This document shows, piece by piece, positions 1 to 64,000 of a stretch of 64,000 bases of DNA. This stretch comes from Acanthochlamys bracteata. Lineage: Eukaryota > Streptophyta > Magnoliopsida > Pandanales > Velloziaceae. Where the stretch lies: assembly GCA_019914995.1 (NCBI GenBank), contig CM034136.1, positions 4,045,270 through 4,109,269 of the forward strand, given 5' to 3'. The first letter of the stretch is position 1, and every line of letters begins with the position of its first letter. Below the pieces are notes generated by a model that did no database searches, was not told the DNA's origin, and saw only the letters and a list, made by a program, of their open reading frames with translations. A program made the translations under genes and the position numbers.

Positions 1-3000
1 AATAGTGATTGGTGCTCACTTGTTGAGAAAGATCCATTGTCCTCAAGGGTCTTGAAAATTCAAAAAAGTACATGCCCTTTTCACCACCTTTTCCATAGGG
101 GCTATCATCTTCTACAAAACCTAAAGGTACACACGTTTGATAGAGCAGAAAAAACAAGTTTCATACAGTTAATTGTAAATAAGCTTTCAGCAATGTTAAC
201 AGCTATAAATTTCACATATAACAGGTGCCACATCTTGCTCTATGCTCTATAATGAATAAGAATCCTATAACTAATGATTACATCTTCATGGTATTAAAGA
301 TAATGCGCACTTAACTTTCAGCAAAGCAGCTGGTTTTACAGAAACGAATTCCACTACAATGTTGGTTTTTTATTCGCCAAAGGCCTATAAAAATTTCGTA
401 TATACTCACAAAAATGTACTATTTTCCCTTAGATTCTTCAAATGCCTGGCACGTAGTGATACGTGTAGTTAGCAATAACCAGTGTCAGTTCTGCCATATA
501 TCTGACCTAAGGTGTTCAAATCCTATTCAGCATCAACCTGAAACTCTTTGGAGCTTGCTAAGTATTATGCTAATATTTTCACTTGATTATTCTATGTGAA
601 AATGAAACAATGTAAAATTTGCTTACTGTTGTAATTCATACAGCCTATATTTACCTGAGTGAAAGCCTAGTGAACTGTGCCACCAAGCACCATGCCAATC
701 GTTTAGAGCATGTGAAGTATTCCCTGAAAATATAAAGGTTTCGAAAGAAAATAGAACATCACTTTCAGTTTCAGCATGCAGATCAAGAGAACTGTAAATC
801 CATTTCAGATTATGGAAGCAAATTGGATAAAGCACAAGGATAAGCCTGCAAAATGACAATCCTTATAGTAACTGTAATTAATGATAAACGTGCAGGACAG
901 ATAGCCCTACCATCACCTAACTTTAAGCACCACGCCAATACAATTAAAACATGCAAGTGAAGGGAAAAGGCCTCTCATCTCACATGATAATTAATACTAC
1001 GATGTACCTGCTGAACTAATAGTCTTTCTTCACAGAGAGAGGACAAAATAGCATGCAGCATATTGATATTCAATCAATGGTTGTTTTACCAAGAATGCAC
1101 ACATTTATAGTTGCCCAATCAACTGATAGGTACAGTATTCCAGAATAGCATTGAATTAATTCTCCTCTTTTTCTCTTTTCTAAAAAACCAACTTTCTAAT
1201 GGAGAAGTTATCATGTACATAATTAGATATCTCGCATGCAAAAAGTTGATTTTAACTACCAGTTAAGTTTCAGCTAGAGCACATAGGTTCCTAAGCAGAA
1301 TCGAGAGCAGAATAACGAATTCCACCTGACTAAAACTAAGATTTCGATGATAGACATGAAACCCGATAAACAAACAAGTGTGAATTCGATTATTTCAACA
1401 TGTAGGACATAAACACGAACATGGAGTAAACACTAAAATGTCATTTAAAAAAAGGACACGACAAAGTAAGCAAGACAAGCACATGATGGCTTTCAAATCA
1501 TCAATCCTTTATAAATGTTCAGTCCAGATATAGATTACCCAGACGCACAACCATTATTCTCTAAGTTCTACATCAAGCAAAAGGAACAGAATACCTACAG
1601 GAAAATGAAACTGAAGTATTCTTGTAATTATGAAATTGTACCTGAAGGAGTCTTCCCGTCCAAATACCGGCAGTGAGGGTTCCATGCATATAAATCAACT
1701 AAGTGACCAAACCTAACCCATGAATACATAGTTCAAGAGAAGAGAGAGGACTGCTAAATAGCCAACAAATTTATAAATTCCTAAATTTGCATGATTAAAA
1801 AAAAACCTGCAATTCACCTGTCCGCTCCAGTTCCTTCTGCATTATCTACTGGATTCCCACCATATAATCTCCCTGGAATAGCAGTTTTTCCAATAGAAAA
1901 GTGCATTATGTCCACTTCATGGCCCTGACAAGTTTTGTTAGTGCATGCACCAGGCATATCCTTACATCCTCCCATCTGATAAAATGGAGTTTCATGTTTT
2001 AAAATCCATTAGATATAGTAAAGTGATACAAGGAGAACAGAGCTTTAATTATCTAATAAGAAACAAATTGCCATTATTCATTGGTCCATCTAACAAAGTA
2101 AAGATTGCGCCATAAAATCATGAACTTACATCATTATAAGTAGCATTCTCACCAACTTGAAACATGAGAGCAACAGAAGGACATTTCGTACTTTCACTGT
2201 TTGCAAAGTTCAAGAATGTGGAAAAAATCAATATGCTTTTCAGAAAAGAAAATTACTAAGAACAGTGATTGTCGGACAAATGAAAGCAGAGCCAAGCGCC
2301 CATTGATAGGGTTATAGGGCGTCCCCTCGAGGTTTTAAATCCCAATAATGCCAATTGCTGAATTACTCATATGAAGTTTATCAAAGCTAGACATCAAACA
2401 TAATAAGGATTCTAAAATTTAAAAATGAAAAGTATATTGTACTTTCAAATTTTTTTATAGTATTTTTTAAATACTCCAAAAATTTATTTGGAAACGTGAA
2501 AGATTTTTTGAAATGAAAAGCAGTGCCACAAAAACTGCCAAACACTCCTTAAACTGCCTACATAATAATCATAGCATATCCATACTCTCCGAATTCCTTC
2601 GGGAAACCTGGTCAGTTTGTATAAGGTACTTAATGGGATAAGAAAAAATTTCTCAAAGGTCACAACATCTCTTTAATATAACAGGATTAAAACGTATTAG
2701 ACCAATGAAAAACTTGAGATCATATTTTGACAACATAGAATACACTAGCAATTAAAGCGGAATATTATAGATGTTAATTTCATTATGCATGGGCATGATT
2801 TGTGAATTAACAATAATGTGTTAAACTAAATTAAAAGACTTCAAAACTTGGCTGAAAATTGAAAGTAAATAAAATAGCACTTTCGAGTGGAAAGCCTGAA
2901 GTATGCTTTACATCAGATATGAACAAGCAATCTCGATTAACGTACCAATCAAAAGGAAATTTAGGGAATTCGAATTACTTACCCTTTAGTGTATGCGTAG

Positions 3001-4042
3001 TCCCCACCCACTTGAAGCATGAAAAAGATGTTCAGACCATCATGCAATGACTACAAGGTTCAACAATAATGATACCATCAATTGTGTAGTTAGTCAAGTA
3101 GGCAACAGAGACCTGTTGTCCTGTTCATTGACCGCCAAGAAATTTCACACATTATATTAAGGAGATGCTGTTTGCTATCAAAAAGAATTATGATATCTGA
3201 AAGATAATTTGAAGATTTGTTAACACCTTTAATTGGATAACTTTCAACACACTAAGCAGTTGGCAAGGTAGTTTTTTTTAGCTTAAAACAGCCAAGATTT
3301 GACTTACAAAAAGTTTAACCAGAGGTGTACGGTAATTAAACTCAATATTAGCATGATAGAGTGATAATTTGACTATTAGAACGCAGGAAAGTTCAACATG
3401 ATGATTGTAAATATAACTTACCGAGAGCAAACATCCTTTTAACATGCGTTTTCGTTTTTTTCCAAGAAAATACAGTAATTAGCATCGTTAGCATAGTTTG
3501 TAAATAAGTAACCCTAACGCCTATAATGTTAGGAAGATAAGCTTTTACCTAGTAAATTACTCAATTCTAATACTGAGTGGATCTGTTTTAAGTCAAATGA
3601 CCGTGAATACAAACTAGCATGACCGCTTAGAACTCCATCATAGCAAGCGCAATTATTTCCAGCTAGTTAATACTATTAACAAAACTACCTAACCATATTT
3701 ACAGTTTCACTATAAAAAAAACATTGTAGACAAGGAATCGAAACCACGAGAAGAAGCCAAACAGAATAAAGAGCAACTCACCTTCACGGTCATCTTCCCG
3801 CCAGGGTAAGCCTTATCTTCATCAAAATCAAGAGCAGGTAGCAAAGAGAAATCCAACCCATCGATCTCTCCCCACTCGTTATCCTTTCCATCGACGTTGA
3901 CGAGACCGGGTCGGTACTCGGCGGTGATGCGGGCACCAGAACTACTGCAGCTTCCTTCCGAAGAACCTTCGTGGCCGTGATGCTCGTGCGCCGCCGTGGA
4001 GAGAAGGAGAAGAGATAGAATGAAGATTCGCAGATGAAACAT
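1..4042 (-). CDS. Ethylbenzene-dehydrogenase-related haem-binding domain protein, 3' end beyond window
   Basis: Exons on the minus strand: 4042-3782, 3050-2983, 2196-2130, 1975-1818, 1712-1642, 723-655 and 120-<1. All junctions are GT-AG and the phases agree, giving 271 residues before the window edge. The start is the ATG at 4042, followed by a hydrophobic signal peptide (MFHLRIFILSLLLLSTAAHE) and a His/Ser-rich stretch. The body carries segments typical of the plant family described as cytochrome c-552/DMSO-reductase-like haem-binding or ethylbenzene-dehydrogenase-related: VNVDGKDNEWGEIDG, KCPSVALMFQVGENATYND, a Cys-rich GGCKDMPGACTNKTCQGHEV, DLYAWNPHCRYLDGKTPS, LNDWHGAWWHSSLGFHSG and FEFSRPLRTMD. 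In this family the domain is a beta-sandwich thought to bind haem on the lumenal or extracellular side, usually with a C-terminal membrane helix, which would lie beyond the edge. Substrate and partner are unknown. Introns of 732, 786, 918 and 534 bases show nothing else recognisable. Family assignment rests on remembered motif similarity. Confidence 0.85.
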
Positions 4043-4151
4043 TTGAGAAAAGACGAAGAAGAAAGATTGAAATGGGAAATGCTCCAGAGAACAGAAGAGA
4101 AGAGCAAGCCGGCATGGAGTGGCGGGCGATGGCGAAGACCAAGCTCGTCAT
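3942..4151 (-). other. Possible overlapping upstream ORF in the leader of the haem-binding gene
   Basis: An ATG at 4151, 109 bases upstream of the main start, opens a 69-codon frame that ends inside exon 1 at 3942. It is out of frame with the main protein. If transcription starts upstream of 4151 this uORF would lower translation of the main protein; the start site is not visible from sequence. Confidence 0.3.
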
Positions 4152-4380
4152 TTTAAAATAAAGGTGATTTTATTTTGCGAGCTAGATGCTCTAAGATTTT
4201 GATCTATGATTAAAGGTCCCGTGTATCTTGTTTTGAGATACTTGAGAGCATTATATAAATCAGAAAAACGTATATATTAGCTAAATTAGATTCTAGTAGC
4301 TCTTTTTTACAAAGTTACGAAGACGGCAAATTTTTCTTCCACAGCTAGACGTGTTCCAGATCTTTGAAAACTTTTTAGAG

Positions 4381-4574
4381 AGCTTTTGGGAGAGCGTTTA
4401 AAACGCTACTTTTTTTTTTTTATATTTTTATATTTTTTAATATATATTTTATAAATATATATAATTTATTTAAAAATTTAAAAAATTAAAAAAATAGAGC
4501 TCATTTTTTAAAAAAAATTAAAAATACTTTTTATTTTAAAAAAATTTTATTTTATAAGTACTTCCAAACGTTCT
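4381..4574 (-). mobile_element. AT-rich MITE-like repeat, short copy
   Basis: This is an inverted copy of the dispersed family. It has the family order (long poly-T/AT core, then TAGAGCTCATTTTTTAAAA, then TTTTATAAGTACTTCCAAACG), and GCGTTTA-type and CAAACG-type ends face each other. It is shorter than the other copies because it lacks most of the hairpin-containing core. Confidence 0.45.
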
Positions 4575-5728
4575 TTTAAACAGACTTCGCAGACAGAAAA
4601 TAAGAAAAATTGAATTATAAATTAAATTTATAAAATAAATATATAAAAATTATTAAAAATAATCTTTTTTTGCAGAGTTTTATTTTGCCAAGCTTTAAAA
4701 TATAAAAATAAGTTACCGTAAAATAAAAATGCTCTTAATCAAAAGCACTAGAAACCACTATATTTTTAACATATCGATAAGAGTTAGAGCGTGTTTTATT
4801 ATTAGTAATAATTAGAAGTTAATTTTAAAAAAAATTCGAAAATGATCTTATAAAAAAATTAAAATTTATTCAGAAATGAAATTTTTTGCTAAAAAATTAC
4901 TTGTAGTGTAATTTACTAATTTACCACTTTATAAAAAGAGAGCGTTAACAAAAGAGTACTAGTACGACACTAAAGTAAGCAGTACAATATCAGCGATCTT
5001 GGCTATACCGGACTGGAGACATCATGGAGACCCGTGGATTTTAATGCATTCAATATTTTATAAGTGCTGCAATACATGCTAAGCTTTGTTTGGTCTTTTT
5101 AATTAGATATTTGACATTGCTTATTTTATTTATTATTTTTATTAATTTTATTAAAAATTTTAGAAAATATAAAAAAATTTTATCATGAAATTTTTATTAT
5201 TTTAATTAAAACAAAAAAATTTTTGAAATATTTTTTATAAATTTTTTTGCAGAAGTACTTTCAAATATCTTTAAATCTGTTGAAACTTTTTTTTTAAAGA
5301 AAAAGTTTGATAGCTGTTCTAAAATTCTAACGGGCGGAGTACTTGTTAGATTTGTCAAAGAAACTATCGTACGTGTTTTACAAAAAAGAAAACTTTATCG
5401 TACATGATTTAGTTTAATCTTTCTTTTTTATTGTACTAGGGGTATGTTTGGATGAGTTAGAGTTACAAGGATAAAAAATATAAATTAGGAAGTAACCAAC
5501 GCTGCCTTATAGTATTATTTTTTATTTTAAAAAGATTTTTAATAAAGTTTTCATAGTAATTAAAAAGTTTTTTTAATTTAGAAAATATAAATAAATTATA
5601 TATTATATAATTTGTACATAATTTTTATTTATTCAATAAATAAATCAAATTTACTTATAATAAATTTAAAATAAGTTTAATTTAAAAATTTTTTCATTTA
5701 GCCCTCCCACGTCTGAAGATTTTCAATT

Positions 5729-5985
5729 GGAGCTTGTTTGGCTGAGTGTTTCGCCAACGGTATTTTTAAATTTTTTAATTTATATTTTTTAATATATATT
5801 TTATGAGTATTTAGAAAATTTATCTAAAAATTTAGAAAATATAAAAAAGTTTTACGTAATGAGATCTTTGTATTTCATATTTTTATTATTTTTTAGAAAT
5901 TAAAAAAATAGAGCTTATTTATCAAAAAATAAAAATATCTATCATTTTAGAAAAATTTTATTTCATAAACAATTCTAAACGTCCC
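5729..5985 (-). mobile_element. AT-rich MITE-like repeat
   Basis: This is an inverted copy of the family. It begins near GCTTGTTTGGCTGAGTGTTT and ends near ATAAACAATTCTAAACGTCC, with the characteristic core AATATATATTTTATGAGTAT, GTAATGAGATC and AAAAAATAGAGCTTATTT in order. The ends form imperfect inverted repeats built on GTTTGG/CTAAAC. Confidence 0.55.
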
Positions 5986-6911
5986 CGTCTCCAAAGATAA
6001 AGATATTTTTAGTCGACTTGAAAAATAAATTTTATTTTTTCTCACAAAATTGATAAAAAGAATTAATAATAAAATTTTATGAATTCATTTTTTTATATTT
6101 TTTAATTTTAAATAATTTATACAAAATATTTATTAAAAAATAAATTATTAAAATGAAATAAAATGCACTCAAACACACTTTAAGTTTCTTTTAATTCACC
6201 TTTGAAATAGCTAAGAGCTTATTTATCTATACTTCAAATTTATTTTTTTAAATTTAATTTTGATTTATATAAAACAAACACAAAATAATATTTTTTATTA
6301 GAAATTCGTTTCAAATTTTAAAAATTGAAACTAAAAATTTGACTTTCAAACTCATTTTTAATATAAAGCAAATACAAAATTTTACTTTTATCAAATTTAT
6401 TTTTAATTTTAAACTTTATTTTTAAACTTATCTAAAAGTTGAGTTAATATCAAATAAACACGTCTTAAAAAGGAAGAGAGTTTTTTACGTAGTATAATGT
6501 AAGTTACCAAAAACAAATTTAATTGGACTAACATGTCCCGAAATGATCAATATTTTTTTGGATTATTAGATAAACTAGTAGTGTTAATTCCACTTCAATC
6601 TAATAAATAGGAAATTTTACCTGTTCATCAAAAGAAAAAACGTGAAATCACATTCACAATTAACGCCTTGTTTGGATGTGCATTTATCCCTATTTTTATA
6701 ATTATTTTTCAAAAAGAAATTATAATATTTTAATTTTAAAAAATTTAAAAATACATGTAAGTACAATTTTATTACACCTATAGTAATTTTATTTTAGCTA
6801 AAGAAAAAACAAAATTTTTTTTCTAAAAAATTTATAAATTATCTTCGAAAGCTCTATTTTTATTAAGAATCCTAAAAGCTCCTAACAATATCTAAACGCA
6901 TAGACCCCATA

Positions 6912-7150
6912 TTTGGGAGTGCTTATGAAATAAAATTTTTCTTAAATAAAAGATATTTATGTTTTTTTTAAAAACGAGTTTTATTTTTTTGCTTTAAAAA
7001 GATAATAAAAATATGCAATAAAAATTTTACTATGTAGAATTTTTCTACACTTTCTAAATTTTTAAATAAATTTTTTATATACTTATAAAATATATATTAA
7101 AAAATATGAGATGGAAAATTAAAAAGCTGTTTTTTCTAAACGCAATGCTA
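6912..7150 (+). mobile_element. AT-rich MITE-like repeat
   Basis: This forward copy begins GGGAGTGCTTATGAAATAAA, carries the palindromic core GTAGAATTTTTCTAC followed by ACTTTCTAAATTTTTAAATA and a TATACTTATAAAATATATAT block, and ends near the CTAAACAG motif. It is closely similar to the copies at 7577, 16137 and 42958. Confidence 0.65.
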
Positions 7151-7576
7151 AACAGTCAAATTTGAACCTTTATCTATCAGAATTATAACATAGTCTCTTT
7201 CTAATATATCTTTTGTTATTTGTTAGGTCTAGTCTCTAATTTTGTTTAAATAACCAATTTATGGGTTTTCTAAATTACATCTTGAAAAATTAACCTAAAC
7301 TTTAATTTAAAATTATGTTAGCCTTTAAAAATAAAGAAAAATTATTTTAAAATAAAAACTTACCCTTACAAAGACACCCGGTGATATTATCACAATATAG
7401 CAGGCCGAATAACTGTTTCCTGGAAAAAGGCCGGCCCAGGTAAGTAGTTCCGGGTTACCAGGCCGGGTCTCCCGGCCCACTGTAGCCTGCCATGCAATGT
7501 TTCTGTTAACAGGAAAATAAGAGAAGCATATACAATATACTGATACCAAGATCTCTTCTACAAACTTATAAAAACA

Positions 7577-7828
7577 CTCGGAGTGCTTATGAAATAAAAC
7601 TTTTCTGAAATGAAAGGTATTTTTGTCTTTTTTGAAAAATGAGCTTTATTTTTTTTACTTTCAAAAAAATAATAAAAATATATAATAAAAAGATCTCAGT
7701 AAAATTTTTCTACACTTTTTAAATTTTTAAATAAATTTTTTATATAGTTATAAAATATGTATTGGAAAACATAAAATAGAAAAAAGTTGATAAGCAGCTT
7801 ACCATAAGCAGTGCCAAACAGCCCCTCC
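7577..7828 (+). mobile_element. AT-rich MITE-like repeat
   Basis: This forward copy begins GGAGTGCTTATGAAATAAAA and ends AAGCAGTGCCAAACAG. The core has AAAAAGATCTCA, ATTTTTCTACAC and the ATAAATTTTTTATATA block. It lies only about 430 bases from the preceding copy, in the same orientation. Confidence 0.65.
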
Positions 7829-7978
7829 ATATGGCACCTATTCTCAGCATGATAAACTACAACATGAAACTGAGGATAAGAACTCAACAGGCCACTTATT
7901 CTAAAATTACTATTTACAAAAACATCTAAAACACAAAATCTTCTACTACAATGATGGCTTAAAAAAACTTTTCCTAAT

Positions 7979-10900
7979 TTAATGACCGCCACCTCCCGGC
8001 CCTGCTAATGTCAGAACAACACCTTGCAGGTCGTTATTAGGCTTTATAGAGTTGCTTTTGGCTGCCCCCACTGAAGAAGAATGTTGCAAGTGATGGCCGC
8101 ACTCAGGAGTACCCATGAATGACGTCGGTCGCAGCAATGGTCTGAAATGAGTTGGAATAGCGTTTACTGGAGCTGAGCATTGATGAGAAGCCACAGGGTT
8201 TCCAATAGACAAGGGCTGGCAATGCATTGGGGGCCGAGGAGCTGCAGTAATTGGCACCTGATGGTAGTAACATATTTAGACTTAGGAGTGGTAAAAGTAA
8301 AGATGTGATACTTGAGATGTTAGTTATTCAATCTAGCAAGATGCGTTGACATTGAGCCATTGAACTTACAGGAGCAAATAGGACTCCCCGGAGTATTTGA
8401 CCTTTGACATTAGCAGTCATGAGATATCCTGAGTCAAAAGCTCCATCCACGGTGCCACGAACTTCAGCACCAATCTACATGAGACATATGACAGTTGGAA
8501 AGTTGAAAGATCATCAGAATGCTGTCAAGAAAATTATCAAAGGAATTTGTAACTCAAAAGAAGTACATACCAATGGGGGAACAAGAGGTCTCAGCTGTGG
8601 TTTCTGTTCTGCTCCAAAGATCGGCATCTCTTTCCCTCGGGTTGGAACAGCACAGACAAAGTGCTCTGTCTTCGGAAGGCGGGGAGACTCTGCAAAATGC
8701 ACATCCTGAGTACACTTGTGCGTCCCATTTGCTTGTTCTCTCAGTGGATGCAACTTAAAATGAGTGAACGGATGGGAAGGCAAGGCAGAATCACTTGGAG
8801 ATGACAGTTTCTGAGCTGTGTTCTGCTCGTGATCAGATAGTGATGGAGAAGAATGTTGCGAAATTGATAGAGTATGTTCTTCCTGTTCCCACTCTACATT
8901 CCATACTTCAGTATCATTTATTTTCCTCTTTTTTACGTTCAAACTATCTGGAAAAAATACAGAAAGGCATAAGAAGAATTGTCTATTGCATTTTGTATAA
9001 GTCAGTCAGTCAGTCAACCAACCTAAACTTCCAAAAAGGGTATTTCTGGGCTCTGGTTCAACTTCAATAGGTCTCTGCAGGGATTCACCTTTCTTCATGG
9101 CAATGCCTTTTTGCTAAAATTTTGCAACAGAAAGGTTCAGAGTCAACCACAACATGGTTCCTTTTGGTAATCAGATGGGGAAGCTAATGATGTTTGCTTA
9201 CCAAGATTTCTGCTCCTTTAGAAGGTTTTCGTTTTTCCCGGCTCCAGTGTTTACCAAATATCTTGCACATAGAAACATTGTAACGTCCATTAGGATGCTC
9301 AGATCCCAATTGAAGAATGAGCAGCTCATTGAGAGGGCGTTCATCTTCTCCGCATCTACCAAAGATCCAATACCTTAAACTTGAGTTCTCCATGAAGACA
9401 AAGCCAGAGTACGCAGCAGAAGGCTAATAATGGTTACTCACCCTCCAAATATCATGATGTCGCCATCAGTCGCAACAGCAGTATGAGAGAATCTGCCTTG
9501 AGGTCTCTGGCCACCTACGTCAAGCTGAGTCCAGGTGCATGTATTTACATCAAGAACCCAGACATCACTGTAGTAGTGTTTATCACCAACACCTCCTAGG
9601 ATATAAATCTGCATGACTCCATAAAGGTAAGATAAGAAACATTCCACTAAAATTTTCACAGAAAATGCATCAAACTAAAGAGTGTCGCCAGGAACATATA
9701 AGGTGAGTGTGTACATGCCTTGTTCCCAGTACTTGCAGCTGCATGACCCGCTCTAACCCCTGGTGTTGATCCTTGGAGTGCTAACTGCAAATTGTTGCTT
9801 AGCATGAGTATTTTGACATAATTTCATCTTCTGGGAGTTCCAATTTAACAATGAAAGCATGCCAAAGATACAACTACAAAACAACAAAAGGTTAGGATTT
9901 TGTACCCTTGACCAAGTCATGTTATCCACATCCAGCACATCTACTTCACCGTGATAATGGTCACCACAATCTCCACCGTAGACATAAAGCTTGTTCCCAA
10001 TGGCAACAGCTGTGTGGCTATCGCGAGGAGCAGGAAGATCACCCTTCACATCTGGCGAAGCCCAAGTCATGCTGTTGAGGTCGAGCACATGAACATCATT
10101 CAAGTAATTCGAATCCCCTTCTCCACTACCACCAAATATGACCAACTTGTTCTCGCCAATGACAGTGGCGGTGTGACTTTCTCTAGGTATGGGTGTGATT
10201 CCTTTGCAATTAGGCCTGCTCCATTCTTTTGTCCTCAAATTTAATACATGAAGGTCGTTTACTTTCTTCGTACCATTTGTTCCACCAAATATGTACATCT
10301 TCTCACCAACAAGGACGGAGCTATGGCTATCTCTGGTACCAGGTTTTAGGCCATTGGTAGAAAGGGAGCTCCAGGTCATGGTTTCCAGACTGAGAGTTAA
10401 AACATCACTAAAACGCAAGCCGCCGCAGCAGCCCTGCAAAATGCAGCAGAGTAACATGAGGCATCCTGTGCATAACAAAGATAAACTTTATTCCTAAAAA
10501 AAACTCAAAAAATACTGAACCAAGAATATTCAAGATCGCCGATACTGCAGCTGCGGATATTCAAGAACATTAAACAGTGGGCGCTGTAATTATTTATAGG
10601 ACCAAAGAATTATCACCAAACACCTTAACAAAATGATTGTACTTCTAAGAATCGTCCATGTTAACTATAAACTCTGCTACATATTTGCTACTACACAAAT
10701 AAATTTTAGTATTTCCCATTAAACTAAAAGCAATCTTAAAACATGTCCTCATGTCAGAAAGATAAGTTTGCTCCATAAGCCGGATCATAATCAAAGAGAC
10801 CAAGGCATTAGCCTTTATTACAGCGCCCCTTTATTAAAAGTAAAGAACGAGAGAAACATAAGAGACATAACAAAGTCAAAATTCACACGGACGATATGAA

Positions 10901-11114
10901 ATCTACCCAGTCTAAAACTCATGAAGAGTTCAAGAAGCTGAGAAAGGAAAAAAGAAATGAAAACAACATTCAAACTTACCCCAAAAACATAAACAACTCC
11001 ATCACTGAAGCAAGCTGAGTGCCCCCACCTCTCTGAAGGATTAAATCCCATTACCTTTGGATAAAGCCACATAGCTTTCCTCTTCTTCGACTCTTCCATA
11101 CCCGATGAACCCAT
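7979..11114 (-). CDS. Kelch-repeat (galactose-oxidase-like) protein, 633 residues
   Basis: Nine exons on the minus strand: 11114-10980, 10433-9906, 9784-9719, 9608-9442, 9355-9202, 9113-9023, 8947-8571, 8474-8370 and 8257-7979. Phases agree throughout (1,902 nt including stop). The N-terminal half is a kelch beta-propeller: successive blades show RWGHSACF, DSHSSVLVGEKMYIFGGTNG, ESHTATVIGENKLVIFGGSG, DSHTAVAIGNKLYVYGGDCG, AGHAAASTGNKIYILGG and FSHTAVATDGDIMIFGG, each with the Gly-Gly pair and downstream Trp. From about residue 330 the chain turns basic (HWSREKRKPSKG, then VKKRKIND near 385) and Ser/His/Pro-rich, with no domain I recognise; a nuclear signal is possible. Intron 3 uses a GC donor. 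Plant proteins of this plan are annotated galactose oxidase/kelch superfamily; there is no acyl-CoA-binding domain. Role unknown, presumably a protein-interaction scaffold. Intron 1 (10434-10979, 546 bases) is otherwise unremarkable. Confidence 0.93.
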
Positions 11115-14004
11115 TTCTTTTGCAAACTCTCAGAAATCAGAAAGATTAAAAGGGGGGAAAAAAAAAAGAAAACCCAAGTTTTCTTTTCTTTCTTCTAGAG
11201 ATTATCAGAGAAGATATTGATGACAGAGACAGGAAGAGTCAAGAGTAGAAGAAAATGAGGATAGCGGTAGAGAGGAACCGACGGAGCAAATCAGACGTCA
11301 GTGTCTATCTGACGGACATGAAAAAGATGGCTGCTTTCATGTCTCCATCACTATGCCAACCAACATAAAAACAGATGCTCTTGAGAGTGACACTGCTATC
11401 AAACAACTACTACGATGATATAAACACAAGTCTGTCGCTAGTCATGTTATGAAGATTGCTAATAAATGAACTGAATGAATTCACTCGCTCCATGTTATAG
11501 TAGTAGTTAGTAATGTAGAGTAGAGTATTATTTCGAAGGAGATGTAGCAACTCTTCTTTTCTTTATTGATGTTTTCCGGTATTTTTGTTTTCATGGCGTT
11601 TTATTAAATTTGTCTAACTGAAAATGATGGGGAGATGGGGACATTGGGAAGTTGAGAAACATATAATTTTTGCAAATTCAAACACCCTAAACTTAAGACA
11701 TCTGATATTGGTAATTTTCCCGAGTTATATTTCTTATCTACAGAAAACAACACAAAAAGTTTAAACGATTTGGGGACAGTTTGGCAAAGCGAGGAAAACT
11801 ACCAAAAACAGTAGATAGGGAGCGAGTTTGAGAAACAATCCTGTGCAAACTTTACCTGCGTTCTCCTAATTTATTCTGCCTTTTACTTGGCTCTATCCAA
11901 CATCTGTCTTTTATCTATTCCACGCATCGAAGTTTGTGATTGTGGCTTTTGGAGAGGGTCTTGTGTTTGCTTTGGTTTGGTTTGAGTTTCGTTGGGATTG
12001 ATAGATTGAGACCGAGTCCAAGAAAAGTTGTTTTTTATCTCTTGCTTTCCTTTCTGTTCTGTTCACAATGCGTCACGTTAATCAAGACCACAAAAAGATG
12101 CTTTGAATTGATATCGATCTAGGGATCTTCTCTCTTCTCAAGGCAAGCTAGCTAGCATTGGGTTTTTAAACACTAATAAACTAGCTCTTTTTTTAAGCTG
12201 CCGTAGACGTTGGGTAGTGAGAAGTTTAGTTGTTTGCTTGTTTATTGATTTTTCCTCGAGGGCAAAAGAAATTTTTTATAAGCATCTGCAGGTAAACAAA
12301 CTGGACAGCCATGATGTTAGCCTTCAAATTCTCGTACCTAATCAAATATTGTCAAAGAAAAGTATGCGACTGTTTATCTGAACCCAGGGAACAACGTTTG
12401 ATTTGTTATAAACGCTGGACCTAAACACAGATGAAACGTTGTACTCATAAACTGTTAGTTAAATAGTTCCGCCTAAGAACACGATAAGGAAAAAATGTTT
12501 GAGAGTATTGAGTACTGAGCAGAGCATACTGCTAACATTTTGTAACAAAAAAAAAACTAGTGCCTGCATTGAAAGAACCAAAACAATCAACCTAGCCAAG
12601 CAACTGCAGCGGGTCAGATACGACGTAGACTTGCAGTAATCCTCGTTCTTTTTTCTTTTTTCTTTTTTCATTTCTCTAACTCCAACTGAAGCAAACAAAC
12701 CAGAAACAAACCAATTAAAAAACACTACTAAACCATTTCCCAAGCAGCAGCAGCAAAGCCAAGGTCCAAGAAGAAGAACAACAACAAGATCTCGTGACTT
12801 GCAGCGGGGAATCTTTAACGGCGGTACGTTGTGACTACGCCGCTCACATGCCGAGTGAGCGCGTGACAAGACGATGCAGTTAAGTGAAGTGTGCGATTTT
12901 TTTGGTTTTAAAAATGAATTCTTTAAAAATAAATTTTTAGAAATAAATTATTAAAAAATAGTATTATTAAAAATAATATATATTTTTTATATTAAAAAAT
13001 AAATTAAAATATCTTTTTATAATAAAAATTGAATAAAAATAATTTTTAATAAAAAAAGTAACTTTGATGCGCAAAAGAACGCACCTTAACCGTCCATGGT
13101 TATAGGTCCTACTATACACAAGCTAATTGGGAGTTTCGGTTTTGGGTCTGTCTCCAAGATATTTTCCAATATAGATTTTGTAATAAAAATTTTAAGTTTT
13201 AAAATTTTAAAATAAATTTATTACAAAAGTTTACTTATATAAACAAATAGAAAATGTTTAGAAGTTTTTATTAAAAAAATTTCAAAATAAAAAATATTTA
13301 AAGATTGTTTTTAAAATAAATCTTTATTTTTAGAAAATAATATCATTCAACCGAATAATATAATATTATAAACATAAAAAAATATAATAATAATAAATAA
13401 TAATAAATTTTTACTATGTAAAATTCTTTTATATTTTTTAAATTAAAAAAAAATTTATAGAGTACTCTAAAGATTTTATTAAAATTTTTTAATTTACTTT
13501 TAATAATAAATTAAAATAATTAAAAAATATAGATAAATAATATTAAACATCACTTTATAAACTTTCTAGATGCTTTTGAGGGGACCATAAGTTTGTGAGC
13601 TGTAGGTGGTAGTGCTTTTCATCGGTCTGCGAGGAACGCATTGGAACTTGTTTAGAGCGGAGGGTTGGAAAATGAAACGGATTGAAAGGGACCACACCGG
13701 CACCGTTGTCATTTATTAAGGAAGCACAATATAACTGCTACTGAGTCCTAAATAGATTATCTCATCATTCCATAAAATTATTTCTTTGATAATTTTTTGA
13801 ACATACCTATATTTTAACCTAATTAAATACTTTTTAATTAAGATAACAAAAATAAAACAATACATACATTTCGAATTTTTTTTATCTCTATTATATTCAT
13901 CAAATGACTAGATAGCATCAATTTGTTGTCCGATTAAATTAAAATTTTATCAATATATTTTTAACTCATATTTTTTATATTCGACGATGAAGATTAAATT
14001 TGGC

Positions 14005-15150
14005 TATTGTCTCTAACTATAGTTCTCTCGACACTAGGTGATAGATTAATAGCAATGTGAGTCACATTAGCTTCCTCATAGTCCGATATTCAGAAAAGAC
14101 GATCGTAGAATATTATAACTATACTTAATCGTGTGATTAGTATGCTAGAATAACGTGACTCGCGAATTTTTATACAACGAATGAGAATTTAGAACAAATT
14201 GAGTTCTGAAGGCTAACTTTTGGTGTGCAGTAATGGTGCTTCAAATCAGCTGGCTAAATTTTTTATCGACTGATCAATATATTTAGTACGCAATAGAATG
14301 ATTAGTGAAAAAAAATTATGAGTAATTCACTTTGAAGAGAATTATTGAATTCAAAAGTGAGTAAATTAATTCCGCAATAAATAAAAATAAAATAAATGTA
14401 TAGTTAATATACTAAAAAGTTCTATAATTAATTGACTTATTTTAGATCTAGATTGAGCTTATTACTAATGTATAGGACAGTTTCTTCAAATGTTTATATT
14501 GATTACTCTTTTTATGTTGTATTTCACTAATGGTGGTATCATAGCTAATATTTTGGTTGAAAATTCAGTTCACATAGTAACTCTTACTGATAGCTGGTGA
14601 GCAGATTAATAATAGTGTGAATTATATAAGCTTATGTATAGTATGAGCGATAATTCTGAGTAAGTTGGACTCTAATGCCATGCTTTTAGTTGTGAAAAAA
14701 AGGTACCCACAACTGTTGTACCTCTAACTAATAGTTAAATGAGTATTTTAAAGTAGCATAACTTGTCAATTTTCGCATGACAAGTTAGAATTTAGAACAA
14801 ATTAGTAACTAAATGATAATTCTTAGTGTGCAACAACGGTACTCGCAATCAAATAGCTAAAATTCTAAACGATTTACATATTTATTGCATGATATGGTAC
14901 TCGAATAAGAAGAAATATCATGAGCGACTCACTTTTGTAGGAGATTATTTAATTAAAATTAGTAGATTAGTCGAATATTAAATAAAGATAGTGAAAAAAG
15001 AGTTAATGTATTGAAAATTTTGTAATTTATTGGTTTAAAATTTTGAATTAAATGAAACTTTCTAATATATGGACTAAATTCTTTAAGTATTTTATTTTTA
15101 TTAATTTTTTCAATATTGTATCTTCTTAATAAAACAGCTATGTATATAAT
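14005..15150 (+). repeat. Old ~600-bp direct repeat pair, possible LTR-type (TRIM-like) relic
   Basis: Two strongly diverged direct copies lie about 600 bases apart, at roughly 14005-14545 and 14570-15145. Shared landmarks include GAATTTAGAACAAATT (near 14188 and 14787), GTGTGCA followed by a TGGTGC-like or GGTAC-like word, a GAGTAATTCACTT/GAGCGACTCACTT word, and TTGTAT near the end. Immediately after the first copy stands TGGTATCATAGC, close to the TGGTATCAGAGC primer-binding word of plant LTR retrotransposons. This fits an ancient, heavily decayed miniature LTR element without coding capacity. A plain tandem duplication is the alternative. Confidence 0.35.
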
Positions 15151-16136
15151 AAAATGTGATACCAACGGTGGTGCAAGCGTGGAATATTACATAGTGAGTG
15201 TGCTTCACTTCTAATAAAGAGCATTAATAATTTTTTAGGTAAGAGTGAAAATATAACTCAATTATAATAGTAGATTATTTTTATACCTCTTGTGAAATTA
15301 TTTTACGTAAATTACTGTATTATTATATTTCTTAATTATTATATTTTGATCACAAAGATTTTGATATTTTTGGTGCACTTGTCAGAGAACTCTGTTGTAA
15401 AATTAGTTTTGAGTTATTTCGTTCATAATAAAAGCTACCAAGCATGAGTTGATAGAAAGATGCCTTAACAATCGCGTATCGACAGCGATCGATGTTGTTG
15501 TTGGTTGTGACGGGATAGATAAGATGCAAATGATTGAGATATTGATTTTGTTGATCTGCTGATTTACAGCCGCATTAGATTGATACAAAGATGAGAAATG
15601 GAGACGGCTTTGAAGGTGAAATTGAGTTAGGAATTAGGATTCTTCTTACCGCCGGTGATCGTAGGTGGGTTTTTGTCATTCGTTGTGGAGTTTTTATTAG
15701 ATGGAATGCTTGGATAAACTGTTGTTATTAGAGAAGTGTCACGGGTATAGACCAGAATAAGAGGACCAATCATGGACCCCAAGCAGTTGGTTGAAGCTCT
15801 CATTTCATTGTGATTGATATGCGCTACACGTCTACACCATGCACTAAGCCATCAGTACAACCCTTTGACAATATAACTTTTTTTTTCTACTTCAAACTCA
15901 TTTTTTTTAATTTATTTCAATTTTAAATTTATTTTAAACTCAAATAAATATTTAAATTAAGTTATTTTATTCAAATTTTAATTTTAATTTTTAAACTCAA
16001 CTTTAATATAAAACAAATATAAAAATTTAATTTTATAAACTCACTTAAATTCTAAATTTATTTTTTATAAATTTATTTTTTACAAAATTTTAATATCAAA
16101 TAAACAAGCTCTATAAGCCACCCATCTATGACTTTG

Positions 16137-16395
16137 GGAGTGTTTAGAATTGCTTATGAAATTAAGTTTTTTTAAAATGGAGGATATTTTTATTTTTTTT
16201 AAAAAACGAGTTCTATTTTTTTTATTTCTAAAAAATAATAAAAAATACAATAAAAAGATCTCATTATGTAGAATTTTTCTACGCTTTCTAAATTTTTAAA
16301 TAAATTTTTTAAATACTTATAAAATATATATTAAAAAATGTAAAAAAAAAAAAGTTAAAAAGTAATTTTTGAAACGTCATACCAAACACGCTCTT
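16137..16395 (+). mobile_element. AT-rich MITE-like repeat
   Basis: This forward copy runs from GGGAGTGTTTAGAATTGCTT to ACGTCATACCAAACACGCTC. It holds AAAAAGATCTCATTATGTAG, the GTAGAATTTTTCTAC palindrome and the TTTTAAATACTTATAAAATA block. The outer ends are imperfect inverted repeats (GAGTGTTTAG against GAGCGTGTTTGG on the opposite strand). Confidence 0.65.
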
Positions 16396-16520
16396 CAATT
16401 AATTTTGAGTCTAATAATGATGGCATTAATATAGCACCTTTTCTGTATGGAATTATTGGCTCAACCATTCGTGAAATAAGTTTGCAGTAAGTGAGCTTCG
16501 GAGGAGAGGATATTTAAGAA

Positions 16521-16775
16521 AGTGAGTTTAAAAATTCTTTTGCTTTATTTCTCAATATATTTCTATTTGTTCAATTATTTATCTTTTAGAAATCTATAGT
16601 ATTCTAAATAATTATTAAAAAGTGAGATTGAAAGTTCTTTTACTTTATTTTTCAAATATTTTTTCTAATTGTTTATCTTTTAAAAATCTATAGTATTCTA
16701 AATAATTATTTAAAAGTGAGTTTGAAAGTTCTTTTGCTTTATTTTTCAAATATTTTTTTAAATGTTTATCTTTTA
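16521..16775 (+). repeat. Tandem repeat, ~95-100-bp unit, 2.6 copies
   Basis: The unit opens with AGTGAGTTT/AGTGAGATT and repeats at 16521, 16621 and about 16715. Each unit carries TTCTTTTGCTTTATTT or TTCTTTTACTTTATTT, and the first two are followed by a TATCTTTTA(G/A)AAATCTATAG segment. The third copy is partial. No coding function is seen. Confidence 0.8.
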
Positions 16776-17061
16776 ATATGAATAAATTTGAAGTGATAAA
16801 TTTTGTACGTATAAACTTTGTTTGTAGCTAAAAAAAATAAATTTGTTTTTCTCAACAAGAGATGCTTTCTGAAAAAATATTTTATTTTAACCAAATTCCT
16901 AAACGATCCCTAAAAATAGTTTCAAATTCAGTTTTGTGTTTGCTTTATATCTAGAAGTGAGTCTCTAACTAAAATTTTGTGGTTAGTTATAATTAAAAGT
17001 AACTTTGCTAGTAATTTAGAAATGAATCTAGACGTTAATCAAAAGTGTAACTTCTTATTTA

Positions 17062-17938
17062 GGCCCTGTTTGGCTGTAAAGCTCGAAAAAAGCACAAGAG
17101 TTTGGAACGTTTGGGTATTGCAGCTTTAAGTTGCTTTAGAATGTTTTCAATAATACTTTTGAAAAGCACGCGCGCTTTTTTTCTCTTCCTGCGAAATAAC
17201 TATATTGTCCATGATAAGTTTGTAAAATTACAACGTTATATTAATTATTTAAATAATATAAAAAGTTTAATAATTATTTAACTATATTTTTCAAATTTAA
17301 TATTACAATAATAATTATATAATCAATATTATTCAAATTAATTATTGATTAATATCAATAATATAATTTATTAATAAATTTATAAATATTGATACAAGTA
17401 ATTATTTACATAATTTTTACATAATAAATTTATTAAATTAAAAAAATAATATATAAAAAAGAATTAAAATTTTCATAATATATCAATTATTATATATTCA
17501 GAGGCTTCAAATTTAATATTATAATAATAATTATATAATTAATATTATTCAAATTAATTATTGATTGATATTAATAATATAATTTGTTAATAAATTTATA
17601 AATATTGATACATAAAATTACTTATATAAATTTTACATAATAAATTTATTAAATTTAAAAAATATATAATATATCAAAGAATTAAAATTTTCATAATATA
17701 TCAATTATTATATATTTAGGTGTATTTTAGTTGTTTTATATTTTGTACAGAAATAAACATAAATTTAGTCAAATATTTTATTCAGTTTTCAGTATTAAAA
17801 AATATGATACAATAACAATTTATCTAAACATTTTTCAGCATAAAATTACTTTTATAACAAAAGCTCTATAGCCACTTACAATACTCTAAAATAGCTTTAC
17901 TTTAAAAATATAAAAGTTTGAGCATGTCCAAACGGGCC
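17062..17938. mobile_element. Tourist/PIF-Harbinger-like non-autonomous transposon
   Basis: The element begins GGCCCTGTTTGGCTG and ends GTCCAAACGGGCC, so its termini are inverted repeats of the Tourist type. It is flanked on both sides by TTA (17059-17061 and 17939-17941), the 3-bp target duplication used by PIF/Harbinger elements. At 877 bp it is longer than a typical MITE. The inside is AT-rich, has no transposase frame, and is largely made of two direct copies of a ~212-bp segment. It appears complete at both ends but non-autonomous. Confidence 0.85.
17291..17718 (+). repeat. Internal direct duplication inside the Tourist-like element
   Basis: Two copies of about 212 bp (17291-17503 and 17507-17718) start TCAAATTTAATATTA and end ATCAATTATTATATATT. 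They differ only by scattered changes and small indels. The copies lie 216 bases apart within the transposon. Confidence 0.85.
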
Positions 17939-17941
17939 TTA

Positions 17942-20209
17942 TTGTTCAACTAACTTATTTCTAAACTCAATTTGAGCACAAGCGATATACAAAAATGACA
18001 TCAAACTTAATTTTTTGTCAACAGATAAAGTTCCGAGAAATTGATGCAAGCCTTACATGCGCAAAACGGTCCATGTCATCTTTTTTCAAGCTAACTGTGA
18101 CTGGATCCAGCATGCCGGTAATAAAATAAAGGAGCCATTTTAAATTACCTTCTAAAAAAATATTTTTCAGTTTTTTAAATTTATGCTTCTTAATAAATTT
18201 TTATAAATCTATTTATAAATTTAGAAACTATATAAAAATTCTATGTAGTAAAATTTTGTTATTACTTATTTTTATTAATTTTTTGAAGTCAAAATAATAA
18301 AATTCGCTTATCAAAATAGAATAAAAATATTTTTTATTATAAAAAAGTATTTTTTTTTAAAAACACTCACAAACATTCCATAAGTTTCAACTTACCTTCC
18401 ATTGGTTAGAGGAGTCACGAATTAACCACAGTATATCAATTCATCCCAAAACTTGCGCAATAGAACGAGTGTGAAGACAAAGCAATTGGAAAGTTGACAC
18501 GTATAGATTATGTTTGGCTAAAATTTAAATTTAAAATTTTTAAGCAAAAATTGTTATTTATATATTTTTGCTAAAAAAATAACTTTTTTTAAATTTTGTT
18601 TGGATAAATTTTACTGTTTAAAGTTTTTTCTATGAATAAATTAAAGATATATTTGACTAGACTTGTGCTTATAAATAAATAAAATATATAATAACTGAAA
18701 TATTTATATATATATATATAATAATTATTAAATGTGTGAATTTATTTTCATATATTATTTATTTTTTTAAAATTTAATTTTATAATATATATTTATAATA
18801 TTTTTTATTTAATATTTTTAAAATTAATAATTATGAACCAAATTTTAAATATAAATTATTTGTATAAATAATAATTAATATTCAATAAATAAATTAGAAA
18901 AACTAAGTAAATAATATATAATATATTAGTAATTTTTAGTAAATTTTTAATTAAAGATAATATAGTTGTTGCTTATATATTTTATTTATAATTACATCAC
19001 AGCGTATGATCCACTCGTCGTTACTTTGAAATTTTGGGAAGAATTAAATTAAAATTTAAAGTAGAAAGTTTTATCTAACTCTTTTAATCAATAAATGTTC
19101 AGAAATAAGAACCAGATGAACTGTATTTGGTTATGCATAGACATTAAAAAACATATGAAACCATCTTGCCACCACTTGGTAAAGCAACACATAATGTTGC
19201 TTAAAAACATGAAGAACTACTGTTGCTTAAAAGTATAAAATGATAGACCATTCAAGCCACCACTAGAAACTACTAAACTAACTTCATAAACATGCTAAGA
19301 GCTCGCACTGCCAAGCCTGTACGGTGAACCTAACTTACAACTAAACCTGTCACATGAGGGTCTTTTCGTCTACTACGTAGGCAAGTTTAGTTGAAGGAAC
19401 ATGAAGCTCCACCTTGTAAACTGATTGACTAACCTGTGATTCAAAAAACCTAAGAGATCATAAATATATTGCTCGCTGCAAAATCAATTCTATATGCTTC
19501 CTACTTTGACATGACATTCGGTGTACTTAGAACTAATACATCCATATTATATACAAAAGTTAGTATAAATTCCATTCTCAACGACAAATAATATTTCAGC
19601 AAAAGTATACACATAGAAATGCGTCTTCTTAGCAAGGTGAAGTACATCTATAGTTGAGCTTTGCAATAGCAAAAGGGAGCATGCACTTTTACAGCTCCCT
19701 GCGACCAAATCACACCCATTATAATATTGCATTGTTAAGAACATCAACTTACCAACTCACAGGTGCATCAAGTGCATCAAGGTGCCAAGCTATCATTAAC
19801 TTGCCCCTCTCTTTCAATCTCCTAATAAATCTATTAAGCTTCCTCTTGTTCTCCAGCAAGAAGTTCTAACTATTGAAAAAACAAACAAATCTAATGCATC
19901 CCAAACTATTATTAGCATATTTATGGGGAAAAAAATCAAGATCATAGAGAACAACTCTTTATGCTATAAGTCTAGCAGAACAAACATGTCAACAAGATGA
20001 AATATTAGAATCTAGAAAAATAATTGAGTCAATTGATCAAAAGATTTTAGTGAGATGACTATTTGGAAATAACGGATTGATTTGACCACCAGTTCAAAGA
20101 TCTCCCCAAACAATTGTAAATATCATATCAAAAGAAGCTAATTCCAGCAGTTCAAAGATTCACCAGATATGTAGATGCTTTGACAGGGCCAGACAGTGTT
20201 AATAAAAAC
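17942..20209. other. Spacer without a supportable gene
   Basis: AT-rich DNA. It includes a likely inverted copy of the AT-rich repeat family (18130-18395), TA-rich tracts around 18700 and ordinary unique sequence from 19000. A minus-strand stretch at about 19780-19870 can be read as a Lys/Arg/Leu-rich peptide, but no family was recognised and no exon structure is evident. Confidence 0.5.
18130..18395 (-). mobile_element. AT-rich MITE-like repeat, diverged copy
   Basis: This is an inverted copy of the family. The order TTTTTAAATTTATGCTTCTT, CTATGTAGTAAAATTTTG, AAAATTCGCTTATCAAAATA and AAACACTCACAAACATTCC mirrors the forward copies. It is more diverged and its boundaries are approximate. Confidence 0.45.
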
Positions 20210-20738
20210 ATAGCAGAGATGTCCCCTTGCCCTGTCACCACAATTTCAAAGTGCTTGCATCTCTGCAAGAAGCCCAAAACAAAAAGTATGAGCAAACTTG
20301 CCAATTAATAAAAATAAGCTATTGCATGATAGTCACACCAATTTCCTTAATCGGATGCTGCGAGTAGTGCTTGCAGCTCTGGCATTACAACTTCAACACA
20401 ATCTTCTTTGTAGTTTTTGCCTGAAAAGAAAGAATAGAAGAATCCATATTATCTGTAAGTATTTAGCTAAGAACAATTTTGCTTTAAGTTTCAACCTATA
20501 CTGAAGAATGCTTATATTGAATGTAGGCACCTGCCAATTGGTAAAATAAAGAGCTAGGGCACCAACAAAATACCTTCTTGTGGAAGACCGGCTTAGTCTG
20601 ACCACCATAACCTGACTAGTTCCGATCATAACGCCTCTTCTCTTGAGCTGATAGGCTATCTTTATCCTTTTTGTACTGGGTCACCTTATGCATAGTATGC
20701 TTCTTGCAGTAAATTTTCTTCGTTTTTGGAATGTTCAC
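20210..20738 (-). pseudogene. RPL44: Ribosomal protein eL42 (RPL44/L36a) duplicated pseudogene
   Basis: The minus strand carries three exon-like blocks with introns still between them: 20738-20574 ([18 protein letters not shown]... to GYGGQTKPVFHKK), 20420-20346 (AKTTKKIVLKL, then CQSCKHYSQHPIK) and about 20262-20212 (RCKHFEI then broken). Against the usual eL42 sequence it lacks five residues after IYCK, has stop codons where Gln is expected at 20616-20618 and after IVLKL, has GA instead of GT at the donor after block two, and has a deletion after HFEI. The acceptor before VN fits the family's intron placed right after the start codon, but no ATG exon was identified upstream. Retained introns mean a DNA-level duplication, not a retrocopy. 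The parent is a cytosolic large-subunit zinc-binding protein. It cannot make functional protein. Confidence 0.9.
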
Positions 20739-23268
20739 CTGTGACACTACATGCATATTAGTGTTTTGCTTTAGATGCCCCAAAGCAATTAACATATTTA
20801 TATCTTGGGCTTTCAAATAAGTCTGCTCAACAGAATAATCCAAATGAAGAATGATGACTCAGAATGTATACAATATCAACCATGCAACCTAATAAATACA
20901 ATAGTCTCAATTAGAAAACATTCTTCATCAAACTATAATGCAAAGATTAGAACAAGACAAACCCTATGATGCATCCAATTGAACCATTATAGCATCAATT
21001 TCAATTTAGATTTGAAACACACAAGCATCGACTTATTCTATGTCTACAATAAATCCTTTATTTCTCAAAACTACATTCTAAAAACTTGCTCCATTCTGTT
21101 AGATACAAATCAAGAAACAGTTAGCACAAAAAACCATTCACTAAGAAGATACCTTGACCCCAAACCATATAATATTGACTAATTTTTATAAGCTTAAATT
21201 GCTACCGTCTACGTTAATTAATTAAATTGCATCGAAATAAAAAATTTATCAGCTGATAATTTAAATTGTCCTAAAATCCATAGCGACTATGTCGATAATT
21301 TTAATTCTCTTCAGATATAAAACTTTCCAATCTGAATCACAAACAATCCACGAAAGCATAAGCTACAACAAAAATCTAACAAACAACAATATCATCTTTT
21401 GATACTTTTCTACATAAAATTTTGGTAAATTCAAACCAAAGATTCTCTATAACAGATCAAAAACATTAAAAACTAAAAGAAAAGAACTACTACCTACACT
21501 TCAAATCAAACTAATCCACGAAATAACATGTTCCTTACGAGATATTGAAGCTACTGGAGCATCTCTAACATAGTTCTCCATGGTAGAGAGAAAAGATATT
21601 GGATGCTGCATTGCCAAGACAAGATGTGTACTTGTAATCCATCTCCAACGTATATCCGCCAATTTAGGATTCCAACCGATTTAAGCTTTCGGTCTGACGC
21701 GCCGGCGAGCGAGGTTTACAAAATTGACCGCCGTAGGATGAACGACGGTGGAAAAAAGGTGCCGAAAGAAGAAATTAGCACGATCGGCGTTGGGGACGGA
21801 GAGGTTGATCACGGTTGGGATAAAAATAATCGCGAGAGCGGAGCGAACGGGAAGAAGAAATGAAATGAGAAATAAAAAATTAAATCCTGTTAGAAATATA
21901 TATATATATTTAAATTTTTCTCATTTATAGTAGATAATATAGATATTTGTCATACTCAGTGAGAAAAGCTGTGGCCGTGCTTATTAGAAAAGCATCAATG
22001 AGATACTTTTTTTTAAAGAAAAATGGCTGCTTATATCAGGCAAAAATAGTGATTGTCAAACGCTTGAAATACTATTAAGTATTTTTTTGGCTAAAAGCCA
22101 AAAAAAGATACTCCCAACTATAGCCATAGACCATCAATTCAACGTGCTTTCCATAGTTTGAAATGACAAATTCCAAAATATGAAGATGATTTCTCTTGGA
22201 ACGATAGATTAACCTGTAGTCAATTAACTTAAAATCTATAACCTTTTGCTGGTACGACTAATTGAGCGTTTAGGAGTGCTTATAAAAAATATATTTTTAA
22301 AATAAAAAATATTTTTATTTGATTTTAAAAAATAACTTTTATTTATTTATTTAATAATAATAATAATAATAATAAATAATAATAAAATTTTATGATATAA
22401 AATATTTTTATATTTTTTAAAATTTTAAATAAATTTTATAAAATATTGTAAAAAATTTATTAAAAAATGTAAAGTTGAGAAGTTAAAAAATGCTTTCCAA
22501 AAAGCACAGCCAAATGCGTCCTAGATCAACTAGTAAGCAGTTATTTACATATATTTCTTCACTTAGGGGAGTTTGGAATTTCTTAGAAAATAGAGCTTTT
22601 ATGAATAAGCTTTTTTGTAAGTGTGTTTGGAAAACTAATTTATCTTTTTTAACCAAAAAAAGTTATATATATATATATTCTTTTTTAGCGTTTTGATCAA
22701 ATGATCAGATGAAAATCGATTCGTAGTTCGATTGAGATGAGATTTTGTCAGCACATTACATACTTATAATTCTTCATATTCAATAATAGAGATTAGACTT
22801 GGAGATCTCTATGGTTACAAACGGCCATGCAGTGCGCAGTGGCGTGCATAAGAACTAGATATCTATATCCCTCTTCATATATATATATATATATATATAT
22901 AATAATTTCAAGACGTATATTTGCTCCTTACTTTTAAATTTCTAAAATAATTTCTAAAATATGTAGAATTTTTTTTAAATGAAAATTTTAAAAATAGACG
23001 AAAATAGAGATCAAACGCATAGCAAAAGGACTCGTTTACTTCTTACATGTGATTGGAAGCCCATTTCAAAAGTGGCTCATATGTACTTCAGCCCATTTGG
23101 CCCACCGGCCTAACTGGAGTCTTCAACAATCATAGATAGATACAGCGGATTTGGAAATCTTGAGGGGCAGTTTTGGATTTTGGCAAGATTGCGAACCTTG
23201 AATCTCCGCCCTTGACTGCAGTGTTTTTACTCTCTCTCTCTCTCGTCTGTTTTCCGAGATCAACAGCA
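20739..23268. other. Spacer between the eL42 pseudogene and NOMO
   Basis: The region up to about 21600 may be the former first intron and 5' flank of the eL42 copy. A GC-richer island lies at 21640-21865. An AT-rich MITE-like copy lies at 22262-22521, and TA microsatellites lie near 21899 and 22879. The last 200 bases before 23269 should hold the NOMO promoter and leader; they include a (TC)n run at 23231-23243. Confidence 0.5.
22262..22521 (+). mobile_element. AT-rich MITE-like repeat with (TAA)n expansion
   Basis: This forward copy runs from TTGAGCGTTTAGGAGTGCTT to AAAGCACAGCCAAATGCGTC, so the ends are imperfect inverted repeats. The middle carries a run of AAT/TAA triplets (about 22352-22375) and a degenerate form of the hairpin region. 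Confidence 0.6.
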
Positions 23269-26200
23269 ATGCTCTCGCTGGATCTCGTAGCAATTTCTCT
23301 CCTTATCGTTGTATCGGCCACTTCAATTACTGCGAATTCAATCCACGGATGCGGTGGATTCATCGAGGTTGCGATTTGAATGCATTTCGCTGTTGTTCTT
23401 CGTTCTCCTTTGTTTGATTTGTTCTGTGCTCATTGAAGTGTCTGCCTTGCTTGTACAGGCAAGCCCTGCGTTGATCAAAGCAAGGAAGCCGTCTGATGGG
23501 AAGCTGGATTACTCTGATATAACGGTATGATTCTCAGTCTCCGACAAGAATGGCTGTAAATTTCTGGTTAAACTTGTTGTGGACTAGTTCTTGAATTTAA
23601 GTTAGAGCATAATTCGAAGTTGTAATTTGATTGTGATTGATCATTCTGAGTTATGTTATCTTAGTTGAGAAAATTGTTGCTTATTTCTATGCAGAATTAA
23701 TATGGATTGGATGGGTTGCGCTTTACTCCTAAGTACTTAATTCTTCCTTGTATTCATTCTCTTGCCACGATTCTATGCTTTAGTTGGTTTTGAGAAATAA
23801 GTGGCCCTGCACTACTTGGTGTTTCTGATGCCCTCTGTATATATGGTAGTGCATTAGCATGTAGCCAATCTGTCCCTAGTCTTCTGCTTGGTGATTTGAG
23901 TTACTGACGGATGGGTTTTGATATAGTTTTGACAATGGCTACGAATTTCCTAGTCCAAATTGCTTCTCAAGCTAAACATCAAGTAGTCACCTATGCGGTA
24001 ATGTTCATGGATATTAAGATTGAAACTTGAAAGGTAATATGATCGGTGATGCCCCATTCTAACGGAACGCTGATATTGGTGAATCATGGCCAGGAGTTAA
24101 ATTTATAGTTGGACCTTGGTAACTTAGTTTAGAAGCACAACTACCAGATTTAGGGAAGGCAGACCATTGGATGATACTGTGGCCCTCCATCTATCTTTTC
24201 ATTGCTGCAATGTAGCAATTTATAATTTCTCATATTCTTTCTGTAATTTTTAGTTTTCCCTATGGAGGGCCCATAATAAGTTTAGCTGAATTACTTCATG
24301 TTGACGGTGTTTTCTTATGATTCATTATTAATGTGGTTTTGCTTCTTCTTTAAGCAACGAGGTGATTGAATTCCATATTTGTATCTAGGTAGAGCTTCTC
24401 ACCGGTGATGGGCTGGTTAAGGACAGGATCCAGTGTGCACCAAACGGCTACTACTTTATTCCAGTATATGATAAGGTAGAATTCTTCGTTGATGTTTATT
24501 GATCGTTGTTTGTTCTTGGTTTATATTGCTTTACAGCTGACTTTGTCTATGTCTCCTGATCTTAGTACAATAACCATATACATTACATATAGGAGTTGTC
24601 TTAGGTTTTAGGACCATTGCTCTCACATTCCTTACAGACAGTTTGATATAGGTCAGTTTGCTCCCTCTATTTAACACTCATTATGTAAGTATGATGGTTT
24701 TTGCTATTGACAGGGTTCATTTGTCATTAGAATAAGAGGTCCTGATGGATGGTCATGGGAGCCTGAAAATGTGAGTAATAAAGTTGTCTTTGAATATATT
24801 TATTTCATATTTTATTCTGCTCCTATACTAAGGAAGAATAAGCTATACAATGAAAATGCTCTTTTAAATGTCTAATTAACGCTAGGTCCTTTTTTAGACT
24901 CCTGTTGTTGTAGATGATAATGGCTGTAACAGGAATGAAGATATCAACTTCAGATTCACTGGGTATGGTTCCATCTGAATTGTCCTTTTGGCAACTGCCT
25001 ATTGCTGTTGCTTTTAATTCATATACAAATTTTTTGCGTTGGTAGGTTCACTGTATCAGGAAAAGTTAAAGGAGCTGTTGGAGGAAGCAGCTGCACTTTA
25101 AAAGATGGGGGCCCTTCTAATTTAAAGGTTGACCTCTTGTCAGAAGCCGAAGATCATGTTGCTTCAACTCTTACATCTAATACGGGGGCTTATGCTTTCA
25201 AAAATGTTATTCCAGGTTTGTGCTGCTGTTCTATTGATCTATATTTATCTTGAGCTAAGACATAATTTATGACAGTGTCTCTAGGACTGATATTGTCCCA
25301 GTAGGAACACACCATGAGACATGGTTTCTGCCAATGTAAATGATTACGGATGAAAGCTTTAACACTTACAATGTGCTGATTCCCTTTAATAGTTTGAGCT
25401 AGGAATTATGGAGTATCATTGGCAACTTGGGGTTAACTGATTAAGTAGTGGGGGTATTATGAAAGGGAAATCTACTTAGGGCATTCTAAAGATTTCAATT
25501 GTTTAATAAGATTTTATCCCAAATGCTAATATTACTCACGAACAATTTCTTATGCCGATGTTACTTGATGCATTATTTCTACTGTGTTAAAAATGTTTTT
25601 ATTATTAAGTAATATTATATAATAATATCATTGATTTGGCTCATATTTAAATAATAGTCTTTTTAAAATTTATTTAGTTATATGTCTCTTTAATCTTGGA
25701 ATATGCGTCCTACTTGCTTACCCAGCAAATTTATAAACACTTAGTAGCCTTTGACGGCGACTTGAGCAACTAGTGAGAACATGAAACTAGCAAGGATTTC
25801 AAATAACAAAACTACAATTTTAGAAACATAGAACTTATGAAGATTTTAAAATCACCAAATAAGATAATTTTTAGTCATCGATGATTGAACAATTTTAAAA
25901 ATCACTGAAAAATTCGATGATTTTAAAATTGCCTATTCTCTAACAATTTTATATTGCTTTCCTCCTACTTTTCGCAGCACGCTTCCCCCTACTACCACGC
26001 CTTCCCTTTCATCTTTTCTGCAAGATGATGCAACTATTTATTAAGTATATACCAAATCCTGAACTTCCAAAAGTTCGCACATATCGTTGTGCTTGACCTT
26101 TAGTGAGTAGAAGAGCTAAGCTGTGATATGAGATAGAATTATCTTATATATGTGTGTCAGTGTCTGTATTGGATATTGTTATGTAGAAAACTAGTAAAAG

Positions 26201-29200
26201 AAACAACTTTTATCTTGGCATGTAGAGCCTGGTATTTATTCTTGAAGTTGGTGATATCTAGTTACAATATAAAGTGATATTCTACTTAGATGTAGAAGTC
26301 CTATCAGCTATCTCTATTGTGGTCTTTATTGTACTTAACCTTGTAGTTCATATGAATAATAGCAATCCAATATAGTGTATGTTTGGCGTTGCAGTATGTA
26401 CTGCTTCTCTATTTCATTTCAGCTTCTTGTTTCCCAATAAACTTTCTACAGTATTTTTAAGGTAAAAGAAGATAAGCTCGTTTCCGTAAAGTCTCAAAAT
26501 AAGCTCTTTTTAAAAAAAAAAGCTTCTTATTTTAAGCAACCCCAGACAACCCCATAGTTTGGATCAGTAGCTTGTGTATTGTAGCAATTATTTTGACTTT
26601 GTTCTTCCTTTATTTTATTTTTTTAAGAACGAACTTTAGCTATATATGCCATATTGAGTACTTGAGATAGAGTTTTGATAGGCTGTGTGAAATCTAATGA
26701 AGACGTCTTTAGCAAGAGCTTTCATTACAGCATCTTTTCCTCGAAGCATATTTGGAAGCACCATTATTAAGTAGTACTAGATTTTTATTTGTAAAAATTG
26801 AATTCAAAAAAGAAATGCAATTCTAATGTCACTGTTACTCAAATGGACATGATTGTGAATTTATATTTCATATTTATAGCATAGAATGGAAAGGAGATAT
26901 GAGAATTTATGAAATAGATGAGGTCAAAAGCATTCATAACTTTCTCTTGCTGCTTTAATAACTTCATATTGAGTTTATGTAAATAAGCCATTTTCAGGCA
27001 TATTAGAGGTGCAACCTTTTAAGTTGGGTGCATATATTGACACTCTATGAGTTCAAAAGTAGTTTATAAGCTGAAAACAACTTCTAAGTATATTTCAGAG
27101 CCTACCCAACCGCAGCGAGAATTTGAAGGTCTGAGGGACCTTTGTTTTATTTAGTTTTGAATAAGCACATTGTGATGCTTGAAATTATGTGCATATTTAG
27201 TGTCTTGACATTAGGAATGATGTCTTTGTTATCTAATATCTAGAAACTGGTTTTGCTAAATGCCGTTCCTCCCGTTCCATTAAATGATTTACTAGCTTAA
27301 GGCTTTTTGATCATTTGCAGGAAGTTATAAGCTCCGCGCTTCACATCCTAGTGATATCGATGCCAGAGGTTCATCAGAGGTTGGAGATTGAAAGACTTCA
27401 GTACTTTGAGATAATCAATGTTGGTTTTCTAATTTACATTCGTATGCAATACATCCATTATCAGGTTGTGGTGGGCTTCGGCAATGCTGATGTCAGTGAC
27501 ACATTTTTTGTGTCTGGATATGATATCCTAGGATATGTCGTTGCTCAGGTATCTCTTTTCTAACATACAACAACATGTTTCTATCTAGGAGCATCTCTTA
27601 TAGTTACTTGAAGTTGGATTGAATATGTTAAAATTAGCGTTCTACCTCTTTTGGACCTTTAAGTTGTGCCAGTGGACCAGTTGCTCATTGTGACACGATT
27701 TATAACAACTTTAAGTCTGTTGTGTTCTTGGTGCTTATGTGTGCAAGTTGTTTATGTTGGCTATTTTTCTGGAGAGACTTAGTATGTCCAAAAAAAAAAA
27801 AAAAACAAGTATGCAATGGGGAAATCAACCAGGAATTGGGTTCCACGATTAAAGTTTGGTTCATCATCTTGTTAATGAAGTCAGCCTTGAGATGTCATAT
27901 TGACCATGGAAATAAAAAATCAAAGCTTACAATTAGAAATAATTGAACGAGCTTTTTTAATGTAGGGAAATCCAATTTTGGGAGTTCATGTCTACTTGTA
28001 TTCAGAAGATGTATCAGAAGTGCAGTGTCCACAAGGTGTTGGTAATGCCCCAGGAGTTAGAACTGCACTATGCCACACCACATCTGATGCTGATGGGAAA
28101 TTCAAGTTTAGTTCAATACCGTGTGGTAAGCTTTTTCTATGCCATAGTTTCCAAAAAGCAATTTCGCATCCATCTTTTCAAACTACCGATAATCAGTTTT
28201 ATAGTTATATTAGAATAAAAGTGCCAGTCACTAAAGCCTATCTAATCACATCTTGATGGAGAACCTACAATTGATGATGGCAAATTTACATTTAGCTCAA
28301 TTCCTGTGGTAAGGTTTTTTGTATGTCATAGTTTCTGAAAGCATTTTTTATCTCCATCTCTTCAAATTATCAATAATCAGTGTGATAGTTACATTAGTCA
28401 CTGAAACCTACCTAATCGCATCTTGATGGAGAAACTACATTGATGAATATGGCATGTTTTATTGTTTATACTGCTGCATGGTTCAGGCATTGCCTCCCAA
28501 AACAGAGGTTAAAGGTTCAAGTTCCAATAGCGCCTCTATTATAAGAATAACATGCGTTTATACCTTAGACTGGATTTAGTCATTTAAATGCTGCATTTAG
28601 ATACTCTTATCATTGAAAAACAAGTGATAGGAGCATGTCGTGTTGCTGCTACAAATAGGAGAATAGCTCCACACGCACATCGCAGACGCTCTGTGTGCGC
28701 TGTGCGTGCGTGCGCGTGTGTGACATGCAAGTCTTTGCATGCATGCCATAGCATTTGTATACTTTGACCCTGACCTGAGAATTACTTTTGAATATGTATG
28801 AGATCACATAATTGCATCGTTTTTCTTACAATTTCGACATAATTTTTACCTGTGCACTTTAGCCTAGACTGCAAACAGCTCAGTAACTGTAATGTCCCTT
28901 GTTATAGATGAGGCTGTAGTCTGTTTCCTTCTGCCCCCAATAAGAAATATCCATTGAACAACCTATCCGCCTTAACCTCGATAAATGAAAAAGGCTCTCA
29001 GTTTTCCTTGATAAATAGCCAATTAACTTTTTGAAATTGGCAAAATTCCACAGGTTGAAAAATAATGCTCGAATTTTTTTAATTTGAAAACTAGGAAAGT
29101 TTTAAAATGATTGTACCACATTGACATTGTTTTCATAGCCAATGACTATATATGTATTGCAGGGGTTTATGAGCTTGTACCATTTTACAGAGGAGAGAAC

Positions 29201-32200
29201 ACAGTTTTTGATGTTTCTCCTCCCTCAATAACTGTGTCTGTTGAGCATCACCATGTTACAATCTCACAAAAGTTTCAGGTCCGCCTCTTTTCTGTCTCTT
29301 TGTTCTTGTGGTTATCTTCAGCTATTTGTTACTTTTGATATTCAATCATGGCTCACCTCGACATTCACAGTTTCAAATTTTTATTGGTTCTTAATCTTAT
29401 AAAAATGATTTATAATAGGGCCCCCCTTGACGTTTCCTCCTGTTTAATTTGAGCTAAATCTTGTGATGCATTATGAACTTGGTATAGAAATGTAATATCT
29501 TCCTCATCATGATCCTTTTAAGTGTTATGCGATAGTTCTTCTGATCTTGTACAAACATAATCACTATACAATGCTATTTACAGAGACAATATAGTACACA
29601 CCTTAACATTCATAAAGTATATGCAAGCTTTGCTACTATAAGGCAATCCAAGTAAGTAGGGCAAAATTTTTTGTTATTGTAGCTATCTTTTAAACTTTTG
29701 GTGATTGCATTGGACCAGCAGAAATACTTAGGTTTTTGGTGAGTCACTTTGGGCTCAGTTCTTTCAAGCCAAGCATGGCAGGGGACAACATATTTCTGAG
29801 ATGGACCATACGATCACCATGCAAAAACAATGAACAAGACATACTTCTTACAATGTCTACAATAGATTGTCAAAACCCCACGCCAAAAACATCTATATGC
29901 TCATCATAGAAAAAGAAGCTTGTCTACTTAGCATTACATGTACAGTGTCAATGAATGTTTATGTTGGGATTATTTAAGCATATTTTCTTAATTGTTACTT
30001 TTTATTCGCAAATGTATGCACTGTACAAATCGTTTAATGAAAACCATTGGCTGAACAATATCTGGTTAGGTCACTGGATTTTCTGTTGGTGGGCGTGTTG
30101 TTGACGACAATGGTATCGGAGTAGAAGGTGTACAGATTGTGGTGGACGGCCAGCAGAGGGCGGTTACAGATGGCAAAGGATTCTATAAGCTCGATCAGGT
30201 TGGTTTTTATACCAATCCTTAATGCTCTGTTCTCATGTGGTTGCTTTTGTTTGGCTTCCTAATATCATCTTCAGTTTTTATCTAGTCAAGTGCCACATAT
30301 TGTCCTACAACTTCCACTTTTTGTTCGTTCTGGTCCTTATATTTCAAAGGAAAGAAAGCAGTTTATTACTCCCTGATTAATTTGGGTTTTTCTTATGACT
30401 CAGTGTGTGTGTGTTTGCGCACATGCGTGCGTGTCACGCCTGTGTGCATCTTGACTCCTCTCTAGTAGGACCATAGCATTGCACAAGCTGTCCACACTCT
30501 GTACTGTTGGCTTGCTGCTTTGGTTGTTCGTGTTGGCAACTGGCATATGCAAGTCGCTGAGTTGAGAATCTGTTGAATAAGGGAATTTTGATGGATATAT
30601 CGTGTGGAGATGTATTGATGTGTGTGTAATAGTTTAGGTTCCTCCTTTTTGTCCTGCAATTTTCGTCCTAAGTATATATTTATGATGGGATGAGGCGTAC
30701 TAGTAGGGTGTGTGTTTGAAGACAAGTCTTGGATCCCAAAAAGAATTCTTAACCAATTAACTTAAGAAACCAAATCTACAATTTCCTAGTTATATAACAT
30801 TTTACAAAATAGTTAACTCCCAAGGAGCAGTTCAAATAATTGGATTCTTCTCTGTTGTGACCTGATTTACATCAACACCTACTTGTTGAGCCAACAATGC
30901 CGTAATAGTTTAATACTCCATCTAAGCTCTATCAGGCTCATGAAGGGACACTAGTTTTTTATTCTCGATTCAAACACACTGGGTAGACTTCAGTGTAATT
31001 GCATTTATAAACTGCTTGAATTTGGAAAAAGGGGCTTCCATCTGGATTCATAGCCTTTTTTTGTAAAGTTTATAAAGGAAGTCTAGCTTAATTACAAAGT
31101 TTGAGTCATCTTTTCTATCCGATAAGATAAGTACATCGACAATAACTTGTGCATAAGTACAGAAATTGTGTTAAGGTTCATGCAAAACAAAACAAGGCTT
31201 ACATTGCTAACAATGCTGTACTTAGTAAAGCATATATATCTCTAAGCTAAGAGGTTTATTTTGTGGTCACCCCACTGATATTTTAGCCATAGGCTCCAGA
31301 GCAACTGATATCAAGGGATGGAAATTGAATATGTTAGCTGTGACCTCTCTATAATTAACTTCTTTTGTCCACAATTTCATATATATTATTTTTCTTGGTA
31401 CCGCTTTATTTTGGATGCTGATTTATCCTGCTTTAGATATGCATAAAAATTTGGAATAGGGGCCAGTTCCATGTCATTCCGGATCTCACGATTGAATACT
31501 GTTGTCCAGAATCAAACAGTCCATTAAACTTTATTGCCTAGTGTACATGTTATGTAAGCTTTAAAATATGTTATGTTACATTTAATTCTACCATGTGTTT
31601 CCAGGTTCAATCCAAGCATTACACAATCTCAGCCCTGAAGGAACACTATACGTTTGATAGTCTCAAAAATTTCTTGGTAAGTTTTTCTAAACAAATATGG
31701 CTGTGTCTTTTGTGAAGTCTAATCAATATGTCCTCACCCACACTAGAAAAAAATTGGATTTGCTTAGTTGGGTTAGTATTCATGTCATAATGACAAATTC
31801 AATGTCCATGCTTCTAGGTTCTTCCAAACATGACTTCTCTTCATGATATAAAAGCTGTTAGCTATGATATCTGTGGTGTTGTAAGGATGGTAACTGATTC
31901 CAAGGCTAAGGTACACTTGTTTGCTATGTAATATTGACTTTAGTTCATATTATAACTGTATTTATCAATCCATGATCTCTTTGGCGTTGCTTTCAGGTGG
32001 CACTAACTCGTGGACCTGAGACTGAAAAACCTCAAATGAAGCTTACTGATAAGGATGGTTATTTTTGCTTTGAGGTACATATTTTTTTGTACTTTGTACC
32101 TACCTAATAAATATTGCAACTCTTCCTGTCAAGTTTAAATTTACAAAGATCGGGTTCTGGTTTTGTGATAAATCAGTCTGTACATGACAATCTTAGAGAT

Positions 32201-32364
32201 GGTGACCAATCATTTCTTTGAAATTTTGGGCTACTTTTTCACATATGACATTAGGATTTATATGTTTTTTCAGAACAGCACTAAACAAGTTTTTGTAATC
32301 AGTTTTCCTAATCTGTATGTGGTTACAGTCTTTAGTCTTCTTCCAATTGTTAAATGTATGCCCA

Positions 32365-32398
<34 letters not shown>

Positions 32399-35300
32399 GC
32401 GCACGCACGCACACAAATTTTTCTGAATTAAGGAGCTGGTTATCCAGTTTCAGCTTAGTGAATCTTTCTTTTTCTTTTTCTTTTCCCTATTTATTATGTT
32501 TGCACACACTAAGTAAGGTTATCAGATATTTTCTTTTCCAATAACTATTTATATTCCAATTTTAATGCTATCTCTGTAAAACTTTTGTGGTATTAGGTAA
32601 TTAAACTTGGCGCATAAGGTTGTGCAAGAGCGAACGACGCTGTTATTTCATAGTTTGCACACAGTTTATTATAGTTCAGCAATTGGAAGAATATGTCGAG
32701 ATTGTTATGCAACAAGGACTTGCATAAAACTGTGACTCATTGATTATTACTTTGATGTCCTTTGGAAGATTTGTAGTGGAAGAGTATGTGGAATGCTTCT
32801 GCAAATTTTGTTCTTAACATAAGGTTTTTACTGATTTGCTTTTAAGTTGCTGGCTTTAGGTTTATTCCATAATATATGGTAAGATCAAGCACACAATATG
32901 CTTATAGATGCTATATTGGGGAAATCAAAACTTCAGGTCTATTTAAGGGTGTGAATTTTGTTAGTTAGTAAGTAAGCATCACATTTTGTTTACTGGTCTC
33001 CATAGGCAATGGGAGATTCAATAACAGTGTAGTAGGTAGATCCATGAAGAGGGGTCTAGTTAGTGCAAAAACTAAATGTCCCCTCCAAGGTTATTTTGAG
33101 GAAGATGATGATGGCGGATGATCTTGTGAGCCAATACCACTTCATCATCTCTGTCATCATTCACATTGACATGCCACCATGGCTTCTTCCATTGCAAGTA
33201 GATCTCATTGTATAGTATTTACATGCACCGAGTAATGTAGCTCAAACATACTTTTCACAATGTATGGTTTCTGGCCCTCTTCTAAAGACTCCTTGACTTT
33301 TATGTGGCAAATTCTGGAAAACACAAAGGGAGTTATACATTTCATAATCTTAGAGGAGGTTCGAATCCAAAACCATGGTATCTCATGCTTCTACAAAATG
33401 GTTTTGGAGAGATTAATCCTTTAAAGACGGCTACATCATGAATTTCAAATACTGAATGAGAGGAAACCTCCTTCCTGCATTCAAGCATGGCCTTTACTCC
33501 TGTTTACAACTAGAAATAGGTGAAACTTCTCCTTGAATGGGGTGCATCACATGATCCGATGCTTGTCAACATTAATGCGTTCCTTTAGCACAAGGATTTC
33601 CTCCGGTACCTATTTCATAGGTTTTTCTTGTAGTTCCATAGAGCTTTTGAGAGGATCCTATCTGTCAACTAATAGTATATGACTTTGAAGTTACTTGTTA
33701 TTTTGATATCTGTTGCGCTTGTTTTTGAGTTTGTTCCGTCTTACATATGTCTTGGCTATTGCACATAGGTTCCTTGGGGGAATATCGCTTATCTGCTCTG
33801 CCAGTAAATTCTGAGAGGTCTGGTCCTTTATTTTCACCTCCGTATGTTGATCTGAAAGTCAGCTGCCCTTTATTTGATATAGAGTTTGATGAGGTAAGAG
33901 GGGGTTTGTTTTGGTATTAGTTTCTGTTAATTATATAGCTGCCCATGTGTGTGCATTATATTCAGTTGTAACACCATGAATGGCCGGCCTTCTAAGGTTT
34001 AATTTTGTTTTCTAAGGTTTATTTTTGTTGGCATCCAGGCACAACTGAACATCCATGGAAATGTCATCTGCAAGGAAAAGTGTGATCCTTCGCTGTCTAT
34101 TTCACTATTTAAATTAGAGAATGCTCAGCAAATTAAAACAGTCACCTTAAGTCATGAAAGTAGTGAATTTGTATTTACAAAAGTATTTCCTGGAAACTAC
34201 AAGATCGAGGTGTGTTGATTTCCGGAACTCTTGCATCCCACTGATCACTTCCTTTCTTTCATGTTATGTTCATCTCTATGATACCCTTTGAGATATACTT
34301 CGGTTACATATATTAGCATATCTCCTTAATGGTAGCATTGCTTGTTTGTTTTATAGGTTAAACATGAGCCCTTGTCTGGTTCTGGTGAAGACAAGTGGTG
34401 TTGGCATCAGAATGCTGTTGAAATACATGTTGGAACAGAGGACATTAAGGATGTTGTCTTTATCCAGAAAGGCTACTGGGTCCATATAGTTTCCACACAT
34501 GATACAGATGCTTACATTACGCGACCTGACTCTTCACGTGTTGATTTGAGAATAAAGGTCTCTTACTTGATGATAAATATATTCTAAAAGGAATAATCGT
34601 ATTTTAAGTTGAGCATCGCTATTAACTTATCTCTTGATCATGGATTGCAGAAAGGGTCGCAAAGAATTTGCGTAGAGTCTACAAGGCAGCATAAGCTTCA
34701 TTTTGTTAATTCTTGCATTTCTTTTGGTAGTTCATGGGTGAAGTTTGATACAGCAGATCCATCAGTATGTCCTCATCTTTGCACTGGTTTAAAACTGTTA
34801 TGCTGTGAGTATATTATTTACATGTTTGTGTTTTTGCTTTGCAGCCTTTGCAGCTAACAGGCAAGAAGTATCTTCTCAAAGGAGAAATCCAAATTGACTC
34901 AAGTTTGCAGCATGATACATTTGATCTATCGGAACACATCCTTGTTGATGTACTGGACAGAGACCGAAAAATTATTGACTCTGTCCATACAAAACCTCTT
35001 TCAAGTGTCGAAAGTGGCACTGGTGCATATGAATATTCAATCTGGTCTGATCTAGGAGAGGAGACCATCTTTGTTCCCCGTGACTTGAGGTAAGCAGCAT
35101 TAGCCATTCTATATCTAGTTGTAATTTCATGGTGACTTTATGGAGGGTGTGGTATAGTAAATGAGGTTAACCTACTTTACACATGAATCTATCCACTACT
35201 CAAACAAACCGAAAACATGTCAATGCAGTTCCTGACTTCCTGTAGTTCTGGATGTAGGCTTAAGTATATTAGGTTTATAGAGAGACACCAACCTTCTAGT

Positions 35301-38300
35301 CTTTTTGCTAAATAAGTATTGATATATGTCATGTAGAATTCTTCCATTTAGTTTTGTCATATTGGAAGAGAAGTGGCCCCCAATCTCTCTTTACTAAGAC
35401 TGTTACATAGATGAGCGTCAAACAGGATACTGAGTCCAGCTTGGTAGGTGGGCATACTTGATCAAAATGGGCCCCAGAGGATCCATCGAAGATCTGGTTG
35501 TAAGCCATTTACTTAAATTTGAGCTTATTTGATTGGATATCTCCGCATTGTAATGGTTTCTGGCATAATTGACCTGTTTATATGTAGCTCAGGGACGCCT
35601 GTACTCTTTCTTGCTAGTTTTACAATGCATGGAGGACGAAGTTTTGGGTTTCAGGTTCACAAACACGCACACAATTAATGAGAACTTATAGTGGTGGTTA
35701 TGTTGGATGTTTTCATTAACTAAAGGTGTAAATGTAAACAGCAACGTTAAGTATTATCACATAGTGTTTCTCTTTCGGATAATCTTCATGTTGAAATCCA
35801 TTCCATCACAATCTTCCAATTCTTTTTAATCTGCAAATGCTGCTTCCTTCTGCAGCAATAGTGAAGGAAAGAGGATTCTCTTTTACCCGAGAGAGCGCTA
35901 TGTAAGTGTCTAAAAAGCACTTCTCTACCCCTCATGTGCTTCTTTTTAAATTATTTGCTTAATTGGCAGGTGGCTGTTGCGACTGATGGTTGCCAACCAC
36001 CCATTTCCCCTATAGTAGGAAGAATTGGTCTCTACCTTAAAGGATCAGTCTCACCTGCTGTTTCTGGTGTTAGCATAAAAGTCCTAGCTTCTGAAGAAAG
36101 CAGAAATGCTCCTTTAAAGAAAGGAGCGATAGCCTTGGAAACCCAGACTAGACCAGATGGGTCATTTCTTGCAGGACCACTGTATGATGACACAAACTAT
36201 AAGATTGAAGCCTCAAAGGTTTGGACTACTAACCTTGCTTTTAGCTCTTTGCTTGTTAAAAATCAAATGAATTGGATACCTTCATTTTCTTAGTCGCCTA
36301 GGATTCACTTCTTTATCTGCACATGGAAGAAGTCATATAGAAATTCCTCTACTTTATGAATCTTTTCTCATCATTTTCGTACTGTTGGTGCTTATCGAGC
36401 AATTTCTCCCTCTGTACTGTGTTAGTACTTTGGCTCAAACTAGTGTTGTTACTTGCTTGTTTCTGAAAACATCTATCTCAATTTGATTTAGGAATTATTT
36501 GAAGTAGTTTTCCAGTATTAAATGCTTGTCACAAGTGATTTTTCATCCTCTTTGAAATTAACTGAATTAGATGCTAACTTTTCTAAAACATATTATACTT
36601 AGTGCTATCTATTCAAATTACAATTCCACGCAGATTAGAATCCCTTTATTCTTGTATAGTGGTATACTAAGTGAAAGGTGTCTATCTGCTCCTTCAGGAT
36701 ATAAGCATTTGATGTAGTAGGCATAACCGCATAAGTTTGCAGCTCTTGCATGCAAGCTCTACCAGGAATCCAATTTCTTTCATCTTCAAGCTTTTCATGC
36801 AATATGTCTCACACAGGCTATGGTAGTCTGGAGTTATTGAAAGCAATTGTGATTAACTTGGACACAATAGCAATAAGGTTGATCCTTTAGCTCAAGTAGA
36901 AGGTACTAATCATTGTTATAGTTGGTGCTGCCCATTATGTGGAACATATCTTTCAAGGGTATATTGCCATGTAGGATGAGATGCTGGGATTTTGTATGAA
37001 GGTATCTTGATTTGAACAAGGATTAGAATAGTTGGCGCAAAGTTACATAGTTAACAAGAATTTAGAGATGTTGCTATAATAATTTAATTTCTCTTTGTTT
37101 CAAAGATAGCATATCTACACCTTGAGTTTGTATTATGTTTTTGTGTTTGCTATTCATGAAATATCTGTATTTTATCTATAGATGTATCGCATTTTGGACC
37201 AAGTAATATTATGAGCTGACCATTGTCCAATCATATGAGAAACTTCTTTCCTGACTTCGTTTTCCATTCAAAATATTACAGTCAGGTTATCATCTTAAAG
37301 AAGTGAGCCCATATTCATTCACGTGTGAAAAACTTGGCCAAATTCATGTACATATAAAAGAAGAAGGACAAGATGATATGCACTTTCCTCCAGTTCTTTT
37401 GTCATTAAGTGGTGATGATGGGTACAGGAACAACACAATCAGTACTTCCGGTGAAAGTTTCGTCTTTGATAACTTGTTTCCTGGGAGTTTCTATCTACGC
37501 CCGCTGCTAAAGGTATCATAACTTTTGCAATGCATCTCTTGTTTCACTTTTCTGAGTAAAATATACTTCGGTTGTAAATGTGCATATGAAGTATGGGTAG
37601 GGTTTTTCATAAGAAAATAGTGGTATTTACATTACATGGTATATAATAGATCCTTTATTGTAAGTCATGCTCTGATGCTCATTAGTTTAAATTATCATGA
37701 ATTGCACGTCGTTGGGATGAGATGGGAGGGTGGGCCAAATGTGCATATGAAGTATGGCTACGGTTTCTTATAGCAAAATAGTGGTATTTACAATGCAGGG
37801 TATATAATACATTGTTTATTGTATGTGTTATGCATTAAAAGGCCCCCTTTATCATTGTGGTGGCATCCTTCTTGATCTCATGGTTGCAGTCATGAACATC
37901 TGATTTACCAATGTTGAATTCTGTAAGATTAGAAAATATATCAATATATGCAGAAAATAAGTGTGATGGAAATGTGGACGTTATGATCAATTGAGTTTGA
38001 TATACAATCAAGAGCAAGATTAGAAAGGAAATAACAGAGATAGAGTTGGTGTGAGCGAATGTAAGCGAATATAGAGGTGGTTTGACCATGTAAAACGAAT
38101 GCTTAGAAATGTGCCACTTCGAAATGTGAATTTATAGAAGCTACTTTTATTAAGACGGGTAGCAAAAGCTGAAGACTTGGTCAGAGACTTCAAAATACGA
38201 TCTATTTAGCGTCTGATCGAGGATATTGTCTACAAAAGAGCACAATAGTATGAAAGGATCTATGTAGCTCACTCCAGCTAATGGGATCAGACTTAGCTGT

Positions 38301-39962
38301 TGTGTCATTGTAGTTGTTGTGTTGAAACACCATACTCTATTTATGTAGTCTTTTGTCGGTGTGGCATTTCCATATCTCTATATTTGCATGGCCACCCTTT
38401 GCGTTTTGTTTCGTTGTTTGTATACAGCACTCCCTTGAACATCAAGCAAATTTCATGACTTAATTGTGTGAAATCTTTCCATTGTTCAGGAGTACTCCTT
38501 TTCCCCTGCATCATTGGCGATAGAATTGACTTCTGGTGAATCAAAAAGTGTTGTCTTCCATGCTACTCGTGTCGCTTACAGGTTTGTTCAGTTTACCTTT
38601 GGTTGTGCTACTAACATTGAATATATTCACTTCACCAGCTCAATGGGTAAGAACAACAAATACCATGAAATTTTGTGCTTGTTAGGAAAGTCCAAATCCT
38701 GAAGCTTTCTTGAATTTATGCTTTTATATAATTGTACATTATTAGGGGTTATATCTGCTTATAAATGAGAACCGCATTCAAGTTTCATTATGAACTAAAA
38801 ATAACTGCAAAAGGGAATGTTTTATCCTTCTGTTAATCCTTCCATCAGTCTCTTTAAAGTAAATTGCCCAGCATGTAGACTACTAGCAAGCATACATATA
38901 TAAAGAGCCCCTACTTCCATCTGATGAGCTCATTAACCTACTGTTCTAGTATACCTCCACCACATTCAACTAAACTATGTATTTGTAACTTGAGTCGGTT
39001 TCATTTGGCTCTCCTGCTACTTAGTGCCATATTCCCTAGTACTGGTGAACAAAACATTGCTTCTTTTAGTTGTATGAATAATAGTATCTGCCTACAGAAC
39101 TAAGTGAAAGGGAAATGTCCTGTCTAACATAAATTTATTGCAGCGCCTTGGGCACTGTGTCTCTGTTAAGTGGTCAGCCAAAGGAAGGAGTTCATGTTGA
39201 AGCACGTTCTGAATCCAAGGGCTATTATGAAGAAGCAACCACTGATAATCTGGGCAACTTTCGACTTAGGGGACTTTTACCTAAGACGAAGTATGTGATA
39301 AAAGTAGCTTCAAAGAAAGACCTGGGAGTGGATACTATTGAAAGGGCATCTCCTGAATTCATTGTCATAGAGGTAATCTTCTTTAGCAAATCTTCTAGCT
39401 AATCTGAAGTTGTGAAAATATTTACAGGCTACAACCCAATACTGGTGAAGGACTATTTATTAATTGAATGATTCGCCTGGAAGTAGTTTTAGTTTGGACC
39501 TATGAAATGGGCTCCTAGCGAATAGCACTTGGAAATGACAATGCTATCATCTTAGGTGTAAACACTTTTCTGCTAGATGAATTTTTTTTAATTTAGTTAG
39601 CAAATTTATTTTCCTAGTCTTCATATTCTCTCTTTTTAGCAAAATCAAATCACAAATGCACAGACAAAGAATTTTCTGAAGGGAACGGAAGAATGATACT
39701 GTTTAGGACATTGATGACAGATTATTTATTTGAAAATCGTTTGACATTCAATTATTTAATGTAGGCTCTAAAAACATAAAACTCTAAACTCTGTTCTATT
39801 TCTTAACTTGATTAAGAGAAGATTAAACATTGTAGGGTCTTGCTTTTCAAGTCCATATGCTTATGTTGCTAACTGGATCTATATTTGGTATTTCATTTAT
39901 TCATCATGTTTGTTGCAAACAACTTGGCTGGCTCTGTTGTTGTCAGACACCATTTTCCTTTG

Positions 39963-40003
<41 letters not shown>

Positions 40004-41333
40004 ACCTGCAGCACAATTCTTTCCTTGGTTTCCACTTTCTCAATCAACATTGTTTACTGCTTAACAGGGAGAATGTTCTGCATCTCCAGTTACAAGGCCG
40101 ATTTTTTATAACCATAGAATCATATTATTTATTTATCTAGAAAAGCAATTGTATTGTTTATGTTTTGAGATTCCTTGAAGTTCGACCGTGATTATGGCTG
40201 GTGGCATTTCCTAAGTATAGCTGTGAGCAGGTTGGAATTGAGGATATCAAAGGCATCGATTTCGTGGTATTTGAACAGCCAGAAATGACCATTCTAAGCG
40301 GTCATGTTGAAGGAACCGACCTCGAAAACATACATGGACATCTATCCATAGAAGTCAAACCAGCAAAAGATCCGTCCAAGATTGAGTCTGTGTTTCCTCT
40401 CCCATTGTCACGCTATTTTGAAATACGTGATCTACCAAAGGGAAGGCATCTTGTGCAGCTTCGTCTAGACCTCCCTTCAAGTAGTTATAGTTTTGAATCT
40501 GAGATTCTTGAAGTTGACTTGGTAAAGCAACCCCAAGTTCATGTAGGCCCTCTCAAGTATAAGTTAGACAAATATCATCACAAGCAGGTACATCCCGCTT
40601 CCTATTTTGTTGACTCCTTTATTTTGAAAACATTCTACCAAGGACATTTTATGAAAGAAGTTGAAGTATAGCAAAAATAGTGAATCTGAATATAAACGAT
40701 GCTAGAAGTTAATGCCTTTTGCAGTTGTTTCTGTAAATTATGTGTCATGATCGAAAGCACTAGATACTTCCATAGATGCTCCACATCAATAGAAGTAAGG
40801 ATCCTCCATTAGTAGGTCTGATTGCACCATAGACGCTTGACATTGATGAAAATAAGGTTCCTTCATAAGTAGGTCTAAAGTTCAATTCTATTCGTGTGGG
40901 ATTAGTCTTGATGACAAGTTCCTGAGATTAAAATATGGGCAAATGAAAATTCTTCTATTTCTAAATAGCATGCTGTTTGCCTATGTCGCTGGTTTTGTTC
41001 GTCTAAATTTATGGTGGTTCTCCGTTTGCAGGAACCTACACCTGCACCAGTTTTTCCTCTTATTATTGGAGTGTCTGTTATTGCTCTCTTTATCAGTATG
41101 CCAAGGTGTGTCTGGTAACGTAAATAAAGATGCTAAAAAAATCAAGGCCTTAGCGTGTTAGTCAATGAGTCTGTTTTAATCTCAGGTTGCAGGATATGTA
41201 TAGAACAGCTGTAGCAGCAGCTGCTTCAAGCAAGGTTTTAAGGAAAAGAGAGGCCGAGGCAAATTCATTACTGCTTCAATCAACTAGTAAGAGAGGGGAA
41301 GCGCGCAAACAGGTTTTAAGAAAGCGAGCTTAA
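23269..41333 (+). CDS. NOMO: NOMO-like (nodal modulator) ER membrane protein, ~1,205 residues
   Basis: Twenty-seven exons: 23269-23367, 23459-23524, 24389-24475, 24714-24770, 24898-24962, 25046-25215, 27321-27379, 27465-27548, 27966-28125, 29163-29278, 30070-30198, 31605-31676, 31818-31910, 31997-32074, 33769-33893, 34039-34209, 34357-34557, 34651-34764, 34845-35089, 35856-35901, 35970-36218, 37282-37512, 38490-38581, 39144-39372, 40231-40587, 41032-41105 and 41186-41333. The ATG at 23269 opens a signal peptide (LVAISLLIVVSATSITA), then HGCGGFIEASPALIKA. The lumenal part is a chain of carnitine-regulon/carboxypeptidase-regulatory-like beta-sandwich repeats (DGSFLAGPLYDDTNYKIEAS, NLFPGSFYLRPLLKEYSF, GNFRLRGLLPKTKYVIKV). 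A single helix follows near residues 1137-1157 (FPLIIGVSVIALFIS), then a short Lys/Arg-rich cytosolic tail. NOMO works with TMEM147/nicalin at the ER translocon. Length matches plant homologues. Exon 15 appears one base short. Identity is very secure. Confidence 0.95.
26377..26553. mobile_element. Small MITE-like element in NOMO intron 6
   Basis: The ends GTTTGGCGTTGC and GCAACCCCAGAC are imperfect inverted repeats (10 of 12), and ATAGT flanks the insert on both sides (26372-26376 and 26554-26558). The interior has an AAGATAAGCTCG/AAATAAGCTC word resembling the AT-rich family. At about 177 bp it is non-coding. Ends and family are tentative. Confidence 0.45.
28088..28465 (+). repeat. Tandem duplication of the 3' end of NOMO exon 9 plus intron start
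   Basis: A unit of about 183 bp holds the last ~38 bases of exon 9, its donor and the start of intron 9 (28088-28270). It is followed by a second diverged copy (28271-28453) and the beginning of a third (to about 28465). The second copy keeps a GTGGTAAG donor-like word at 28306-28313. Only the first copy is joined to a full exon. Confidence 0.8.
32368..32396 (+). repeat. (AC)n microsatellite in NOMO intron 14
   Basis: An uninterrupted CA/AC run of about 29 bases is followed by GC-containing CACGCACG-type alternation to about 32415. The surrounding 1.7-kb intron (32075-33768) has no other recognised feature. Confidence 0.95.
37975..38325 (+). mobile_element. LINE 3' remnant (RTE-like) in NOMO intron 22
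   Basis: A readable stretch from 38075 gives RWFDHVKRMLRNVPLRNV, close to the (L)RWFGHVKRM.R.APLR motif near the C-terminus of plant LINE reverse transcriptase proteins. It is followed about 150 bases later by CTATGTAGCTCACTCCAGCT-like and ATGGGATCAGACTTAGCTGT words and a TTG-rich tail (GTTGTTGTGTTG, ending 38324), the usual 3' tail of such elements. Frames are interrupted and the 5' part is missing, so it is an inactive 5'-truncated copy in the same orientation as the host gene. Confidence 0.6.
39967..39998 (+). repeat. (TC)n microsatellite in NOMO intron 24
   Basis: An uninterrupted CT run of about 31 bases lies inside the 858-base intron 39373-40230. It is a plain microsatellite. Confidence 0.95.
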
Positions 41334-42017
41334 TACTGAAGCAAGATTTTAACATGCTCTGGAGATGTTTATGGGGAACTCGTACGTAGTATAGTTCCAT
41401 AAATCAAATTTTGCTTCTGTTTATTCTTTGTAATTTATAGGTAGCTTCTTTCTGGTGGGATTTGGTACTCTTACAAGGATTGAAATCACGTATAGTAGTA
41501 GTCTGCAGGGATAATACTCTGTGTCTTACACTAGCTTAAAATTATTGCACACCTTTCTAAAGCAGTATCTTTTAATGGCTGCACCTCGCTGTGGGATCCT
41601 TTCTTTTCTAGATAAAGGTAGTAACTCTTTCTTATTTGATGAAATACTTCCGTTTCAGTTCAGTAGTGCAATCAGCTTAGAGATGTGTTTCTATGGGACA
41701 GTTTGATGGATGCTGTAACGTATGCGGGAGACGCATTTTGTTGACATGGGTCAAGTTGAGAGGTATTATCATTCTTAGCGCAATAGTAATGAATGGTTGA
41801 TGTTTCCAGTGTTTTCGTATTTAGTTAATACTTGATAGAATTTGTAGCCTGTTGCTTATGATTCCTTTTGCCATAGAAGATAACGAAAATCCTACGAGAT
41901 ATTTTTTCGAAGTATCAGTTTCGGTTTCAGATGGCAGATATAAATCACACCCAACCCAAAGTGGGTAGCTTCTCGTACACGGGATAGGGCTGGGTAGCTT
42001 CTTCCCTGGGGTTCTAT

Positions 42018-42282
42018 CAAACGAAGAATGTTTTTTAAGGAGTGTTTTTAAAATAGAACCTTTTTTTAAAAAAATAATATTTTTATTTTTTTGAAAAATA
42101 AATTTTATTTCTTTATTTTTAGAAAATAATAAAAATAAATAATAAAAAGATTTTATTATATAGAATTTTGTATATTTTTTAAATTTTAAAATATTTTTCT
42201 TAAAACTTATAATAAATATATTAAAAATATGAAATAAAAAAATAATTTTGTTTTTTTGTGGAATGGTAAATCGAACGCACCT
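42018..42282 (+). mobile_element. AT-rich MITE-like repeat
   Basis: This forward copy runs from TCAAACGAAGAATG through TATATAGAATTTTGTATATT to GGTAAATCGAACGCACC. The family order is preserved, but the hairpin core has changed (TAGAATTTTGTATA). Confidence 0.5.
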
Positions 42283-42957
42283 CTAACACCAAATAAGTAG
42301 TGCCACTCGACCTTGGTTTCAACTATCACACGAAGATTGTTCAAATATAATCAGGTATAAAACCAAGCAAGAAGAATCAAAAGTAGAATTTCTTTTGATA
42401 TAGTTAGAATCAAAAGCGAGAAGAACTAGAATGTATAGTTTAAAAGGTTAGGCCTTTTAACCTTTAGATTCAAAATTTCTTTAAAATTTAACTGCTTAGA
42501 ATTTATAACAAGAAACACAAACTAGACATGTTTTTTGAGCTGGAATTTACTATTAGAAATTAAATCAGAATGCAATAGAACAAAGTATAACTAAATAATA
42601 TGAGTAAATATAACAGCATATTGTATTAGGTCTTATCCTTCGGATCAAGTAATTCAATGATAGAAATAATATATAGTTTGAGGAACACATAATTTCGTTA
42701 TTTTATGAAATTTTGATTATAAAATAATTTGATCAGATTATCAAAATTTAATGTATGATCAAGAAGGTGATCTTACACCGATTATTCTGACTCAATAACT
42801 ATTTCAGTGTTAGAAACGTTCTGAAAAGTAGAACGACGACTTGAATTGCTCTACCAAATAATGATTTGGTAAATAACTCCAAAAGTCTAGTGCACTTCCT
42901 AAACAATTGATCCACATCTTTTCAATCGCCAGCTACTTTGTTGGCCTACTAGTATTA

Positions 42958-43217
42958 GGGAACGTTTGAGAATACTTATGAAATAGAGCTTTTCTAAGAT
43001 AGAAAGTATTTTTGTCTTTTTTGAAAAACGAGCTTTATTTTTTTACTTCTAAAAAAATAATAAAAATATGCAATAAAAAATCTCATTCTGTAAAATTTTT
43101 CTACACTTTCTAAATTTTTAAATAAAATTTTTATATACTTATAAAATATATATTGAAAAACGTAAAATAGAGAAAAATTAAAAAGCAACGTTTGATAAGC
43201 TCTACCTACAAACACAC
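42958..43217 (+). mobile_element. AT-rich MITE-like repeat, well-preserved copy
   Basis: This copy runs from GGGAACGTTTGAGAATACTT to GATAAGCTCTACCTACAAAC. The outer ends pair as imperfect inverted repeats (AACGTTTGAGAATACTTATG against a GTTTGTAGGTAGAGCTTATC-like complement). It carries AAAAAATCTCATTCTGTA and the TTTTTCTACACTTTCTAAAT core. Confidence 0.65.
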
Positions 43218-43518
43218 CGGCATATTTTTTCAATCACCAGCTGCAGTCGGTGGAATGTCTCGTGCTATTTTGGAAGGATAAAGACTCTTTCGGTCTTTTC
43301 TTCAATAGGTTACCTTGGCCCAATTGACGTTGGCGCTTCATGTCATGAGAGTCATGGGTATCAATATCTTTTTAAGCCTTTGGAAGTTCGACAAAAACAT
43401 AATATAACAAGCAAAACCAGCTGGTTCAATTGATGCAATATTCTCCGATTTAAAAGAAAGTTACTAAAATAATTGTGTTGAATCTTTATCGAGTAAAGAG
43501 TTGTTTCCAAACTAGATG

Positions 43519-43590
43519 TGCGTTTGCCGTGAGTCGAACTCGGGTCTATTGCTTGGAGGGCAATTATCCTAACCGTTGGACTACAAACGC
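43519..43590 (-). tRNA. tRNA-Gly (anticodon UCC), possibly decaying
   Basis: The minus strand reads GCGTTTGTAGTCCAACGG, continues through an anticodon stem-loop ATTGC-CCTCCAA-GCAAT (anticodon TCC) and a T-arm CCGAG-TTCGACT-CACGG, and ends CAAACGCA. The acceptor stem has seven intact pairs and the D-arm and A-box (TAGTCCAACGG) are standard. The T-stem has an A-A mismatch, and the B-box reads AGTTCGACTCA where GGTTCGANNCC is usual. No intron is present. A T-rich terminator was not clearly found just downstream. It could be a functional gene of weak expression or an early pseudogene. Confidence 0.82.
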
Positions 43591-44209
43591 GGGTAAAAAT
43601 GAATTCTAATTTGGTGGTAGGTGAGACCGAGTGATTATTAAAATATATGAAGTAAAAGGCAAAGTATAATTTTAGTGAAATAAAAAAATTGAAAGTGTTA
43701 ATTAAAATATTTGAATTAGCTAAATTTAAAATTTGAAAAGAGAATGTGAAGTTATAAAAATTGAAATATACTTTGATCTATTGTTTTGTTGGAGTTGAAT
43801 GCATATGAACTAAAGTAAGCTAACTCAATTCACCAATATTTGGCAAGTATAAGTAAAGATGAATGAGGGGTACGCCTTGACCCTCATTCATCCCACACCA
43901 GGGTGAAATGTCCGTGTTTAACTGGGTAAACTTGAAATTTTTTAAAAAGATTTAAAATTAAAATTAAAATTAAAATTAAAATTATTTAATAAAATAAAAT
44001 TTTATATTAATAGTAAATTTTAAAATTAAAAAAAGTTTTTTAATTAATTTTATATGTATTTTATATTTAAAATAAATTTAAATAAAGTAAATTTAAAATG
44101 TTAGTGAAGACAGTCTAACCGTCGATACGGGGAGGGGGGGAGGTACAGAAGGTGAAGGTAAATCGTTAGATTTTTTTCCTCTCCTATTTTACCCTTCCCT
44201 TGTTACTAA
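43591..44209. other. Spacer upstream of the chimeric pseudogene
   Basis: AT-rich sequence with an (AAAATT)n-like stretch near 43955-43985 and a G-rich patch at 44130-44145. Nothing coding is seen. Confidence 0.6.
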
Positions 44210-44515
44210 TGATTACTCTATTTTCTCTATTTCTTCTTCTTCTTCGTTCGTCCAAACTCGCCTTCTCCGCTCTGCTCCCGAGTCACAATCCCGTCGCCGA
44301 TGATTGATGTCGTGTTTCATTGTTCCTCGGCTGGGTGATCTCTCTCTCTCTCTCTCTCTAACGGCGGCTAAGATGATTATCTCTGTTCGTTGCTTCATAT
44401 GCGGCAAGGTACCTTCAATTATTCCATCTATGTTTGCTGCAGGCGGACGCTCATGACATATGTGGACTTGATCGAGAAGCTTCTCAACTACAACAGTAAG
44501 AACGATTCGCAGTAA
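44210..44515 (+). pseudogene. RPB10: Internally deleted RPB10 (RNA polymerase I/II/III subunit 10) fragment
   Basis: A pyrimidine-rich leader (44210-44372, with a CT run at 44339-44358) is followed by an ATG at 44373. That reads MIISVRCFICGK, the N-terminus of the small zinc-binding subunit shared by RNA polymerases (usually MIIPVRCFTCGK). After 26 unrelated-looking bases it resumes at 44435 with CCRRTLMTYVDLIEKLLNYN and a stop at 44513-44515. The family normally has about 31 residues between CGK and YCCRR, so roughly 93 coding bases are gone and the two parts are out of frame. Both metal-binding Cys pairs remain as separate pieces, but no functional protein can result. The end lies about 20 bases from the phytochrome fragment. 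Confidence 0.83.
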
Positions 44516-44529
44516 GAATGATGCTAAAA

Positions 44530-47500
44530 TTCTTTGCAACCCTTCTCCGCGAATGATTCTGTTTCCACTTCGCTATGCTTGTGAGTTTCTCATGCAGGCA
44601 TTTGGACTTCAATTATAACATGGAGCTTCAGCTAGCTTCGCAGTTGAATGAGAAACATATTCTCCGTACACAGACGTTTCTCTGTGATATGCTTCCTGTG
44701 ATGTTCCGATGGGCATTGCTACATAGAGCCCTAGCATCATGGACCTTGTCAAGTTTGATGGCGCGACACTTTACTTCCAGGGAAACTGCTAACGTCTTGG
44801 GGTTTCGCCAACTGCGACCCAAATAAAGGATATTGTAGCATGGTCATCTGCCTGCAATCCAGACTCAACTGGCCTTAGCACTGACAGTTTGGCTGATGCA
44901 GGGTATCCTGGTGCTGCTGCTCTCGGTGATGCTGTTTGTGACATTGCTCCTAATGGCTTCCTTTTCTGGTTCCGGTAATTCACTGCCAAGGAGATTAAAT
45001 GGGGTGTTGAGAAGCATTACCCTGCGGACAAGGATGACGAGCAGAGGATGCACCCCCGATCATCATTCAAGGCGTTCCTTGAGGTCGTGAAGAGCCAAAG
45101 GTTGCCATGGGAGAATGCGGAGATGGATGGTATATACTCATTGCAACTAATTGCCGGAATTTCCTTCAGGGAGGCTGCTGAAGGGGCAAATAATTCAAAG
45201 GCATTGGCTAATAGTTGGGCCAGTCAGAGACTTGGAGTTGCAGGGAATAGATGACCTCAGCTTGGTTGCAAGGGAGATGGTGAGGTTGATTGGGACGGCA
45301 ATTGCACCCATCTTTGAAGTTGATTCAGAAGGAAAGGTGAATGGGTGGATCGCAAAAGTTGCAGAGACCAGGCTTTCCATTGAGGATCCTATGGGCAAGT
45401 CACTTGTTCATGATCTGGTCTTTCCAGAGTATGCAGATAAAGTTGACAAGCTTCTCTGTTGAGCATTGAAAGGTACCATGGCTTTCCACGATTTCCTCTC
45501 TTTGTATTTTTTATGTTGATGGTGGCAATATTTTCCATATGCCTCAGTAACCACCAAACTACTCTCTACATGTTCTTACTAAACGCAAGGCCTTGGTGAT
45601 TGATTCTTGAAATTGAAATGACTCTACTGTTTGCATGCTGTTTCTCATAGAATTCAGATTTGCAGGTGAGGAAGATAAGAATGTGGAGATGAAGCTGAAA
45701 CATTTTGGCGAACAAACTAAAGATGCAATCTTTTGTCATAGTAAATGCTTGTTCTAGTAGGGATTACACCAACAAAATAGTCGGCAACTGCTTTGTAGGC
45801 CAGGATGTGACAGGGCAGAAGGTGGTAATGGATAAGTTCATCAACATACGGGATTACAAGCGATTGTGCATAGCCTAACTCTTTCATTCCCCCTATATTT
45901 GCTTCAGATGAGACTTGCAGCTCAGAATGAAACACAGCAATGGAGAAACTTACTGGTTAGTCAAGAGGAGAGATAAGGAAACATCTTGTGGGATAAGTTT
46001 TTGGTAGTGGCTGCAAGATCAAGGGTCCAGATGCTATAACAAAGTTCATGATTCTTCTTCACAATGCAATTGCTGGGCAAGAGACTGACAAATTTCCAAT
46101 TGCATTCTTTGACAAGAATGCAAAATACGTTCAGACTCTTTTACAGCTAATACACAGAGTTGTATGGAGGGACAGATAATTGGTGCATTTTGTTTCTTGC
46201 AAATCGCTAGTCCAGAACTGCAGCAAGCTCTTGAAATCCAGCGACAGCAGGAGAGAAAATGCTATGCAAGAATGAAAGAATTGGCGTACATTAGTCAGGA
46301 AATTAAAAACCCACTCAGTGGCATACAGTTCACTAACTCACTTTTGGAGAGACAGCATTAAGTGATGATCAGAAACTGTTTCTTGAAACATGTGCTTCTT
46401 GTGAGAAGCAGATGATGGAGATTGTTAAGGATGCTAATTTGGGAAACATTGAGGATGGGTAATCTACATTTTCCCTATAACGTTTTTCTGGATTAAGCTC
46501 ATCTCATGTGATGTTATTTCGAAATTTTCATTGCTATTCCAGGCCCACAATGGTAAGGGTTGAACCTGGCAACCTGGATTTCAGGTTTGAGTAACAAAAC
46601 ATATATTGAATAGTTAGAAATATGCAAGAAAGTGCCCTGGGATCTTGGAGTTCAACACAATATCTTTTTTCTTCTTTATTATTGCTAGTCGAGGATTCAT
46701 GCACATAAACAGTCTATTCCAGGCCCACAATCTTAAGGGTTGAGCCTGGCAACCCGCATTTCAGGTTTGATTAACAAAAACATATGCTGAATAGTTAAAA
46801 ATATGCATGAACAAAGTGCCCTGTGATCTTGGTGTTCGATCAATATCCTTATTCTTCATTTCTATTGCTAGTCAAGGATTCATGCACATAAACAGTCAAC
46901 TGTGTGCTTGGTTTCATCATATTCTTGAACTACATATTCTCCCTTTTTGGTTTCGCTGCGCTTACTTGGTTGGCCTGTCAAAAGTCCTTCATTTACCTAC
47001 CGCTTTTACTTATGTTTTATGTGTTGATCAACATTTAAAGTAACATGATCTGTATTTTATTAAACTAAAGTTGCTTTTTCAAGATTGGTTTCTATAGAAG
47101 TGCATGTTTTTGTGACCCATATCCAATTGCTTTTAGTGAGATTGACTTGTATTATCATGGGAGCTTTCCTTGAAAGTTGTTTGAAAACTTTGAATGCACA
47201 TCTGAATTAGAAGCTCTATATTTCGCACAATCACAGTCTGTTTCCTTCTTTTTGCAGCTCTTTTTGGTGCTTGACAAAGCTGAATTCCTGCTTGAAAATC
47301 TGATAAATGCTGTTGTCAGCCAAGTGATGATTCTTTTAAGAGAAAGAGGATTTCAATTGATTAGATACATTCCAGAGGAAATCAAAACCTTGGCTATCAT
47401 TGGAGATCAAGTTAGAATTCAACAAGTATTAGCCGATTATTGGCTGAATAGGGTGCTATATGCACCAACTCCTGAAGGATGGGTGGAGGTCCAAGTCGGA

Positions 47501-48145
47501 CCAAACTTAAAGCAAACTTCTGATGGAACAGAACTGATACTCCTTCACTTCAGGTATGTCAGGCCTAGTGTCTCGTAGTAACGTAAACTGGCTGATTTGT
47601 CTGAGTATCCTTAGAGGTAGGAATTCTCCTAGATAACAACTGAACCATTAAGGTTATGTCTTTTATATTTATTTGACAAAAATTTTAACCTTTATCTAAC
47701 AGGACATAAAGAAGACCATCGTATTACTCGAGCTATATCTTGACCGGTTGATTTTCCCTTCTTGTTCATTGACGTTACTTTGATGCCTCCATCTGTTGGG
47801 AGACTGTTGCACAAGGTGCTAGACACCTTGAAAATTCATGTCAATTATATGAATGTAAAACTGCTGATACACTTTTTTCATCGTGTTTCTCGCTGAGGAC
47901 CACGGAAAGACGGATAGAACTCTAGGAAAGATTTTAGGTGTGTAGTGTCGATATATTTTTAATGGCATATTTTGTTTTTATGTGTTTCACCTTTTTTGGG
48001 CTCCACTGCAATGTGTAATAGTTTCTACCACAGGATTGTATGTCCTGGTGATGCACTTCCACCTGAACTTGGTCAAGATATGTTTCACAACTCGCGACGG
48101 GCAACAGAAGAAGGTTTAAGTCTAAGCATATGTAGGACGATTTTG
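44530..48145 (+). pseudogene. PHYB: Phytochrome B fragment, 5'-truncated, intron-bearing pseudogene
   Basis: Coding similarity starts within the GAF domain ([17 protein letters not shown]) and runs to SICRTIL in the C-terminal kinase-like domain. Exon-like blocks are 44536-45472, 45666-46458, 47258-47553 and 48034-48145, at the usual PHYB junctions, with introns retained. Diagnostic pieces include [88 protein letters not shown] and LRERGFQLIRYIPEEIK. The chromophore-binding Cys and everything N-terminal to it are absent, and the last ~30 residues are missing. Many frameshifts and stops interrupt blocks 1 and 2 (for example an extra T after GLQL at about 44613, a TAA in the FLFWFR region, and loss of the segment after KFINIRDYK); block 3 is open throughout. 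Intron 2 contains a 180-bp tandem duplication. The intact parent is not in the window. Confidence 0.93.
46534..46898 (+). repeat. 180-bp tandem duplication inside the phytochrome pseudogene intron
   Basis: Copies 46534-46713 and 46714-46898 both begin CTATTCCAGGCCCACAAT and end ATGCACATAAACAGTC. They share ATTTCAGGTTTGA and AAATATGCA words, with about 10 percent differences by eye. The duplication lies between phytochrome exon-like blocks 2 and 3. Confidence 0.88.
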
Positions 48146-51100
48146 TCTGACTTGCTTCCTGATTTCCACTGCACTTGGGGCACCACAAGCTGATAATAGT
48201 TGAGGCACTCAGATAAGCTCTTTTGATGTCCGCCTTTGTCAGCAAATGGGCAATCAACCAATGCTCGGAACTTCACTCGAGGCATCGGATTGATGAGCAT
48301 TGCTGGAAAGCTGAGATGATTGCAATAATTTTAAGTTTTGCACAGGTTACTGTTGTATGTAGAATTGGGTTTATGCGTATCTATAACTTAATCCAATCTA
48401 ACTTCTGTCAAGATACTCCACTGAGTATCCAAAATTTGAGCAACGCAAATGCATAGCCTGATCATCAAGCTTCCTGGGCCATATTAGATGAAGATTTTGT
48501 AATCATCTATATCTAAACCTGTTAGTAAATAACACGTTAATGTTTAACTGCTGTATCCAAATTAAGCATCAATAGCTTATGAGAACTCTGACAGATGTAT
48601 CCAGTAAGATGGTAGATGTTCCCTGATGCGTGCACCTATTTCTTGCTAGAAATATCTCCTGCCTGGTTTGAGGTATGAAATATTCGTTCTAATTTAGCAG
48701 ACAATTTGATGTGTGGGTTACTAAATTTATTCATTATGTGGTAAGGTTGTCCACTATAGATACTACTTCATGCTTTTAAGGGTAGATTGCCCTCTTTTTA
48801 GTTATTGCTTGCTTTTGTTTTACTGAAATAATATTTGTTGCTTGCTCATCTATTCATGCTTTTAAGGGTACATTTGCCCTTCATCATTGTTGGAGCTCTT
48901 CTGTTTCCCTGGCTTCCACTATTGATTGAAGGTCTGGATTAGCTTTCTACTTAGATTTTTTATTTTTATTTTTAAAGCTTCATGAATTATCAAAGTTCTG
49001 CATGTTATCAAAATTATGTACTTTGTCGTGATATTTAGTTTTAGATTAATCTCTTGTAGGTTTATGAGCCCAAGTAGCTTTATTCTTTTTTGTTCAATGT
49101 ATATCGATACATTCACGAATCACCTTTGCTTTGTTCTTACTTCTCTGCAGGTGAGGTCTTGAAGAAAGTTTAATTTAATTTCATAGAGGTTGTCTTGGAA
49201 CGTTTCTGAACTTGCTGTAACACCTGGTGCTTAGTAGAGCGATAGCCAAGGGAAAAGGGAGAATTCTCAGGTTTGGTACCTGGGTCATTCATAACTTCCT
49301 AAGCAGTTCAGTACCTAGGAGGTAAGTACAATTCTCTACAAATTTTGCCTCTGCATCAAACGAGTCAGGTATGTGATTTTTGTACAGTTTTTTATTCCCT
49401 TTCACCATCATCTTCTCCGGTAGTGGTTGCTCCCTGATTATCCTTAGATGAAAACATGGCCCACTGTTTGCTTCCAAGCAAATCAACACCGGAAAGGATA
49501 AGGTAAACATGGAATGTTGATAGTCTGGTGATGAATTGCTTTGGCAGACAAGTGAATTTATCTTATCATTCTACTCTTCTTCGCTTTTTATCACCGTAGC
49601 GTAAATTTTTTAAAAAAAAATGTCTAAACAAGTAAATTATATATATGAATATAACAATTTTATGAAATACAATTGATTTATGTTTTTTAAGAGTTAAAAG
49701 AAAGTTTAAAATACTATAGAAAATTTTATAAAATACAGAAATTTAAAAGAAGATAAAAATGGAAAGAAAACGTGTAGCCAAACATCTCCTTTTATTTACT
49801 GTCGGATTCCAAAATGAAAAGCGAATACTGATTACTGAATGTGTCCCTGAAGTAAAGCCCTGAAAGGTGATAGTGACATTTGAGTCAGTTGAACGGCTTT
49901 GCTTAAAAGTTTTACAATTTATGTGGCCCAATTTCTTGGCGACTTGTTCACTCATGAAAATTACAATTTTCTTACGTTTACTTTATTTAATATTTTAAAA
50001 TTTTTTGGCCTTTGGAAAAGCATTTTTCAAAAAATTTATTTTTTATATTTTTTATTTTATATATTTTTTATAAATATTTAGAAAAATATAAAAATTTTAC
50101 ATAATAAAAAAATTTTATTACTTATTTTTATTATTTTTAAAATTACAAAAATAAAATTCATTTTAAAAAAATCAAAATATTATTTATTTTAAAAAAATTT
50201 ATTTCCAAAAAATTTATGAACGTCTTAGAAAATTATGCATACTATTGTTTCTGATTCAACCAGAAAAATAGTTCTTTTTGTTGACAATTGAATATTTAAA
50301 TTGAGTATCCATACTTGACATTGTAGCATTTCTTGTCGAAGAATTTGGGTTCTCAAATTTTTTCTCAATATTTTGTTTCTTAAAAAAATTTTGATATTAT
50401 TTCAAAAAAATTTAAAATTTTTTAAAATAATTTATGTTAAAATATTTATTTGTACTTCAATTATTTTTAAGTTCAAAAAATAACTTTGATTCTCATAAAG
50501 CTAAATAAATAGCTTTTTAGAAAAATATGTTATTTTAATAATCTCAACGACACCTCTTTCTTGGTTAAGAAATTTTTTTAAAAATTAGTACATCTAAATT
50601 TTATCTCTAAATCAGCAGTATAGTCGGTGGGTTTTGCTGAATGTAATAGACATTCCATTCCAGAAGCACTACTAAACAAGAGCAAAATAGGTAGAATCAT
50701 AAACTAATATTAAAGTCATGTTTGAGGAAGTTTTTTTTTTTTTTTTTTATGTTTTTTAATAAAACTTTAATATTTTATAGAATTTAAAAAAAATTTAAAA
50801 ATAAAAAATTTACATCATAAAGTTTATTATATTTATTTACGTAGAAAATTTTATTATTATTTATTATCAGTATTTTAGATAAAATTAAATTTATTTTTTA
50901 ATAAAATTAAAATATTTTTTATAAATAATTTCAGACGTTCCCAAGGTTATAGTTAGAAGGCAGTGCTAAGAAACATTCTTGCATTATGATTTAATAAAAA
51001 AAAGGTACATGATTGATGAAAGCGTTTTACACCTGTGCTGCTTCCCACTTTGAAAACTACCGTCTCAAGCATGTGCAAGTGTGCAACAAGAAGAAGCTCC

Positions 51101-51901
51101 AACCAAAAACTCACAACAGTTTCCTTCAATCTTTCTAAATCACTAATAAAATGGAGACAGAAAATCATTGGAATAATTATTCTATAAGTGATTATTTTGA
51201 GGTTGAGAAATGCACAAGAATTTCGTGTATACCTTTCTCCACCGTTAGAGCCAGTAATTTATGAACCCAAGTTTGTGGTCCATTTATCATTTTTGGGGTC
51301 CCACTCACCATCAGCCAACAAATAGGATATCCCCACGCCAGACTTTGCTGTTTCTTCTTTGGTCAGTAAAGCACCAAAGCGCACCTCAGCAGGCGGTACC
51401 AGCCGCAAAAACAAAAAAGGGGAACGAAAGATCAGGCCAGTAACAGCCGCAAGCACCAAACTTGTTAAAAGCAAACATACAAACAAACACCTTAAATATT
51501 ATAATTATATAAAACTGAATTTTTATTGAAGCAAACTTGAATTGAGTTAAAAAAATATTTGGAATTTTAACTTTCAAAAATAAATTTATATCATACAATT
51601 CATTTATTTTTTAAATTTTAATTTTGTTAAAATACTATAAAAAGTATTACTAAAAATATAAAAATACTGTCAAACACCTTTTTATTTGGCCCTATTCCAT
51701 AATTAAGAACCAAAACAACAAAAATTATTAAAAGTTCAATATAAAGAAATAAAACCCAAGTTGCATAAATAGAGACTACCAGTAATTTTATTCATTAAAA
51801 AATTGCATGCACATCATTAAATAATTGTGTATATCAACGACTTCATATAGAGATTGTTCAAAATCTTCATTAATGAAAATTTGTTGTTTTTTTTGTTATC
51901 A
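48146..51901. other. Spacer between the phytochrome pseudogene and the Raf-like kinase
   Basis: 48146-48330 is GC-richer than its surroundings and follows the phytochrome break directly; its origin is not recognised. 48330-49620 looks like unique non-coding DNA. AT-rich repeat copies lie at 49985-50226 and about 50718-50942. A GC-richer patch at 51259-51486 holds a minus-strand open frame without a plant-type start. The kinase promoter should lie in the last few hundred bases before 51902; no firm TATA box was chosen. Confidence 0.5.
49985..50226 (-). mobile_element. AT-rich MITE-like repeat, diverged copy
   Basis: This inverted copy runs from AAAAGCATTTTTCAAAAAAT to AAAAAATTTATGAACGTC. The interior has TTTTATATATTTTTTATAAA and ACATAATAAAAAAATTTTAT in family order. 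Boundaries are approximate. Confidence 0.45.
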
Positions 51902-54900
51902 ATGGAGCAAAGTGGAGAGCTGCTGAAGAAAATCGAGGAGCTTGAATTGGGCCAAGCTCGATTACGAGCAGAGATGTCCAAGCTTGCGGCGTCGGCGAGG
52001 GAAGTCGGTGTGACACGTGGACGATCGAGATCCGTTTCGCCGCAGCAGAGGGTAGCAAGGCAGATGTTGCGGCGTGGTGAGGTCCGGCAAGCTTCAAGAT
52101 TGAGTAGACAAGGAGGCGCTGGGGGCGGCAGCGGTGAGATGGTGGGGATAGGATTGTCGGAGCGCATGTGTTTGAATATACTTCAGTCGTTGGGGCACTC
52201 TGTTCATATATTTGACCTCGATTGCAGGATTTTCTATTGGTGAGAAATTTTTGTAGCTGATATGTGTTTTTCGAAATGTTGATTGTTTTTTATTGATGCT
52301 TTTTTAACTAGCTTTTGATGATTCAGGAGCTTGAGTAGTGGTTTGGTTTGTTGTGCTGTGTTTGCTCTAGGTCTCTGGTTTATCTTATGTTTCTCCTCTT
52401 CATTTTGGGTTGTGATTTCTTAGTTCCTCCATACACTTCTGTCTATTGATTTGTCGAGGTAGTGTTTTAATCACTGAAAAAATTGTAAATTTTGATCCGC
52501 AAACTTAGCAGCGAGGCTTGTGTTAGTTCTTACAGTAAAATGCATTTGTGTTTTTCCAGTGCCATTACCCTCTGAGATTGTATTAGATTTTGTCTAGCAT
52601 TCTCTTGAAGGATTGAGTAAGTTCTTGATAAATTGTTGCAAGTCTTATGTGGTTTTTGGGACTTGGTTGCTTTGTCTTTTAGCTACAAGTTTAGATTAGA
52701 TTCTGAAAATTTAAGAAACGGTCCTGTTTTCTTCAAATGGAGTTGCTTGCATGACTATTATGTGCCATGATAGTATGTAATTATGAAGTAATGTGGATCT
52801 CCATTTAAGGATTGAGGTAATTTTTTTAGGGAAGTAAGAATACAAGATGAGTGAGAAAAGCAAAGCTGAAGGCTTTCCTGATTATATTGACTGCTTTAGT
52901 TCGACGCCCTAAAACTGACGCATGTTGGAGGATAGCAATCTTAGACGACCCTTGTATATGAACTGATTGTTGTTCAGGTTCGGGATCACTATTCTTTTCA
53001 ATATTTGGTAGACACTTCAAGAAGTACCATGATTTCCCTTTAAACTTTTCTTTCTCTTTTATTTAACTAGTTGTTTTGCATGTGCACGCGAATCATAAAT
53101 GATTCAGTTATAAATTTATAATTGCTCAACATTATTTAAAATTTTTTTTTCCAGTTGCATAAGTTAATAGTCACTTTTGTATCAATGTCAATATAATAAA
53201 TAGAAATTAATACACATTAAAACTTCTAAGTAAATAAATACTTTTGTAAATTTTTTTTCCAAAAGTTATTATAAGTGTTCTTGTTTGCACTTCATTAAAA
53301 TTTTCTCATTTATATTCCAGAGAAGAGTTGTTTTTATTGGAAATGGAAATTACATCTATCTAATATAAGAAACTAAACTATTTAGCTAAAGGCAAAATCA
53401 GCAATCACAAAAAATCCGACCGATGCTCATCTCCGGCTTTAATATTGTATAGATATATTCCAAAGAAGATTTGTTTTTAATTAAAATTGAACCATAAATT
53501 TATTTGATATTAAAAACTAAGGATTTAGCTAATCAATGGCAAAACTGGCGATCAAAAATTTCAGCCCATACTCTTCCCTGACTTTTATATGGTATAGATT
53601 ATCCATGAGTAGCACACATTTGTGGTACTTAATGATTTCTTCTTGTGCTTAAATTGTGCACGAGTCACGTACATGGTGAACTTTGAGGCTTGAACATATT
53701 TAATAGATCTTTGGACACCCCATCGTTATGGAGTATATGTCATTGTCAACTTGAGTTTGTATTCTGAGCAAATAGTTTTAATTCTTTGTTCTTGTAAGTC
53801 AAAATTTGCATGTTATGTCATTGTGGTTATGTTGTTCTTCTGAAATGTCTGCAAAAGATGCTTACTTGGCTTATACTTCCAACACAGGAATCGCACTGCA
53901 GAACATCTTTATGGCTATTCTGCATCAGAAGCCCTTGGTCAAGATGCTATTGAACTACTCGTCGATGCTCACGACTTCAATGTGGCTAGTAGTATTGTCC
54001 ATCGTTTGACTAGGGGAGAGAGCTGGACAGGGAAGTTTCCTGTCAAGAAAAAACACGGGGAACGGTTTATAGCTATTGTTACCAACACTCCCTTCTATGA
54101 TGATGATGGGACTCTAGTTGGTATTATTTGTGTGTCAAGTGACTCACGGTTCTTTCAGGAACCAGCTTTTGCTCCAAGTCTTACAAAGACCCCAACAATT
54201 GGAGACACTGGTCATAATAAAAGGAGGATTGAGTTCAGTAAAGCAAGTCATGACTCTCAGCAACCTCTCCCAGTTGCTATCGCTTCCAAAATTACCAACC
54301 TGGTAGGTGGCCAATCAGAGAAATTGATACATGATATGCAATGGATTTGTTCATGTCAATCAAGGCACTTTTACTAACGTTGACTAGATGTTACCTAAAT
54401 TATGTCTTCCACTTCATACCATATTCTTTTTTATTTATAGAATCACCTAAACAGGCTACTAAAGTGACCAACAAAGTTCGTTCACGAATAAAAGCTGGTG
54501 AAAACTTGGGTGAATGTGATCCTCGAAATGGAGCTCGTCAGCCTTTGGGTAATGGAAATATGGACACTATATCTTCAGAAGGCATTCAATCAGCAAGTGT
54601 TGAATCTTCTGTTGTCAGTGTTGAAGAGAAATCTCCTGTCAAAGTGGCTGAACATCATAGTGATGAAATGGATAAAAAGTCAGGTATGCAAAATATGATA
54701 AGTTCCAAAGTAGAAGCTTGAATTGCAAAAAAGAGGATGCCGTGGTGGGAATTGCAAATGAATTATTGATGCAAAGAATTGTTTACATGCTGATCAATAT
54801 ATTGATGCAGGTCCTCCAAAATCTTCAGAATTGAATCTAAAACAAGAAAGACAAATTATTGAGAAAAACCACACGTCAAGCAATGATACTTCTGGATCTT

Positions 54901-57900
54901 GGTCATCAGCAAATGCTGGTAGCACGGGTAGCGTTAGTAGTGGTGGTAGCACCAACAGCACTGCCATACACAAAATTGATATGGAAAATGACAGTTTTGA
55001 CACTGAAATAGTATGGGAAGATTTGACAATTGGTGAACACATAGGTCAAGGTATTGATACCACTTTTTAACTAGTTGTATAATATCTGGTTTTCTTACTG
55101 GTTCTATGATCATCATTTTGATGATAACGAAAGTACTAGCTACTTGCTTGTCAGTTGATCTGCCTCGTCATGTGGCTTGGTTTGGAATTATGCAAAAAAT
55201 GTTTAGACTTAGACTGTCCATTGCTTGGTACTTTTGCCCATTTTTTTTTCTTTTTTGTTTTCATCTGATATAGTATGTAATGTAGACGATGGAGTGGTTT
55301 TCTTGATGTACTATAGTTTTTTCCTCATTGTATCAATATACTGTTCCCTAAAAGTTCTTAACACCCTTTTAAGTTGTTTTTCTGATTGCTAGTAGCAAAT
55401 GCAACTATGTTTCTTTTTTAAAAAATGGGCTGTCTGATAGAACCAAAGTAATTGTATCTTTTTATCATTTAACATGCCACTGACTATAGGATCTTGTTTA
55501 TGTTTTGCAACTATGGACCATGTTTTTTGATCAAAAGTTCTGGATGTCTTATTGCTTGGATATTCTTTAATGGTTTTGCAGGATCTTGTGGAGCTGTTTA
55601 CCATGCTTTGTGGTATGGTTCGGTAAGTTTCTTAACATTTTCTTCTACCTATAGTAGTCGTGATAGTAATAGTAGTTAAAGGCATTTTACTTGAGCTGTA
55701 ACATATTATGCTGCTCGAGATTTACATGATGTTACTTCCAAATCTTCTCAGCTTCAATGGCTAGACATGGGTAATTGAAACTAGGTCTGGGGATGACTCT
55801 GAAAAAATAAAACAGACACAAGCTTGGACTTGATGTAGATATTTTAGGATTGTTTGGTTTTGCATAAAGGAATGTGTTCCCTCATCAAAGTAGATTGGCT
55901 CAATGAATAAAGACAACGTTAGAAATCATTTTCTACCTTAATTTGGTGATGTAACTATGAGTCAAATGTACTTCTTTGAAGAACTCGGTAATGTAAGCTG
56001 TAGTTTATCGAAGTAGTCTTTGATGTTCACCTAAAATTTTATCTGCCGAGATAGATTAAAGAAACTGGAATTTCTTGAATTTGCATGTTTTGCTTCATAA
56101 AAGAATTTCAGCAAAAATTACTAGTTAACTTACCTACTTGCAGTGACTAATGCTAATGTGAATAGTTGGATTGGACATGAATTCCTCCAAGCAATTTATT
56201 CCAAAATACATCTGAATGAGGTTAAAATCCTGGAAACGGAGTATTGGCTAATAAGAAGTATCTTTATTAGCATCTCCAGGTGCGGTTCTTGTCAGACTTT
56301 TATAATCTCAACATTGAAAAGAAGAGAATAACTTATAAACTTCTCTCTGAAAGCACATAAAATTTCTAGTTGAGTAGATTTGAAGCATTATTTGTAGGTT
56401 TTTTATATGTTTGTCTTGGACCTATTTCAATTGTAATTGCTATGTTTCGTTTACCTTAGGACATTCTGGATCTAAGATTTATCCAACGGAAGTACTGCAT
56501 CTTTTACCAGCAAACTAAGACCGTTTTGGTTAGTATCATGTGTAAGCAATTATTTTGTGCAACTGTTAGCTAAACCTGTTGTCGAAGATGAATATTAACT
56601 TCCTATAGTAGCAAGTGCACTACATTGTTTTTTAGGTAAAGCACATCCACTATTTGTGAGACGATATGTCTATCTGTTTCGTGGGTTGGGGAAGGCTCAA
56701 ACCTTGTTTAGATTCTGGGATAGGTATATATGTTTTTCAAAAGACATGCCACTTTATAGCGAGTTACACAAATCTTTAATTGGAAAACAGATAGTGATGG
56801 AAGGCATACATAAGTGGTTCGTATGTTTAGATTTTATGTGAAAGTATGACCTCTCTCATTTCTTGCAGGATGTGGCTGTCAAAGTATTTTCAAGGTTGGA
56901 ATACTCAGATGAAGTGATCCTCTCATTTAAGCAAGAGGTAGTGTGATAGTGTCAAGGGACCCAGTATTAGTTTAGTTGCCAAAATGTGCTCAAGGAGAGA
57001 CTATCCTTCAATATCAAAATTTTCAGTTTTAATTAACAGAAAAATATTAATGAAGATACAGTGTATTAAGTTACTGGTTTAGTCATGCTTATAGTTACAG
57101 GGATTTATATAGCTGAAGAGTAGGGTTCTGCAAGTTCGTTAATCGTCATCGTTTCTGTTAGTATTACTATCTTGTACATTATTTGGAGCTTTCTAATATA
57201 GGTTTTCTTCTGAAGGTATCACTTATGAAGAGGCTGAGGCATCCAAATATACTTCTTTTCATGGGTGCAGTTACTTCTCCCGAGCATCTTTGCATTGTTA
57301 CCGAGTTCCTTCCTCGGTAAACATTTCTTATCTTTCTGGGAACTTGTTGGAGAGCATCTTTTGTGTATGATAAATCTTGCATGTAATGTTGAAGTTCTTG
57401 GATTAACTTTTTTCAGTGACTGACATTTACTTATATAGAAATCAGTTATTGCTCTATTTTTCATTCTAATTACTTTCTGGATCTGTTTTTAGGGGGAGTT
57501 TGTTTCGATTGCTGCAAAGAAAGCCGACCAAGATAGATTGGAGAAGGCGCATTCACATGGCTTTAGATATAGTGAGTGTATTCAGAATCTGTATATCTTC
57601 ATATGTTTTTGTAGTCTTTTTTTAAAAAACTTAATTTTTATTTTATATTTTATATCCTGGTTCTCTTTTTTTTTAAAAGAAGGATGTTACTGTGATCACT
57701 CAGTAAATGTAGTTGCATTATTTGTCACTTGCATGAATGCATCATGAGCATGGGTATATAGAAAGCTGAACTTAAGTCAGTCATAAAATTAAGTGCTTAT
57801 CACTCCCAAAAAGCTCCTATTCAACTCCAAAAAAATTATGTATAAGTTTTTAGATTTTTTTTAAAACAAAATGGAAGATATGGATGAATTGTAGGTTATG

Positions 57901-60256
57901 GAATAATTATATGTATAATTTTTGTTTTTTAAATATTTATAAAATAAGGTACCTAAAAGCTCATTTTCATAAGCACTCCCAAATGTCCCATAAATCATTC
58001 TGTCCTTCGGGTAAAGCAAGCAATGTATTGAAGATTTTTAACTAGTGATAAAATAATTTAGGACTTAGGATCTTCCATGCTATTCTGTTCATGACAAAGC
58101 CACAATTGTCAGTTATGCTTATAGATCAGTCATATGAAGTTTCATTATTTGCTGAATTGCTGTTCACTTCTTAGATTCATTTAAGTCAAAATTTTCTCCA
58201 GATGCCAAAGTGGAAATCACTAATCGAGTAGTGTCAAAATCACTGTTTGAAGATAGACATGATATGTGATTTAGTAAGTGGTAGGATTTTGACACCCGCT
58301 CAATAGTGTTTAGATATTATCTGCTCTATTTCATTTGGTTCTTGATGAAAACTCTTCTCTGCATCTAATACTTGAATAGTAAATGTTTGCCTTTGTTTTT
58401 GGCAGGCACGAGGCATGAATTATCTCCACAGATGCAACCCTCCTATTGTCCATCGTGATTTGAAATCCTCTAATCTGCTTGTTGACAAAAATTGGACTGT
58501 GAAGGTTCTTCCTCAACTTACTTTGCCTTATGCGTTTGTCTTATGCAGATTCTGAATTTTACCTTTTCTTTTGGTATCAGGTTGGAGATTTTGGCCTCTC
58601 ACGATTGAAGCATGAAACATATTTGATGACAAGGAGTGGAAGAGGAACGGTATGCACACTTTTGCTTGTGATAGAACCTTTTTCCTTGTTTCAGTATGTG
58701 CAAATCTTACTGGTTTTAACATTGTATTATATTTTTCTAGCCACAATGGATGGCTCCAGAAGTCCTTCGTAATGAACCATCCGATGAGAAGTACGTTTAA
58801 CACTTTCCTATACCTGGGAATTGGGGATGTAGGTTATTTCTTTTTCTTTCCAAATGAAGCACGTCTGAGCAGAGAATTTTGTTGTTTTTGTTGAACTTCT
58901 CAGATCTGATGTATATAGCTATGGGGTGATACTATGGGAACTTGTTACTGAGCAAATTCCTTGGGAAAACCTGAATGCTATGCAGGTAAACTATGAGATG
59001 TGGGTCTTCTATATTTTCTGTGTTTATAGTTTTCTGGAAGTCATATTTAAGTATACCCCTTTACTACCAACATTCAAGCACATATATCTGTGGTTTGCAC
59101 ATGTGTGGTAGTGCCCTCTATAAATGTATGTTCAGCATGTAGATGACACCCTAGTTGCATAACTATCCCCTGGAAGTTCAAAATTCAATGCCTGTATATG
59201 TAGAATTGCATCTCAAGTCTTATAATACGTCATAGTTCAAATGTTTTGAACTTTGAAATGGATGCTCAAACTCTTTCTCATTTAATATACACCTAACTAG
59301 GAGTTTCATCCCAAAAAGTGAATGTACAATCTAAGTTTGAATGAGCTGTACCTACTGTAACCTTTCCTCATGAGTTTAAATGTAGTGCTGTGAACATCAT
59401 ACCTATAAGTATTCAAACATGATATGATGGATTTGGCTGGATACCAAGAACATCTTTTGCTAGAGGGCTGATCTATTCAAGTCCTAGGTTAGTTATCTGC
59501 TCTTGAAAGTGATAATTAGAGCGACTTGACCCCACAATCACCTCTTGAGGCAATAAAGTAAACATTAACCAATCAACCCCTAGAAATTTGGCAATTTGAG
59601 CGACTTTATTTAATTGGCAAGTTACTGCACCCCTTGCTCTTCATGATTTCTTTTCTTAATTTTTCTGAATAAACGGCACCATCAGCAATGAACTAAGCCC
59701 CGCCATCCAACATCTGATGTGATCCATGAAATTTCTTGTTTTGATAGTTTGGAAGTTGAGCTAGTATGAAGGTGTGCTTGGCTTTTTCATTATATTGTTC
59801 AAGAGCTGCTTTATCTTTTCATCAGTAGCTACTAGCTACTACAATTTGCTTGAGGTTCACAAACAAATTCTGTAGCCGATGAATATGCATGCCACATTAA
59901 AGATGTGCGATTATGGTTTATATGCAGGTAATTGGAGCTGTAGGCTTCATGAATCAAAGGTTGGACCTTCCAAAGGACCTAGATCCACAATGGGTTTCAA
60001 TAATTGAGAGTTGCTGGCACAGGTTGCAACTTGCAAGGGATTTATAATTCTTCTTTCCCTATCAATTTGTTTCTATTAGAACTAAGTAATTTGCAATTTT
60101 GTGTTCAGCGATCCACATCAACGTCCATCATTTCAGGAACTGATTGACAAATTCAGAGACTTTCTGAGGCATCAAATTGCTCAATCACAGACACAACATC
60201 GTTCTACGATGGGGGATCGTACACAGAATACAGTAAAACATAACGTTGAGGAATAA
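51902..60256 (+). CDS. PAS-domain Raf-like protein kinase (MAPKKK, Raf subgroup B2 type), 684 residues
   Basis: Fourteen exons: 51902-52239, 53888-54302, 54455-54683, 54811-55050, 55582-55622, 56869-56937, 57216-57316, 57493-57571, 58406-58504, 58581-58649, 58741-58790, 58904-58985, 59928-60022 and 60109-60256; phases agree (2,055 nt). The ATG at 51902 begins [20 protein letters not shown], a short coiled coil, then an Arg/Ser-rich stretch. A PAS domain spans about residues 90-210 ([50 protein letters not shown]). A Ser/Gly-rich linker leads to the kinase (about 395-650): [19 protein letters not shown] (Lys426), [10 protein letters not shown] (Asp522), DFG (540-542), [11 protein letters not shown] and [11 protein letters not shown]. 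All catalytic residues are present. Plant members (Arabidopsis RAF7-RAF11 type) act in stress and ABA signalling upstream of SnRK2 kinases; the ligand of this PAS domain is unknown. Intron 1 (1.65 kb) holds a tandem repeat. Confidence 0.95.
53311..53599 (+). repeat. Diverged ~143-bp tandem repeat in kinase intron 1
   Basis: Two units (about 53311-53453 and 53454-53599) begin TATATTCCAGAGAAGA and TATATTCCAAAGAAGA. Each continues through TTGTTTTTA, a TTTAGCTAA word and GGCAAAA, and ends TATAGAT-like. They are clearly diverged and non-coding. Confidence 0.75.
57805..57990 (-). mobile_element. AT-rich MITE-like repeat in kinase intron 8
   Basis: This is an inverted, shortened copy of the family. 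It ends with AAAAGCTCATTTTCATAAGC followed by ACTCCCAAATGTCCC, the complement of the GGGAGTGCTTATGAAA start of the forward copies. The other end has CACTCCCAAAAAGCTCC, so the ends also resemble one another. Confidence 0.5.
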
Positions 60257-61928
60257 GTTGAGCCAATTGCAAAGTAATACCTTCATCAACCGCTTTTTAT
60301 GTCACTGATGCCGTTGCATTCTTCAAATCTTCTATGTTACTACTCGTACTGAAGCGAACTTCATATTGTACAGGAGACGTCATACTCATTAAGCTTCAGC
60401 ACTTGACCCCTCAGGCATGAAATTTCAGGTCAAAGATCAAACAACTGACATGGTGTTGCTGCAAAAGTTCTGAGCCTCATTCAGGATGCTAAAACTAACA
60501 GTAATGTGACACTACAACGCATCAGGATAAGTTCGAACATAGCCCTGGCATTTTTTTGTGATCCTTGAAATCATTCTATATCCATTAATCAGTTGACAAC
60601 ATCAGCTACATAGCTTGCCACAACTTGTTACAGTTAGGTTAGAATTGTTAGCAAGATGTTTCTGAGATCAAAAGTTATAAATAAGCGTGTCGAACCGCAT
60701 GTGTATTCACCAGTCGTTTGGTTTGTCTTGTGTCGATGATGTAGTATCAGTTGCTATCAAAGGTGTATGTGCAAGGTGGTGTTTAACCTTTACACACAAA
60801 TTGTCTAGAAAATAAACCTTTTTGTCCATTGTCAAGTAACTTGAAGTTTCGCGCTGTACCATTTGTTTTTAATTTGCACTTTAGTCATTATATATTGGGA
60901 AGTCATCTCATCCGAATGACAAAATTCTGTCATGCCATAAGCTATCTTCAGTATGATTTTTTTACCAGCACTAATCAGCAGCAGGTGAACGAGCATGAGA
61001 CGTAAAGCTAAGCAGGACTTTCCTTGCACTTTCGTCACATTAATGTCTCTGAATTATTATTCACAGCGAATGCAAGCTATGAGAGCTTCAACATCAATAT
61101 GAGATTTCATATGAAGAGAAATAAGAAAGGGAATGGAAAACAGAGTGCTTAGCTACTTTGAGCTCTTATAACAACTGATCATGAGTAGTAAGTAGGTCCT
61201 GACATTATTGCCAACCCAAATTTATTACGTTGAATCTTCTGACTACGTCTTTAAATGCTCGCATGCAGTAGGTTTGCTTCACATATATACAGTACATTCG
61301 TGTAGCTAATGCATTCTCATCTGGTCCACATCCAGGCGGAGGGCAGTTATTTCCTTTTCCAAGTTTAGTCGTATTGAACCAACCACTTTGAATATTCTTG
61401 ATCATCACCAGCATATACGTACATGGATACAGCAGCTGTTAATGCGATCATGTTTTGTTGATGGCAAAATGCATCAGGAATCCGAATGGTGATCGATTAA
61501 AATCATGGAAGGAATGTATCAACATGCATGAGTGAAAAGCACCCAGCTAGCTGCAAGATATCATGAAGTGAGTGACTGTTAATTGGTTGATAGTTGCCGC
61601 GTTCATTGAAGAAGATAGCCAAGTAGCAACTAGTCTGAGCAAAAGCTTAGCTACCGCCATAGACTTTTTGTTTCTTTTGTCTCCTCTTCGACTCATGAAT
61701 TCCGGCAGCCAGCTCACCCACGACAACTTTGTCTATCTACTCAACAATCAATTAACTACAAGTCTCAGATAATAAACTTGCATTGATCGTAATTGCATTT
61801 ACTCCCCCAACTACTCGCATTCAATTCCATCGCTATATATAAGCATCTACGATGAGAACATTTTGAAGCATCAAAACACAAAACAATTCCTCCCCGCTTA
61901 TTTTCTCCGTATAGCTAGAGATCGATCA
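60257..61928. other. 3' flank of the kinase gene and upstream region of the glycine-rich gene
   Basis: Unique sequence without a supportable gene. The first ~600 bases probably include the kinase 3'UTR. The last few hundred bases form the promoter of the glycine-rich protein gene (TATA box listed). Short open frames here have no recognisable product. Confidence 0.55.
61834..61842 (+). promoter_or_regulatory. TATA box of the glycine-rich protein gene
   Basis: TATATATAA lies 87 bases upstream of the ATG at 61929, leaving room for a start site about 30 bases downstream and a leader of roughly 55-60 bases. It is the clearest core promoter element in the window. Confidence 0.75.
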
Positions 61929-62717
61929 ATGGGGACAAGGGTGATGAAGTTAGTGGCATTGCTTGGGCTTCTTGCCTTGACACTGATGGGCGATATTGCC
62001 GAGTCTCGTTGGCTTCAGAAGGAAAACTTCGGTGGTGGTGCAGGCTTTGGTGGAGGAGCTGGCGGTGGACTTGGCCATGGTGGTGGTCTAGGTGGCGGCG
62101 GAGGTCTTGGTGGTGGTCTTGGCCATGGAGGCGGTCTCGGTGGTGGTGCTGGCCTCGGCGGAGGAGCTGGTGCTGGCGGAGGACTCGGAGGCGGAGCTGG
62201 CCTTGGTGGTGGAGCTGGTGGTGGTCTTGGCCATGGCGGTGGTCTCGGTGGTGGTGCAGGCCTCGGCGGCGGAGCTGGTGGTGGACTCGGAGGCGGAGCT
62301 GGCCTTGGTGGTGGAGCTGGAGGTGGACTCGGGGGCGGCGGTGGCCTTGGTGGTGGAGCTGGAGGTGGACTCGGAGGCGGCGCTGGGGCTGGCGGTGGTC
62401 TCGGCGGTGGAGCTGGTGGAGGTGCAGGCCTTGGTGGTGGTGCTGGTGGAGGACTTGGCGGTCTAGGAGGTGGAGGTGGAGCTGGCGGTGGTGCAGGCCT
62501 TGGTGGTGGATTTGGAGGCGGCAAAGGCGGGGGAATTGGTTTCGGTAGCGGAGGAGCAGGCGGAGGGTTCGGCGGCGGTGGTGGTGGAGGAGCAGGTGGT
62601 GGGTTTGGTGGTGGCAGTGGGTTCGGAGGTGGAGCAGGAGGAGGATTTGGAGCAGCTGGTGGTGCTGGAGGCGGTGCAGGTGGAGGCTTTGGCGGCGGCG
62701 GTGGTGGCGGATTCTAA
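61929..62717 (+). CDS. Glycine-rich cell-wall-type structural protein, 262 residues
   Basis: A single intronless frame starts at the ATG at 61929 (context CAATGG) and stops with TAA at 62715-62717. Residues 1 to about 26 form a signal peptide (hydrophobic VALLGLLALTLMG, then a likely cut near AESRW). After SRWLQKENF the protein is almost entirely glycine with interspersed Leu, Ala, Phe and some His: N-terminal GGGLGHGGG and GGGAGLGGG repeats grade into GGGFGGG-type repeats at the C-terminus, which ends GGF. This is the class I plant glycine-rich protein plan, secreted and deposited in the wall. There is no RNA-binding or Cys-rich domain. A second Met at position 6 could also serve as start. 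The DNA repeat is built on GGTGGT/GGAGCTGG units, prone to length change. Confidence 0.92.
   Translation: MGTRVMKLVALLGLLALTLMGDIAESRWLQKENFGGGAGFGGGAGGGLGHGGGLGGGGGLGGGLGHGGGLGGGAGLGGGAGAGGGLGGGAGLGGGAGGGLGHGGGLGGGAGLGGGAGGGLGGGAGLGGGAGGGLGGGGGLGGGAGGGLGGGAGAGGGLGGGAGGGAGLGGGAGGGLGGLGGGGGAGGGAGLGGGFGGGKGGGIGFGSGGAGGGFGGGGGGGAGGGFGGGSGFGGGAGGGFGAAGGAGGGAGGGFGGGGGGGF
62038..62714 (+). repeat. GGN-rich internal coding repeat of the glycine-rich protein
   Basis: This is imperfect tandem DNA repetition of GGTGGTGGA/GGCGGAGCTGG-type units encoding Gly-rich motifs. It is strongly purine- and G-rich on the plus strand in contrast to the AT-rich surroundings. Runs such as GGTGGTGGTGGAGG could fold as G-quadruplexes; this is inference. 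Confidence 0.85.
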
Positions 62718-64000
62718 ATGATGAAGCTTAGCTTGAAAGCTAATTAACGTCTAACTGCATGCATGCATGCAGAGCAGAATTAAATTTGAATTAATTAATA
62801 TATAGTGTGTGGCTTCCATTTATGTATCTGAAAAGATTTGCGAGTGATTATTGCAAATTGAATTTGAATTCAAAATGTGTTCTATTATATACCTCTTTCA
62901 TTAGTACTCCATAAGTAGCCATGATTTCATGCACAATTTTTTGAAGTACCGATTTTTGAAGACCTATTCCAAAGTACTCTTACCGCGTATTCACCGTAAA
63001 TTAACCTCACTTTTTATAATTTAAAATTTAAAAATATTTTTAAAAAAATTATTTTATATTAAACATAAAATTTTAATTAAAATTTCAAAGATAAATTAAT
63101 AGAAAAAATATTTTAAATATTTATTTATTTTGTATTAATAATAAGTTTAAAAAATAAATTTGATGGATTGATAAATAAGAAATTTTTAACTCATCAAGAA
63201 GTACTCTACCTGAACAACTATTTATCATAGTTATCATATGCCATGAAATTTGTAAGTAACCATCGGCTCCAACAGAAACCGGCGCAAAAAGTTTTGTTCA
63301 AGGCAATATAACTTCTCGTGTATCTTCACTGAGGCTGCGTTTAGGCTCTCCACAAGTAATTTTAGCTAAAAAATCAGTTTTATATAATTTTTGTATTTAT
63401 TTTTTGTAAATTTATTTTTATAAAGCTAATTTCTAAGAATTTATTTTTAAAAATTCAATTTACATTGCTTACTTACCAGTAAATAAGCCCTAATTCTAGG
63501 CAATATTAGGCTCCTATGAATTAATATAAATGTTGAAAATCTATCTAGAACAGAAGATTAACTAGGTATTAGAGTGTGCACTTGAGATCTCAAAACTAAT
63601 TGAGCAACGAGAGCGGTAAATCTAATTCTTTCTAAATATTATTTCATGAATATTAATAAATAATATAAAAATAAATAATTATTAATACATGTCTTCAAAT
63701 AGAGTATTTTTTAAAATAAATAGATGCATGTTATTTGTCATATGTAATAAATTTAAATAAATCAGACTAGTTATTTTAAAATAAAATGAACTAATTATTA
63801 TATAATAAATTGAACTATGAGTGTTCTAAATATAGTGGATTAAAGAAGTTAAATTTATTTCACATTTTAATTGATTCGGAGCAATTTTATTTGATACTAT
63901 ACGATAAATTTAAAATTTTTTTAAAAATAATATAAAAAATAAGTTCAAATTTTTATAAATAATTAAATATCTTTTCAAAATTATTAATAAATAATATAAA
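62718..64000. other. 3' flank and AT-rich terminal spacer
   Basis: The first ~200 bases are the probable 3'UTR of the glycine-rich gene, with a (TGCA)n-like stretch at 62757-62771. From 62980 onward the DNA is very AT-rich, with loosely family-like repeat material (62990-63200, 63335-63490). No gene is seen. Confidence 0.55.

Follow-up and report, generated by a model that had tools for sequence, protein, structure and literature searches.

A decayed phytochrome B duplicate with a broken, probably dispersed copy of RPB10 alongside it in Acanthochlamys bracteata

In fractionated genes of maize, 10 of 16 deletions are flanked by direct repeats of 3–24 bp, and the gaps span 5–178 bp (Woodhouse et al. 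2010, PMC2893956). The locus analysed here resembles those maize genes in that one duplicate is intact and the other partly deleted in place, and in the short direct repeat at one deletion join. Unlike in maize, the deletions inferred here would amount to ~1 kb or more, and a copy of an unrelated gene, RPB10, lies at one break. This copy is like a dispersed (transposed) duplicate in having a leader and the start of an intron, in being missing from the partner block and in having a sister copy on contig C4, and is unlike one in being truncated in the middle and on the 3' side. Pack-TYPE transposons carry gene fragments (PLoS Genet 2022, PMC8903248), and an element with terminal inverted repeats (TIR) in this genome carries RPB10 exon 3 (C2, C5 at 2.8 Mb, and C12). 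Such ends were, however, not seen at the piece studied here, whose exon 3 is nearest to that of C5 and not of the C3 type. Literature searches found nothing on a PHYB pseudogene or on a pseudogene combining RPB10 and phytochrome, and, judging by titles, no paper on phytochrome B pseudogenes with whole-genome duplication and fractionation concerned this case.

The window, i.e. the whole stretch of 64,000 nucleotides analysed, is C11:4045270–4109269, and the genome searched comprised 195.5 Mb in 557 contigs. On the + strand of the window, an RPB10-like 3'UTR reaches to ~44538, and similarity to PHYB runs from 44539 (BLAST), or from 44544 when counted from codon 392 of the C8 gene, to 48684; hence the two homologies touch. 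The initial annotation had an RPB10 end at 44515 followed within about 20–30 bases by phytochrome in the same orientation, and the contact proved even tighter than stated. A local duplication of ~16 bp, read by eye, precedes the 3'UTR-like tail. The point near codon 392 at which PHYB begins presumably lies in the GAF domain. These homologies are far beyond chance.

Three of the seven frames on the phytochrome side have Pfam hits, to PHY (6.7e-15), PAS (3e-5) and HisKA (1.1e-6), which, together with PDB phyB chains as the top matches for 45151–45462 (4.1e-21) and 47174–47578 (7.6e-25), confirm phytochrome B identity. Two of the remaining four frames had no Pfam hit, one had a weak hit to HATPase_c (0.18) and one a weak hit to an unrelated family (0.08). 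Compared with the PHYB gene on C8, in which the frames covering the four exons are all open, the remnant on the + strand comprises exon 1 from codon ~391 (44539–45469; 87.1% identity, four stops, seven indels), exon 2 (45671–46459; 89.8%, three stops, ten indels), exon 3 (47264–47554; 88.0%, neither stops nor indels), exon 4 (48035–48200; 79.5%, deletions of 36 bp and 5 bp) and an alignable 3' flank (48201–48684). All three introns are alignable to C8, and their retention had thus been recognised correctly. The remnant of intron 2 contains a tandem duplication of ~180 bp (46534–46897, +), both units of which, 46534–46713 and 46714–46897, match one stretch of C8.

The aligned PHYB coding pieces carry seven stops and 19 indels as disabling changes relative to the C8 gene, and the promoter and first ~391 codons are absent from the C11 copy. 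With these losses, PHYB in the window is evidently dead as a protein gene. Searches for the missing 5' part gave only chance-level matches elsewhere in the window and, in the genome, C8 and a single 68% match of ~206 bp at C4:92365; a relocated 5' half was therefore rejected. Five places in the genome have a PHY domain, and internal stops occur solely in that of the window.

Between the window and C8 copies of PHYB, dS is 0.308 and dN 0.088 (ratio 0.29). When amino-acid changes were polarised on PDB phyB over 451 codons, covering exon 2 and 204 residues of exon 1, 35 were specific to the window, 12 were specific to C8 and 20 fell in neither class, besides six stops. The window-specific excess and the ratio of 0.29 fit a PHYB copy that probably stayed under some constraint for a time and was then released and lost.

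The window is collinear, in inverted orientation, with C8:4089–4152 kb, the shared features being a kelch gene, a NOMO-like gene, a tRNA-Gly match, PHYB and a PAS-domain gene. In the comparison with C8:4078000–4152000, in which matches above 60 bits were counted, the ordered matches at window positions 3705–4178, 7840–15843, 23252–29919, 40228–41194, 43515–43590, 44539–48684, 52521–61462 and 62030–62714 (the last glycine-rich and repetitive) correspond to C8:4151945–4089182. Matches that depart from this order occur at several places each and are presumably dispersed repeats. One gene lies at 3705–4178, the kelch gene at ~8.4–11.7 kb of the window, the NOMO-like gene at ~23–41 kb and the PAS-domain gene from ~52.5 kb; these names come from a domain search of ten frames, three of which, the glycine-rich one included, had no hit. 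That glycine-rich frame, at 61776–62714, is long, has GGGAGGGLGG-like repeats and is without a Pfam match. The tRNA-Gly (TCC) at 43515–43590 on the − strand (43518–43590 by ARAGORN) is a 95% match to C8:4117592–4117667, a stretch that precedes the ATG of C8 PHYB (4117320) by 271 bp.

This collinearity indicates that PHYB in the window sits in its original place and is the duplicate partner of C8 PHYB. Its introns were kept because it never moved. Flanking gene order, open frames in the partner and disabling changes are all those of a duplicate pseudogene in place. The removal of introns that marks a processed copy was not found, as introns remain in PHYB, and RPB10 still has a promoter and the first part of intron 1. 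The ~64-kb block shared by C8 and C11 stems from an ancient duplication, which would most simply have been one of the whole genome. On C11 the NOMO-like gene is long, but on C8 the matching ends are only ~60 and ~130 bp apart (window 24245–29315 and 29919–40228); NOMO-domain frames at 27966–28253 and 34809–35090 lie inside these stretches missing from C8, so that the loss is on the C8 block.

RPB10, for its part, appears to be the gene that is out of place in the window, as it is absent at the C8 site, where the 271-bp spacer has no RPB10 match. Its promoter and leader (43766–44372, +) match only the C4 copy of RPB10 elsewhere in the genome. A piece of dispersed repeat (43700–43774) stands between the tRNA and this promoter, with matches at 15 other places from query base 1 to at most base 75 (78–89%), and the promoter itself contains an AT-rich, MITE-like element with inverted repeats (43930–44118; arms 43929–43979 and 44044–44094, 71% complementary). 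A genome search with the promoter, in which the best 40 of 637 candidates were scored, was dominated by the MITE-like repeat (64 of 66 matches within query bases 316–530), so the leader was searched again without it; 44142–44384 then gave one other genome match, C4, at 76%. The upstream arm, 43766–43915, scored 107 on C4 against a best of 58 among 98 stretches from other loci (query 43760–43940). With the query extended to 43700 the scores were 133 and 82, and with extension to 43591 they were 133 and 126, the latter at an unrelated locus, because the widest query takes in more of the dispersed repeat. Conversely, a search with 1 kb of DNA upstream of the C4 copy returned, for the best 40 of 111 candidates, the window leader and another dispersed repeat. 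Derivation of the leader from the PHYB promoter was rejected, since the C8 spacer matches window 43591–44370 no better than shuffled sequences do (22 of 300 reach its score).

Exon 1 comprises 13 codons and, with the first part of intron 1, occupies 44373–44433 on the + strand (ATG at 44373; MIISVRCFICGKV). The sequence TTGCT follows at 44434–44438, exactly where two matches to C3 overlap, and the rest of the exon 3 piece with the 3'UTR-like tail extends over 44439–44538, with an in-frame stop at 44513–44515. The C-terminal part of the last exon, 44434–44515, reads CCRRTLMTYVDLIEKLLNYNSKNDSQ and then the stop, and is 96% identical to C5 over 44434–44506. The copy thus has a leader and lacks its middle, as described in the initial annotation: exon 1 and the C-terminal piece of exon 3 are present, and exon 2 and early exon 3 are missing. 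The extent given there fell short on both sides, RPB10 being alignable from ~43766 and PHYB continuing to 48684, beyond 48145.

Elsewhere in the genome, RPB10 has intact coding pieces on C3 and C5, is decaying on C4 and is present as exon 3 fragments at C2, C5:2.8 Mb and C12. The proposal that this pseudogene joins two otherwise unlinked genes is borne out, PHYB being on C8 and RPB10 on C3, C5 and C4. The C3 and C5 copies share a 461-bp downstream stretch at their own sites. The C4 copy shares the gene body of C5 and not its flanks: over ~26 kb compared, matches above 55 bits cover the gene body only, and C4 and C5 were rejected as syntenic partners. Hence the C4 and window copies appear to be dispersed duplicates that have their own leader, and some transfer of RPB10 at the DNA level must have occurred. 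In the C4 copy (6510.3–6517.2 kb, L013), exon 1 to exon 3 span 6.6 kb versus 1.65 kb in C5, which suggests an insertion in an intron.

The missing middle of RPB10, from intron 1 to the middle of exon 3, corresponds to ~1.65 kb in C5 and 1.78 kb in C3, and TTGCT is common to both sides of the break. Random joins within C5 RPB10 share at least 5 bp in 0.7% of 20,000 trials. At the second join, between the RPB10 3'UTR and PHYB codon ~391, clear or convincing microhomology was not seen; fill-in repair is possible there. Deletion or patchwork repair, the latter offered earlier as one origin of the joins, is their likely cause.

Capture of RPB10 and PHYB fragments by a Pack-MULE or Helitron and their joint insertion, the other origin proposed, would account for retained introns, unlinked parents and a fragmentary RPB10. 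A TIR element did take another RPB10 fragment in this genome: copies of 2.5–3.5 kb at L014:3206–5722 (C2), L015:3265–5801 (C5:2.8 Mb) and L016:2827–6359 (C12) carry ~0.55 kb of C3-type RPB10 sequence, from exon 3 and the 3' flank, and end near GGRCATGTTTGGCT and AGCCAAACATGYCC. We take this element to be a PIF/Harbinger; 3-bp TWA-like duplications were seen by eye in two of the three copies, and C15 and C9 have only the RPB10 3'-flank part of the cargo. Such Pack-TYPE-like capture is therefore real in A. bracteata, yet it does not explain the locus in the window. Decisive for PHYB is the collinearity with C8 of the gene itself, its 3' flank, the upstream tRNA and the flanking genes on either side, a position contradicting transposon capture of PHYB. 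The tRNA, RPB10 and PHYB are indeed enclosed by inverted repeats, as in a composite element (42962–43178 and 50022–50223; score 165, at most 92 in 200 shuffles); these repeats also rank, with weak arms, among the 25 longest of 83 inverted pairs. Nevertheless, they belong to a dispersed AT-rich repeat that matches C8 at many places, and near copies of the first lie on C3 (89%) and C8 (86%). Given these matches, the collinearity of PHYB and the position of the copies outside the collinear tRNA, they are taken as separate insertions, incidental to RPB10 and PHYB; the search for TIRs recommended at the outset thus found repeats around the region, and the collinearity argues against their having delivered it. 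Credible Helitron ends, also suggested as a check, are absent at the piece: within 43500–50500, CTRR with a stem of at least 6 occurs at 48663 (+), 49624 (+) and 46372 (−), and none is at the junction, a result that is weak for RPB10 alone, whose right end is lost. No second copy of the chimera was present among the genome matches, and joint capture is regarded as highly improbable. RPB10 and PHYB were not found adjacent elsewhere in the genome, the arrangement named in the initial annotation as evidence for simple segmental duplication; a duplicate still at its original site had not been among the explanations weighed there.

Two other explanations concern RPB10 only. In one, the gene would already have been present between tRNA-Gly and PHYB when the block was duplicated and would later have been lost cleanly from C8. 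In its favour, the leader is about as diverged from C4 as the blocks are from each other: K2P distances to C4 are 0.20 for the leader and 0.30 for the upstream arm, and PHYB noncoding sequence differs between the blocks by 0.15–0.27. This dating leaves the order of RPB10 arrival and block duplication unfixed. An ancestral position is nonetheless unlikely in view of the 271-bp C8 spacer without an RPB10 match and of the downstream stretch shared by C3 and C5, with their intact coding pieces, at their own sites. Alternatively, a C4-like leader with exon 1 and a C5-like exon 3 could be separate filler from repair of a double-strand break in PHYB, since exon 3 in the window has 3 differences from C5 in 73 positions, as against 10 from C4 in 71, and the leader matches C4 only. 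The pieces keep the order and orientation of the gene, however, and the decaying C4 copy has 9 differences from C5 in 71 positions, which fits fast change on C4, so that one full-length copy with the TTGCT deletion explains both pieces; filler is considered improbable to the same degree. That the assembly falsely joined unrelated contigs can practically be dismissed, as both sides of the join belong to the same collinear block and follow its order, and the pieces are long diverged.

Decay of PHYB in place with a non-collinear piece of RPB10 beside it is thus held with high confidence. The block duplication would have given the C11 and C8 copies, PHYB on C11 being the partner of that on C8. A dispersed duplicate of RPB10 with its own leader would then have arrived between tRNA-Gly and PHYB and lost its middle by a deletion using the 5-bp TTGCT microhomology. 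At least one further deletion would have removed everything between the RPB10 3'UTR and PHYB codon ~391, so that illegitimate recombination, by which plant duplicates are commonly lost, would have produced the apparent chimera. For RPB10, this history of late dispersed arrival followed by deletions is judged fairly likely. A putative transcript from the RPB10 leader would be sense through the PHYB remnant, because both pieces are on the + strand, and the antisense-capable transcript envisaged earlier is not expected. The remnant shares 20 exact runs of at least 21 nt with C8 PHYB (540 nt in total, the longest 37), and it is scarcely credible that the putative transcript would feed small RNAs or act as a decoy tuning C8 PHYB.

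The whole feature is a decayed PHYB duplicate with a broken dispersed RPB10 copy alongside, of a kind that plant genome evolution ordinarily produces. What looks like a captured chimera can therefore arise without capture, when a copy of an unrelated gene beside a decaying duplicate is fused to it by deletions, and aligning the locus with its partner block in the same genome decides between capture and decay in place. For the NOMO-like gene beside PHYB, the loss is on the opposite block, that of C8. The findings suggest that C8 has the sole working copy of this PHYB pair in A. bracteata, the other places with a PHY domain being on C10, C13 and C15.
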